Shown here piece after piece: positions 1 through 64,000 of a stretch of 64,000 nucleotides of DNA (within the stretch, counting starts at the first letter, position 1; every line of letters starts with the position of its first letter). The stretch lies in assembly GCA_006384855.1 (NCBI GenBank), contig VCJN01002438.1:97700-161699 (forward strand). Direction: 5' to 3'. A model generated the notes under the pieces. It was not told where the DNA came from and searched no databases. It was given only the letters and a program-made list of their open reading frames with translations. Both the position numbers and the translations under genes were made by a program. This stretch comes from Tetraselmis striata. Its lineage: Eukaryota > Chlorophyta > Chlorodendrophyceae > Chlorodendrales > Chlorodendraceae.

Positions 1-1400
1 CAGGGTTGGCGCGTGGGTGCGGCGTTTATCACCAAGCTCAGGGTCGTTGAGCAGGTCGCGCGGCAGGCGCTTGATGGTGCGGTGCAGGTTCTCCGTGAAG
101 CTTGCAGCCTTAGTGTCAATGAGTTTGAGGCTGGCCTGAAGGAGGCTGGCCGGCACGTCCTGGCTCACTTGCATCGTCATCCACAGCCGAAATTCAGGGT
201 GCGGACGCATGCTGTCCAGCTGACTCACAATGCTGTCCAGTCGCTGCATCCACTCTCCAGCCAGATGAACGTTCTCCAGGAGCACCCAGCGCCCCTGCTG
301 CATATATCCGCGGATTGTTTTCTCTGCGACCTCGCCTTGGTCGTGGCCCATTATGACATGGAGAACACGCCTGCGTCGCTGGTCCGCGAACTTCATCAGC
401 ATGGGGACCGGGTGCACTCCGGGGGTGAGGATGTAGATGATGGGCGCCGTGCTCACGCTGGCCTCGTACGCCGCCTCGACGTTGAAGCTGGGCGCAACCG
501 CACAGTTGGCACCCAGGTGATCCGTTACCAGGCGCTGGACGGCCATCACCAGCCGCTGTGGTTGTAGCACTCGCGTTAGGATGGCAATGTGTAGCAGGCT
601 GAGATTCTCGACCCACTGCTGGGGAGGATCGGAGACGAAGTCACGATCGGCCTCCAGGAAATCCTGGATGAGTAGAAATGGGACAAGAGAGGGGGGGGGG
701 GAGGGGTAACTGATCTCTGCCAGTGTACTTATGTGGCCATCGCCTTGAGCTCATCATCACAACCCGCACCGAAACTCCACATACTCCACGTACAAAGGCT
801 AACAGGGAGCGAAGTACCTTCCACAGGTCACCATGCGCATCCAGCTCCTTCAAGATGATGCAGAATGCTGGAATGGTGACCATCTCGGTCAGCTTAGCCC
901 ATTGGCCATCCGAGAGGAAGCCCGGTTTCTGGTACTTGGTAGCCTTGGTCAATCTGGATGCGGGCTCGACTGCCTTTGGCGTAAGGTTGCCCTCAAACGA
1001 CCACACAGACCCTTCACCATCGCTCTCCCAGTCAGAACCGCTCGAGTCATCGTCGGAAAACTGCGCTAGCTCTGACTCCGTTCGCTGTTCCGCCATCACT
1101 TGCAGCATGCGGGTCGTGCGTGTCGACCTGGTCCTGTCCCCGATCCTGGGGTTGGCCCCTTCTCCCTCACTATTCTCCATCGACACGCCCTTCAGGGTGC
1201 CATGAATTAGCATTGCTACCTCGGCGCCAGTGATCTGCTTGCGCAGCTTCATTAGTCGCAGTGTCATGTTGAGCGCAAGGGGCAGCTTATCCTTCTCGTA
1301 CAGCGACTGGCAGGTGCGGTTGTAGAGCAGCTCAATGAAGCCGCGCCGCAGATTGACCATGCGCTCAGCTGCGCCCGTCCCCCTTGGGCACTGCGCAAGT
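1..1400 (-). other. dynein AAA6 with acidic insertion; runs off the window
   Basis: The exon at about 800-1400 has MVNLRRGFIELLYNRTCQSL and NMTLRLMKLRKQITGAEV, then an insertion of about 85 residues rich in Ser, Asp and Glu (about 930-1190), then FLSDGQWAKLTEMV. The last visible exon (1 to about 670) has DFLEADRDFVSDPPQQWVEN, RLVMAVQRLVTDHLGANC, APIIYILTPGVHPVPMLMKF, GRWVLLENVHLAGEWMQRL and HPEFRLWMTMQ. This corresponds to the AAA6 region just before the C-terminal domain. The reading frame is still open at position 1. Confidence 0.88.
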
Positions 1401-4400
1401 GCCTTATTGAAGATCTGTTGGGTGCATAAATGCGGGAGGGGTGGGAGGAGGGGGGGGGGGGGGGGGGGCAGGCGTTACAGCGTTGCAGCATCTCGGGGTG
1501 TCACTATCGCAGTTTGCAGACAAGACCAGGGCATGCTGTGGTCTCCTCTGGCCACGGCAGCTAGCACACCTCCGAGAACCATTTCAGGCTGAAGCGGTAG
1601 GCGTGATTGATGGTCCGCATATCTGACAGCATGAAGTACAGCTCGCTGGCCACCTGCGCGATGCCCTTGACGTACACCTCACGCATGTCCAGGATGCGCT
1701 GCTGCATGTAGTTGACACGCTCCAGCTTGAACTTGAGGTCCGCGCTGGCATCGCGCGCCTGAGACAGCATTGTGTACACCACGGGCGACTCAAGGATAGC
1801 CACGGCGTCCTTGCTGGCAATGCCCTCCAGGATCCCCTGCTCAATTTCGCGCAGTGCTGACTGATATCTGCTCTTTGTGCGCCGCAGCTCCGCGCGTTCG
1901 CGGTCCATGTCCGGGTTATCAAACCTGCAGAATGTCGGCTCTGGTGAGAACAGGCGGGGATGTGCCTGGACTGGGAGCTGGGATTTGTAAAGTGGGCGGC
2001 AGCCATACCTCAGCACCATCAGAAACACACGCTCGATAAGCTGATCAGGGGTGATCGTGAAGTTGATTATCGACATCTTTGAAAGAAGCGCAGGGGAGAA
2101 CTCAGGCCGCTGCAGACGGCTCCACAGGAAGGGCTTGAACCGGCGGTCAAATGTATGCACTGCCTCCCCGAGCTGGATGGAGAGCTCGCCCCTTGCTCCG
2201 GCGAAGGTGCGGCGCTCCATGAGCTGGTCCACCGTAGGATTGACGCCCTTGCCGTCGCTGGTGATGATCACCGGTACCCCCTTCTCCATTGACCTGATAA
2301 GAGTGTTGATGCCATCTTGGTCGGTGGCCGAGACCTGCGGACAAGGGGAGGCGGCCTCAGCATTGGCATTCATACAGCGCGCAGGGTGGTATCTCATGTA
2401 GGCATCAAAAGATGGGCAACCACCTGCTCGATCAGCTTGTTGCTGTACAACTGCTGCAGCCAGCTGAGCGCCTGCTCCTGCGGATCAATGATAAGTGGCC
2501 AACGGCTGGAGCGCTCCATAATGATGGCGGTTTCAATGGCATTTGCGCTCTGGCTCAGTCCTGCATCGATCCATTCTGCGACCATCATCTCCTCGCCCGC
2601 CATGCTGGCAAAGTCAAAGCTGGTGTTGTGCTTGATGTTCAAACGGGTCAGGATGTTCTTCCACTCCGACAGCGCATGTGACCGCAGTGCGGGCGGCAGC
2701 GAGCCGCAGTACGCCAGAAACGCCGATGCCAGCAATGTATTCCCAAGAGCCTGATGGGAAGCAGCAGCAGAACAATCATTGTCTCAGCGACTGCCCCCCC
2801 CCCCCCCCCCCCCCCCTCAGTGGCTTCTTTGCCGGCTATCATGTATATAGTACACGGGGCTTGCAGGGACCGGGACCGTACGTCATCTACGTTATGGTTG
2901 AGCTCAAGCGCGGCGGCCTCCCATTGCGCCTTCTCCGTGGTGAGGGCCTTGAGCACATGGCGCGCGCGTTCCACCTTCTCTGTTGCATTCCGCATGTCCA
3001 CTTGAAGCTGGTCCCGATGTGCCATTGCACTCTCGTACTTGAACTTCAGATCCTCAACGCTGGCATGGATGGCGCCCAGTGTTTCACGCTTCTTCTCCAA
3101 GCGGGCCTGCTTCTCCAGCAGCTGGCGCTCCGCACGGTGCAGGGCGTCCGTCTTGGGCCCAATCACATTCTTGGTGTCGTGGTACATGTCTATGGCAAGA
3201 ACCCAGCGACACAAGCACGTCGCTGCCTTGGACACCTTGGCAATCGACTTGGCATTGAACTCGGGCTGCGATGTGAAGTAGTCAACCTGCGGCAGTCGCA
3301 TAAAATGCAGTTCAGGAGGGACGGACAGAACACATCGTTCACGACAAGGGAGGCATAAGCACTGAAGGTATCTAGAGGTGTACAGCCTGCGCTCACCTGT
3401 TTGATGACACTTTCAGGAATCGAGTTCTTGTCAAAGGTGAGCAGTATCTCCATGAAGTTGATCTGTCCCAGCAGCTTCATGCTCTCACGCCACCACAGGG
3501 CGTCCTCTACCTCAGGCTCCAGGTTGCGCCGGTCTTGAATGCCTTGCGGTATGGCTCCAAGCATGTGGCACACAGCCTTCATCACCACCTTCACGCTCAC
3601 CGGCGGGTTCTTCAAGCTCTTGAGCTCCGCAATATCGCCCTTGTTGATGTTCTGCAGCTCCTTGAGCGCGCGCCGCAGGGGCGGCATGGAAGCCTCCAGA
3701 TCCGCATCGCATTGATCCCGCAGGCTGTAAGCTTCCACGGCCGACTTCTCTGCGGCCTTCTCCTCGATCTCCAGCTGTAAGGCGGTTCCGCAACGAGACA
3801 CACAAAATGAGCTGAGGCATCGCCACTGCCCACCCCCCCCCCCCTCCCCTTGATCAGCACGGCTGCGGCTCCAGCCTTGTTCAGCACCATGCATCGCTTT
3901 CACCGGACAAAGGTGACAGTGCAACGCAGCCAGCAACATCTTTCCGAAGAAGGATAGCCCTGACACATTGTCAGCTCCTGCACCGCCCACGCGGAAAGCT
4001 TCGCGGGCGGCTGCCTCGTCTATTTTCTGCGCTACTTCAACTGGCCCGCGCACCTGCTGCTGCATCATGCTGGCCTCGTCCTGCTCCGCATGAACGCGCT
4101 GCAGCAGCCGCTCTGTCTCGTCCGAGGACGCCTGTTTGGGCCAGCCGTAGCACGGTCACTCATACCGGGATGCAGACACAGCAGCCAATCGCGGATCGGA
4201 GTTTCCGGAGAGCGCACCAGAATGGCAGGCTGGATGGAAATGAGCGCCTCCTCCAGCTGCTTGATCTTGTAGGCAAGGTCCTTCATGTTGTTCACTCCCT
4301 CGATGTACTTGTCATGCTGGTCGCCAGAGTTGGACTGCATGTGCTTCAGCATCGCTGGCACCTGCTTCAGAAGCTCCAAGAACTCGGCATTTGCAACCTG

Positions 4401-7400
4401 CCGCCATGGCACCCAGCGCGTTTAATGACTCAGCTGACAGCTACCTGAAGCATGCAGCCAATCAGACAAATACCAGCTGCAGAACTCATAAAACAGCGCG
4501 GCGCCCACAACATGGTGGGAAACAAACACCAAGATGGAGAGCTGCGCACCCTGAACAGTGGGTTTTTGGATGAGTAGTCCTTGGACAAGGCCAACATGGT
4601 GCGGTGAATCTGCACACAGGCCCGGATGATAGTCTCCCTACGGTCCGCATAAAGGCCATCGGGCCCAAGCAGGCTGACACGCGACAGCGCAACCTCTGCC
4701 ACTGCCGTGCGTGAGCTCGAGCTCCACTGGTCGACGCAGGTCACGTGACAGAGGCTAATGAGCTGCGGAAACTCGCGCAGCCGGGAGGAGAAGAGGGCGC
4801 TGGTGGGATCGGTCGCCAGCACAACCCGCAAGTGCTGCCGGCACTGCTCGAAGAAAAACCTGCCAAAACGTAACTTGTGAGTTTCCATGGCAATTAAGTA
4901 TAAACTCCCATCATGTCACAACCATTTATGCATGGAACGGTACCATTATGTGCACATGTGTGCTACAGTCCGATGTGACCGAGAAAATGGGAATGGGGCG
5001 GACGGGATGGGTGGGAGGGGGGGAGGCGCACTGGAGGAGGTCCCAGTTGGACGGCTGGGCCTCCTGTGGGCTGGCTGGGTGCGCCGCCGCATACTTGCTG
5101 TGCAGTCTGGCCAAAATCGTCTCGAGCTCGTCCGGGGCATACAGCCCGCGGACATGACCGCTGCTCATGAGCTGCACCAGATCGTCCATCATGTCTGTGG
5201 TGTAGCGCGCGCGGTCGCGCAGCAGTAGCACAACTCCGCGGCCCATGACACCCGGGGTGTGCAGCATCTTCTTCAGGTCCTCACGCCACAGGGCGCGCGA
5301 ATAGCCTGCATGGAAATAGGTATGGTGGCAGGTCTTAGGACACAAACTACGAACATGTAAGACGAAGCCATGCCGATTCTCAGCTGCACAGCAATGTGTC
5401 TTGCGATCATCCTGCGCCTACTTCAGGCCACTTGGTCACGGCTGCTGTTGTCATCAGGCATCCCTGGATGGGAGAGCTGGTCCATGCGCCAGGCTGAGGG
5501 GAGGGCTCACCAGGTCTGACATTGATCTCCACGCACTGCATGCCGCTGAGGAAAATCCCCAGACGGGCGATGCCGTTGCGGCCGCTCCCTGCCTGCCCAA
5601 GGAGCAGCAGGTGCCCCCCTGGCTGTGACACAATGCGTGAGACGCGGGCCAGCTGCGCCACAGAGGCTCGAAACATCACCAGCTTTAGGGGGTGCCGTGT
5701 GTTCAGCAGATTGAACTCCTCCTGCGGGGAGCAGAGCATGCTGTGAGGCTGAGCGTGACTGTAAGTGACTTGGTGCACAGCTGGCTTGCATATGGCCGGG
5801 AAAGAGTGAAAAGGCACTATGAGGTACTGACAGACGTATACTTGCACAGAGGGACCGCTAGTGACCTGTGCTGTGGCAAGCGAGCAGGCAGCTTGTGGCT
5901 GTGGGAGTGGGCCTGGGAGGCGGTGGAGCGAGCAGAGCACCTGGTACAGCTCCAGCAGCCCACGCAGCGTAGCCGTCTTGGACTTCTGCTTCCTCCCATT
6001 TGCAAGCATCTCTTTGCCGATCTGACGCTGTGCCTGACGGAGGTTGGCCAGGCCCTGCGCCGTCTCTGAGCCGTGCTCCTCAGCCTCCGCCGCCATGCGC
6101 AGCTCTTCTGTCTGTTTCCGCTCATCTCCTGCAAGCTTGGTGCTCCGCTCTGCTTGTGCCATCGCAGCTGCTGACATTGCCTCCAGCTCAGCGTCCCCAC
6201 TGTCCTGCCAATCTTCCACATCATCGGCGGCCGCGCCTGCATTGCTCGGCCCTAACTTGCTGGCAGCCTCCTCCGGGGTCGACGCTTCCTCTGGAAGCTT
6301 TACTCTCATCCCTTTCTTGGACTCCCCGCCTGATAACTTAGGCGCAGGGTCATCCTGCTTGCTGCCGTCACCAGACTTACTGCCGCCGCTCTCGTGCGCC
6401 AGCATGTCGTCAAGAGCTTCTGATCGCGATAGTTTCTCTGCGCCATACAGTGTTGTGCAGTACACGTCTCCCCGTTGGCGATAGAAATTGGCAAAGAGCA
6501 CCTCCATGCCGTCCGGGTCGCCCACTGTTTTGCGTGTAATGCAGCTATAGCCTTGCATGACCTTTGGTGCGGCAAACAGCATCGAGGGGTACCATCATCA
6601 GCTACGCAGTGGACGGGGTGAATCAGAGGGAGGGTCCCCGGATCGGACTGGGAGGGAAGGTGGGAGAGGGGCCTTCTCACACCCCGGGAGGTCAGGCCAT
6701 AGTTAGCACCCGGAGCCAGCTGCCCTAACTAAGCATGGCTTGGGGCACGTGCTAAAACTAATCATTCACAGACTAGCCGGCTGGCATATTCGTTCTACAT
6801 TCACAATGCGAGCAAACTTCGTGAATTTCAGGCGGCCCCTGTTGGTTGATGATCATCTAGCCTCAGGTGCGCACTTGCACTGCATGCCAGAAGACCAAAG
6901 GACATAGCGGGGCGGGAAGCTGTTTGCTCAGGGTAATGGCTCACCTTGGTCAGCAGGCTTAGGAACCAATGGCGTAGGCTGGGGTCAAGCAGCTTGTCAA
7001 ACATGGAGCGCATGGTCTCATGGTACCATAGCACAGCAAAGCTCTCCGGCGAGACAATGGCGTCCTTGGACGCAGTCATGATTCCTTGGAACACGCGCGC
7101 AAGGTCGCGCACTGAGAACAGATAGTGCGGCCGGCTAGGCACTGGTAGCAGTCGGCTCGACATTTCTCGAAGCACTGTGCAGGAGGCCTCAACCAGCGCG
7201 TGTGCCTCTGTGCGCACGTCAGAGGAACAGCCTACCAGCGAGACATCGCATATGGCCTGCCGGGGAAGACGCACACGTCGCATTATTGACATGCCATGAA
7301 GAACGTTACTGTTTGATCCAGCCACACACTTCAAGAGCCGCTACCATACATGGGAGAAGCCTTGCCGACATAGCCGCATAGATAAAAAGCACAGCATGTC

Positions 7401-10400
7401 GCACACAAACCAACACACCGCAAGCGGGGCGGTTGCAGTACGGTAGGAAGGGCAGCAAGGCAGGTGCTAGCAGACTGCTGACCTAGGGGCAGCAAACCTT
7501 GAAGATGCGTGCCAGGGCGGCACTGTTCATGGTGGGTGTGGTGACGACTGCGCATTGGCGCATGAGCCGGTGGTGCGGCGAGCCAAGCTGGCCAGTGGTC
7601 AGCGAGGCAAAGACCTGCAGACGGCGCAGGGCGACGAGCTTGTTCGCACCGGGCTCGCGCCAGGCACGCTGCTCCAGCCAGCTGCGTAGCGCCTCGAGCG
7701 GGCCACAGGCACCCCACCCATCCACAGGCGCAAGACCCATGTCCTCGATGAAGATCACTCCGGGCTTGCCGCCCGGTGGCCCCAGCTCACCCTGCGCCAC
7801 CTTATGCAGGCGCCTCCCCACCGAAGCCTGAATTTCCTCAACGCCGGATCGCTTGCTCAGCTGCACAGTGACGTGGAATACCGCTGTGCGATCGTCAGGT
7901 ACCGCCTCGCTTGCCTGGCGCTCACGCGCAGCCGTGCCAAAGACCGCATAGCTGGCACTGAGGCGTGGAGACGCGTCTGCAGTGGTTCCGTCGGCATTTG
8001 CCCCAGCTGTGTCCTTGTTGCCAAGCCAGCGGTGGACGCCGCGCAGGAAGGACTCCACCAGCATGCTCTTCCCTGAGCCAGTGGGGCCTGCCAGCATGAC
8101 AGGGCCGCAGTCACCAGGTAGGAAGAGCAGCTGCAGCAGTCGTGAGCGCGCCACGCTCTCCGCGGTTGGCACCATCAGTGCGCGCACATCGCCTGAAGCC
8201 GGGCTGCCAGGTGGAAGCCGGGTTGCGTAGGCGCGCCCTGCCCAGCTGTCCCACTTTTGTGTGTCGGAATCAAAGGCGTAGTCAAACACTGTGCCCTCGT
8301 CTGGGAAGGGCACCAGCACGCCGCGCATGTGTGCACGCACAATGATGCCTGCGCTGCTCTGCTGGTAGCTGAGCTCCAGGCGCTGCAGGCGGCGCATCTC
8401 CTCGTTGAAGTCGCTGCGGTCCGTGTACGAGCAGTTGGCACCGAGGCTCCATACAATGGCAAACATGACAAAGCTCTCGAGCAGAACGTTTGTGTCTCGG
8501 ATAGAAAGCGTGGCCCAGCTGGAGGGCCGGCGCTCCAGGAGTTGGCCGCCCAGCAGGCGGAGCATGGAGGAAACCAGTGCAACCCCTGCTTGCGGCAGCA
8601 TCGACCGCCCTGGCATCGCTAGGAACGTCAGCAATGGCCGGCAGAAGGCCTTCATCATCACATCCAGCTTGTTGGCATGCGGCATGAGCTCCGCTGGCAG
8701 CGCGCTGTTCACCCAGCAACTGATTACATACCGCCAGTCGTCTGCATCATGGAGCATGTGCACAATGCCCAAGCGGCCTGCCCGGGAAATGGGAAAATAA
8801 GCGGGCCACTGAGCGACTGTTTTTTTTGAAATAGCCCATTGAAGCTGAAATAACACCTCTGTCCCTAAATCCACAACATTGCCTCACCCCCTCCCCCTCC
8901 TAGGTTGGATACACACATACACACGCATGCCTTTGGCATAATATTGGTGGCTGCAAAGCAATCAGAACCATACATGCCAAACTTGATTGCGCTGGCTTGT
9001 CGCCCGCCAGATGGCAATCGGTCAAGCAGCCAACGTCAAACGCTGACGTCGCCATAATTGGACTTGGCCCATTTGTCTGACATTATTTTGCAATGTCACG
9101 TAACCCTCACAATTGGGAGCAGGACAGCTGCACTGGCGTTGTGGCGAGGCATCAGGAATTGGAGCGTACCAATGCTGGCAGGCGAGGCATGGGTGATGGA
9201 GTCGGTCTCAAAGAGCAAGTTCGTGCCAGTGCGCAACTTGATGGTTTCCCCCGTGCCCAGCGTCAGCTCCCTGCGCAGCAGCAGCGCGTTGGAGGCGGCG
9301 ATCTCAGCAGCAGCAATTACACACAGTCAGACTCATCTGACTACCCCTTGCCTATCTACGCATCCGGGTTCTCAGTGCCGTTCGCACATAGCTCTGGGGT
9401 CTGCCATGTCCGGCAGGCCATGGTCCCCCTGGGGCACCCACCTGGAATCATCCAGCAGCGTGTTGAGGTCCTCCATCCACACCGGGTCCACCGGTCCGTC
9501 CAAGACGATCCAGTGATCGCCAGATGTTGACGCAGAGGCCTCACGCAATGCAGCAGTGAAGATCCCATCCGCCCACAACTGTGAGCTACTGCTGTAGGAG
9601 CCATAAAGACCCTCCTTGGAGATAGCCTTCGGGTAGATCACTGTCTCTGTCAGCTTAAACCCCGGCTGCACATAGTGGGTGGAGGGGAATTGTGAGGGGG
9701 GGGGGGGGGGGGGAGGGAGACTCAGCCCCGGCGCTGTTGATTGCAATAGCAGTGTAAAGGAAGGGTGCTTGCGGCCGCGGGCACACGGTGGGAGGGGGGG
9801 GGGGGGGGGGGGGGGGGGGGTCTTGAGAAGGGAGACAACGCAAGGCCGTGATCGGGCGCCACAGTAGCTGCGAGCCTCCATCGACGAGTGTTACATGGAA
9901 TGCACAGTGGGCGACCGGGGGCGTACTGCAGCCTTGAGGCGACGTATGGCATCCAGCAGAAGTCGCCGCAGGGCAGTCTTTCCACAGCCAGCATTGCCCA
10001 GCAGCATCACGCCCGGCTGCATTTCAACCATGTCGGCCAGCTGGATGGCATGACGCACGATGTGCGTACCAACCTGCACGCTGGGCGTGTCCACACCAAC
10101 CTTGCGCAGCGTCTCCACTAATTTCAGGTTGTCACCTCGGCTGCCACCGTCTTCTGGAAAGGCATTCTGCAGCAGCACCTCAAATACTGGCACGTCCTGT
10201 ACTCGCCAGCAGCACATCCATGGATTAGACAGCCGCAGGGTCGTGCAAGCAATCGGCCATACGACCATGGGAAGCGTTTCATCCAGTATTCAGCGTGGTT
10301 TTAGTGGGACGCAGCAGACTGCTCACACAAGGCCCTGCTGTAGCCGAGAGCCAACACAAAAGCTGACCATGAGCAGTGCACGACGTGCTGTGCCTCATAG

Positions 10401-13400
10401 ATGATGGGCAGCAACACACCTGCGGCAACAGCCGTGGAATGATGACTCGCTGCAGAGCGCGCTGGCAGTAGAGCATTTCCAAGGAGGCGGCTCTGCTTTC
10501 CAGCATGTAGGCATTGCTGTCCGCCGCAGCCTTTAGTGTCTTGCACTTCTGAATTAGGAGCTTTAGGGTGCGCATGCCAAAGTCATAGTGTGCAGACCTG
10601 CTCAGCCGCTGACTGGCCACCTGTAGGCAGCCCACAATCTGGCAGGGCAAAGGAAACCACATACAAGATGAGCCAAGTCAGACCCCCCCCCCCCCCCCCC
10701 CCCCCCCCCACCGTCGTCCTTTTCCCCATCATCACGTGGTCAACAGTGCGGCAGCCCCTAATAGTGTTTCCAGCATCGTAAACACAAATGTACAGCTCAA
10801 GCTGTACGTCAATCATAAATGCCGTAGCTGCTATGGGTCAAGGTTTGCTTGATACAGTATGTACTGACGCAAACGCAGCCGTTAGCTGCTGGTGAAGCAT
10901 TCATCGTGACAAATCCATCAAGTAAGATGCACCCAGAAGGCGAAAATAGCATTCTGGCTACTGACCAAGCGCTAGCGCAACCAGGTAAGCAGCTGCCAGC
11001 AGGACAGTGTGAATGCCAGCAGGAATGACATTCGGTGCAAACGCGGCGCCACACCTGTTGGGCTGCCGTTCTGCCCTGCTGGAAGCCTGCCGCAAACAGC
11101 AGGACCTCCGCGATGATAACGTAGTCAGGGCGCATCATCGCTACGGGCCGGAAAAGCTCCTTGATGTTAGAGGGCATGTCGCGTTGCCGAGCCATGTACG
11201 TAGGGTTACATGTCGTGAAAAGTGCCATGCCAGGGTTAAGCTCCACCAGGGTGTGTGGCCCCAGCGCCACCTGCGCCGAGCACCAGCCGTGTCACATCCC
11301 AGCGGCCACGCATCCAGCACTAATGCGCAGTCTCAGACTGACGTTTCCGGAATTGGGTCACATTCAGGCGTTGAGAAGGACACCAGACTTGACAAGGTGT
11401 CAAGACACCCGCAGTGACTACCATTGCATCACGCGGACACGCTGCCCCTGTGGCTTGCTTCTCTATGCATGGCCATGACAAAGAGTAGGGCTTACCCTGG
11501 AGCTGCCGGCAATGAGTTCCGTTTGGATTGTGAGGATGTGCTTTGCCAGCACGCTCAGCACACCCTGTGCTAACCGATTGAACTCGTCAAAGCAGGCCCA
11601 GGCGCCAGTGCTGACGGCTCCCGCCAGAATCTTGACAATTGCCGTCATGTCCAGCGATTCAGTGCAGTTGTAGAGCACAAACTGCTTTCCCGTGTAGCGC
11701 GCCAGCTCCTTCACAGTTTCTGTCTTGCCGGTGCCTGCGGGCCCCTCGGGTGCGCCGCCCTGCGCCATCGGACAAACATAATAAAGTCTCCACCCATGCA
11801 GCCATCTCCGGTGGCATTTGCATTTAAAACTATCTACCTTAGCCAGCGTAGATCTGCTGCGGCCATCATACTTCAAACAGTTGGCCGTTTGTTGCTTTAT
11901 CTCTCTCTCTCTCTCCATCTATCTCCCCCCCTGCCTCCCTCTATCTCTGTCTCTCTCGCTCCCTCCTTCTCTCCCCCCCTCCCTCCCTCTTTCTCTCCCT
12001 CTCTCTTTCTCCCTCTCTCTTCTATCTTTCTCGCTTTCTACCTTCCCATTCCTCACTCCCTATCACTCGCTCTCTCCCCCCCCCCCCTCTCAGTCTCAAT
12101 CTATCGATCTACCCCCCCCCCCCCCTCTCAGTCTCAATCTATCGATCTACCCCCCCCCCCCCCCCCCGCCCGTCTCTCTCTCACACGCACGCTCTGTGTA
12201 GCTGTACGGCCAGAACAATTAGCATGATGCAATTAAAGAAATACCCCCCCCCCCCCCACCCCTCCCCCACCCCCCACTCACTTTCCACAGAATAGAACAA
12301 GAAGCTTCTCTTCCCTTGCTCCTTGGGCTTTCCCAGGAAGCTTGCCTTTTTGAGGTGAACCGCGCTGAGCAGCGTGGCAAACGCGCGTTCCGTCAGCGGC
12401 GTGAGGACGAGCCGCTGGTGCATGCCCAGGTACTCCAGCCCGTATTTGGCCCTCGTCTCCATGCAGCATACAAGCACCGCCTTTGACTCTCGGCGCGACT
12501 TATCTTCGTGCTGTATCTGATAGCGCAGCTGGCGCACCCACTCAAAGTCGCCCTCGTGGTCCACCTGCAGGGACATCAGGCTCAGTCAGAGAAGCATGCA
12601 GGCACACCATGCAGGGACAGAGTATGAAGCCGCACACGCATAGGGATCCTTAATTGCGAGAAGGTGACAGTTATGTGAAGGAACGCGCGGTATGAACGCG
12701 CGGCAATGCATGATTTTGAAGTATACTTCGCAGCCGGCAAGAGGCCCTGCATGTTGAATATGGGGAGCAACGAAGGAAGCAGTCACACTCTCATCCAGTT
12801 CTTGCGCCCAAGATTGCTCACCTTCTCAGCAATAAGGCGCGCCACCATATCTCGCTGATAAATCTTGGCCACGACGAGGTTGGTGAGAGTGCTGCGGCGC
12901 TTGGCCTCCAAATCCTCAGCTAGGATGCGCATGATTTCCTCCAGCTCTGATGCCATAAAACTGTTCACCACGCTGAACAGCTCCTCAGCCTGACTGGCGG
13001 CCACGAGTGACTCATTATTCTTCTCGATGAATCGCTGTGGAACAGGAAGCGCAAAGCGCTTGAGCATGCCCTTTCGCTCTGCGATGTCCAGGGTCTTCAC
13101 CGACATCATGGACTTGGGCAGCTTCTTCAAGATACCCCTGCTCAATCCACCAGTAACTGCCAGTCAGCATGCCATCAGTGAGAAGTCGTGGCTATGTGTC
13201 ATGAAACGCCCAAAACCCCGGATTGTCACCTCTGAACGGCATCATCACCGGCGCTTTGACCATCCTTTGGAGCAGAAACTATCCTCCCTGAAGAGGGAGC
13301 TCGCTTCATCTGCCGCACATGTGCAGCATGTAGGCTTCCCTTCCCACTAGACATATCCTCGTGCTCCTCCTCCTCCTCCTGGATCCCATCCAATTTTGAG

Positions 13401-16400
13401 GCCGAGTTGACGTCCACAACATGTGCATGCCGCAGGTGACGGCTCACGTGCTGGCTGCCGCGGCCATGCACTTCGACATCAGGGATGAAAGAGCCACGAG
13501 TGCCAGCCTCCGTCACTTGTTGCCGCTCGGACTCGTCGCCTTTCCGGTGCTCCTGGCGAGAGGCAAGCACCAGAGGCTCAGGGAGGGCCAGCTGTCACAT
13601 TCGCCAGCGCTTGGCACTACGTGTTTGCTTCTCGGAATTAAGCAAATGGCATCAACCCTCATTCGCACACAGAGCAGCATTCAGAGTGGAGAACATTGCA
13701 ATAAAAAGGTGCATGCACGCAAAGGTATAGGTGCAGTGGAAAGCCGCGTTAGCAAGCTGTAATTAATGCCTTGGTACCTCAGGCAAAAGTCTGAATTACC
13801 TGGATAAAATTGAGAATGGTGGACACCTCATGGCTCCACACCATAGAAGACACCAAAGTGACAGCCTGGCTGCAGCCGCTGAACAGCCAGTCGCCGTAGT
13901 TTCCGCTTCCGTAAGTGTGAATAAGATTCTCTATGTCCGCCATGATGGCTTGCTGCATGCTCTTCTCCAGAGAAGTCATCCAGTGGTCCACCTCGTACGC
14001 GATGTTGGTGGCGGATGCCTTGAGCTGGATGGGTGTGGAAAACAACAGGCGTTCGCCCTCGCCGCTAGCGATGCCCAGCAGCGTACAGGCATCAGGCAGA
14101 GCCTCGTCTGGTGGCGCCAGCAGCATGTATTCCGCCCCTGGGAACACCTTGTGCAGAAAGGGCTCGACCTGCAGCAGCATATTCTCTCTGGGTCAAGACT
14201 CAAGAGGCGCTACTCTGAGGCTGATGCCGTAAGCACAGTTGGGTCGTGGCAGGAGACATATTCCACACCTGAGCTGGTTCCCGGGAGCGCTCCAGCAGCT
14301 CCAGCAACGTGTTGTTCGACAGAAAGTTGAACCGGGGGAACTGCATGCGCTTGAGGTTTAAGTACTCCTGCATGCCCTTTATGATCTGCGAGAGGCGCTG
14401 CCTGAGGGGGGCGGGGACACACATAGATGGTAATGACACGACCGCAGGCGCAAGTTAAGGTAAGCAGGGTGCTTATGATCCCCGGCAATGAATTCCACGC
14501 ATTAGAAAAATCGGCTCAACACCCATCTCAACCGCCCTTCATTTGCAAGGGTGCATACTGTGCGTCCTTCAGGCGCTCAATCAAGCTTGCTCGCTGGCTG
14601 ATGTCAATGAGGTTGGGAAATTGCGACGTCTCCGCCACAATGTTGCGCCACATGATGTCAATGACCGCAAAACGACGGGCCTCTGTCGGCATTTGCTTGG
14701 CTGTTGTCTCGCTGTTGAACAGGATCTCAGCATGTGCCCAGGAGCGCTGCACTTGGAGCCACAGCGCCGTCAGCGCCTGAATAGACGCGATGGCACCCTC
14801 CCAGTACACCGCGCGGTCCTGGCAGATGGACATCAGCAAAGCACCGAGCAAGCACCCTGTCAGACCAGTTGACATTACCAAGGCGAGGCACATTGGGCAC
14901 AGTGACTCGAAACATAATTGGCATGAGTGTCATGCAGACTGAATACAGACTTCGTAGGCGCAGCGTCGTCTCTCATTTGACAGCCTGGGCACTGGTTCGA
15001 TAACCAGTTTACTAAGCCGACCACCACCCACATATAGCATCAACATAGAGGCATCCTGTGACAAATTGTTCGTCGTTGGTTGTGAAGAGTGATCCTAACC
15101 TTGTGCGGCTCGACGTAGGGGCTCATCAGCAGCCCCTGGAGCCGCAGCATGGTGTCGTCCAGCATCATCACAAGGTCGTCGCCGCCCCACATTACCTATA
15201 CACATAGCCAGGCATGACCGTCAGACGTTAGCATGCCAAACTGGCGGAGGGACAGGCACCCTGATATAGTGGTAGACGGGATCTGATGTGCTAAGGTTAA
15301 GAACGAGTTATTGAATCGGGGGGGGGGGGGGGGGGGGGGGGGTCCACCTGTGTGCCAGTGCGGCCATGCGGGCGGAGGTCGATTTCCATGCCGCTAAATT
15401 CCGCGTCCACCTTGTCTAGTACCTTCTCAATTGCCATCTCTTTGACAGCCAGTTCCACCACCTACATACAATCAACGGCAGTATAGTGGCGTCAGGGAAC
15501 TACTGCCGCCTGTAGTACTCTGCGCCACAAACTTCCCTTGACCAACTGCCAGATTCGTTGTAGGCCCGTTGTCACAAGGCGCTGAGCTGATTGCCATTTG
15601 ATTTGTCAGTCACGGCCGGCATATGACCCGCCTGATAATCATTCAAGTAGTCACCGCGCGGCAATCCGATTAATCGCAGAGATTGCTACCAAATGATTAG
15701 GTCAAAGTGCACACTGGTCGACAATGTCAGTGAGCCCCATTGGGTCGACTAGCTATCCAGCACTCCATAAGTCACGCGCCATAGGCCATACCTCACTGAT
15801 CTCGAGCAAATGGTTCATGAAGCCAAGTTGAATGACCATCTGCATACTCCAGAGGTGGCGGTCCTCATCCGGGCTTACCCCTGTGATCTCATACACTCGC
15901 AGCCAGTGACGCTCGCGCAGGCCAGGAGTGCGCAGGGCGGCGGTGAGCGGCAGGTGATAGGCGCAGTCCTCAATGGCGGCCTTGGTGTTGGAGGCTACGC
16001 GGTAGGGGCCTGCCGTTAGCGCCTTCTCAAGGCGCATGAGAGTCTTCATCCACAGCGGCACCTGCTGCTCCAGCGCATCCAGGTTGACAGAGAACAGAGG
16101 TCCATACATCCACTTGGCCATCCACTTCTGGTAATCGCTCACCAGCGTCCACAGGTCCACATAAGGCGCCAGCTGCTTGTTTAGGTCCTCTATCTGCTTG
16201 TAGTCGGTTGGCTCCCAGTTGATGAGCGCCTCCCTGCTGTTGATAAGAGCCGCTTCATCCCGCAGCGCAGCCAGGCGCTCGCCGAGCCGGCGCACCTCCA
16301 CTACATAGAATGATGCCTCATCCTCGTCATCCTCTGTCTGCCAGCGGTCCACCTCATCCTTCAAGCCGTACAGCTGCGCAAAGGAGCACATTTCAGCACC

Positions 16401-19400
16401 TTACTCTGCATGCTGTAACAGGAAGACTGCATCATGCGGGGCGCGATGCTGGCTACAATGTAACGCAATGTGTGCGTGCCTTTTCCCTGGAATTGCACCT
16501 CACAAAGGACAGCATTCCAAGGCAGGGCGTGTAGTAGCTCCAAGGAAGGGGCGGATATCAACACGCTAGTGCCCCAACAATACTCAACACCATCTTTCTT
16601 ATGTGTGTAGTGAGCTGGAAGAGCGCCTTGCTGCAAGACAAAAGGTAGCAGAGACAAGAGACGCACCTTGTTTTGGAAGTCCACCTGCATCTGCTGCAGG
16701 TGCTCGACATACTCATTCTCCTCCTCCATGATCGAGTTGCGCCGGGCCGCAGTCGCCTCGTCAATGGTATTTGGTAGCGCCATGGTGGCCCAGATGTCCA
16801 CAAAGTCCTCAGGATCAAGCTGAAAATGGTACTTATCCAGAAGCTCGAGCCGTGCGCCCACCTGTCAATGATCAGGCAGGACCAAGCAGCAGTCGCGGTC
16901 AGCCTGCCAGAATGCCATCTCATTGGTGGCGCTCGTGTGTTCATGCAGCCCAGGTTCTGCAAGTGGAACGGCATACCCCAGCAGAAGCAAGACTATTCCA
17001 CTTGTTGCCATATGACATAATTGAACACATAATAAGCAATGATGTACAATGATGTCTGACCCGGTGGGCAAACCTTCTCCAGGATTAACCGCTGCTCGTC
17101 AACTGCTTCCGGGTACGCGGCCAACCGGTCTAGCAGCGCATACAACTCCTCAAGGTTATGGCTCGGTGCGCAGATGTCGTCATGAATAGCAGTTAGCACG
17201 CCTTTACAGCCTGATGCAAGTCTGAGGGCCTCGCGAGCAAGCTCTGACAGCAGAATCTGCGCAATGCCATCGGCCACACCGCATGTCAGTAATGGCCGCA
17301 GTGCTGCTCATGCAGGAACGTTGCACAGCACCTTTGCACAGGATGGCGCCGCATGGCTGCCAGCATGTGGCACTGCGCATACGCATTTGTACTGCTTGCC
17401 TGCCTGGCACAGAGTCTCAACTGGGAGGCAGGCCCACCTCCGCAAACCATTGTGCACCCTCCACCAGCTGATTGCGGACAGCGGCGCAATTGACATGATA
17501 GATACCAATCGCAATCTGCGTCGGCAACTCCGCCACAATCTCAGCCTCCTCCTTGCGATACGCTGCGATTGCGTCCTCCCAATCCTCTAGCCTATCCCCA
17601 TTGTGCTGCTGCCACTGCTTGAGGAAGAGGTCGCCCGCGCCTTTACCCGCGCCCAGCAGCCGATCGTGGTCCCCAAAGTTGTCCAGTAGGTCGGCCAATT
17701 GTACCAAGGACCTCTTCATCGCGTTCTGGATTTTGGTGGTTGCTGACACCACAAGAGGGCTGTCCATGCGCAGCACATGTGGCAACGAGCCAGCCAGGTC
17801 GATGGTGAAGGAGGCTGTGCCCTTGGATTTGTCCCACACCAGTGCCTGCGAGTGAGCCCGTAAAGCGCGCGCGTTTAAGCGCAGTGCACAAAACATAACA
17901 CCCACAACGCAGGATTCCAGGTAGCAAAGCAAGTGGTCAACAAAATTACCAACAACATCCAGCGGATTTTACTACCGACAGCTGTATGACGCGGGGAGAC
18001 ATGCAAGGCTACTAGTGGGAGAAGAGGGGGGGGGCGGGGGATGGTCATGGAGAGTCATGACACCAAGGAGATGGGACGTACCGGGGACAAGGCAATGGCA
18101 GGTGTCTTGTTCATGGTGTCGACTGCAGAGGCAATAGTGGCAATCAGGCGTTGCGTAAAGCTGGCCAAGGGCGGATTGTACACAATCTTGGATCCATCCA
18201 CCTCCAGATTGGTGAAAAAGAGACTGGTTGCGATCTCTTTCGCCGCCATGAAGCCCACAGCATCAGTGTACACCTGGATGGAGTGGCTGAGGTGCCGATT
18301 CAGCACATTGTGCACCTTCATGTTTGCGAGCACCACCAGCCGGCCATAAGCATCCACATCCATATCGCCTGCGCTGCGTCCTGCCGCCACCAGCGCATCC
18401 GCCTCCTCCTCAGCAGCGTCCATGAATATATTGCACATGTTGGACAACACCCGGCTGCTGATCTCCTTCAGCGTGCTCATCATGGCGGTCTCGCTGTCGT
18501 CCAGGAAGCGCGCCATTTCGTTATCCCGTGAAGCGGGAGCGCTGCCACGGATTGGGCTTGCTGCTCGACCGGCAGCCGTGCTGCGCCGGCTTACGTTCGG
18601 TGAGCTGCGCTCGTGATAAGAGATGCTCTGTCATATGAGCACAGGGCGAAGGGGCTCAGCGACTGGCTTTTGTCTTACTGTGCTAACAAAGTCTACTGTG
18701 CCGCCAGTGAAGCGACTGGCAGAGAAGGGCGCTGAGTACAAGCAGCAAGATGCACCTTGATACCGAACAAGTCTAGCTCTGTGATGTCCTGCATGTACAT
18801 GTGGATGGCCTGCAGCGGCGGAACACCACAGCGGGTCAGTGTTGTAAAGTGAGGTTTAGGAATGCGTACAAGCGGCCACGATCAGGAGGGCTCCTCAACC
18901 ACAGAATGCAGGTGCAAGGAAGGACGCGTGGAATGCGCGTGGTTCCCACCTGCAGCGCCTTCAAGCGATGGCAATTTCCCACCACCGTAACACCCGCCAG
19001 CTTCACAGCAGTACACCGGACAGGGGGCGCCTGGAGGCACTCTTCCAAGCCCCGGGTCCCAGCACTGTATGAGCTCTTGCCACCCTGACCATCCCATGAC
19101 GGCGAGAACGCCCAGAGTACTTAGCTGGGCAGCATGTAACATTTAGCATGTAAAATGTAACATGAACCGCATGCACCGCCGCACACCAGAAATTAATGTG
19201 TGCAGGTGGAATGGGTCCCATGGAAGCTTCCAAGAAAGCCACCACCGAGGTGCATCCTTTTGATAAGAGCAAATATACCAGCAGCAAGGGAAACACTTGG
19301 AATTGCTGATGCTGCTGCAAAGGTGAGGGGGCTGAGCAATACATCCTCTCACCTTGACAGCCTCCAGGTCTTGCAGCACTCCGGCACCCGCCTCCACCGG

Positions 19401-21984
19401 CATAGTGTTTGCTGCTGCTACAACGGAGTTGTCAAAAATGACCTCGTTGTTTGTTGCGAGGAAGTCGTCCGTTACCTCTTGGAACAAGTACCCCAGCTTC
19501 TCCTCATCAGGCGGCTCCAGCTGCCGCATCCAATGCTGTCCGCTCTGCATCCAGCCAATGCCCAGGCGTAGTGGACTGCAAGACAATAAAGGCGCGGATC
19601 AGATGGCTAGACCGCTAGCTCAATGCTCCGCTCTACTGCCCCAGCTCACGCCCACGGGCACCTTCCGACCGCCAGTCTGTAATGTGGCTTTGAACCATTC
19701 CTTAACATCCCTATCCCAAGCCATCTCCGACTTGAGGGGACATTAGAGAGACACCATCATTGACAACACCATCAATGAACAGTTGTCAAGTGGCTTGAAC
19801 ATGAACACCCACGCATACTTTGCCATTTTCGTGTCATCCATGCAGGAACAGAGGAAGGGATGTTGGGCCCTAGGGATGGCGTGGGAGAGAGAAGACGTAG
19901 AGGGGGCGCACTGATCTGGTGTGCTGAACTTGGATAGCTTCGGACCCTCAGCCAAGCGGCCAATACGTCGCCGGATGTTATCACTCAGCCACGCAGGCAT
20001 CTCAGCGCCCCCATCACGCGGCATGCGCTGCACCAGCATGTTGCGTAGCATGGCTGTCTCCTGTGTTGCGCGATACCCCTCGGCTGCGGCACGCCGAGCC
20101 TCCAGATCCTCTTGTGTCTCACCCTCGAACAGGATGTTGAGCACAGACACCCACTTCTGCTTACCGCTCAGGCGCCACTCCACCAAGTATTGCTGCCCGT
20201 CCTCGCTTGCTGCCACCACCTGACACTCAGTCCACTCGACTCGCCCATCGCTGTGCACCCACTGCAGGGCACGCCGTACACAGCGGTTTTTTTATCCTGG
20301 AGCAGACTATTGCTGCCTCTCATTGGCGGGGCATGCACCCATATGTACACTTGCATCATATGTTTTGACTACTGCTTGTCACTGCAACGCCATTGAACAC
20401 TTCCTATCCCATGATCTCCGGGAGTGCACACATAAAAAGGGAGGTCGCATGTGCGATAAGAGCGATTGATCACCTTGGACTTGGCGGGCGACCCTCTTCC
20501 GCGGCGCCCTGAAGACGCGGCAGCGGACTTGTCCGCAAGCGTAGAGTCGTCAAACTGCGCCAGTGGGAGGAAGGAGCGCTGCTGCGGAGCCCACACGCGC
20601 TCGCCCATTGCCTCCACGCTCTGCCGCCCAAACGAGGTAATCGCAGTCGGGTCTGTACATCGCAGCAGTTGCACCCACCCGATCAGTCCGCTTCGAGATG
20701 CTGGCGATGCTTAAAATTGCCGCCAGGCTGGGGCTAGGCACTGGCACAAACTGATCAGCACCAGCTGACACATTTGGCGGCTGGCAGCAACGCTGGGCTC
20801 GGTCCGCCCTGCGATCATCACGTGTGCTGCCCCCCCCCCTCCACCCCCCTCTCCTCCGTGGGCGTGCTTCCTACGGTCCGCCCAGCACCCACCTGGAGTA
20901 CTGCGAACCATATCTGTCCAGTGTGCGGCCGAGCTTCGCGCCTGAAGTGTGTCAGCAAGGGCCAGTGCGCCGGCGGGCCGCATTGCGAGCGCCAGCGCTG
21001 CCTCCACCTCTAGCGGTGCCAGTCGTGGGCTGCGAGGCAGGTCCGCCTTGGGTGGTGCTATGGAGCCAAGCAGGAGGCAGGAAACAGGGGGGGGTGGGGG
21101 GGGGGGGGGGGGGGGGGCATACAATTCAGCAATTTCGGCAGCCTGGGGCGGAGCAACAGAAGGGCAGCTACAGTGCTGCTGGCTGGCTAGTTGTCTGACT
21201 GACAGGGTGCATGGTGTTACAGCATGTTTGAGAGGGGGATGAGGGCGGTGCGTACCTTTTGAGACGAACAGCGCGCGGGGCGTGCCGGAGGGCGAGACCG
21301 GGGGCAGGAGTGGGCGTTCCTCAAAGCGCGTGTCCACCTGGCTGAGGCCAAGCATTAGCGAGGAGGGTTGTCCACCTAGGCCATCTGCGCCTGCGGCTGT
21401 GGGCTCGCGGTTTCCCTGCTGCGGCAGCCCCGGCGGCGGTGGCGGCTGCCGCACGGGGGACAAGGACTTGCGGAGTGGCACCGCGCGCATGGCCTGCAGG
21501 CTCTGCAGGTAGGCGGCGTCCCACTGCACCACCTGCGAGGAGACCACGGAGATCCATATTAGCTCGCTTCGCCTGCGGGCGCATGCAGTGCTGCAGCTGG
21601 CCACCCCACTTGTACGCAACCTGCTGCGCGTAGGTGCAAAGCTATGGTTGCCACCTGACGTGGAATGCCTAACGCATCAGCAGGCGTGACAGCCAGTGCC
21701 AACACCACCAGAGCCGTGCTTGAATGGAAGGGATGTGGCAAAAAGGGGGCAGCCACCTTGGGGTTGATGCCCTTGAAGCGTGTGACGAGGGGGTCGCTGT
21801 CCTCGTAGGCGAGCGCGAGCTGGTGCATGCGTGCATGAGCTGCGAGCTGCGCGTCGTCCGACGCCAGGCCGCTTGGCAGCAGGTACGCACCATCCCTTTC
21901 AAACTGCCGCCAGTTGGGGCGCCTGCTACCGGCCGGAGAGTGGGATACCTTGCCTCCCGACGGGCCCTCGTCCGGTGTGGCCAT
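1..21984 (-). CDS. axonemal-type dynein heavy chain (C-terminal end beyond window)
   Basis: This gene encodes the motor subunit of a ciliary or flagellar dynein. It is read from an ATG at 21984 through roughly 30 exons to the left edge, where the frame is still open inside AAA6, so the C-terminal domain is missing. Exon boundaries I could check are GT-AG and keep frame, for example 21757-21984, 21256-21532 and 20893-21057. In order come the tail, linker, AAA1 (GPAGTGKT, 11721-11744; FDEFNR near 11574-11600), AAA2 (GNAGCGKT, 9975-9998), AAA3 (GPTGSGKS, 8065-8088), a degenerate AAA4, the stalk, AAA5 and AAA6. The tail before the linker is short, which suggests a single-headed inner-arm type, but the orthologue is not resolved. 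I saw no frame breaks, so the gene is probably functional. Homopolymer G/C runs in the introns may mislead gene callers. Confidence 0.95.
1565..2750 (-). other. dynein AAA5 and start of AAA6
   Basis: The exon at about 2400-2750 has FLAYCGSLPPALRSHALSEW and RWPLIIDPQEQALSWLQQLY, the conserved AAA5 core. The next exon (about 2010-2340) has FDRRFKPFLWSRLQRPEFSP and KMSIINFTITPDQLIERVFL. The exon at about 1565-1925 has ILESPVVYTMLSQARDAS and the SDMRTINHAYRFSLKWFSEV block, which is very well conserved in the family. AAA5 has no P-loop, as is usual. Confidence 0.9.
2794..2816. repeat. poly-C tract (23), dynein stalk/AAA5 intron
   Basis: An uninterrupted C run on the plus strand, lying between the CC2 exon and the AAA5 exon. 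Confidence 0.95.
2830..4412 (-). other. dynein stalk coiled coil and microtubule-binding domain
   Basis: CC1 begins near 4412 (FLELLKQVPAMLKHMQ and KIKQLEEALISIQPAIL) and continues to about 3700. The microtubule-binding region follows at about 3290-3690: ELQNINKGDIAELKSLKNPP, then VVMKAVCHMLGAIPQG, WWRESMKLLGQINFMEILL and FDKNSIPESVIKQ. After an intron it resumes with VDYFTSQPEFNAKSI and KAATCLCRWVLAIDMYHD. CC2 occupies about 2890-3180 (Lys/Glu-rich heptads from IGPKTDALHRAERQLLEKQA onward). Length and order are typical. No extended flap was seen in the binding domain. Confidence 0.92.
4560..5740 (-). other. dynein AAA4 with altered P-loop
   Basis: The exon at about 5519-5740 has the lead-in LVMFRASVAQLARVSRIV and then GHLLLLGQAGSGRNGIARL. 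The P-loop Lys is replaced by Arg (CGC codon, around 5580-5582). The exon at about 5040-5310 has the Walker B-equivalent GVVLLLRDRARYTTDMMDDL and SSGHVRGLY, where family members have a D-x-Q or D-E motif. The exon at about 4560-4870 has FFEQCRQHLRVVLATDP and FPQLISLCHVTCVDQW. AAA4 is therefore recognisable, but its nucleotide-binding residues are degenerate. Confidence 0.88.
5940..6426 (-). other. acidic low-complexity insertion between AAA3 and AAA4
   Basis: Within the exon that follows AAA3 (upper end near 6560), about 160 residues rich in Ser, Gly, Glu, Asp, Ala and Lys separate the recognisable block ending near YGAEKLSR from the AAA4 block starting near EEFNLLN. The second half (AMAQAERSTKL to RQIGKEML) looks helical or coiled-coil. 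Most dynein heavy chains have no such segment here. It is in frame and has no stop, so it is probably translated. Confidence 0.65.
6940..8790 (-). other. dynein AAA3
   Basis: Most of AAA3 is in one large exon (about 7492-8790). It contains MFAIVWSLGANC, then PDEGTVFDYAFDSDTQKWDSW, the P-loop GPTGSGKS (8065-8088) and the Walker B-like VIFIEDMGLAPVDGWG (from 7758). Between the P-loop and Walker B there is an unusual Ala/Thr/Ser-rich stretch of about 45 residues (around 7885-8015). The next exon (about 6940-7260) has PHYLFSVRDLARVFQGIM and HETMRSMFDKL, the conserved end of AAA3. AAA3 is the usual regulatory nucleotide site in dyneins. Confidence 0.92.
9170..10205 (-). other. dynein AAA2
   Basis: The exon at about 9895-10205 carries the P-loop GNAGCGKT (9975-9998). 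The exon at about 9430-9675 carries LYGSYSSSSQLWADGIF and the Walker B-like WIVLDGPVDPVWMEDLN (starts at 9512). The exon at about 9177-9310 carries LTLGTGETIKLRT and LLFETDSITHASPASI, which matches the LFE...ASPATVSR region of the family. AAA2 normally binds nucleotide without hydrolysing it. The two introns within the domain contain G tracts of 18 and 27 bases (9696-9713 and 9794-9820). Confidence 0.92.
9794..9820. repeat. poly-G tract (27), dynein AAA2 intron
   Basis: An uninterrupted G run. A second run of 18 G lies nearby at 9696-9713 in the same intron. Confidence 0.95.
10683..10709. repeat. poly-C tract (27), dynein intron
   Basis: An uninterrupted C run on the plus strand, so a G run in the transcript, within the intron upstream of the HYDFGMR exon. 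Confidence 0.95.
11895..12257. repeat. CT-rich low-complexity tract with poly-C runs inside a dynein intron
   Basis: About 360 bases on the plus strand are nearly all C and T (GA-rich in the transcript). A short unit, ctctcagtctcaatctatcg followed by atctac and a poly-C run, appears twice in tandem near 12088-12167. Long plus-strand Pro/Ser/Leu ORFs across this tract are artefacts of composition. Confidence 0.9.
12783..16391 (-). other. dynein linker (DHC_N2) exons
   Basis: The exon at about 15790-16391 contains the hallmark linker run: INSREALINWEPTDY, then PYVDLW, WMYGPLFSVN, and LRTPGLRERHW. Smaller exons at about 15355-15465 and 15100-15195 continue it (AVKEMAIEKVLDKV; LDDTMLRLQGLLMSPYV). 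Exons near 14560-14870, 14270-14415 (FPRFNFLSNNTLLELLE), 13800-14180 and 12783-13150 complete the segment leading to AAA1. The linker is the mechanical element that swings during the power stroke. All pieces follow in order with no internal stop. Confidence 0.88.
15318..15342. repeat. poly-G tract (25), dynein intron
   Basis: An uninterrupted G run on the plus strand. In the transcript it is a C run that begins five bases after the intron's GTGGA donor, next to the exon ending in GRTGTQ. Confidence 0.95.
16665..21984 (-). other. dynein tail exons (N-terminal region)
   Basis: The chosen start at 21984 opens with MATPDEGPSGG and has no competing upstream exon. The first three exons are Pro/Ser/Ala-rich and low in complexity. 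An exon at about 19912-20252 carries a compact block (WVHSDGRVEWTECQVV) that resembles a segment present in DNAH1-like inner-arm heavy chains; that resemblance is from memory. Further exons lie near 19345-19572, 18757-18811, 18080-18524, 17440-17848, 17069-17277 and 16665-16861. No clear DHC_N1 dimerisation region was recognised, which fits a single-headed dynein. Exact boundaries between 19600 and 19910 are uncertain. Confidence 0.7.
21086..21117. repeat. near-pure poly-G tract, dynein intron 2
   Basis: Thirty-two bases that are all G except for one T at 21095, between tail exons ending at 21256 and starting at 21057. Confidence 0.95.
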
Positions 21985-23090
21985 CCTCCCGGCGCGGCTA
22001 GAAGCGCACTATGCTGCTCCCGCTAGTTAACCACCTGCTGCAGGTCCACACTTGCAGTGTTCAGCGGCACTGAATAGGCGACCACATGTTGATTTGAGCC
22101 CCCCCCCCCCCCCTCCCCCTTCCGCCCCCCAAAGGGCCCCTGCGCGTGCATATCCACGCCCACCTAGAGCTGCCCATCCCCTCGCTGACCGCCTCCCCAT
22201 CCCCTCGCTGACCCCCCCCCCCCCCCCCACCCCCCCCAAACTCCTCAGGCCTACCGCTCACCGACCTGCCACCCGCGCATGGCCCTCTCGGCCTTCGCCA
22301 CGCAGCCGCTCATGCCCTGCTCCGACACCCTCACCCGCGTGCCAGTCCCGCTATGTCCTGGGCGAACAGCTAGGTATAAAACGTGCGACCTAACGCTGGC
22401 ATCCCGAAGTAGCGGACTTTCCCAGTCAAGCCAGTCACATAATACCGACAGGCCATTCTACCACCGCCACGCCATGTGCGAAGGCTGCCGTCACCCCACT
22501 CAGCCGGTCGCTCCGATGTCGTGTGCGATCGATCCATTGTCGTTTTGGGTGCGAGGGATGCGGGGTATGTTAACCCGGGGGGGGGGGGGGGGGGGGGGGG
22601 GGCGGGGATCCGCTCTCGCAACTCCCCGCACCGACAGTGTCACCCGCCGCAGCGCGGCAGCGGCATGCTCAGCAGGCGCAGTGGTCTTCTCGGAGTGCTG
22701 ATACTTGCAGGCGAGTCGCCCGCTCCTGCCGCCTCCTACGTGCATGTGGTCGTGTTATCGGAGCCGTTCCAGTCCGCGCTGCCACTCGGACGCTGTCGCG
22801 GGGCGGGCGCCATGCCGCTCCCACAAAGACCAGAAGCATGCGGTGCTGATGCCGCCGCAGACGCGGCATTCTGCACTACAGCATCAGTGGTACAGGAGTG
22901 AGTTACAATAAGTGAGTACAGGTAGTCGCTAATCCTTATCATCCCCGACGAGGACGGCGGAAATTCGCTGCGCTGATTTGCAGATTCTAAATCCCGTCAA
23001 CACCACGGATACCACACGGCCCACGGTATCGCACACTCCCATTGGGTAGCCACATATACATATATGTATATATACATATGGATATATAAC
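21985..23090. other. intergenic DNA upstream of the dynein gene
   Basis: No convincing gene. It should hold the dynein promoter, but I see no clear TATA box close to the start. It contains C runs near 22101-22113 and 22211-22228 and a 26-base G run at 22577-22602. An alternating TA-rich stretch (about 23053-23088) abuts the left LTR of the copia element. Confidence 0.6.
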
Positions 23091-23235
23091 TGGCAAAGAT
23101 GCCTTGGTGCCATGCTTTGGTGCCGTACGTCTGCCATACGGTCCAAATTAGGCACATGTACGGCAGCCAGAAAAATGCGGATTTCACAGAGAGAAAAATG
23201 CGGATTCAGGGAACCCGGGTACCCTTGGTCCAACA
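23091..23235 (-). repeat. 3' LTR of copia element
   Basis: Partner of 27230-27373. It directly follows the polypurine tract on the minus strand. Confidence 0.88.
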
Positions 23236-23249
23236 CCCCTCCTCATCCT
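23236..23249 (-). other. polypurine tract of copia element
   Basis: AGGATGAGGAGGGG on the minus strand, immediately 5' of the 3' LTR, in the position of a plus-strand primer site. Confidence 0.75.
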
Positions 23250-23349
23250 GTGGAATCCCGCGGGCGCAGGACTGATGGCGGCAGAGGCCCAACGCAAGGC
23301 TCCTCGGATGACCCATCAGACAAGCGTGGAAATGAAGAAAGGTAGCTAG

Positions 23350-24005
23350 TCAGCGGCAGCGCTTAGGGAAGAAGTCGGCCAGGTGGGCCGGGGTAGGCGT
23401 GTTGTGCATGTAGTAGGTGATGTCGTCTTGGTAGAGCTGGACCGCATGCTGAAACTGGAGGTCAATGTGGCGTTCCGCGCCTGTAATCATACCATGTTGC
23501 ACCTGAACGATGCATGCGCGGTTGTCCCCGCATACTTGCACCGGGGCAGCAGTGGGGTGGCTGAGCTTGGCGCAGAAGAACGCGAATAACCGCCAGACAT
23601 GTGCAGACCACGCAGAGCGCCACGAACTCCGCCGCGGCAGTAGACATGGCCACGCTGCCTCCGAACCTTGGATGCCTGCGGCAGGTCGTAGAGTGCCTTA
23701 ACGGGATGCCAAGCCCGGTCCTTACGGCCACATCCGAGGGGGAGGTAGTCATAGGCATAGGTCTCGCCGGTGGTGAGTAGATTGCCGCGAACGATCACGC
23801 CGGTCTCGCGCTTGATGATGTTGCCATCCTCGTGCTGCGCCGCGAAGGCCCACGCCGTCTGTTGGATGACCGCTGACTCGTTGTCGCGTCGAAACTCAGG
23901 GACGTGGACCCAGATGAAAAGTGCCATCGTGGTGATAGAGTTGATCTCATGGTTCATGGACTTCTTCCAGTCATCGGGGCGAGTGCTGGAGATATCCTCA
24001 TGATA
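23350..24005 (-). pseudogene. copia reverse transcriptase / RNase H remnant
   Basis: A copia RT start is visible from about 23990: DDWKKSMNHEINSI, then WAFAAQHEDGNIIKRETGVI and VRGNLLTTGETYAYDY (compare W-x2-AM-x2-E and LVARG in intact elements). The frame then jumps to VKALYDLPQASK (23667-23696), the equivalent of KALYGLKQAPR, so the segment between is deleted and no YVDD catalytic box remains. In other frames come the RNase H pieces SVAMSTAAAEFVALC (about 23640) and GDNRACIVQVQHG with ERHIDLQFQHAVQLY and AHLADFFPKRC (23350-23541). Several frameshifts and deletions make this non-functional. Confidence 0.8.
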
Positions 24006-25461
24006 GTTGCACCGAGGACACGCGCCGTGGACACGCGCCGTGGACACGTGGACAGTGGGTGCTGGTAGGGCGAGGGCTGTCAGCCGCGCTGAGCGGGGGC
24101 TCACAGCCGCCGCGATTGCGGATGCCACCAGTGTTGGGTGGTAGTCGCTTAGGTCGACATAATGGGAAGTCAGTTGTGCATGTTTGCTGGTGTGAGGAGC
24201 CGACAGCGCCGTGGCGTCCCCCTCCTGATGGTGCGGAGGGTGCTGCTCGTTGTGATGTGGAGGTGGGGGGCCCTCCTGCGCCGAAGCCAGCGCCGCCGAT
24301 GGCAGCATGGGTGGCGGTGCGTGGGGCCCCTCCTGCTGGCCCGAGGGTTGAAACGCGTCCATCAGGTAGGCAGCGTTGGAGAAGTGAAAGGCCGGCATGG
24401 AGAGGCGGGGTCTTGCGCCCGGTAGCCGGGTTGTAGATGCGGCAGACACTGAAGGGGCCGGGGTCGGCGAGCTTGATGGCGGCGACGTTGTTGCCGCAGT
24501 TCCGGATGTCTTGCGGTTGAGTGATAATGGTCCACAGAAGGGTGTCGCGGTGAACCGCCGAGCCGCAGGACGCCGCGCGCATGATGTTGCATGCGCCAAA
24601 TGAGGAGAGTACTTCTGGTAAGGCCAGCGCGTCTGGAAAATTCTGCACAGTATAGCGCACTGGTGTGGGCTGAGAAGACAGGTAGAAGCGGGTGAAGCCA
24701 ATGACGGAGGCGAAGGCACGAGAGCGATGGTCCTGCCGGTCAAGGCGTGAGCCCGTGCGTGACCATGGTTGTAACGGTGTGCTTGACACGACGAGGGTGA
24801 ACGGGCGCAGCCGCTCCAGCTCCGTGATAGTGATGTCGTTGATGTTCATGGGGGTCCCGTCATGACAGTCATGAAATGCTGATGGAGGCAGGCGGCCCGG
24901 ATATTTGTTGCTGATGACATGTAGGTGATGTGGCCACATAGTGCGAGCCTCCGTTGATGGGTCGGCGCCGATGAACGCGTGGATGGAGAAGCCATATTCC
25001 ACCACAGCCTCCACCTCAAATGCCGATGGGCCATGGCAGGGCGAGAAGAGATGTTCGGTTACCAAAGAAGAGCTCGGCATATGGAGGAGCGGGGCAGCGG
25101 TGAGTATCGGGAGCGGCGGTGGCAGGTCTCCACGTAGGGCGCCCTGCCCCGTATGAACGTCCTGGGCCGCCAGTGCCGCTGAGATTGGGAATGCGGGTGA
25201 AGCGAGGCATAGAGGTTGAATTGGGGTGGGAATGGGTTGAGAGCGGAAGTGGCGGGCGCGCCATGGGTGTGAGAACGGGAACTGGAAGTTGTCGCCAGAG
25301 TTGGAGTAGGGGACGTGCCAGGATTCATGAAATTCATCGTCTTCGTTGTCCTCGCCCTCCCCCTCCTGCGCTCCGGTGGCTGCCCCTCCTGGGGCGGTGG
25401 TGGTGGAAGTGAGCATGACAGGCAAGCCGCTGTGGTGTGGTACCAACGAGGACACACCCAT
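23998..25461 (-). pseudogene. cytosine-5 DNA methyltransferase-like domain inside the copia element (catalytically dead)
   Basis: The 487-codon frame begins 34 bases after the gag stop. By eye its middle follows the C5-methyltransferase motif order. A degenerate motif I (HLFSPCHG, residues 137-144) is followed by VVEYGFSIHAFIGADPSTEA, where these enzymes have the SAM-binding acidic residue. Motif IV is VVSSTPLQPWSRTGSRLD (residues 224-241), with Leu (TTA) in place of the catalytic Cys of PCQ. A motif VI equivalent VQNF (for ENV) follows at 272-275, and a motif VIII-like block, CGSAVHRDTLLWTI, at 299-312. Motif IX/X appears only weakly, partly in another frame (24351-24413). Methyltransferase domains captured by LTR retrotransposons are known in some algae and dinoflagellates. 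The assignment rests on pattern recognition and needs a profile search. Confidence 0.6.
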
Positions 25462-25494
25462 TAACGGGTAGGCCTCCTGGCATCCTGGCGGCTG

Positions 25495-26697
25495 CTAGTA
25501 TGAGTCGTTGTTGCCCGGGTGATGTCCGTGGTGGTGATGTCCGGCCGGGGAGACGAAGCCGAATGGTTGGTGATGGCGCTGCAGGTCGTCGTTGTCGCTC
25601 TGGATGGGCCAATATTGCTGCCGTTTGGGCCTGTTTTGATGGTTGTAGTCGTTGCGCAGGTTGTGGGTATAGTTGTCGTTGACGTGACGCTCCGCAGGCG
25701 CGCGCTGACAGTGATTATAGCTAGGGTTGTTCATGGTGCTGGGTGGGGCGGTGTCACCCATGAGACGCAGACCGTTGGCATGGCGCTTGGCCAAACACTG
25801 CTGTTGAGCATGGCCCGGACGGTCACACATGATGCAGACAATGTTGGGCCTGGTGGCATGTAGTTGGTCCCTGAGGTCGCAGAAATTGAAAGCTGGCGTG
25901 CGGGAACGGGCGCTACTGACGCTGACGCGTGCGCGCCTCCATGTTATGTCCGGCACTTATGATGGTTGCCAGCCTCTTGTTGACATTGGTTGCCGAGATG
26001 GTGGCGTCGACAATGTGATCGTATGCTGGGTGAAGTCCTGAGATGAGGTAGTTGATGGCCACGTGCGTACTCGAATGTCCATTGGCCATGTGCCTTGCGC
26101 AACAAATTCCAGAGGTTCCGGCAGCGGCGAACGTACACCTGGACCGGCTCATTCGGGAGCTGGCCGGCTGTGATTTCTTCCTCGAAGGGCATGCGCTCCT
26201 CTATGGCAGAGCCCAAGAGTTCAGTAAGTAGGGCCGTCCAGGCCGCATATCCACACTTCTTGGAGTCCATGCTGATGTTGTCGACGATGGCCAGTGCCAT
26301 GGGATAATTCGCTGTCGCGTGGCGCAGGGCTGCCAGAAGAATGAGCTGCTCTTGGTGGGTGCCTTTGCCCTTGGTGGTGTCTAGGTAGCCGGCGCTGCCG
26401 AGGGAGATCTTGATGGCGTGAGCATTATCACGCGTAGAGATGTTCTGGTCCCACACGGGGACCGTCGCGAGGTCGAGTGTCAGCTTTACTGCAGACGGCT
26501 TAATCCATTGGATGTCACTGGAGTCACTGGAGTCTGACGCTACCATGTAGGCTGGAAGCGCCTTCAGAAATTCTGGTATCACTGTCACTAAAGTCAGGCG
26601 GCGGTGGGTCGCTGCCAGGGTCCTTATTGACCGCACTCCTCCCAGCTAGATTAGGCAGAGGGGTGTTCATCATGCCGGTGGTGATGCTGGTAGACAT
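25495..26697 (-). pseudogene. copia gag-like polyprotein, frameshifted
   Basis: The likely start is the ATG at 26697 (MSTSITTGMMNTPLPNLAG). The frame shifts near 26580, again near 26080 and again near 25950, so at least three breaks interrupt it. The middle part has the copia gag (UBN2-like) pattern: ALLTELLGSAIEERMPFEEE followed by VYVRRCRNLWNLLRKAHG, then NYLISGLHPAYDHIV. A CCHC zinc knuckle, C-x2-C-x4-H-x4-C (CIMCDRPGHAQQQC), lies at 25795-25836 and is the nucleocapsid signature. A His/Asn/Arg/Gln-rich tail ends at the stop near 25495. Gag forms the virus-like particle that packages the element RNA. Confidence 0.75.
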
Positions 26698-27168
26698 GGT
26701 GGAAGGATGGCGCACTTATCCTGGAAGATGTATATAATTGTAGGGGTGGGCGGGTAGGAAGAAAAGTCTCGTCGCACGTCGCCGTCGATCGTCGAAAGCT
26801 GTCGAGGGTCGAGATACACGCAGGTTGAAGCCTCTGGCAGCCGTCGAGCACGGGGCAAGACGTCGAACCAAAGGAGAGGGCCCAAAAACCTGTCGGAGGG
26901 GGGTTGTCGAAGTGATGGCTGAGTGGCACTGTCACTGATGGGGGGAGAGTCGGCGAGAGTCGGCGTGCACGTGTCGAATCACGTCGGTGCCAGCAAGCGA
27001 GGTGCAAGCTGGAAAGGCAAAGGGCTGCTGTGAGCCGTGGGCGATGGACGATAGGTAGTCGCTGTCGCCGTGGTGATGGCTGAGTGGCATTGTCACGAGA
27101 GAGAATGGGTGAGTCGAAACATTTCTGGGAAGAGCAGCTGACTGAATTACAAGGAGCCAAGGCTGGCA

Positions 27169-27177
27169 ATTTATACC
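27169..27177 (-). promoter_or_regulatory. possible TATA box of copia element
   Basis: The minus strand reads GGTATAAATT, flanked by the inverted pair GGCTGG/CCAGCC. It lies about 55 bases inside the 5' LTR edge, so it may drive element transcription or be fortuitous. Confidence 0.35.
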
Positions 27178-27229
27178 AGCCGGCTAGGTGTCAATTAGGA
27201 CGGACACCTCTCCGTCTAAGAAGGCCAAC

Positions 27230-27373
27230 TGGCAAAGATGCCTAGGTGCCATGCTTTGGTGCCGTACTGCTGCCATACGGTCCAAATTAGGCACATGTAC
27301 GGCAGCCAGAAAAATGCGGATTTCACAGAGAGAAAAAGCGGATTCAGGGTACCGGGATACCCTGGGTCCAACA
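27230..27373 (-). repeat. 5' LTR of copia element
   Basis: Matches 23091-23235 along its length with roughly eight differences by eye (about 94% identity). Begins TGTTGGACC and ends TTTGCCA on the minus strand. Confidence 0.88.
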
Positions 27374-27785
27374 CATATGTATATATAATATAGGAGGTCG
27401 TATTGAATTATTTATTTTGATTTACTGTGGGAAAATTGCGCGGGAAAATGGCTAATAAATCCACGACATTAGCACGGACCTATATATGGGACCATGCGCT
27501 TTCCACCGTATTAAAATACAAGGGCGCGCAGCCAGCCTGTTTAAATTCGAGTAAGGTACTAATGTACATATGATTTCGTGATTACGCTGTGGGTACCTTT
27601 ACTGCACATACAGCGGCACGTGGAATTCCGAATACTCTCCGAGACACTCACGTTGAAAATCTGAACTGCGTGATACATGTAGTGCCGCTGACTCCGAAGT
27701 GGCACTTTCTCGGGAGGGCGCCATGAAGCCCGTATTCGAATAGATTACAGATTACATATAGTCATCATCTGAGACCCGGTCTTTA

Positions 27786-28600
27786 TTGTTGTGCAAGCTC
27801 ACATCGACATTGGCCCAGTTGACGGCTCGTGATGTCGTGTTTTTTTATAAAAACGGAGCAAATGGCTCTGGTTCCGGGCAACGCATCGCGGGACAGCCAA
27901 CATGTAGCGGTGGAGCCGCATCAACAGAGGGCGCCGACTTGCTAGAGCTAGCCAAGAGCGGCTGTGTCGTCGGAGCACAATCCCCGATTGACGACGACTA
28001 CCTCGTGGTGCCAGAGCTACTACAACGGGCAAAGTCTAGTTACGAGGACGTTCAACCGGTCAGTAGAGTGCTCGGGCTTTTCTCCTTGCATAGCGACTTG
28101 GCGAAGGAAGTACCATGATGAGCGGCGTCTACCGGCCAAGGAGGAGTAAGTTTAGATGACGCGTTTTATTAGGGACCACATGGCTGCTCTTTTCGTAGCC
28201 TTCGACGAGCTGCTACTACCTTACGTCCCGGTTGCTAACCAAAACTTCACCCTCTACCTCGCGCGCGCCCGGAATCACGCCAAGGCCATCGACAAGGCGT
28301 TTCATTTTCGTGTAGCCTTCCTGCGAAGGCTTAACGAATAAGCTTGTGCACGGTGACCAAGGTTTGATGGACGTAGTGCGGGCCCAGCATTTTCGGCTAT
28401 GTTGGCGCCAAACATTTGGCCTCTGCGATTTTCGGGAACCTGTTGAAGGATTTCAAGCGCCGTGTCTTCGAAGCGACGGCCGCCAGCAGCGCGAAAGCTA
28501 CCGTTACTGCTCGGGTAGTGGCGGCAAAGCTCGCTTGACGCGGGCGTGGACCTGGACGTGGCGGAGGTCGCGGGCGTGGCCGCGAAGGTGAGCACAGTGA
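27786..28600 (+). other. possible degenerate coding remnant
   Basis: Two plus-strand ORFs follow each other (27786-28118, 110 aa; 28156-28341, 61 aa). A third frame then reads FGNLLKDFKRRVFEATAASS and an Arg/Gly-rich stretch (RGRGPGRGGGRGRG, around 28540-28590). An alpha-helical stretch followed by an RGG-like tail is common in mobile-element structural proteins. No family could be named, and these may be chance ORFs. Confidence 0.25.
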
Positions 28601-28821
28601 CGGCGTGGGGCGCCTTTCGTCGGAGGTGCTGATGCTTTGCGAGGTCACGTTTCGGTGAGCGCCGCACAGTGAACCCTAGCAGCTCAACGGCGGGATGAGC
28701 GCCATGTGTCCGGACCGGATCCCCCCCCCCCTCAACTTTACAGACTTCATTTAGACCTTCTTCGGTGCGGCTCTTCTCACAGCCACAGCCAAGTGCGCCT
28801 CAACCGTGCGCACACCTGCAC

Positions 28822-29040
28822 ATGGCGGATGAACAATCCGCCTCCCGTCCAATCTCATCAATGCGCCCGTCGGTTGTTACACTACGTGTTACAATTGGCT
28901 CGCAACCACCATCTTTCGCGCGTGTATGTTACGTGCGGGACATGCGCTACGAGCGCGACGGGAGCGTAGGGCCGCCCTCTTACCTAAACTTTGCCCGGCA
29001 AACCCGTACCGGTGCCCTAACTAACCCTTCCGACAATTAA
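28822..29040 (+). other. short ORF of unknown nature
   Basis: A 72-codon ORF starting MADEQSASRPISSM with mixed composition and no low-complexity bias. No homology recognised. It could be the start of a decayed element or chance. Confidence 0.15.
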
Positions 29041-29418
29041 CGACCAACCGCCAATGACCTAACCACCGGGGCCAAACACTTTGTGGCAATGAACCGCCCC
29101 CATGCTACCCCGTCGGCCAAGCGTAGTACTTACGTAATAGACGATCCCGAAGATGTCGCCCCATGGCTCGCCCCGCAACCCCTCTGACGTTGTGGGGGCC
29201 CTGCTTTGTGGGACAATGTTGGGAAGCCGCTTGGGCAGACGGTGCGGTGGGTATGTGAGGGCACGGGACCGGGCTGCAGGGGCCCCGCCGCCAGCCGGGC
29301 GGCCTGCGCAGAGGCGTTGGATAAGTAGGTACTGTCAAGGTACTGGCACACTAGAGCATGAGCCGGCATGGAACCGCGCATATACGAAGCGGGGCTCGAC
29401 CCCCATGGCATCAAGTGA

Positions 29419-29456
29419 CCCCCCCCCCCTCCCCCCCCCCCCCCCCCCCCCCCCCC
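29419..29456. repeat. poly-C tract (11 + 26, one T)
   Basis: C run interrupted once by T at 29430, in unannotated intergenic DNA. Confidence 0.95.
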
Positions 29457-29887
29457 GCCTTCGCCCCACGCCCCCTCTGCCCCCATTTAGTCAGAATCTC
29501 AGCGCTCATCATAGGTCAGAATCTTACCGCATCGTCTTCCGGGAATATTGAACATGAGTAATTACCTCGCTCGGTACTACTAACTTCCGGGATGTGGGCA
29601 AGGACGTCCAAGGTAGGAAGAAGGGACCATTGCCGAGCGAAGACCGACTTGCGAAGTAGGCCCGCGACATTGCAGAGGCATGGCCGCGTAGAGAGCTCGG
29701 AAATTACCACCAAGTCGACAAGTGCCCCCCTTCTAACGCCGGTGGCCTTCAAGGGCGAGGAGGAAGTCTCTGAGGTGACGCCGCGTTCTCGGAAGCCGCA
29801 GTTGAGTCGCGAATGCTTTCGCACTTATTCGACTGCATAACCACCGCCACGACAAGCAATCAACACGCAATTTGACTCTCAGTTGCT

Positions 29888-30270
29888 GTGTCAAACCCCC
29901 GTTCAGTCTCTACGTTTGGCTGTCGTAAGCCGAACGTATCGAGTGTTCAGCGCAACAAGGTCGTGGCGCTGCCGCTTGCGATGAGCACCGCTGCATCCCC
30001 AAAGCTCCACGGTTTTTTGGGCGTGCTGAAGCAGCAGCAGCAGCAAAAGTTAGGTGGCATCATCAAGCACAACACCAACACTGTGAAGAACATGGCCGCC
30101 ACGCAAGCCTCCTCCGGCGACGACGTCGACTAGGGCAGTAGCCCGGAGCCCCCGGCCAAGAAGGCCAATTAGCCCGCCAAGCCGGCGGCGGCTGGACTGC
30201 CGGCCCGGGGCCGAGGCGGTGCATGGCCAAGGGCGGGCGGTGTGCCGTTCGGGTCGCGGGCCGGCCGCCA
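29888..30270 (+). other. possible coding remnant with Gln run and basic Ala/Pro-rich tail
   Basis: The plus-strand frame from 29888 reads GFLGVLKQQQQQKLGGIIKH and stops near 30133. Beyond the stop the same frame continues with SPEPPAKKAN and AKPAAAGLPARGRGG, which reads like an interrupted basic tail. No family is recognised. Confidence 0.2.
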
Positions 30271-32857
30271 TATCGCGATGGCAATAGCCGCTGCCGCCAC
30301 CTGCGAGCAGCAGGCCCGCCGCCGTGGCGGTCTCCGTAGTGGCCGATACCGGATGTAAATAATTTATTCCGCTTGCTCACTGCCGCGCGCCTCGCCGCCC
30401 ACTGCCGCGCGCTATCGCGCTATCGCCGCGCTATCGCGCATCATGACGCGAGATTGTCGGGCTTCTAGAGCCAAAAGCCAAAAAGTCCACCACGGATATA
30501 GCGTCGCGATGACGTGTGATATGCGCCTGATGGAGTTTATTGCGGGGATGTCACGGAACGACTACAGAAGAGTGTCAGAATACCAGTAAGATTACGGGGT
30601 GATTAAAGGGTATTCCATGCTAATTACGAGGTGGTCCGGTAGACTAGTGGGCGAGCGGGGATCGCTCGTCCGGCTCAGTACCCGTAGTAATCGCTATCGC
30701 GGTGCGTTACCTCTCCGCACACGCCGCGCTGGTCGCTGACTCATACCTAGGGCATCCCCAAGCCGGGGAGTCAGATGACGGAGGGGGTCGGTGCCGCGGC
30801 GCAGTACTCATGCGGACACTGGTACGGGTGGAAACCCTTGTCGGCTGGAATGGAATGGAAGACCTGACATTTGCATTATAGTACATTACGACATATTATA
30901 AAATAGGTATATAAGCGACAGCACTACAGAAACATTAATAGGAATCACCAAAATAAGCAACAATTCAAAAAAACGAGCCTTAGGAAAACCGCGACCGCAA
31001 CACTATAATTTAAGAGTCGAGGAATTCGAGGAAGCTAAATGTGTAATAAAATTGCGTAATTTGCCACATACGCTGCCGGTACCCACAGCGTGGCAGGTAG
31101 AATACCGAATAACATCCGGAACAGAAGCGAGAAACATCTTTGGACAACACCGTTTTAGGCTCTCAGTGTGCGCAGGGTCCGAGTGGAGCTTTTGCCCGGG
31201 GAGGGTGTGGCACAAGGCTTGACGAACTCGCGATGTTCTTCGGCTTTTGAGTTAAACACAAATGTTTCGTCATAGCGCCTTCGGTTTCCGGCAGAGTTCG
31301 CGATTTTTACCTCCTGGTAGCGATTACGGGTATCGACGTGAAGGCACGCTGAAAATATTAAAATCTTCTGTCGTGACTAGCGAAATGCAAGAGAACCCCA
31401 AAAAGAACTCGATCACCGATCAGTCGGGCTCGTCCACATCCATGAGACGGATTTCTCCTCCGGAACACTTAGAGGCCAATGCCAAGTAGTCCACAAACCT
31501 ACTACCGATCGGTTCCGTATGTAATTTGGAAAGTAGGAAACGAGGCTACATTGCCAAGCTCTCGTCGTGTATCACATGCCTTTCTGGGCGCGTTCTTTCA
31601 TAATGCAATAATGTCCGACAACTACAGACATAATGCCTCATGTGTTGGGAATACATTGGTAACCCCTCGACGTGCCTCGACTGCTCGACTCGTTGAGTAG
31701 TCCCAGCGGCGCTGTGCATCAATGACATCGTGCGGACGTTGCGCGGAGTGCAAACATCTCACCAATCTTCCAATGTGAAAAATAGACGTAGCAATAGTTG
31801 TATTTCCTGTGCCACTGCAACACAAAAAATATTTGCGTATGTAGACAGCTTATACGATTTCACTGGCGCAAGCATATAACACCCCTGACCGCAGGCCAAG
31901 CACCCCCCCCCCCCCCCCCCCTCCGCGCAAAAAGCTCCGAAACCAATGCGAATATCTTCACAGCTGATTACTGGGGAACATGTCACCCATGACCCAAGGG
32001 ACTCGGTTAACGGACAGGGGTTCAGAACACAAGCAAAGTATCTGGCACCACGACGTCGTGCTGTATCGACCTTGCTTTTGCTACAATCTTCGAGAAAATT
32101 GCACAATTTGCCACGGGCAAACGATGTATTTTCCGGGTTCAGTTTGTACAATTCAAAGGTCGCTGAGTGTTGGCACCATAACAAAGTAATTGTCGTCGTT
32201 GGCAACCGTATTTTCAAACGATACTGGGCGTGCTCCCAGTCTCCCACCATCCAGCCAACTAAGCCTAATTAATGATGACTACGCACCTGCCGCAACATGG
32301 ATCCGCGTGCAAAAAGGTCTGCGGCATTGCGGCAAGGATACTACATCGGGCGGCAGCAGAAACTTTGAAAACTGGGAGTTTCTCCAAGTGCTGCGACCGC
32401 AAAAACCCTTAGCTGTATGTTGCTAACCGCCCTACTTGCAATAACATCAAAGCACCGATACGTGTCGTGGGGTTTTTGACGAGGGCCATAATAAAGCAAT
32501 AAGCTGCATGCTACCAGGTGCTGCAAAATCAATACCCAATCGGGTCACTGCAGCCAAATTGCGCTGGACTGCCTAGAAACCTGAGCATTGATTTCTGCTG
32601 GGTAAGCATTTATTTGCTGTTGCGGGTGTTATTTGAGGGCTTACAGTAGTCTGGGTACGAAATTCCATGCCCACACGGTAGGTGGATCACAAATGAATAG
32701 GTAGGGCTAACAGCTATGCCTCCCGCCAGATCGTGCGGCAATGCTGCTATCATTGGCGGGGGATAAGATGGGAAATGGGCGCGGAATCCGCGGCAAGACA
32801 GGAACCTATCCAGTCCTGCCTATGAAAACAGGACAGCCTAGAGTCCATGATATGACC

Positions 32858-35800
32858 TCACTTTGCCGGCTGCGCGCCAGCCTTATAGAACTGCATTTCC
32901 GCCATCCCTGCCTTCAAGCGGGCGTTCTCATCTGCCATGCGCTTCATGGCGGCCGCCATCTCGTCGCGCTCAATTCGAAACTGCTCCGCGATCTGCGCCT
33001 TCTCCACCGCCTCCATCTCGCGCATCCGTATGGCGTCCTCCACGCCGCGCCCCGCGATGGCCGCGCGCTCTCGCGCCGCCAGCTTCAGCTCCAGTTGCCG
33101 TTTCTCGTCCGCCGCGCGCGCCACCGCGTCGGCGCGCGAACGCTCAGCTGCCACCAGGCGCTGGCGAAGTCGAAGTGTCTCACTGTCCTGCGCGGCCATA
33201 ATTGCCACGGGACAACACATGCATTCAGCCGGCGCCTCAGCTGCAAATCAACCAGAGGGTGCTCACTGCTCATGGGTTCGCAGGGTCGCAGGAAGTGACG
33301 CCATCGTCGGACTGGCACGCCAAATACACACCCATCAATTTCACCGACACTGTCCGCCATGAGATGCGCCAAGGTCAAGGGATGGGCGCCTGCGTACCGC
33401 CTCAACAGAGCGGCGCGCCCGTTGCATGGGCCTGGTGCGGTTGCGGGCGCTGCTGTCGCGCCGCCGCCGCTGCCCTGGCGCTGGCAGCTCGATCTCCTCC
33501 AGTGGAAGCGGCTTGCCATAGAGCGGGTCGCGCAGCGCTCGGTCCTCGTTCTGGGGCGCGCATGGCACAGACCCGTGTTAGGTGCCAGATGGCCGAGCCA
33601 CAAAGCGTGGGTAGGCAAGGAGGATCCATTGGGTGTTGCGATGGACATCCAGGGTTTCAAAGTAGTCTATACTTTGCAGCATCGCAGGAAGTCACAGCCT
33701 TTGAAGTCGCGCTAGTCAGGCGGGCAGAGATTCAGCTGCGGGGCCAACAGGGCCCACCAGCAGTGTTTGCTCTATGGTGGACGGGTGCTAATGCAGCTCT
33801 ACACTGAAGAGTATAGGAATCAGAGTTTCGAGCGGAGGAGGCTGGACGACTGCTGACAAGGAACACTTGGAGCACGGTGAGCAGTTTGAGCTATAAGGCA
33901 ACCGCATGTGCAGTGCACGCTTGTTCGAAATTTGGCAGTGTGGACTTGTTGGCATGAATATATGGTGCGGTATCTGGTACTGTAAGCAAGGATGCGGAAA
34001 ATGCACAACGGTGAATGTGCCCAGTGTTAACCAGTATTGTTGATACATGATGGCCGGTGCCAGGCATACCCGTTGCTGTATCTTCAGGTTTTCTGGAATG
34101 ACAGTGCGGTTGTCAAAGTCCTTCTTACGCCCCTTGCGCGATGGCCCGTTGCTGCGCTGCCCGTTGTCCTCCTTTGGCGGAGATTCCCACGCGTTCGCTG
34201 GCGGGGGCATCGGTGGGTGCTGCCCATAAAATACCTGGCCGGCCGGCCCCATGTGCGGCATCTGCTGGTAGTAGTGATGGTACGCCCCCGCCTGAGCCGC
34301 GAGCGGGTGCAGGCCCTGTGGCGGCGCGGACGACGGGCCGTAGTAGCCGCCGGCATGGCTGCTGTAGATGCTGCCCTCCGCGGCGCTTGCGCTTGCTGGT
34401 CCTTTGGCGGACGGCGGGATAAAGCCGTATTGCCCCTGCCACCACATTCAGGGCAACGGCGCGCACATGGTCAGCATGTTGAGACAGGCGCAGTCAGAAG
34501 CAGAGAGTCTGCAGCAGAGGAGGTGGGGGGGGGGGGGGGGGGGGGGGGGGGCGTTCCCACCTGGACACTTGACATTACCGGCGCCTCGCCCTCCTCGCTG
34601 ATGGACTGCATCATGACATTGGAGGAGTGCAGCGCGGACCACACCTATTGAAATCCCCGCAGAATAAGCAGACTTTGTGAGACTAGACCTGGCCATGCTC
34701 TGCGACCGACTGACACGGAAAGTCGGCTGGCTGTGTCGCCACTTTGGGCCAGTGCATGAGGGCTGCAGGGAAACAGGGCCAGGGGGAGGGCAGGTCCGAA
34801 CCTGGGCGTTGCCGCTTGTCACGGCCGAGTCCATGAGGCGTGTGAGCAGGTCATCGCGCTCGCGGGTGAGGGACGCCACCTCGCGGCTGAGGGCGTATAC
34901 GCGCTTGCGCATGCGCGCCATCACCACAGCATTGCTGTCCTCGTCGCCGCCTTCACTCATCTCAGCCTGCCGACGCAGGCACCAAATGAGGGTCAGTGCG
35001 GGATGGAGCACAACCCTCATTCTATGAAGGTGTACCTAGCAAAAGCAGTGGTCGAGCCAGCAGTGGTTAACGCCACACAGTTGCCGGCAACATGAGAAAA
35101 CAGATTATCCCAATGGATCAGGTGGTGCCAGAATGTGCGTATATCGTATAAATGTGCTGGAAGCATCATGCCGCGCCGTTCAAGCCATTATCTTAGATTC
35201 TACGACTGCCACATAAAGTGTGTCATGCTAGAACGCGCTAATGGTCGTATCAATACGAGACAAGAAGATGTGGTCGTGCCTGCATGTCAAGAAATATGGA
35301 AGGTAAAAGCGACGTAGGTTGTGCCAACAAGTACCTGGTCCGCGGATTGAGCCTTCCCAGCCAGCTCCCCTAGCTCTAGCTCCAGCTCCTCCACTCGCTT
35401 TGCCAACCCGCTGCTGGCCTCCCTCGCCTCCGCCGCCGCCCGCCGCATCATGGCAGCCTCCCGGTGCGCCACGCGTGCGGCCCTCACCGCCGCGCTACCG
35501 ACCATCGTCATCTGCCCCGCTGCCTCGGCGGCGTCTCTGGGCGGCTCCCCTGCCTGCTTCCCCTCCGCCTGCTGCGCCTCTGTCAGCGGAAGCGAGGCCC
35601 ACTGCGCAAGCTCCTTCTTCAGCTCCTCGCGCTCTGCCTCCCGCTTCGTAGCCATCTCCTCAAACACCTGCAGGCAGGGCAGCAGCACCTGTGTCACCCA
35701 CCTCCCCAGGCGCAGCAACAAATCAACAAGCACAAAACTCTGCGCGCTCAGACGGGCAGACATTCTGTAACAAATACGTGCATATAGCTAGCCAGCCAGC

Positions 35801-37232
35801 CAGACGCAGACGTGCACGCACCAGGAAAGAGACACTACCATCAGGAACAGAGTGAATCAAGGCATGTCATGCCGCATACATGTGCAGCCACACAGGACTC
35901 AAATACCCCCTGCTTGCGGAAATTCGGCACGGGCGGCGCCATGAACTTGACGATCAATGGAGGTGAGCGTTACAGCGTGATGTGGCCAGTCCAAGGAACA
36001 CAGATGCCTGGGATGCCGTCCTCTCTTGGCCCAATATACACAGGGGGAGGGGGGGAAGGCGTTGTAGCAACTCCCACCATACCTAACCTGGATGTGCAGT
36101 AAAACCCAGGACGTGGCGATGTGCTTTAGGGCTGGCAAAGTCAAGGGTTGTGAGAGGCCAAATGCTTCCGCACCTTCATGCGCTTCTCCAGGACTTGTGC
36201 GTACTTCATGGCCTGCTCCCCAGGGAGCACCAAGTTGCCGCCAGGCGGGAACAGCTTGGTGGGGTCCTTGCCCAGCTGGCGCGCAAAGTCGTCGCGCTGC
36301 GACAGGGCGCGCAGCTTCTCCTCCTGCAGCACAAAGTTGTTCTTCTCCACGGCGTCCACTTGCCCCATGCGCTCGCGTAGGTCCGCCAGCAAGGAGCGCG
36401 CCTCTGCAACGTGGCCCTCTTCCTGCCGCAGCATGAGCGCGATGGTGGCGTGCTGCCTCTGCATGGAGCTCATCTCCGCCGCAAGCATGGCGCTGGTCTC
36501 CACTGCCTCCTTCAGCCGCTCAGACAGCGACGGGTGCGGTGAGCGACCACCAACCAGATCCTCCAGGATTGCTGTGGCGTCCTCGATTGCCTGCCCAGGC
36601 CGTTAAGGCGCCTGTCAGCCTAGCCCACCAGCCACCTGACTGATAAGCCAAGCCACGACCGCTCTCCTAGGCCCCAGGTAAGCGCCTCATAGGCCAATGC
36701 TGTGGAGATAGCGAGACGGGTTCATGGCACTGCGGTGCTAGCACCAGATAAATATACGTGATCTATATGCCCACAAAAATAACTAGCGGGGGTAAGTAGG
36801 GTACAGGTTGATGCGCATAGCGTACGTGCGTGATCCACTAGGGACAACCTGAACACCGTGCTTGGATATTGCCGGGGTTTCATGAGCGCACCCGCCCCCA
36901 CTAGACTTGATGGCAACGCTGACGACCGCATACACGGCAGGGCAGCAAGGATGAGCTGCACGGCACCGACGACACTCGGCCTGTCTCGAAAAGGCTGCGA
37001 AATACCGATAGGGCCCATCACCGGACAATGACGCGCCCGATCCTATGTCTCGGCCAATGCCTTGGATCTTCGGGTCCCCAGGCTCTAGACCTCTGGCCCC
37101 CCTTGAGATGAAACGGTAGGAAGAGTGGCTACTTCAGGAAAATGCTGTGGCAAAAAGGTCGGCAGAAGATGGAGTTGGTGGTGGTGGGTGGGAGGTTGTG
37201 TTTGCATGGGGGAGGGGGGTGGGCGGGGTGGG

Positions 37233-37265
<33 letters not shown>

Positions 37266-40200
37266 CTCCATCTCCTTGCGGAGGTGGCGTCCCTCCCGCA
37301 TCTGCGCCGCTACCTTGTCCTCGCCGGCGCGCCGCTGCTCATCCCTCTTCCGAAGCTCGTCCCGCTCGGCGCGCATGACCCGCACCGCCTGCAGTACTGC
37401 CTCGGGCGAGTGCTGGTCGCCCTCATTGCTGCGCGATCGGCCCAGGTTGGCGACGCGCCCGATCGCCGCCAGAGCGCGCAGTGGTTCAGAGAACTGCGCG
37501 CTCCCCTTGGCGCGGCCCAGGCTGGGCAGTATGAGGTCGGGTGGCGTGGGCGGCGGTGAGCCGACCGCACTGCCCGTGTTTTCGCCGTGCACAGCTGCAT
37601 TGTTGGCGAGGTAGTCCACCTTGCGCAGCAGATGCTCCTTCTCCGCCTCTAGCTGTGAGCACCGCTTGCGCAGGTGGCGCAGCTCTTGGAACCCCTCGCC
37701 GCCCTCTGCCTTTTGCAGCCTCTGCATCAGCTCTGCTACCTGCACCTGCATCCCCATAACAGCACAGTACACAGTACACTGTCGGATATCTGGCTGGCAT
37801 TAGGAAGAGGAAGAGGGGCAGCTGGGGTTAGGGGGGGACAAAAGGCATTGGGGCCAGATGGCCGGGAGGCAGCTGAGATAGAAAGGGTCAACAAATGTGG
37901 CTGGAGGTAGCAAAGATATCTTTGGTGTGCTCGCACCTTGTAGCGCTTGATGACCTCCGCGTCGCTAATCACTTCGTTCACCTGCACCGTGTTGACAATG
38001 TTCATGGCGCGGCTGGCAAAGCGCAGCGTGTGGGACGTCTCGTCCGCGTGGCTGGTGGAGGGGTTGACCGTGGCGATGATGGCCGTGCGAGCATTGCCGC
38101 CTGCGCAGGCGCCAGGGGTGTCAGGCCTCCCCATGAGACAGCAGCTGCCAGAGCGCCACCAAGAACAACAGCCTCAGCGTCCTCAGGGAGGGGGACCAGA
38201 ACGGATGGCTCACCGAGGCTGGGTTGCAGGATGCGGGTCAGCTTTGAGTTGCGGAAGGGGACGTGTTCCAGGTTGCGCCCCTCCGCCAGCTTGCTGATGA
38301 CATTGCCGAGCATCAGCAGGCTCAGGTTGATCTGAGCGCTCTCCTGCGCACGGACACCCTCGTTCTCTGTCTTCCCCAGTCGCTCACTGCCTGCAATATC
38401 ACACAGATGGAAAGTCCACAAGTGTCAGCACAAGCATAAAGCGTGCATATTGCATAGCAGCTGCAACTGCATTGCATGTGGGCTAGCAACGATCAGGACG
38501 TTAAGGAGGGCCTCTGAGCGGTACGAAGTCAAACGCAAGTCCAAAAATATGTGAGCGAGTATAAGCTACGCACCAGCCAGATCCACAAAGTTGAGGACAG
38601 ACACGCGCAGGGGCGAATTCTGTTTCTTGCACTCGATGGTCATGCGGAATATCGTGTGTGAACGGGAGGAGGCGTCGTTCATTTTGGTCGCCGCCGTCTG
38701 CCGGCGCGACATGCCACGGTCCAGCAGCACCCGCACGCGACCCACGCTCTCAACCACCTCCTCATGCAGTCCGGCCACCTGCCAATCCAGTGCGTCAGGA
38801 GGGACCCGTCAGCAGCCTGGCCACTCCTAATTGCGGCGTGGCGCTCCACACGCGGCGGGGTAGAAGGACCAACCCGGACGCCAAGCAGCGGGTCCTCCTT
38901 GATCTGCAGCCGGCTGCCAAAGTCGCCCTGGTGGAGGCGCTGAGCCTGCGTGGGCATGCCGAGGTCCTTCATCTCTTCGTTGTAAATCTCCAGGATGCCG
39001 ACGCGGATCATGTACGCGCCGCGTCCCTCTGCCTTTGCCTGTGGGAGCGAGAGGGGGGCAATCCGCGGCAGAGCATGAGCACAAGACGCTCGAGGAGGCG
39101 GCGTAATGAAATACTGGGGAAATGTATGCGTAGCTGATGGGATGCGCTCTGCTGCACCTTGCTGACAGATGCCAAGACCTCCTCTGCAGCCATGATGAGA
39201 ATGCCAGGCTCGGATTTTTTGCCAACGATGGTGTGCGTCTTCCCGCTCCCTGTCTGGCCATACGCAAACACGGTGCCATTGAATCCTTCCATTGCGCCCT
39301 TCACCAGGCCCTGCACCGTGGACTCGTACACGTCGCGCGTGCTGTCATCCTCCTGTGGGCATCCCGCGCGCCTCAGCAGTTTCCAGAGAGGAGTGGGGCT
39401 CTCAGAGGGCATGCAGATGGGGCCGGCTGTGCGGCGTACCTCAAACACAGAGTTGTACTTGAACACTGGCAGCTTGTGTTCAGAGTCCGCATAGAAAGCG
39501 GCGGCTCGTCGCACAGTGGCGCCCTGCTTCAGCTTGATGGTGTGATCCCGCGCGTCAAATTCCCACACCGTCTTCTCGCGCCGCTTCAGCGGCCGCGCGC
39601 GGACGCACACCTGTAGCAACACACAGGCCATAGGGGCGAGTCAGATTCACTGCATGTGAACAGAGAGTTTGCGAGCACCAAGGAAAACATAGCCATGCAC
39701 CTTGATGTTCTCTCTGGTGCCGCTGTGGACTGCCCGGAATGATGATTCAATGTCTGAGTCGCTAATGTCGGCTGGATGGCTCCGGGGAGCACCACGCATC
39801 GGGCTGTCGCTGCTCCGGCGAGATCCCCCGGGCTCCTGCCCTACTGGCACCGGCCAGCCGCTTCGGCTGTTGCTATTGCTGCGACGTCGTTCTTCGGGTG
39901 AATTGGCGCCCTGCGCCTGCTGCTTCAGAAAGGATGCCGGAGGATTCCACTCCAGCTCACGCTCCTCTCCGGTGGCGGTACTCTGGCGGCTCTGCCGCTT
40001 TGGCGGCGTGCTGCTAGCAGCTTTGGCAAAGGAGGCCAGGTCCTCCTCCAGCGCAGCCTGAACAGCAAGCGCTGGTCTGGTGAACGCCGTTCAAGGGGAG
40101 CAGCATCACCGGGACGTGTAGGGCAGGCTAATCAACAGTACTTAATAGACAAAGAGGAATAGAGGGATACCCAGTCCCACGATAAATGTAAATGTAGAAT

Positions 40201-42554
40201 GAGAAACATGTGTTCTACCTGTACCGTAAAACTGTTAATATACGGGTGCCGACACAGTTATAAGAGCACTGCGAATAAGTATCTGCCTTGCCTGCCAGAG
40301 GTCGTTAAATGCAGACGGAGTCATAGCAGAAGTATGGTGAATGCTCTTATAGGTTGCATGCAAGCCCAATTCGAGGCTTATAATATGGGTTCTTATAGGT
40401 GTGTCGGCACCCGTATTCCTGAATTTATTTTCATAATTCCACAATATATTAGCACAGCCAAGCTACTGCCCTCAAGCGGAAGGGCCCCACCTGGATCTCC
40501 CTCTCAGTGTCCTGCTTTGCTGGAGGAGGTGCCTGACCCTGGCCACCACTGAGCAACGCGGAGCGGCCCCAGCCCTTGCCGGGTGTAGCAGCGGGCTGCC
40601 CATTGGCGGCAGCCGCCCCAAAGCTGCCGGCCAATGGCTGAACCCTCCGCACGCCACTGCTTGGCCGGCGGGAGGCCTCCGCCGACCGCTCTGCCTCCTC
40701 TCTGGACTCCTCCTGGGAGTGCAGCACCAAAGGGGGGGGGGGGGGGTCAGTATCCTATCAGTAGCAGCATTCAACTGCCTGCAGCAGTGCGCAGCCGCAT
40801 CTGGCTGAGGGCTGCCCACCTTGCCCTTGATGTCCGCGTCCAGTTTGCCCAGCCTTGCCGCCAGGTCATCAAGGCTGTCAGATAAGTTCACTTCGTCCGA
40901 CGCCCGCCTGTGAGCCGGCTCTGGGTGCGCCCACTGCTCTGCGCCCAGCTTGAGCTGCTCGTGCGCCAAGGCCGTCTCCTGGGCAAACACCTAAAGCACC
41001 GGAGGCCATTGAGGGAGGGGAGCCAGCAAATAGGCACGGCAAGCCCCAGTTGCAGCGGAGCCAGGGCAGAAGGTATAGGATCGTACCTGCTGCTCCAGGG
41101 ACTTTGCGGACTGCTTCACTTGCTGCATGATCCCCGCCTTGTCAGAGGTGGTCAGCAGCTCCTCCTTTCTACGGGCCTCCTCCTCTTCCGCACTGCCAGC
41201 GGCGCCAGCCGGTATTGATAGCGCCTCGCCCACACTGCCTTCCCCTGCGGCAGCGCCCGCTGGCGGCGCCCCTGTCGCGCTGCTCCGCTGGGCACCCGAT
41301 TCCGTCATGCTTGCCTGCCGGTTCAGCTCTGTGCGGCGCTGCGCGTGCGCCATCTGCGCCCGCCGCCGCTTCACAAGCTCAAAGAAGTACTCGTCCAGCG
41401 GGTGAGCATCCACCACCTCACCGGACTCCACGTTCCGGAAGGCCGCCTCCCCTGTAGACTCGTCGCTGATATCCTCCCAGCCAGGCGGCAGCGGCGCGTT
41501 GATGGCCATTCGAGCGACTTCCCGCACATCCGCCTGGTCCTCCGCCAGCACCTGCACCATCGTAGTGCAATAGGTGAGACCGTCCGCTGCATGCCTAGCA
41601 CAAGGCAGGGCAGGGCAGGGCGAGATGGATAGGACAGCGCCAGCAACCTCCAGGTACTCTGCCATGTCATCCACCTCGGCCTCCGTGCACGGATGCTTGT
41701 GCGACGCATCCTGCAGCTCTCGCATGCCGCCGCGCCGCATGAAGATCTCGCCCTGGTAATAACCCATGAGCGGGTGCTCCCACACGCTTTCGCCCGTGCT
41801 CTGCAGAGGCAGCGGGCATCGCGCTCACTCACTAGCGCCGCCAACCCTTCGGGCGCTGCCTGCAAGTGAGTGTCCAGTAGGCGTAGCCGATCGGCTGCAG
41901 TTGCAGGGCGCGCCAGACCTGGTTGTTGTAGAAACGCCTGTGCGAGCCCTTGTCCCGGTACACTGTCCATCCTGGCGGCAGCGAGTCTGGGCGCGCCAGG
42001 TCCTGCGCTATATCCAGCAGGTCGGCGTCCTTGCCCTTCTGCGGGTGTGCCAGCAGCGCAAGCCCATGAGGTGGGTAAGTCGCTGCAAGGCTCACTCGGG
42101 GTGAATGCGCGCTTGCGCAGCTGTAAAGGATAGGCTTCCGGAAGCTAGACACTATCCGCATATCCACCCAGCCTAGGCATATTCTCAGCCAGCGGCCCAG
42201 ACCGGCAGGCTGTCCGAGTCCAATCCCGCCAGCCGACAGCCCGACGCACGCGCGAGGGCACCCCTGCTGCCCCCCGAATTAAGGCCGCTTGCGACACAAC
42301 GTATGGCATTCGATACGCGGTAGGTGGAGATGCTCGCCGCATAGAGGCTCTGAGACTGCGCCCCCCACTGCGCCCAGCACTCGACACCCCGCCAGTGTGG
42401 CAGTGCCGGCGCTTCCAGAAGTCACATGCCGCCGCGCTCGCGCCCCACCCGCGCCCCGCGGCGGACTCACCAGATCAATGCCCAGCTCCTGCCCAGCCAG
42501 CTCCAGGTCCGCATGGCCCCTTTTGTCCTCCTGGCCGTTGGCATACTGTGCCAT
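32858..42554 (-). CDS. kinesin-7-like motor protein with N-terminal tandem WW domains
   Basis: This gene encodes a plus-end-type microtubule motor of the CENP-E/kinesin-7 kind. The proposed start is the ATG at 42554 (exon 42471-42554). About 22 exons run to the stop at 32858, with GT-AG borders where checked (42038 to 41919; 41800 onward). Order: two WW modules (about 41396-41981), a Ser/Arg/Pro-rich linker, the motor (about 37937-39611) with P-loop GQTGSGKT at 39236-39259, a kinesin-7 type neck, then Glu/Arg-rich coiled coils, a Tyr/Pro/Gly-rich segment (about 34090-34447) and a final coiled coil ending GAQPAK. The motor lies internally, after some 400 residues. A neighbouring CEP164-like gene wrongly fused by my reading is possible, but exon phases join cleanly. 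Confidence 0.82.
34525..34551. repeat. poly-G tract (27), kinesin intron
   Basis: In the transcript this is a C run within about ten bases of a GTGGGAACG donor-like start. Confidence 0.95.
37234..37262. repeat. poly-G tract (29), kinesin intron
   Basis: In the transcript this is a C run starting right after the GTG of the splice donor that follows the exon ending RHLRKEME. Confidence 0.95.
37937..39611 (-). other. kinesin motor domain and neck
   Basis: Successive exons give [12 protein letters not shown] (from 39611), then [62 protein letters not shown], and switch [17 protein letters not shown]. Switch II (VDLAGSER) is split by an intron between 38573 and 38392. The motor ends with [32 protein letters not shown] and [20 protein letters not shown], followed by [10 protein letters not shown]. 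The VNEV and KRY neck pattern is the kinesin-7/CENP-E hallmark. All nucleotide-contacting motifs are intact. Confidence 0.92.
40732..40746. repeat. poly-G tract (15), kinesin intron
   Basis: In the transcript a C run about 20 bases before the acceptor of the exon starting [10 protein letters not shown]. Confidence 0.95.
41396..42554 (-). other. tandem WW domains of the CEP164 type
   Basis: Exon 1 ends in AGQELGIDL and exon 2 starts [18 protein letters not shown], which resembles the lead-in to the WW domain of centriolar protein CEP164. WW1 is split by an intron: [20 protein letters not shown] before it, [15 protein letters not shown] after it. WW2 is in one exon (41396-41494): [19 protein letters not shown], then a run ending [15 protein letters not shown]. 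Here the second conserved Trp is replaced, by Ala-His-Pro in place of Trp-x-His-Pro. WW domains bind Pro-rich ligands and could target the motor to a ciliary or centriolar partner. Confidence 0.75.
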
Positions 42555-42984
42555 GGTTGCAACTCGCTGACGCGAGTTGAAGGGCGGGATGGGGAGTGGG
42601 GATGGGTGCCACGGGCCGCGCCAGGGCAGGGGTACCCCGCCGTAGGCACGAGTACCAACAGGTACCGGTACCCGTTTCTAATTCTGGGGAACTGCCCTTT
42701 TTGTAATTCACACCGGTACCCGTACCCTGACCTGTCCAAGGTAATACGATTATGACGGTTACCTACATGAAGCCCATAATAAATACAGTACTCGAAAAGC
42801 CGCTAGATCGGATTTAGTCGCATGTATATTCACCGCTATCAATCTAGGAAAACCCCATACTGTATTCGAAAAGCCGCTAGTATAGTATGTATCAGTATCA
42901 AGGAGTCGTCTAGGACGTCGTGACTCCGTAGTCAGTAAATCTAGGACAAAACGATTAAAAATATATACAGTGACTATACCGATA
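42555..42984. other. kinesin upstream region
   Basis: No gene. The first 200 bases are rich in GGTACC-type short palindromes (around 42630-42730). A short direct repeat (tcgaaaagccgctag) occurs near 42793 and 42868. Beyond about 42760 the DNA becomes AT-rich. No clear TATA box was identified for the kinesin gene. Confidence 0.5.
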
Positions 42985-43120
42985 TAATAAACATTGCGTC
43001 CCCCCCCCCCCCCCCCGTTCACTATATCGGTATGTTCACTATATCGGTGTTCATTATAAGCAGGCCCACCCGACCGCTATAGTAAACGGTTTACTAAATC
43101 GGTACTATTGTTTATTGTAA
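42985..43120. repeat. poly-C plus GTTCACTATATCGGTA module, copy 1
   Basis: A run of 17 C (43000-43016) preceded by cattgcgt is followed by gttcactatatcggta and a second, overlapping variant copy. Degenerate copies of the ATCGGTA core continue to about 43120. Confidence 0.8.
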
Positions 43121-43569
43121 CGGTGACCCGTTCACTGTAGCAGTCTGTGCCCATGCAAGGCAACATGTGACTGGATTTGTGTTTCAAGAGTTCTTGATTA
43201 CTTTACATGGCTTTCTAAGGTGCCGGAGAGGGCAGGAGTGACTACGGTGCTGGGGGGCGGGGAGCGGGAGATGGTGCAGGAAGTCGCTGCACCCTTGCGC
43301 GCCACAGCGCTCTAGGCTGGGTTGAGGCCCTCCAGGCCTTATCCTGCAGTTGTCTAGATAGGAACAGCGCTGCTCGGTGGGCGTCGCCATGGCGCGATGG
43401 CGACAGACGCGATGGGGCAGTTGAGTGGCGGTGGGCGCAATGTGCCGCAGTGTGCCGCCGCCGCCGCCGCCGCCGAGTGGCTGTAGAGGCCTCTGCGCCC
43501 GTACTGGAACGGTACCGGCTATCGGAACACGCCAACGGCCGGGTTCGGCGTCGGCAACACTGCCGTTAT

Positions 43570-43785
43570 GTAGAGAAGTTTACTATATCGGTATAGTTTG
43601 GGGCATTGTGTCCCCCCCCCCCCCCCGTTCACTATAGCGGTAAGTTTATTATATTGGTAAGTTTATTATAGGGGTATACATAGGGATTTTTCCCGGTGTT
43701 AAGAATCCGTCCCCCCCCCCGTTCACTATATCGGTATGTTCACTATATCGGTATTCATTATATCGGTATAGTCACTGTATTGTCA
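43570..43785. repeat. poly-C plus GTTCACTATATCGGTA modules, copies 2 and 3
   Basis: C runs at 43612-43626 and 43711-43720 are each followed by gttcactata(t/g)cggta. Further variants (ttattatattggta, tcattatatcggta) fill the gaps. With 42985-43120 this makes three poly-C modules and about ten copies of the short core. Confidence 0.8.
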
Positions 43786-44180
43786 TCGCGTGCTTTTCGG
43801 GCCCATCCGGTACGTATCCAGGCCTTCCGGGCCACCCCGCGAGCCATGCGTCGCGACTGCCGCCCAGTCCACCGATCCACCACCCGCGCCCGGAACCTGC
43901 CGCCTATTCAGTGCCGCCCTGCCCGTCCGGAGCCATGCATATATAGGGGCCAATTCTGGGGCCTCGGTCATGATAACAGCAAGTCGATTTATATTATAGG
44001 TCGGTCAAACTTGCGATGTGGGAAATGCGGAACGGAGGTGGCCGGTGGTTGTCAAGACTCATTGGGTGCCAGAATATACCTGCATATCGGTGTGTTAGAG
44101 TGCACTCGGACATGCAACACATTGTGATGCACCGAAACCATATGTTGTGGGCCACATATACGTGCTGTACATATAGTCAA

Positions 44181-44480
44181 GCTGAAAGTACTACTAAGAG
44201 GTCGGAATGCAGGTGACCCCGGTTCCACTTGAATACGCCGTATATGTCTATGCATGTATTCTTTATTATCTCCCATATGTGTAATGTACATATGTTAAAG
44301 CTTGATGTACTACTAAGAGGTTAGAATGCAGGTGACCCCGGTTCCACTTCTATGTTTTATATTGCGGCTTCGTTGATGTTAAATCAGTTTCAATCCCGGA
44401 CTAGTCATTGCGAATCACCTCGGTTCCTACAATGACTTACAATGCTGTATGTTGTCGTAGATAACCGAAGCTCATGTATT
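44181..44480 (+). repeat. partial copies of the 45.4-47.0 kb repeat unit
   Basis: The segment tactactaagaggt followed by gaatgcaggtgacccc occurs at about 44189 and 44309. The second copy continues into ttgcggcttcgttg, cggactagtcattgcgaatc and gtagataaccgaagctcat. The same order is seen in the tandem repeats at about 45909-46080 and 46580-46760. Confidence 0.8.
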
Positions 44481-45053
44481 GTTCTGATTCCCCTACCTCT
44501 TGGGTTGAGCGGAGGAAAAGGGGGACCGCGTCCGAAATCGCCTGGAATAAGAGAAAATCGATACCGGTTACAATACGGTTTTATGACGGATATTTAGGCG
44601 TCCGTCCTCCGTCCTCCGTTCTATATCATACGCGTTTCGTGCATAAACCGTCATACGTTCGGTATTCGATCGTTTTATTTCACGGTGCAGGTACGGCACA
44701 ATTCTGAATGGACGCGCGTGTATTCTAGCCCAGGCACGTCATATATCCGTCTGATACGCCAAAATAACGCGGTACCGCAGCGCGTTTTTACTGCTGAATC
44801 AGCAAGCGAGACGTGCCCGCCTCTTTTATAGAGCGACTGTACGGTAGTCCGAGTATATGCTGTATAAAGATGATGCTGTAAAAAGGGGTCGCCGCGGTGC
44901 GGGGGCAGTCCGCCGACCCGGGGCCCGGCGTCCGTCGACGGACGGGCGACGGTCGAACGACGGCGTCCGGCGTCCGGTGCCGGTACAGGCGGCGGGCATG
45001 GCGATTCGCGCCGTGCCCGCCCCGTAGACCTGACGACCGGCCCGACCTGCGCG

Positions 45054-45123
45054 GCCTCGTGCGGGATGCGGGCCGCCTGTAGGCGGCTTGTAATGTATTG
45101 CTGATCTTGTAATATGCTGCTTT

Positions 45124-45161
<38 letters not shown>

Positions 45162-45393
45162 AAATACTGCTTTTAGCGGTGGGTTGGGTACTGGCCTTTT
45201 TGTAATGCACACCAGTAGTCAGCGGCCCGCTTCTACGCGGCTTGTAGATTTAATCTGTTTTACAAATTAATACGTTTCTTAAAAAAACAATTACTGACAA
45301 ATCTAACGCTAAAAGCAGTATTACCCGGAAAACACAGTATTACAAGATCAACACTACAAGCCGGCTAAAAGTGGCCCGCATCCCGCACCAGGC
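45054..45393. mobile_element. MITE-like inverted-repeat sequence
   Basis: The left arm (from gcctcgtgcgggatgcgggcc at 45054 to about 45125) is matched in inverse orientation by the right arm (about 45310-45393, ending ggcccgcatcccgcaccagg). Arms are about 75-85 bp with several differences. The centre holds the longest homopolymer of the window, 35 G at 45126-45160. There is no coding capacity. Confidence 0.6.
45126..45160. repeat. poly-G tract (35), longest in window
   Basis: Uninterrupted G run next to the left arm of the MITE-like inverted repeat. Confidence 0.95.
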
Positions 45394-45603
45394 TCAACCC
45401 AAGAGGTAGGGGCACCTCCACAAATCCCCGGCGCGAAGCGCCGCTTAGTGGATATTTATGATGCTAAAATAAGAAATGTCCGCCGGTGTAGTGTGTGCTT
45501 CATCCTTGCCGCCCCGTGATTGCTCTGTTTCAAGTCTAGCACAGAACCTACACGAATTGACACGCACACGCTGTGCCACGGAGAGTAGAAGCTAAATGAG
45601 AAG

Positions 45604-45906
45604 ATGAACCTCGTCCAAGCCGAGGCCAGTCCCAAGGCCAATCGCGAGCGCAAGCCCGCGGCACCCAATGCCAACCCCAAGCCCAATGCCAAGTCTGGCC
45701 CCAAGCCCGCTGCACCCAAGGCCAACCCCAAGCCCGAGGAACCAGCGCCGGAGGCGGAGGCTCATGTAGCTTTGGCGGTGCGCATGTACGCCAACTGTGG
45801 CAAAGTAAAGCAAAAAGTGCTAGTAATATTGTTCTATCTTGGTTCAGAGCGAAAGGATCGCCCGCCGCGCGTATTTATATTGTACCGTGGATGTAGTAAA
45901 GCTTAA
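45604..45906 (+). CDS. short Lys/Pro/Ala-rich ORF in tandem repeat unit 1
   Basis: A 100-codon ORF starts MNLVQAEASPKANRERKPAA and continues with repeated PK/AN/AAP blocks, like the disordered tail of a histone H1-type protein, then a less biased C-terminal third (HVALAVRMYANCGKVKQKVL). No globular domain is recognised. The reverse strand of the same segment gives a Gly/Leu-rich ORF, so composition alone does not prove coding. The reading frame is kept in unit 2, which supports translation weakly. Confidence 0.3.
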   Translation: MNLVQAEASPKANRERKPAAPNANPKPNAKSGPKPAAPKANPKPEEPAPEAEAHVALAVRMYANCGKVKQKVLVILFYLGSERKDRPPRVFILYRGCSKA

Positions 45907-46274
45907 TGTACTACTAAGAGGTCAGAATGCAGGTGACCCCATTTCCACTTCCACATTATATATTGCGGCTTCGTTATTGTTAAATCACTTTTCAATCCCG
46001 GACTAGTCATTGCGAATCGAGGTCACCTCGATTCCTCGAATGACTAAGGATGACGTATGTCGTAGATAACCGAAGCTCATACATTGTGCTTAGGAATATT
46101 CATGATGCAATAATAAGAAACGTCTGCCGGTAGTGTGTGCTTCATCCTTGCCGTCCCGTGATCGCGATGTTTTCAAGTGTAGCGCAACAGCACCCCTCCC
46201 ATCACACCAAAGTCACCTATACACGAACGGACACGCGCACGCTGTGCCACGGAGAGTAGAAGCTAAATGAGAAG

Positions 46275-46580
46275 ATGAACCTCATCCAAGCCGAGGCCAA
46301 TCCCAAGGCCAATCGCGACGAGCGCAAGCCCGCGGCACCCAATGCCAACCCCAAGCCCAATGCCAAGTCTGGCCCCAAGCCCGCTGCACCCAAGGCCAAC
46401 CCCAAGCCCGAGGAACCAGCGCCGGAGGCGGAGGCTCATGTAGCTTTGGCGGTGCGCATGTACGCCAACTGTGGCAAAGTAAAGCAAAAAGTGCTAGTAA
46501 TATTGTTCTATCTTGGTTCAGAGCGAAAGGATCGCCCGCCGCGCGTATTTATATTGTACCGTGGATGTAGTAAAGCTTAA
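46275..46580 (+). CDS. short Lys/Pro/Ala-rich ORF in tandem repeat unit 2
   Basis: A 101-codon copy of the unit 1 ORF. It differs by a three-base insertion (NRDERK for NRERK) and two early substitutions (V to I, S to N). An in-frame indel with otherwise near-identical sequence is consistent with either constraint or recent duplication. Function is unknown. Confidence 0.3.
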   Translation: MNLIQAEANPKANRDERKPAAPNANPKPNAKSGPKPAAPKANPKPEEPAPEAEAHVALAVRMYANCGKVKQKVLVILFYLGSERKDRPPRVFILYRGCSKA

Positions 46581-46947
46581 TGTACTACTAAGAGGTCAGA
46601 ATGCAGGTGACCCCATTTCCACTTCCACATTATATATTGCGGCTTCGTTATTGTTAAATCACTTTTCAATCCCGGACTAGTCATTGCGAATCGAGGTCAC
46701 CTCGATTCCTCGAATGACTAAGGATGACGTATATCGTAGATAACCGAAGCTCATACATTGTGCTTAGGAATATTCATGATGCAATAATAAGAAACGTCTG
46801 CCGGTAGTGTGTGCTTCATCCTTGCCGTCCCGTGATCGCGATGTTTTCAAGTGTAGCGCAACAGCACCCCTCCCATCACACCAAAGTCACCTATACACGA
46901 ACGGACACGCGCACGCTCTGCCACGGAGAGTAGAAGCTAAATGAGAA

Positions 46948-47070
46948 GATGAACCTCATCCAAGCCGAGGCCAATCCCAAGGCCAATCGCGACGAGCGCA
47001 AGCCCGCTGCACCCAAGGCCAACCCTAAGTCCAAGCAGGCCGCCGAGCCACCCAATAAGGGTGCCCGTTA
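46948..47070 (+). pseudogene. short Lys/Pro/Ala-rich ORF in partial unit 3
   Basis: Starts as in unit 2 (MNLIQAEANPKANRDERKPA), skips the middle PK-rich part, and ends early with KQAAEPPNKGAR and a stop near 47070. It is either a shortened paralogue or a truncated copy. Confidence 0.3.
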
Positions 47071-47134
47071 GCGCAATGCCCCCCGTGGTGTTAGATATTA
47101 TCAAAAGAAAAAGCGGGAGGCCGCCGCCATAGAG

Positions 47135-47371
47135 CTAGGCCGCCGCCGTCACGTCAATGGAAACGTTGGAGTTACTAGTTACATGTAGTGCCCATGTGCT
47201 ACCCGACCCTCCCACCCCGCCCAGTTTAAAATCCAGCAGAGTTGTAAATGACACCACTTCGTCGTGCAAATTTCCAAATTGACCCGAGTCACAGTAGACA
47301 AGGCGGTTGGCATCTTGATTTGGCACTTTGAGAGCACATATTTCGCCACGTTTTGGTAACATGGTTAACAT
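47135..47371 (-). other. unidentified short ORF
   Basis: 78 codons from MLTMLPKRGEICALKVPN to the stop, with balanced, globular-looking composition (LVYCDSGQFGNLHDEVVSF). No family recognised. It stands alone and could be an exon remnant of a mobile element. Confidence 0.2.
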
Positions 47372-47500
47372 AGTAACCTTTGGAAAATGACCAACCTACA
47401 AAGTAAATTGATTTATTGATGTAAATTGTAAATTGATGTATCCCTCCGTCCTGTTAGGCTCGCTCTATTCCGCGTCGTTCGACCTTCGCCATACCCCACG

Positions 47501-47824
47501 ATGGCGACCGAGGGTGGTGACGCGTCAACCGCGGCCGGCGATCATCAGGACCCGGACGGTTTCTCCTGGCGCTCGGGCACGAAGATGAACTGGCGGTCGT
47601 CGAGTAGCACGCACGGGGAGGGGATTAGAGTTGCTGATGCATGTAATCCTTATTACTACATGTATACTAGCGTGCATATGGCAAAGCATCAAAAACTGAG
47701 CGTTGTCAATTTATATGGATGCAGTTGTACGCATTGCACAGAGTACCGTTGGAGACCGGCATTTGAAAATGCCGGTTATCCGTGTCGTTGCCCGCCGCAT
47801 ATATTATTCTCGGTTGCACTCTGA
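47501..47824 (+). other. unidentified ORF
   Basis: 107 codons starting MATEGGDASTAAGDHQDPDG. The first 40 codons are GC-rich and hydrophilic. The rest is Cys/Tyr-rich (YGCSCTHCTEYRWRP). The compositional jump suggests chance read-through after a real first segment, or two unrelated pieces. No homology recognised. Confidence 0.2.
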
Positions 47825-48001
47825 GGCTACATACTACATACTAGTGTTGTCTCGCTAAGTGTGCCGCCCAACTTCAATATCAAGGTGGATATGTCCACAT
47901 ACGCGGAACTATGCGGAGCCAACATGCTGGGTCCCAAACCTCCCGGCCCACATATATGGACCTGTGTGGAGGCTGGGGGGTGTTGAGTGCTGCTCACAGC
48001 C

Positions 48002-48027
48002 GGGGGGGGGGGGGGGGGGGGGGGGGG
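48002..48027. repeat. poly-G tract (26)
   Basis: Preceded by tcacagcc. A similar tcacagccgggg follows the G run at 49937-49962 on the other side of the inverted-repeat element. Confidence 0.95.
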
Positions 48028-48189
48028 CGGGGGCTCGGCTACTACTTGCTATACAGGCGCTAGGCCGGGCGCTACCAATCTACGGTCCCGTACATGCGTT
48101 TGTGTGCGGCAGTTTTTTGAAATGAAGTTTGAAATCTTTGAGAGCGCGCAGGTGCTGCCCGGCGCGTGCGCTTGCGCGCCGCGCTGCGT

Positions 48190-49911
48190 TGTTATGTACC
48201 CTACACTTCTGTACTTTGTACTGCGGGAGCCGACGAAGGAGCGAAGAACTGGCGACTGAGGCGGACGAGAACGAGTACAAGCCAAGCGAAATACGAGCAT
48301 GAGCATTGCGAGTGCGAGTACAAGTGAAGGCGAAGTACTGGTATGAGGACGACGAGGCGTCAGTACGAGCGACTACCAGGCGACTAGTAGTGCAGGACAG
48401 TATTACGAGTACCCACATGGGGTGCAAGTAACCTGTACTTACGCCTGCGTACCAGCAGGAGCGCGATTGTTGTGCGCGCTGGTAAAATACCTAGCGTTAA
48501 ATAGAGCGCTGCCTTAGGAGCGTATTACCAGTAGGTACTAGAACCTACTGGAACCATCTAGAACGCTATAGCATTTGCTATAGCAATAGTAGATAAATAT
48601 TACATCACTGTGCTGCGGACAGACGAAGGTGCTAGCAACCTGTCTGTAGTTAGTTGTGTGTTACTAAAATAGCGACGGGCCGCGGGTTAGGACCGCACAC
48701 GTCGATTTTAGTATTAGTATAGTAGTTACACGCAGCACAAGTGCCGGGAATTGGAATCAATACGCAGCGCACGGAATGACGGAAACCAGCGACTATAAAT
48801 AGGCCGGCAAAACCACCGCCGGGGAAGTCACCCAGGTTACCGGCATTCCGGTATTGTAAGAATCCCTTTTTCCAAATCTCTGCTCATTATTCCTGGCCGT
48901 GTGGAATAACGATCCAATGGGCCCTAGACTCAGCTCCTGCTTTAGGACTATCTATGGCTAGACGACTATTCGGCCTAAGTCCTAACGGGGCTGTAACAGT
49001 TGGTTTCGGAGCCAGGCCAGGAATAATGAGCGGAGATTTGGGAAAAAGGGATTCTTACAGTACCGGAATGCCGGTAACCTGGGTGACTTCCCCGGCGGTG
49101 GTTTTGCCGGCCTATTTATAGTCGCTGGTTTCCGTCATTCCGTGCGCTGCGTATTGATTCCAATTCCCGGCACTTGTGCTGCGTGTAACTACTATACTAA
49201 TACTAAAATCGACGTGTGCGGTCCTAACCCGCGGCCCGTCGCTATTTTAGTAACACACAACTAACTACAGACAGGTTGCTAGCACCTTCGTCTGTCCGCA
49301 GCACAGTGATGTAATATTTATCTACTATTGCTATAGCAAATGCTATAGCGTTCTAGATGGTTCCAGTAGGTTCTAGTACCTACTGGTAATACGCTCCTAA
49401 GGCAGCGCTCTATTTAACGCTAGGTATTTTACCAGCGCGCACAACAATCGCGCTCCTGCTGGTACGCAGGCGTAAGTACAGGTTACTTGCACCCCATGTG
49501 GGTACTCGTAATACTGTCCTGCACTACTAGTCGCCTGGTAGTCGCTCGTACTGACGCCTCGTCGTCCTCATACCAGTACTTCGCCTTCACTTGTACTCGC
49601 ACTCGCAATGCTCATTTGTTTTTCGCCCCCGGGACAGGACTGGCACCAGTGAAACCCTTGCAGCGTCTCTACGACGGCCGTTTAGGCAGCAATCCAGTTA
49701 CGGAAAGCCCTGGGTAGGCGACGCTCCGTTATAGTCATCAAGCAAATTGCCGAAGCATTTCGCAAGACTAATTGGAGGCCAGTGACGGAGGCCAATGCTC
49801 ATGCTCGTATTTCGCTTGGCTTGTACTCGTTCTCGTCCGCCTCAGTCGCCAGTTCTTCGCTCCTTCGTCGGCTCCCGCAGTACAAAGTACAGCAGTGTAG
49901 GGTACATAACA
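48190..49911. mobile_element. 1.7-kb long-inverted-repeat element with 5-bp target duplication
   Basis: The left arm is 48190-48898 (709 bp). It is matched at about 99% by eye, in inverse orientation, by 49014-49911 once a 178-bp insertion there is removed. The termini are TGTTATGTACCC and GGGTACATAACA. The direct 5-bp repeat TGCGT lies exactly outside both ends (48185-48189 and 49912-49916), which indicates insertion as a unit. The spacer (48899-49013) is 115 bp. No transposase or other ORF is evident, so it is non-autonomous. A 5-bp duplication with TG...CA ends does not settle the superfamily. Confidence 0.8.
49616..49793. mobile_element. 178-bp insertion with 9-bp target duplication inside the right arm
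   Basis: This segment is absent from the otherwise matching left arm. It is bordered by AATGCTCAT on both sides (49607-49615 and 49794-49802), while the left arm has one copy. Nine-base duplications are typical of Mutator-like elements, but I see no terminal inverted repeats, so the class is open. Confidence 0.75.
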
Positions 49912-49936
49912 TGCGTCGTGGGTGTTGGTGGGGGGC

Positions 49937-49962
49937 GGGGGGGGGGGGGGGGGGGGGGGGGG
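49937..49962. repeat. poly-G tract (26)
   Basis: Lies 20 bases outside the right target duplication of the long-inverted-repeat element. Confidence 0.95.
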
Positions 49963-50640
49963 TCACAGCCGGGGAAGGGTTGCTATACTCGTGATCGGCT
50001 ACTACGGCCATTCCGACATAATGCTTTGGTTTAGGTCACCCCTCTCCTCCAGGGCGGGCACGGCTCGGAAAACTTGAAATGGCGGGTCCTGCCCTGGCCG
50101 TGTTTTGCCACCCTTCTAGCGTTGTTTCCCAAACATATTCAGTCTGCAATACCCTATAGTATGCTATATAAGCTATATATGCTACACGTCTAACTACGGG
50201 GCCCCAAAAAAACTCCAAAAATAAGATTGGCACGCCATGCCATCGGGGCATAATGCGTGCGCTTAGAGTGACATCATATATCATCCTTATGGGTCACTTA
50301 GAACCTAAGGCACTTCCGTGCCGGGCAGTACGGTCCCTGGGTCAGTCGGCGCCTCCCCTGGCGGCGGGCCGCGAGGGGCAGGTCACATGCTGCGTAACAC
50401 GGTAACACCCACCATGTAACCGCCAAGCAATTCAAGCTACCCAAACAACCTCGTATGTTGGCCACTCTGCACGTGTAAGCCATGGGAAGAGGCAGCAAAC
50501 ACCACCTTAGGAAGGCTGTCGATGGCCGTCGTGGCGCAGGTTGTCGCTTTGGCGCGTAAGCGGAGCCGTCAACACTGGCGGCGGCGGGCCAGCCGGCGGG
50601 CATGCCATTCGTACAACCGCCGCCGCCACCCCTGCCGCCA
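49963..50640. other. unassigned DNA
   Basis: No recognisable gene or RNA. Contains Cys/Arg/Pro-biased chance ORFs and a CCGCCGCCACC-type short repeat near 50620-50650. Confidence 0.5.
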
Positions 50641-51240
50641 CCACCACAGCGAATGACCCATTAACGTTTTGCCCGAGATCAAAGGCTCATTAAGAACCTT
50701 CAGAACGCTGACAGAGCCTCTCGTGAGACGCTGGAGAATGCGAAGGAGGCGTGGAGGCTAGATAAGGTTGTGTTGCTGGACGAGGCAGCCGATGCGAGGC
50801 AGGAACAAAATCGGGTTGTGACACAGTTGTGTACAAAAATAAAGCAGCAAGGCGGCCTACTCCGGAGCTATATGCAGCGCAAGCATGCAGTGCCTACCAC
50901 CGCCGCGGCGAGGCAGCGTGTGCGGGTGAGGGCCGTGAGTTTTCGCCAGAAGGTCATCCATGCAGTGGGGCACATGAGGGCGCGGACGCAGTTCTTGCGC
51001 CGAGCGACATCCGGTGGTTCATGGATGGCATCACAGGTGATCCAGATGTGGTTGTCACGTCCGCGTTTCCTAGAAAACTGTCAGAGGAGGGCACCGCGCA
51101 GTTGGTGGAGCATAACGCGATGGAGCACCTTCATACCCAACACTTCACATTCAGCCGGGCCAGTGCTGCTATCATAGTAGTGTTATCGGGCGCATATGGG
51201 CTAGAATCAATATCAGAAATTAAAAAATCACGCAGGTGAC
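50640..51240 (+). other. possible coding remnant, frameshifted
   Basis: The first half reads sensibly in one frame (SRETLENAKEAWRLDKVVLL, then QNRVVTQLCTKIKQQGGLL). The second half reads sensibly in another (PSDIRWFMDGITGDPDVVVT, FPRKLSEEGTAQLVEHNAME, ending EIKKSRR at 51239). This looks like one helical, charged protein broken by a frameshift around 50900-51000. It directly precedes the gypsy array. No family is recognised. Confidence 0.3.
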
Positions 51241-51291
51241 TTCGTGACTTCATGAAGGGAAATGGAAGGTGCGTTTCGCTGCTTTGAGATT

Positions 51292-51819
51292 CATGCGTCA
51301 GTCTCGGGTGCCTCACGCAGGTCAAGCAGACAAGGCTGTCGTAAACACAAAGAAGGCAGCAGAGAGAGAAAAGAAACAATGGTTACAACGTTGTCACCAC
51401 CCGCCGCTATTTATGCGTATGGCTAGCTCACAGCTAGCCACCACCAAGCGGCACGCGCACTGCTAAGCGCGTCACCGTGAAGAGTCGTGCCTCGAAGTGT
51501 CGAACAGGAGGTCGTCGCTTAGAGACCTCCGCACATGTAGTTGACACATCAGTTTATACACAAGTATACAACTGATGTTCCAGAGGCAGGCACATTATAC
51601 TTGTGCCCGCTACGGGTACGCACATGCGTATTATCCCGTAACTACTACTGAACAGTGTACCGGTACCAGTAGGACTCGTCTCATGATTCATCATCCACCA
51701 GTACTCGTATTGTGGCGCGTGACACACGCGCACACATACGATACAGCAGGTACTCGTACATGAATGATGCTACGATCATACAGTACCCGTACAGAGTATG
51801 CCATTATTGTCACACTACA
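51292..51819 (-). repeat. gypsy LTR A
   Basis: On minus it starts TGTAGTGTGACAAT and ends GAGACTGACGCA. 528 bp. Contains a TATA-like CATAAATAG at 51407-51415 and a hairpin around catcagtt/aactgatg at 51546-51577. Confidence 0.85.
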
Positions 51820-51830
51820 TCTCTCCCCCC
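51820..51830 (-). other. polypurine tract, unit A
   Basis: GGGGGGAGAGA on minus, adjacent to the LTR start. The equivalents are 56251-56260 (unit B) and 60795-60805 (unit C). Confidence 0.8.
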
Positions 51831-51865
51831 TTGACAACAGTGTGAAATAGCATTCCACATGCAGT

Positions 51866-54800
51866 TTAATTTGCAGTCGGCACACGTGCCGGGTATTTAT
51901 GCATATGCTCCACAAATTCAGGTGACTTTACAAAGTCCAACCATTTGGGAGTAGCCATAAAATCCTGCAATGCTATTGTCCTTTTAACATCAAACAAACG
52001 ATGCCAAACAGGGGCAATAGACTCATCCGCAAAGTGAACAAGAAATTGCAACTGAGTACCACGTAAACCGGGCATGGAACCGATCTTAACGCTGGTAATC
52101 TTGTCAATCTCATACTCATCATCAGAGTCGTCACCGGTACCAACAACAAGAGGTACATGCGGGCGCAACGGCGCAGTGGGACAGGGTCTCAAGTTATTAA
52201 CATGAAATACTGGGTGCAACTTAACACCAGCAGGTAATTTCAGTCGATAACTATGACCGCCAATTTTCTCTACAATAGAAAATGGGCCAAGCTGCTTGTC
52301 CATCAGCTTTTTGCAAGGCTGACCTTTGACCTTAAGCAGACGGGTATCCACAGATACTCTATCTCCAACATTGAAGATAGGAGGATTGCGCTGTTGCCTA
52401 ACACTAGGACGAACAGTCAATTCATCTTTATGGACAGCCAACACTGACCGAACCAACTCGTGAATCTCCTTCATATCTTGGATACGTTGCTGAGCATCAC
52501 GAGAGAATGCTATTGTTGGTCTCATACCAAACAATACATCCGGAGGCGTTTCAGGATTGAAACCATACATAACCTCAAATGGTGCATGCTCAATGCCAAG
52601 TGCTTTGTTGGAATTATACGCAAATTCCATCAATGGTAACTGGTCTACCCAGTTTGAACCATCGAAACAACAAAACGCACGAGCCAACTCAGTGACTATG
52701 GCATTAATGCGTTCAGTCAAACCATCTGTTTCAGGATGTTGGCCACTAGACATGTTCAAGTTAGTGCCAAGTCTCCGCCACAGAGTTTGCCAGAATGCAG
52801 ACAGGAACCGTGGATCTCTATCAGAGACGATCACACGAGGTATTCCATGCAGCCTGAATACTTCCTTCAGAAATAATTCAGCTGCCTGTCCACCAGTCAC
52901 GTTGACTGTGGTTGGAATAAAATGTGCTTGCCGGGACAGATGGCAACACACAACCAACATAGTATTATAACCATTACTCTCAGGTAACTCGGTTATAAAA
53001 TCCAAACCAACCGTATGCCATGGACGTGGCGGTACTGGTAAGGGCTGTGTTGGTGCAGGTGGCTGCGGACGTGCACGAACACGCCGGCACACCGAACATT
53101 GTTCACAATAGGTTTTCACGTCATGTCGTATGCGTGTCCACCAAAAACGGTCCAAGGCACGTGCCAAGGTGCTTGCATAAGCACGGTGACCAACAGAATC
53201 ATGTAGCTCATACAATATCTTATTGATGATGTCACGATTGGTTGGTATGCAAAGACGTCCATGTCTCCAAAAATAACCATCGTGCTCTACCACATGACCG
53301 GACTGCTTCCACCCCCCCCATAAGGAGTAGAACGCGTCCTCTGCATATCCAGCCTTAATAAGGTGGAGAATATTGTCATCAAGGCTAAGTGACGACGCAC
53401 TTACAGCCGACAATACTGCAGTACATGGGCGATGTTCACTCACGAGTGATTCAGCCGCGTCCGGCACATCCCCGGTCCAATATAAGCCACCGAAACCAAT
53501 CGGCTTAAAATCCGGTCTACGCGACAGCGGATCGGCTTCATTCCACTTGCCCTTTCGGTATGCAAGAGATATGGACCCAACAAACGGTTGCAAGTCGCGT
53601 ACATAGCGCACTTGTCGCCGGTTCAACCTTTCTGCCGGTTGCCTGAGCAGATGACGCAGGGTGTCATGATCTGAGACAACAAGGAATCGACAGCACCCTT
53701 CAAGGTAACAACGCCAGTGCTTAATTGATTCACAGACAGCCAAAGCTTCCAAATCATAAGCACTGTAGGTATTACCACGCTCAGCTGCATTCAGCTTTCG
53801 CGCCCAGTAACTCACTGGTTGAGGACCTCCTCCTTGGTCCTGCAGTAGTTACTGCAGCAAGCCCTACGTTGGACGCATCTGTCCGCTACGGTGAACGTCG
53901 CATCCGCCCCCATGGAAGGAATGGAAAGACACGGAGCGAAATCAGTCGCAGACGAAGGGTCTCAAAGGCTTCCTGACACGCCGGTGACCAGTCAACATGA
54001 ACTGGTTTAGACTTACGCAATAAGTCAGTCAATGGTGCAGTTAAATCACTGAAATGATGAAATAAACTTAGGAGTAGCAAATTGCAGAAATTGTAACGAA
54101 ACCTTCTGAACTTCCACATGTACTAACTCGTAGTATATCGTACTCGTATAATTGTCACACTACATTCCGCCCCCCTGCGAGAATTCAATTCTCGACATCA
54201 GCGGGGTTCGAACTGGTGAACCTTACATCAGGATGCTGGCGCCTTGTAACAATTGAGGCGGTATCAATCCGGCTCCGAAGCACAACGCTTACCACACGTA
54301 CGGCAGCATTATACAGTACATATACTCTTAGTCCCAGGTACACATTGTACTAGTACACACATGTACTAACTCGTAGTATATCGTACTCGTATAATTGTCA
54401 CAATAAACTTAGAGTAGAATTGCAAAATTGTACAAAACTTCTGACTTCACTCTGAGTTTTAGGGACAGGCCAATCCCTAACTGCAGCCACTTTGGCCTCT
54501 GAAACTGACAACTTACCATCAGCGACGGTATACCCCAAATAATCCATAGATTGCATGCCAAAGAAACATTTCTTTAATTGCAACCTCAGATGATATTCAT
54601 TCAGTTTCTCAAAAACTAAACGAAGGGTGCTTTATTGGTCATCATAATTATCTGAATATATACATATATCATCCAGTTACACCACCACAAAAGTCACGCA
54701 AAAATGGTCTCAAGATGTCATTCATCATGCGCTGGAAAGTGGCTGGGCATTGCACAAACCAAATGGCATTGCAGTCCACTCCCATAGACCATCAGGTGTC

Positions 54801-55727
54801 TGAAACGCTGTCTTGTGGATGTCCCTCCTCTGCAATGGCAACCTGCCAATAACCTGATGCTAAATCCAGATGGGTTATAGCAACGGGGCATTGCGGAGAG
54901 AATCCAACGTTTCCATCAATTCGCGGCAAAGGATAACATATCCTTTCGAGTGACCTCGTTCAGCCCACGAAAATCGACACACAACCGAAAGGGATCCATC
55001 TGCCTTCTTAACAAAAAGAATAGGCGAACCAAACTCAGATTGACTAGGACGAACAAGTCCAGCGGCAATCGCATCTTTGAGTTGGCGATCCAATTTCAGC
55101 ACGTTCAGCGGGAGACAAATGATTAAGTCTTTGGCGTTTCATTTTGCCAGTTAACTCAATTTTGTGATCCCATGGCCGATGAACAGGCGGCCCTGTTGAC
55201 TGGACGCAAAATTTCAGGAAACTCGTCATACAACAAATGACAATAGCATCCTTTTGCTCTGGTGTCATAGCATTGTCTAAATGCAGGTCAGGATCATCCT
55301 TTATAACCGACATTTCAACGACATAGAATTCAGCTAAAGAATTATGCTTAGACGCACGAGCAGTTTTGCGCATCAACTTTTGTACCCTAGTGGAAGTAAT
55401 CATGCTACTTGCAGGAGTACGACCCACTATTACAACAGGTACATGGGTTCCATCCATTAAAGTCATGATACGTTCCGTACCATACTTAATGGTAACTTGC
55501 GCTTCATCAAGCCAAGTTAAACCCAATACAATGTCGGACTTTGAGCTCACGCAGTATATAAAAAACTCGATTCTCAAATACATGTCCTCCAACAGACAGA
55601 GACACAACAGTTGTATGGTAACATGAGACACGTTGACCATTAGCCAAACGGACAGATGTTCTGGCTTTCAACTGTTGTATCTGCAAGTTTTTCTGCGCAC
55701 AAAGTCCTCAGATGTAAAATCTAAAGA
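51866..55727 (-). pseudogene. gypsy pol, unit A
   Basis: The intact 649-codon 3' part (51866-53815) spans the end of RNase H through integrase. RNase H ends with KGKWNEADPLSRRPDF. Integrase has the zinc motif H-x-H...CEQCSVC and the DDE triad in GLDFITELP, VSDRDPRF and GQHPETDGL. A chromodomain-like tail follows (YEIDKITSVKIGSMPG onward), ending ARVPTAN. Upstream, RNase H is frameshifted near 53845, a miniature LTR element interrupts pol at about 54114-54402, and RT and protease are split by many small indels (54398-55640). This unit is inactive. Confidence 0.85.
54114..54402 (-). mobile_element. truncated TRIM-like insertion in unit A
   Basis: Corresponds to the right-hand 290 bp of the insertion in unit B (58664-58952). 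On both sides lie related copies of about 50 bp of RT/RNase H target (54061-54113 and 54403-54450), so this is not a simple insertion footprint. Confidence 0.6.
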
Positions 55728-56250
55728 TGCGACAGTCTCGGGTGCCTCACGCAGGTCAGGCAGACAAGGCTGTCGTAAACACAAAGAAGGCAGCAGAGAG
55801 AGAAAGAAACAATGGTTACAACGTTGTCACCACCCGCCGCTATTTATGCGTATGGCTAGCTCACAGCTAGCCACCACCAAGCGGCACGCGCACTGCTAAG
55901 CGCGTCACCGTGAGAGTCGTGCCTCGAAGTGTCGAACAGGAGGTCGTCGCTTAGAGACCTCCGCACATGTAGTTGACACATCAGTTTATACACAAGTATA
56001 CAACTGATGTTACAGAGACAGCATTATACTTGTGCCCGCTACGGGTACGCACATGCGTATTATCCCGTAACTACTACTGAACAGTGTACCGGTACCAGTA
56101 GGACTCGTCTCATGATTCATCATCCACCAGTACTCGTATTGTGGCGCGTGACACACGCGCGCACACATACGATACAGCAGGTACTCGTACATGAATGATG
56201 CTACGATCATACAGTACCCGTACAGAGTATGCCATTATTGTCACACTACA
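55728..56250 (-). repeat. gypsy LTR B
   Basis: 523 bp, same ends as LTR A with GTCGCA at the 3' end. The TATA-like box and hairpin are conserved. Confidence 0.85.
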
Positions 56251-56295
56251 TCTCTCCCCCTTGACAACAGTGTGAAATAGCATTCCACAGGCAGT

Positions 56296-59200
56296 TTAAT
56301 TTGCAGTCGGCACACGTGCCGGGTATTTATGCATATGCTCCACAAATTCAGGTGACTTTACAAAGTCCAACCATTTGGGAGTAGCCATAAAATCCTGCAA
56401 TGCTATTGTCCTTTTAACATCAAACAAACGATGCCAAACAGGGGCAATAGACTCATCCGCAAAGTGAACAAGAAATTGCAACTGAGTACCACGTAAACCG
56501 GGCATGGAACCGATCTTAACGCTGGTAATCTTGTCAATCTCATACTCATCATCAGAGTCGTCACCGGTACCAACAACAAGAGGTACATGCGGGCGCAACG
56601 GCGCAGTGGGACAGGGTCTCAAGTTATTAACATGAAATACTGGGTGCAACTTAACACCAGCAGGTAATTTCAGTCGATAACTATGACCGCCAATTTTCTC
56701 TACAATAGAAAATGGGCCAAGCTGCTTGTCCATCAGCTTTTTGCAAGGCTGACCTTTGACCTTAAGCAGACGGGTATCCACAGATACTCTATCTCCAACA
56801 TTGAAGATAGGAGGATTGCGCTGTTGCCTAACACTAGGTCGAACAGTCAATTCATCTTTATGGACAGCCAACACTGACCGAACCAACTCGTGAATCTCCT
56901 TCATATCTTGGATACGTTGCTGAGCATCACGAGAGAATGCTATTGTTGGTCTCATACCAAACAATACATCCGGAGGCGTTTCAGGATTGAAACCATACAT
57001 AACCTCAAATGGTGCATGCTCAATGCCAAGTGCTTTGTTGGAATTATACGCAAATTCCATCAATGGTAACTGGTCTACCCAGTTTGAACCATCGAAACAA
57101 CAAAACGCACGAGCCAACTCAGTGACTATGGCATTAATGCGTTCGGTCAAACCATCTGTTTCAGGATGTTGGACATGTTCAATTTAGTGCCAAGTCTCCG
57201 CCACAGAGTTTGCCAGAATGCAGACAGGAACCGTGGATCTCTATCAGAGACGATCACACGAGGTATTCCATGCAGCCTGAATACTTCCTTCAGAAATAAT
57301 TCAGCTGCCTGTCCACCAGTCACGTTGACTGTGGTTGGAATAAAATGTGCTTGCCGGGACAGATGGCAACACACAACCAACATAGTATTATAACCATTAC
57401 TCTCAGGTAACTCGGTTATAAAATCCAAACCAACCGTATGCCATGGACGTGGCGGTACTGGTAAGGGCTGTGTTGGTGCAGGTGGCTGCGGACGTGCACG
57501 AACACGCCGGCACACCGAACATTGTTCACAATAGGTTTTCACGTCATGTCGTATGCGTGTCCACCAAAAACGGTCCAAGGCACGTGCCAAGGTGCTTGCA
57601 TAAGCACGGTGACCAACAGAATCATGTAGCTCATACAATATCTTATTGATGATGTCACGATTGGTTGGTATGCAAAGACGTCCATGTCTCCAAAAATAAC
57701 CATCGTGCTCTACCACATGACCGGACTGCTTCCACCCCCCCCATAAGGAGTAGAACGCGTCCTCTGCATATCCAGCCTTAATAAGGTGGAGAATATTGTC
57801 ATCAAGGCTAAGTGACGACGCACTTACAGCCGACAATACCGCAGTACATGGGCGATGTTCACTCACGAGTGATTCAGCCGCGTCCGGCACATCCCCGGTC
57901 CAATATAAGCCACCGAAACCAATCGGCTTAAAATCCGGTCTACGCGACAACGGATCGGCTTCATTCCACTTGCCCTTTCGGTATGCAAGAGATATGGACC
58001 CAACAAACGGCTGCAAGTCGCGTACATAGCGCACTTGTCGCCGGTTCAACCTTTCTGCCGGTTGCCTGAGCAGATGACGCAGGGTGTCATGATCTGAGAC
58101 AACAAGGAATCGACAGCACCCTTCAAGGTAACAACGCCAGTGCTTAATTGATTCACAGACAGCCAAAGCTTCCAAATCATAAGCACTGTAGGTATTACCA
58201 CGCTCAGCTGCATTCAGCTTTCGCGCCCAGTAACTCACTGGTTGAGGACCTCCTCCTTGGTCCTGCAGTAGCACTGCAGCAAGCCCTACGTTGGACGCAT
58301 CTGTCGCTACGGTGAACGTCGCATCCGCCCCCATGGAAGGAATGGAAAGACACGGAGCGGAAATCAGTCGCAGACGAAGGGTCTCAAAGGCTTCCTGACA
58401 CGCCGGTGACCAGTCAACATGAACTGGTTTAGACTTACGCAATAAGTCAGTCAATGGTGCAGTTAAATCACTGAAATGATGAATAATGCGGCAGTCTCAG
58501 CCGGATAGAGACTGCAAGGGACAAACAAAGGTGGTGTGCAGTGGTGGTGCAAAGGCGAGAGGCTACAGTGTTTTGAGAACACAACAATTGTTTAACACAA
58601 CGCTTACCACACGGCAGCATTATACAGTACATATACTCGTAGTCCCAGGTACACATTGTACTAAACACATGTACTAACTCGTAGTATATCGTACTCGTAT
58701 ATTGTCACACTACATTCCGCCCCCCCTGCGAGAATTCAATTCTCGACATCAGCGGGGTTCGAACTGGTGAACCTTACATCAGGATGCTGGCGCCTTGTAA
58801 CAATTGAGGCGGTATCAATCCGGCTCCGAAGCACAACGCTTACCACACGTACGGCAGCATTATACAGTACATATACTCTTAGTCCCAGGTACACATTGTA
58901 CTAGTACACACATGTACTAACTCGTAGTATATCGTACTCGTATAATTGTCACAATAAACTTAGAGTAGAAATTGCAAAATTGTACAAAACTTCTGACTTC
59001 ACTCTGAGTTTTAGGGACAGGCCAATCCCTAACTGCAGCCACTTTGGCCTCTGAAACTGACAACTTACCATCAGCGACGGTATACCCCAAATAATCCATA
59101 GATTGCATGCCAAAGAAACATTTCTTTAATTGCAACCTCAGATGATATTCATTCAGTTTCTCAAAAACTAAACGAAGGTGCTTTATGTGGTCATCATAAT

Positions 59201-60271
59201 TATCTGAATATATACTCATCCAGATATACAAACCACAAAGTCACGCAAAAAATGGTCTCAAGATGTCATTCATCATGCGCTGGAAAGTGGCTGGGGCATT
59301 GCAAAACCAAATGGCATTGCAGTCCACTCCATAGACCATCAGGTGTTTGAAACGCTGTCTTTGTGGATCCTCCTCTGCAATGGCAACCTGCCAATAACCT
59401 GATGCTAAATCCAGATGGGTATATAGCAACGGGCATTGCGGAGAGAATCCAACGTTTCATCAATTCGCGGCAAAGGATACATATCCTTTCGAGTGACCTC
59501 GTCCAGCCCACGAAAATCGACACACAACCGAAGGGATCCATCTGCCTTCTTAACAAAAAGAATAGGCGAACCAAACTCAGATTGACTAGGACGAACAAGT
59601 CCAGCGGCAATCGCATCTTTGAGTTGGCGATCCAATTCAGCACGTTCAGCGGGAGACAAATGATTAAGTCTTTGGCGTTTCATTTTGCCAGTTAACTCAA
59701 TTTTGTGATCCCATGGCCGATGGGATGAACAGGCGGCCTGTTGACTGGACGCAAAATTTCAGGAAACTCGTCATACAACAAATGACGAATAGCATCCTTT
59801 GCTCTGTGTCATAGCATTGTCTAAATGCAGGTCAGGATCATCCTTTAAACCGACATTTCAACGACATAGAATTCAGCTAAAGAATTATGCTTAGACGCAC
59901 GAGCAGTTTTGCGCATCAACTTTTGACCCTAGTGGAAGTAATCATGCTACTTGCAGGAGTACGACCCACTATTACAACAGGTACATGGGTTCCATCCATT
60001 AAAGTCATGATACGTTCCGTACCATACTTAATGGTAACTTGCGCTTCATCAAGCCAAGTTAAACCCAATACAATGTCGGAGACTTTGAGCTCACGCAGTA
60101 TATAAAAAACTCGATTCTCAAATACATGTCCTCCAACAGACAGAGACACAACAGTTGTATGGAACATGAGACACGTTGACCATTAGCCAAACGGACAGAT
60201 GTTCTGGCTTTCAACTGTTGTATCTGCAAGTTGTTTCTGCGCACAAAGTCCTCAGATGTAAAATCTAAAGA
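56296..60271 (-). pseudogene. gypsy pol, unit B
   Basis: RNase H and integrase are open from 58454 to about 57150. A 7-bp deletion near 57172, relative to units A and C, then removes the catalytic Glu context (GQHPETDG) and shifts frame. The integrase C-terminus and chromodomain-like tail remain open at 56296-57150. A 466-bp TRIM-like element splits pol at 58487-58952. RT pieces (58960-59231, 59241-59429, 59405-59683) and the protease remnant (59916-60271) are broken by further indels. Confidence 0.85.
58487..58952 (-). mobile_element. TRIM-like miniature LTR retroelement in unit B
   Basis: The insertion is flanked by AATAA (58482-58486 and 58953-58957), while unit C has the site once. On minus it has a truncated 5' LTR (about 58833-58952), an internal part of about 118 bp ending in a polypurine tract (AGGGGGGCGGAA), and a 3' LTR (58487-58714). 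The LTR starts TGTAGTGTGACAAT and ends GAGACTGCCGCA, almost the same ends as the surrounding gypsy LTR. No coding capacity. Confidence 0.75.
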
Positions 60272-60794
60272 TGCGACAGTCTCGGGTGCCTCACGCAGGT
60301 CAAGCAGACAAGGCTGTCGTAAACACAAAGAAGGCAGCAGAGAGAGAAAGAAACAATGGTTACAACGTTGTCACCACCCGCCGCTATTTATGCGTATGGC
60401 TAGCTCACAGCTAGCCACCACCAAGCGGCACGCGCACTGCTAAGCGCGTCACCGTGGAGAGTCGTGCCTCGAAGTGTCGAACAGGAGGTCGTCGCTTAGA
60501 GACCTCCGCACATGTAGTTGACACATCAGTTTATACACAAGTATACAACTGATGTTACAGAGGCAGGCATTATACTTGCCCGCTACGGGTACGCACATGC
60601 GTATTATCCCGTAACTACTACTGAACAGTGTACCGGTACCAGTAGGACTCGTCTCATGATTCATCATCCACCAGTACTCGTATTGTGGCGCGTGACACAC
60701 GCGCGCACACATACGATACAGCAGGTACTCGTACATGAATGATGCTACGATCATACAGTACCCGTACAGAGTATGCCATTATTGTCACACTACA
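60272..60794 (-). repeat. gypsy LTR C
   Basis: 523 bp, nearly identical to LTR B. Confidence 0.85.
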
Positions 60795-60840
60795 TCTCTC
60801 CCCCCTTGACAACAGTGTGAAATAGCATTCCACAGGCAGT

Positions 60841-63800
60841 TTAATTTGCAGTCGGCACACGTGCCGGGTATTTATGCATATGCTCCACAAATTCAGGTGA
60901 CTTTACAAAGTCCAACCATTTGGGAGTAGCCATAAAATCCTGCAATGCTATTGTCCTTTTAACATCAAACAAACGATGCCAAACAGGGGCAATAGACTCA
61001 TCCGCAAAGTGAACAAGAAATTGCAACTGAGTACCACGTAAACCGGGCATGGAACCGATCTTAACGCTGGTAATCTTGTCAATCTCATACTCATCATCAG
61101 AGTCGTCACCGGTACCAACAACAAGAGGTACATGCGGGCGCAACGGCGCAGTGGGACAGGGTCTCAAGTTATTAACATGAAATACTGGGTGCAACTTAAC
61201 ACCAGCAGGTAATTTCAGTCGATAACTATGACCGCCAATTTTCTCTACAATAGAAAATGGGCCAAGCTGCTTGTCCATCAGCTTTTTGCAAGGCTGACCT
61301 TTGACCTTAAGCAGACGGGTATCCACAGATACTCTATCTCCAACATTGAAGATAGGAGGATTGCGCTGTTGCCTAACACTAGGTCGAACAGTCAATTCAT
61401 CTTTATGGACAGCCAACACTGACCGAACCAACTCGTGAATCTCCTTCATATCTTGGATACGTTGCTGAGCATCACGAGAGAATGCTATTGTTGGTCTCAT
61501 ACCAAACAATACATCCGGAGGCGTTTCAGGATTGAAACCATACATAACCTCAAATGGTGCATGCTCAATGCCAAGTGCTTTGTTGGAATTATACGCAAAT
61601 TCCATCAATGGTAACTGGTCTACCCAGTTTGAACCATCGAAACAACAAAACGCACGAGCCAACTCAGTGACTATGGCATTAATGCGTTCGGTCAAACCAT
61701 CTGTTTCAGGATGTTGGCCACTAGACATGTTCAATTTAGTGCCAAGTCTCCGCCACAGAGTTTGCCAGAATGCAGACAGGAACCGTGGATCTCTATCAGA
61801 GACGATCACACGAGGTATTCCATGCAGCCTGAATACTTCCTTCAGAAATAATTCAGCTGCCTGTCCACCAGTCACGTTGACTGTGGTTGGAATAAAATGT
61901 GCTTGCCGGGACAGATGGCAACACACAACCAACATAGTATTATAACCATTACTCTCAGGTAACTCGGTTATAAAATCCAAACCAACCGTATGCCATGGAC
62001 GTGGCGGTACTGGTAAGGGCTGTGTTGGTGCAGGTGGCTGCGGACGTGCACGAACACGCCGGCACACCGAACATTGTTCACAATAGGTTTTCACGTCATG
62101 TCGTATGCGTGTCCACCAAAAACGGTCCAAGGCACGTGCCAAGGTGCTTGCATAAGCACGGTGACCAACAGAATCATGTAGCTCATACAATATCTTATTG
62201 ATGATGTCACGATTGGTTGGTATGCAAAGACGTCCATGTCTCCAAAAATAACCATCGTGCTCTACCACATGACCGGACTGCTTCCACCCCCCATAAGGAG
62301 TAGAACGCGTCCTCTGCATATCCAGCCTTAATAAGGTGGAGAATATTGTCATCAAGGCTAAGTGACGACGCACTTACAGCCGACAATACCGCAGTACATG
62401 GGCGATGTTCACTCACGAGTGATTCAGCCGCGTCCGGCACATCCCCGGTCCAATATAAGCCACCGAAACCAATCGGCTTAAAATCCGGTCTACGCGACAA
62501 CGGATCGGCTTCATTCCACTTGCCCTTTCGGTATGCAAGAGATATGGACCCAACAAACGGCTGCAAGTCGCGTACATAGCGCACTTGTCGCCGGTTCAAC
62601 CTTTCTGCCGGTTGCCTGAGCAGATGACGCAGGGTGTCATGATCTGAGACAACAAGGAATCGACAGCACCCTTCAAGGTAACAACGCCAGTGCTTAATTG
62701 ATTCACAGACAGCCAAAGCTTCCAAATCATAAGCACTGTAGGTATTACCACGCTCAGCTGCATTCAGCTTTCGCGCCCAGTAACTCACTGGTTGAGGACC
62801 TCCTCCTTGGTCCTGCAGTAGCACTGCAGCAAGCCCTACGTTGGACGCATCTGTCGCTACGGTGAACGTCGCATCCGCCCCCATGGAAGGAATGGAAAGA
62901 CACGGAGCGGAAATCAGTCGCAGACGAAGGGTCTCAAAGGCTTCCTGACACGCCGGTGACCAGTCAACATGAACTGGTTTAGACTTACGCAATAAGTCAG
63001 TCAATGGTGCAGTTAAATCACTGAAATGATGAATAAACTTAGAGTAGAAATTGCAGAATTGTACAAAACTTCTGACTTCACTCTGAGTTTTAGGGACAGG
63101 CCAATCCCTAACTGCAGCCACTTTGGCCTCTGAAACAGACAACTTACCATCAGCGACGGTATACCCCAAATAATCCATAGATTGCATGCCAAAGAAACAT
63201 TTCTTTAATTGCAACCTCAGATTATATTCATTCAGTTTCTCAAAAACTAAACGAAGGTGCTTTATGTGGTCATCATAATTATCTGAATATATACATATAT
63301 CATCCAGATACACCACCACAAAGTCACGCAAAAATGGTCTCAAGATGTCATTCATCATGCGCTGGAAAGTGGCTGGGGCATTGCACAAACCAAATGGCAT
63401 TGCAGTCCACTCCCATAGACCATCAGGTGTCTGAAACGCTGTCTTGTGGATGTCCTCCTCTGCAATGGCAACCTGCCAATAACCTGATGCTAAATCCAGA
63501 TGGGTATAGCAACGGGCATTGCGGAGAGAATCCAACGTTTCATCAATTCGCGGCAAAGGATACATATCCTTTCGAGTGACCTCGTTCAGCCCACGAAAAT
63601 CGACACACAACCGAAGGGATCCATCTGCCTTCTTAACAAAAAGAATAGGCGAACCAAACTCAGATTGACTAGGACGAACAAGTCCAGCGGCAATCGCATC
63701 TTTGAGTTGGCGATCCAATTCAGCACGTTCAGCGGGAGACAAACGATTAAGTCTTTGGCGTTTCATTTTGCCAGTTAACTCAATTTTGTGATCCCATGGC

Positions 63801-64000
63801 CGATATGTGACTGTTGACTGGAAATTTCAGGAAACTCGTCATACAACAAATGACGAATAGCATCCTTTTGCTCTGGTGTCATAGCATTGTCTAAATGCAG
63901 GTCAGGATCATCCTTTATAACCGACATTTCAACGACATAGAATTCAGCCAAAGAATTATGCTTAGACGCACGAGCAGTTTTGCGCATCAACTTTTGTACC
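60841..64000 (-). pseudogene. gypsy pol, unit C (best preserved, runs off window)
   Basis: The frame from 63766 is open through RT and RNase H to about 62290. RT shows FGSPILFVKKADGSLRLCVD, QTPDGLWEWTAMPFGLCNAP and the catalytic VVYLDDICIYS. RNase H shows FTVATDASNVGLAAVL, YSAYDLEALAVCESIKHW and FLVVSDHDTLRHLL. A C run near 62286-62292 has two fewer C than units A and B and shifts the frame. The second frame, up to 62373, carries the whole integrase with DDE residues and the chromodomain-like tail to the stop at 60841. The protease side (63775-64000) is partly deleted near 63800. Confidence 0.88.

Follow-up and report, generated by a model that had tools for sequence, protein, structure and literature searches.

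Transposons are commonly countered by C5-methylation. Retrotransposons that carry a DNA methyltransferase (DNMT) of their own are already known, with detailed descriptions for two lineages: LINE and DIRS elements in Symbiodinium and a Gypsy element in Klebsormidium nitens (de Mendoza et al. 2018, PMC5890265). In the sections of that paper considered here, the Copia elements of Symbiodinium appear without a DNMT domain, and the SymbioDIRS enzymes are reported to methylate CG in yeast. Gypsy and DIRS are also the carriers of C5-enzymes named in the relevant part of PMC6338049. 'LTR Copia' is given as a DNMT3 carrier in one 2025 sentence on streptophytes and dinoflagellates (PMC12344493), which offers no detail and cites the 2018 paper, where the element is called Gypsy; the mention could be an error for Gypsy or point to an undescribed case, and Tetraselmis is absent from its main text. 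In the relevant part of PMC9998398, the only DNMTs described from Tetraselmis are DNMT5a and DNMT6. The excerpted text of PMC6180176 is unrelated. The literature matches listed, mostly outside subscription journals and bioRxiv, include no DNMT-bearing copia element of Tetraselmis, and in these sources copia seems hardly known as a carrier. The captures by LTR retrotransposons invoked in the first-pass annotation of the present locus have a counterpart in the algal Gypsy element; the other precedents detailed in the sections considered are LINE and DIRS elements, not copia.

The window analysed here is a stretch of 64,000 nt from the chlorophyte Tetraselmis striata (class Chlorodendrophyceae; assembly GCA_006384855.1, contig VCJN01002438.1, forward strand 97,700-161,699). 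Its minus strand contains a 4.3-kb element of the Ty1/copia type, bounded by terminal repeats of ~148 bp (Table 1). With a probability of roughly 0.7, we interpret this element as a dead, non-autonomous copy of a T. striata Ty1/copia family, the fuller members of which carry a C5-methyltransferase between gag and protease. Like KnitGypsy-Dnmt3 of K. nitens, it belongs to the LTR retrotransposons of green-lineage algae with a DNMT in the coding region; however, in the available description KnitGypsy-Dnmt3 is a Gypsy element with the DNMT inside the Pol polyprotein, whereas the T. striata case is a chlorophyte copia element whose DNMT follows gag and precedes protease. SymbioDIRS-Dnmt3 and SymbioLINE-Dnmt also represent retrotransposon-borne DNMTs in many copies, but, in the same source (PMC5890265), these are DIRS and LINE elements of dinoflagellates. 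As in SymbioDIRS and KnitGypsy, the T. striata DNMT is located in the same coding region as the element proteins and is present in many copies (55 T. striata proteins). Such a copia element in a chlorophyte would extend the known systems by an element type, an insertion point and a host lineage.

The assignment to Ty1/copia is based on the presence of RVT_2 and of an integrase ahead of the reverse transcriptase (RT) in the relatives, and on two features of the window copy, its terminal direct repeats and its polypurine tract. In the sense direction, the window element contains gag, a CCHC knuckle, the DNMT remnant, the integrase/SH3 end, RT pieces and RNase H pieces; the integrase core is deleted. 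The two terminal repeats are 94.6% identical, with 7 mismatches over 148 aligned bases and one gap (K2P 0.049). No clear target-site duplication or primer-binding site is seen at the element, the flanks of which consist of AT microsatellite. The window copy's own RT remnant gives no Pfam match, but positions 24437-23757 match residues 615-835 of the predicted protein P0147 with 59% identity (E=1e-67). A TATA-like box (TATAAA, sense) is present at 27170-27175 in the leader (27160-27226), on the inner side of the repeated 148 bp. If this box is the promoter, the actual LTR may extend beyond the repeat, with a shortened 3' copy. Between the 5' repeat and gag, the leader also contains a 33-nt direct repeat (26903-26935 and 27064-27096, 85% alike).

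Table 1. Features of the Ty1/copia-type element, in sense order, with positions in the window.
Feature	Position	Strand	Evidence or remark
5' terminal repeat (LTR or LTR part)	27227..27373	-	direct repeats; starts TGTTGG in sense
gag, disrupted into three frames	25910..26697	-	start codon 26697, MSTSITTGMMNTPL; tblastn of P0022, P0144, P0148, frames -2, -3, -1
CCHC zinc knuckle CIMCDRPGHAQQQC	25795..25836	-	motif; weak, sub-threshold match to Pfam zf-CCHC_5 (E=0.026)
DNMT remnant, from motif I-like HLFSPCHG to just past motif VIII	24448..25053	-	sequence and profile matches
motif I-like HLFSPCHG	25053-25030	-	window frame
AFIGADPSTEA	24978-24946	-	window frame
motif IV PFTLVVSSTPLQPWSRTGSRLD	24804-24739	-	window frame
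motif VI YTVQNFPDALALPEVL	24654-24607	-	window frame
motif VIII CGSAVHRDTLLWTI	24567-24526	-	window frame
deletion joint, KLADPGPFS (post-motif VIII) + CRIYNPATGRKTPPL (integrase C-terminal/SH3 end)	24391..24474	-	window frame
copia RT N-terminal remnant (DDWKKSMNHEINSITTMALFIW ... AVIQQTAWAF)	23844..23975	-	motif and P0147 match
second RT remnant (ETYAYDYLPLGCGRKDRAWHPVKALYDLPQASK), mid-RT lost	23667..23765	-	relatives and motif
RNase H remnants, two frames (AMSTAAAEFVALCVVC; HIDLQFQHAVQLYQDD...LADFF)	23368..23659	-	motif and relatives, without Pfam match
polypurine tract AGGATGAGGAGGGG	23236..23249	-	sequence; immediately precedes 3' repeat
3' terminal repeat	23088..23235	-	direct repeats

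The gag tail and the DNMT remnant form one uninterrupted frame of 498 codons (25494-23998) between the terminal repeats, which over the searched region is 100% identical to the T. striata gene model P0001 (TSEL_028433). The first-pass annotation had described a C5-methyltransferase motif order in a minus-strand frame between the copia gag knuckle and the RT remnant, and this description holds: every motif it quoted is found in its place in one open frame, flanked by the CCHC knuckle (25836-25795) and the copia RT/RNase H remnants (23975-23368). It had also recognized the exchange of the catalytic Cys of motif IV (PCQ) for Leu and the appearance of QNF in place of ENV; in the window frame both catalytic residues are indeed lost, the second by replacement of the motif VI Glu by Gln. 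In addition, the target-recognition region and motif X are deleted. The window copy, which lacks the catalytic residues of the C5-methyltransferase family, is classified, by its sequence, as a methyltransferase remnant rather than an enzyme. In a PDB sequence search with the window copy, two leucine-rich-repeat extensin chains (E=0.002-0.004) rank above DNMT2 (E=0.07). Against PF00145, the family profile named in the annotation, the window copy remains under the gathering cutoff of 22 (13.9 bits, E=0.038, around motif IV), while T. striata relatives exceed it. It is the match of these relatives that settles the observation, for which the window copy by itself would be insufficient.

A protein search with residues 120-350 of the window frame yields 35 matches at E≤10, all 35 from T. 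striata and 33 of them at E≤1e-3. Further searches (alignment A1; P0022) extend the T. striata relatives to 55 proteins, 53 at E≤1e-3. All of these are predicted gene models, which may join or skip pieces, and they are clustered at 90% identity and do not represent a sample of all copies. Among the best 120 of 288 matches at E≤10, the 94 from outside T. striata are general PF00145 proteins, with E-values from 2.9e-4 upward. When viral contigs were scanned once with alignment A1, 104 pattern matches were obtained, none of them a relative; a viral source is still conceivable. In the first set of ten relatives scanned, seven score above the PF00145 gathering threshold, and in a second set of ten, four are above it, one is at the cutoff and five have no match. 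The seven of the first set show the motifs PPCQPWSRAG, VENVPGALDFPEIL and CGSAAHRDTLMWTNI. In relatives, the same region is matched by PHROG DNA methyltransferase families (E=1.9e-11), and P0022 matches NCBIfam dcm (TIGR00675) at 5.5e-9, under the curated cutoff.

No one gene model spans the complete element, and the full layout is pieced together from several. P0144 contains gag, CCHC, DNMT and a DSGAS protease; P0146 contains the DNMT end, protease, gag_pre-integrs, rve and SH3; and in P0147 the DNMT, which is damaged, is accompanied by protease, SH3, RVT_2 and an RNase H motif. Both DNMT and RVT_2 are present in P0010, and the RVT_2 matches have E-values of 6.9e-17 (P0010), 7.5e-16 (P0147) and 2.1e-20 (P0149). 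The integrase precedes RT, with gag_pre-integrs, rve and SH3 followed by the RT start in P0015 and P0146. The predicted organization of the fuller members is LTR - gag(CCHC) - DNMT - protease - integrase - RT - RNase H - LTR, which is the copia order. In P0009, P0034 and P0143, the DNMT-copia piece runs into unrelated sequence, as a result of either genuine gene insertions or prediction errors.

The relatives can be divided into two subtypes. Scoring of 54 of the 55 proteins (P0034 is under the score limit) assigns 23 to type A and 25 to type B, leaving 6 unclassed. Type A proteins show the motifs PPCQPWSRAG, ENVPGALDFP and GSAAHRDTLxWTN, with the copia domains for protease, integrase, RT and RNase H downstream. 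The catalytic Cys is retained in 15/15 aligned type A rows and the catalytic Glu in 16/17, the exception being P0015, which has Gln; P0149 is set aside from these counts because its motif is deleted. As far as the catalytic motifs are concerned, the earlier expectation that the same genome may hold intact relatives is borne out at the level of gene models. The type A segment between motif VIII and the protease ends in LLGGVIDLNVMRNYI, which by eye we take to resemble motif X; a database match for this segment was not found. In type B, Gln replaces the catalytic Glu in 16/16 rows in which the motif is present (P0010, where it is deleted, is set aside), and Leu replaces the catalytic Cys in 4/12. 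The six unclassed rows have Cys in 5/5 and Glu in 3/3 where aligned.

Type B, including the window copy, shares one common deletion that extends from just past motif VIII to the integrase end. The resulting joint, DPGPFS followed by the integrase end RIYNPATGRKTPPL, is found in 25/55 T. striata proteins and in the window frame; these 25 joint rows and the 25 type B rows are not identical sets; for example, the joint is skipped in the P0001 gene model but visible in P0031 and P0034. In a tree built from 32 segments with a minimum length of 105 residues and from two outgroups, the window segment is placed inside the type B clade with a support of 0.998, and its identity is 79-100% to type B rows and 62-73% to type A rows. 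The domain, its place in the element, the catalytic residues of the relatives and the common deletion can all be read from the sequences themselves. The proposed capture of a DNMT by a copia element is upheld as to the link between the two, and refined in that the window copy represents a deleted, non-autonomous subtype from which everything from just past motif VIII through the protease and the integrase core is gone. P0015 (TSEL_017518) has the type A layout, yet falls in the B clade at 80%; it combines a type B-like DNMT front, with Gln for Glu, and a full protease-integrase part. We regard it as a template-switch hybrid or, alternatively, as related to the type B ancestor.

In profile comparisons with a set of 40 bacterial C5-methyltransferases, the type A profile aligns from motif I onward with a probability of 98.7% (hhalign, E=2e-16), the type B profile reaches 96.3% and the window frame alone 93.7% (E=2e-7), compared with 0.2% and 0.4% for two reversed-profile controls; this bacterial set was itself retrieved with a T. 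striata profile, so that the comparison is not fully independent. The support for the fold is partly circular. It is scarcely credible that the segment is an ordinary copia domain, such as an integrase or a linker, with a methyltransferase likeness that arose by chance. Such an explanation could be based on the sub-threshold Pfam match of the window copy alone, but the relatives exceed the PF00145 cutoff and the reversed profiles fail. An integrase or chance resemblance was rejected: integrase, SH3 and protease are separate from the DNMT in the same relatives. Nor is it at all probable that a host DNMT gene lies beside copia pieces and was fused to them by gene prediction. The relatives are all predicted models, some with unrelated fused ends (P0009, P0034 and P0143); however, in the window DNA itself a single open frame, located between the terminal repeats, includes both gag tail and DNMT, and the same order recurs across many gene models.

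That the enzyme acts on RNA, with the primer tRNA or the element RNA as possible substrates, in the way that DNMT2 acts on tRNA, is suggested by two PDB profile searches in which DNMT2 / tRNA (cytosine-38-C5) methyltransferases are the best C5-methyltransferase matches. In one search these have E-values of 0.0007-0.01, with a weak second stretch of 2 bits at the motif-X-like end; in the other, DNMT2 (E=0.003) is equalled by DNMT3B, and an unrelated glutaminase scores equally well (E=0.0019). Both searches are weak, with the glutaminase at a similar level to the methyltransferases, which makes the scores too weak to choose a class. Moreover, the DNMT2 match comprises only ~50 residues around motif IV, whereas the DNMT3B alignment spans motifs IV-VIII, including SAAHR...W.N in motif VIII. 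For the segment after motif VI, no C5-methyltransferase is listed among the PDB profile matches. The bacterial motif VIII is PQ.R.R (Q171, R173 and R175 invariant in 40 rows), unlike the SAAHR of the T. striata rows. By its motif VIII, the T. striata enzyme leans to the eukaryotic DNMT3 class, with which it shares the alignable motifs IV-VIII and SAAHR + W.N, but from which it differs in its motif I (FSPCHG) and in DNMT2 scores that are equal or better. An RNA substrate is accordingly judged quite unlikely. Somewhat less improbable, though still doubtful, is that the element took up the DNMT in a single event and has since carried it unused, as a passenger that decays in all subtypes at a similar rate. 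Many gene models are damaged, and an entire subfamily with a dead version has nonetheless spread; against this, the type A rows retain the catalytic Cys and, with one exception, the Glu while other positions vary, a pattern that recent common descent could also produce.

Under the preferred interpretation, that of a Ty1/copia family whose fuller members carry a C5-methyltransferase, copia seems to have acquired an enzyme whose usual role is to contribute to the silencing of these elements. From its position and the layout, the DNMT would be produced by the fuller elements as part of a Gag-Pol polyprotein, and would either be freed by the element's protease or remain joined. It could then enter the particle and methylate new element cDNA, or DNA at the landing site. 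Methylation of cDNA appears the likeliest use because SymbioDIRS enzymes methylate CG in yeast (PMC5890265), and the likeliest gain would be that a methylated copy is taken for the host's own or settled DNA. The simplest history would involve capture of the DNMT by a copia element, followed by the formation of a deletion derivative. The type B founder would have lost the DNMT tail, the protease and the integrase core, and acquired Gln for the catalytic Glu; its descendants would have spread without their own protease, integrase or working enzyme, probably on proteins from fuller relatives. We put forward only tentatively, as a possibility with the odds against it, that a living chlorophyte Ty1/copia lineage marks its cDNA with its own methyltransferase and is accompanied by a non-autonomous swarm from an enzyme-less founder, with Gln for Glu in each motif-holding copy, such that self-methylation was gained and shed within one family in one genome. 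Copies with and without the catalytic residues in one genome provide a natural comparison of the role of the enzyme for the element.

Elsewhere in the window, dynein heavy-chain motor pieces (AAA_9, AAA_8, AAA_7 and AAA lid) are found at 1561-8883 on the minus strand, in separate frames resembling host-gene exons, and Gypsy-type pol pieces (RVT_1, RNase H, integrase H2C2 and SH3_Tf2-1) at 51866-63826, also on the minus strand. The presence of the dynein pieces (1.6-8.9 kb) and the Gypsy-type pieces (51.9-63.8 kb) fits nuclear DNA. The G+C content is lower, about 0.44-0.49, from 52 kb on, around the Gypsy-type pieces.
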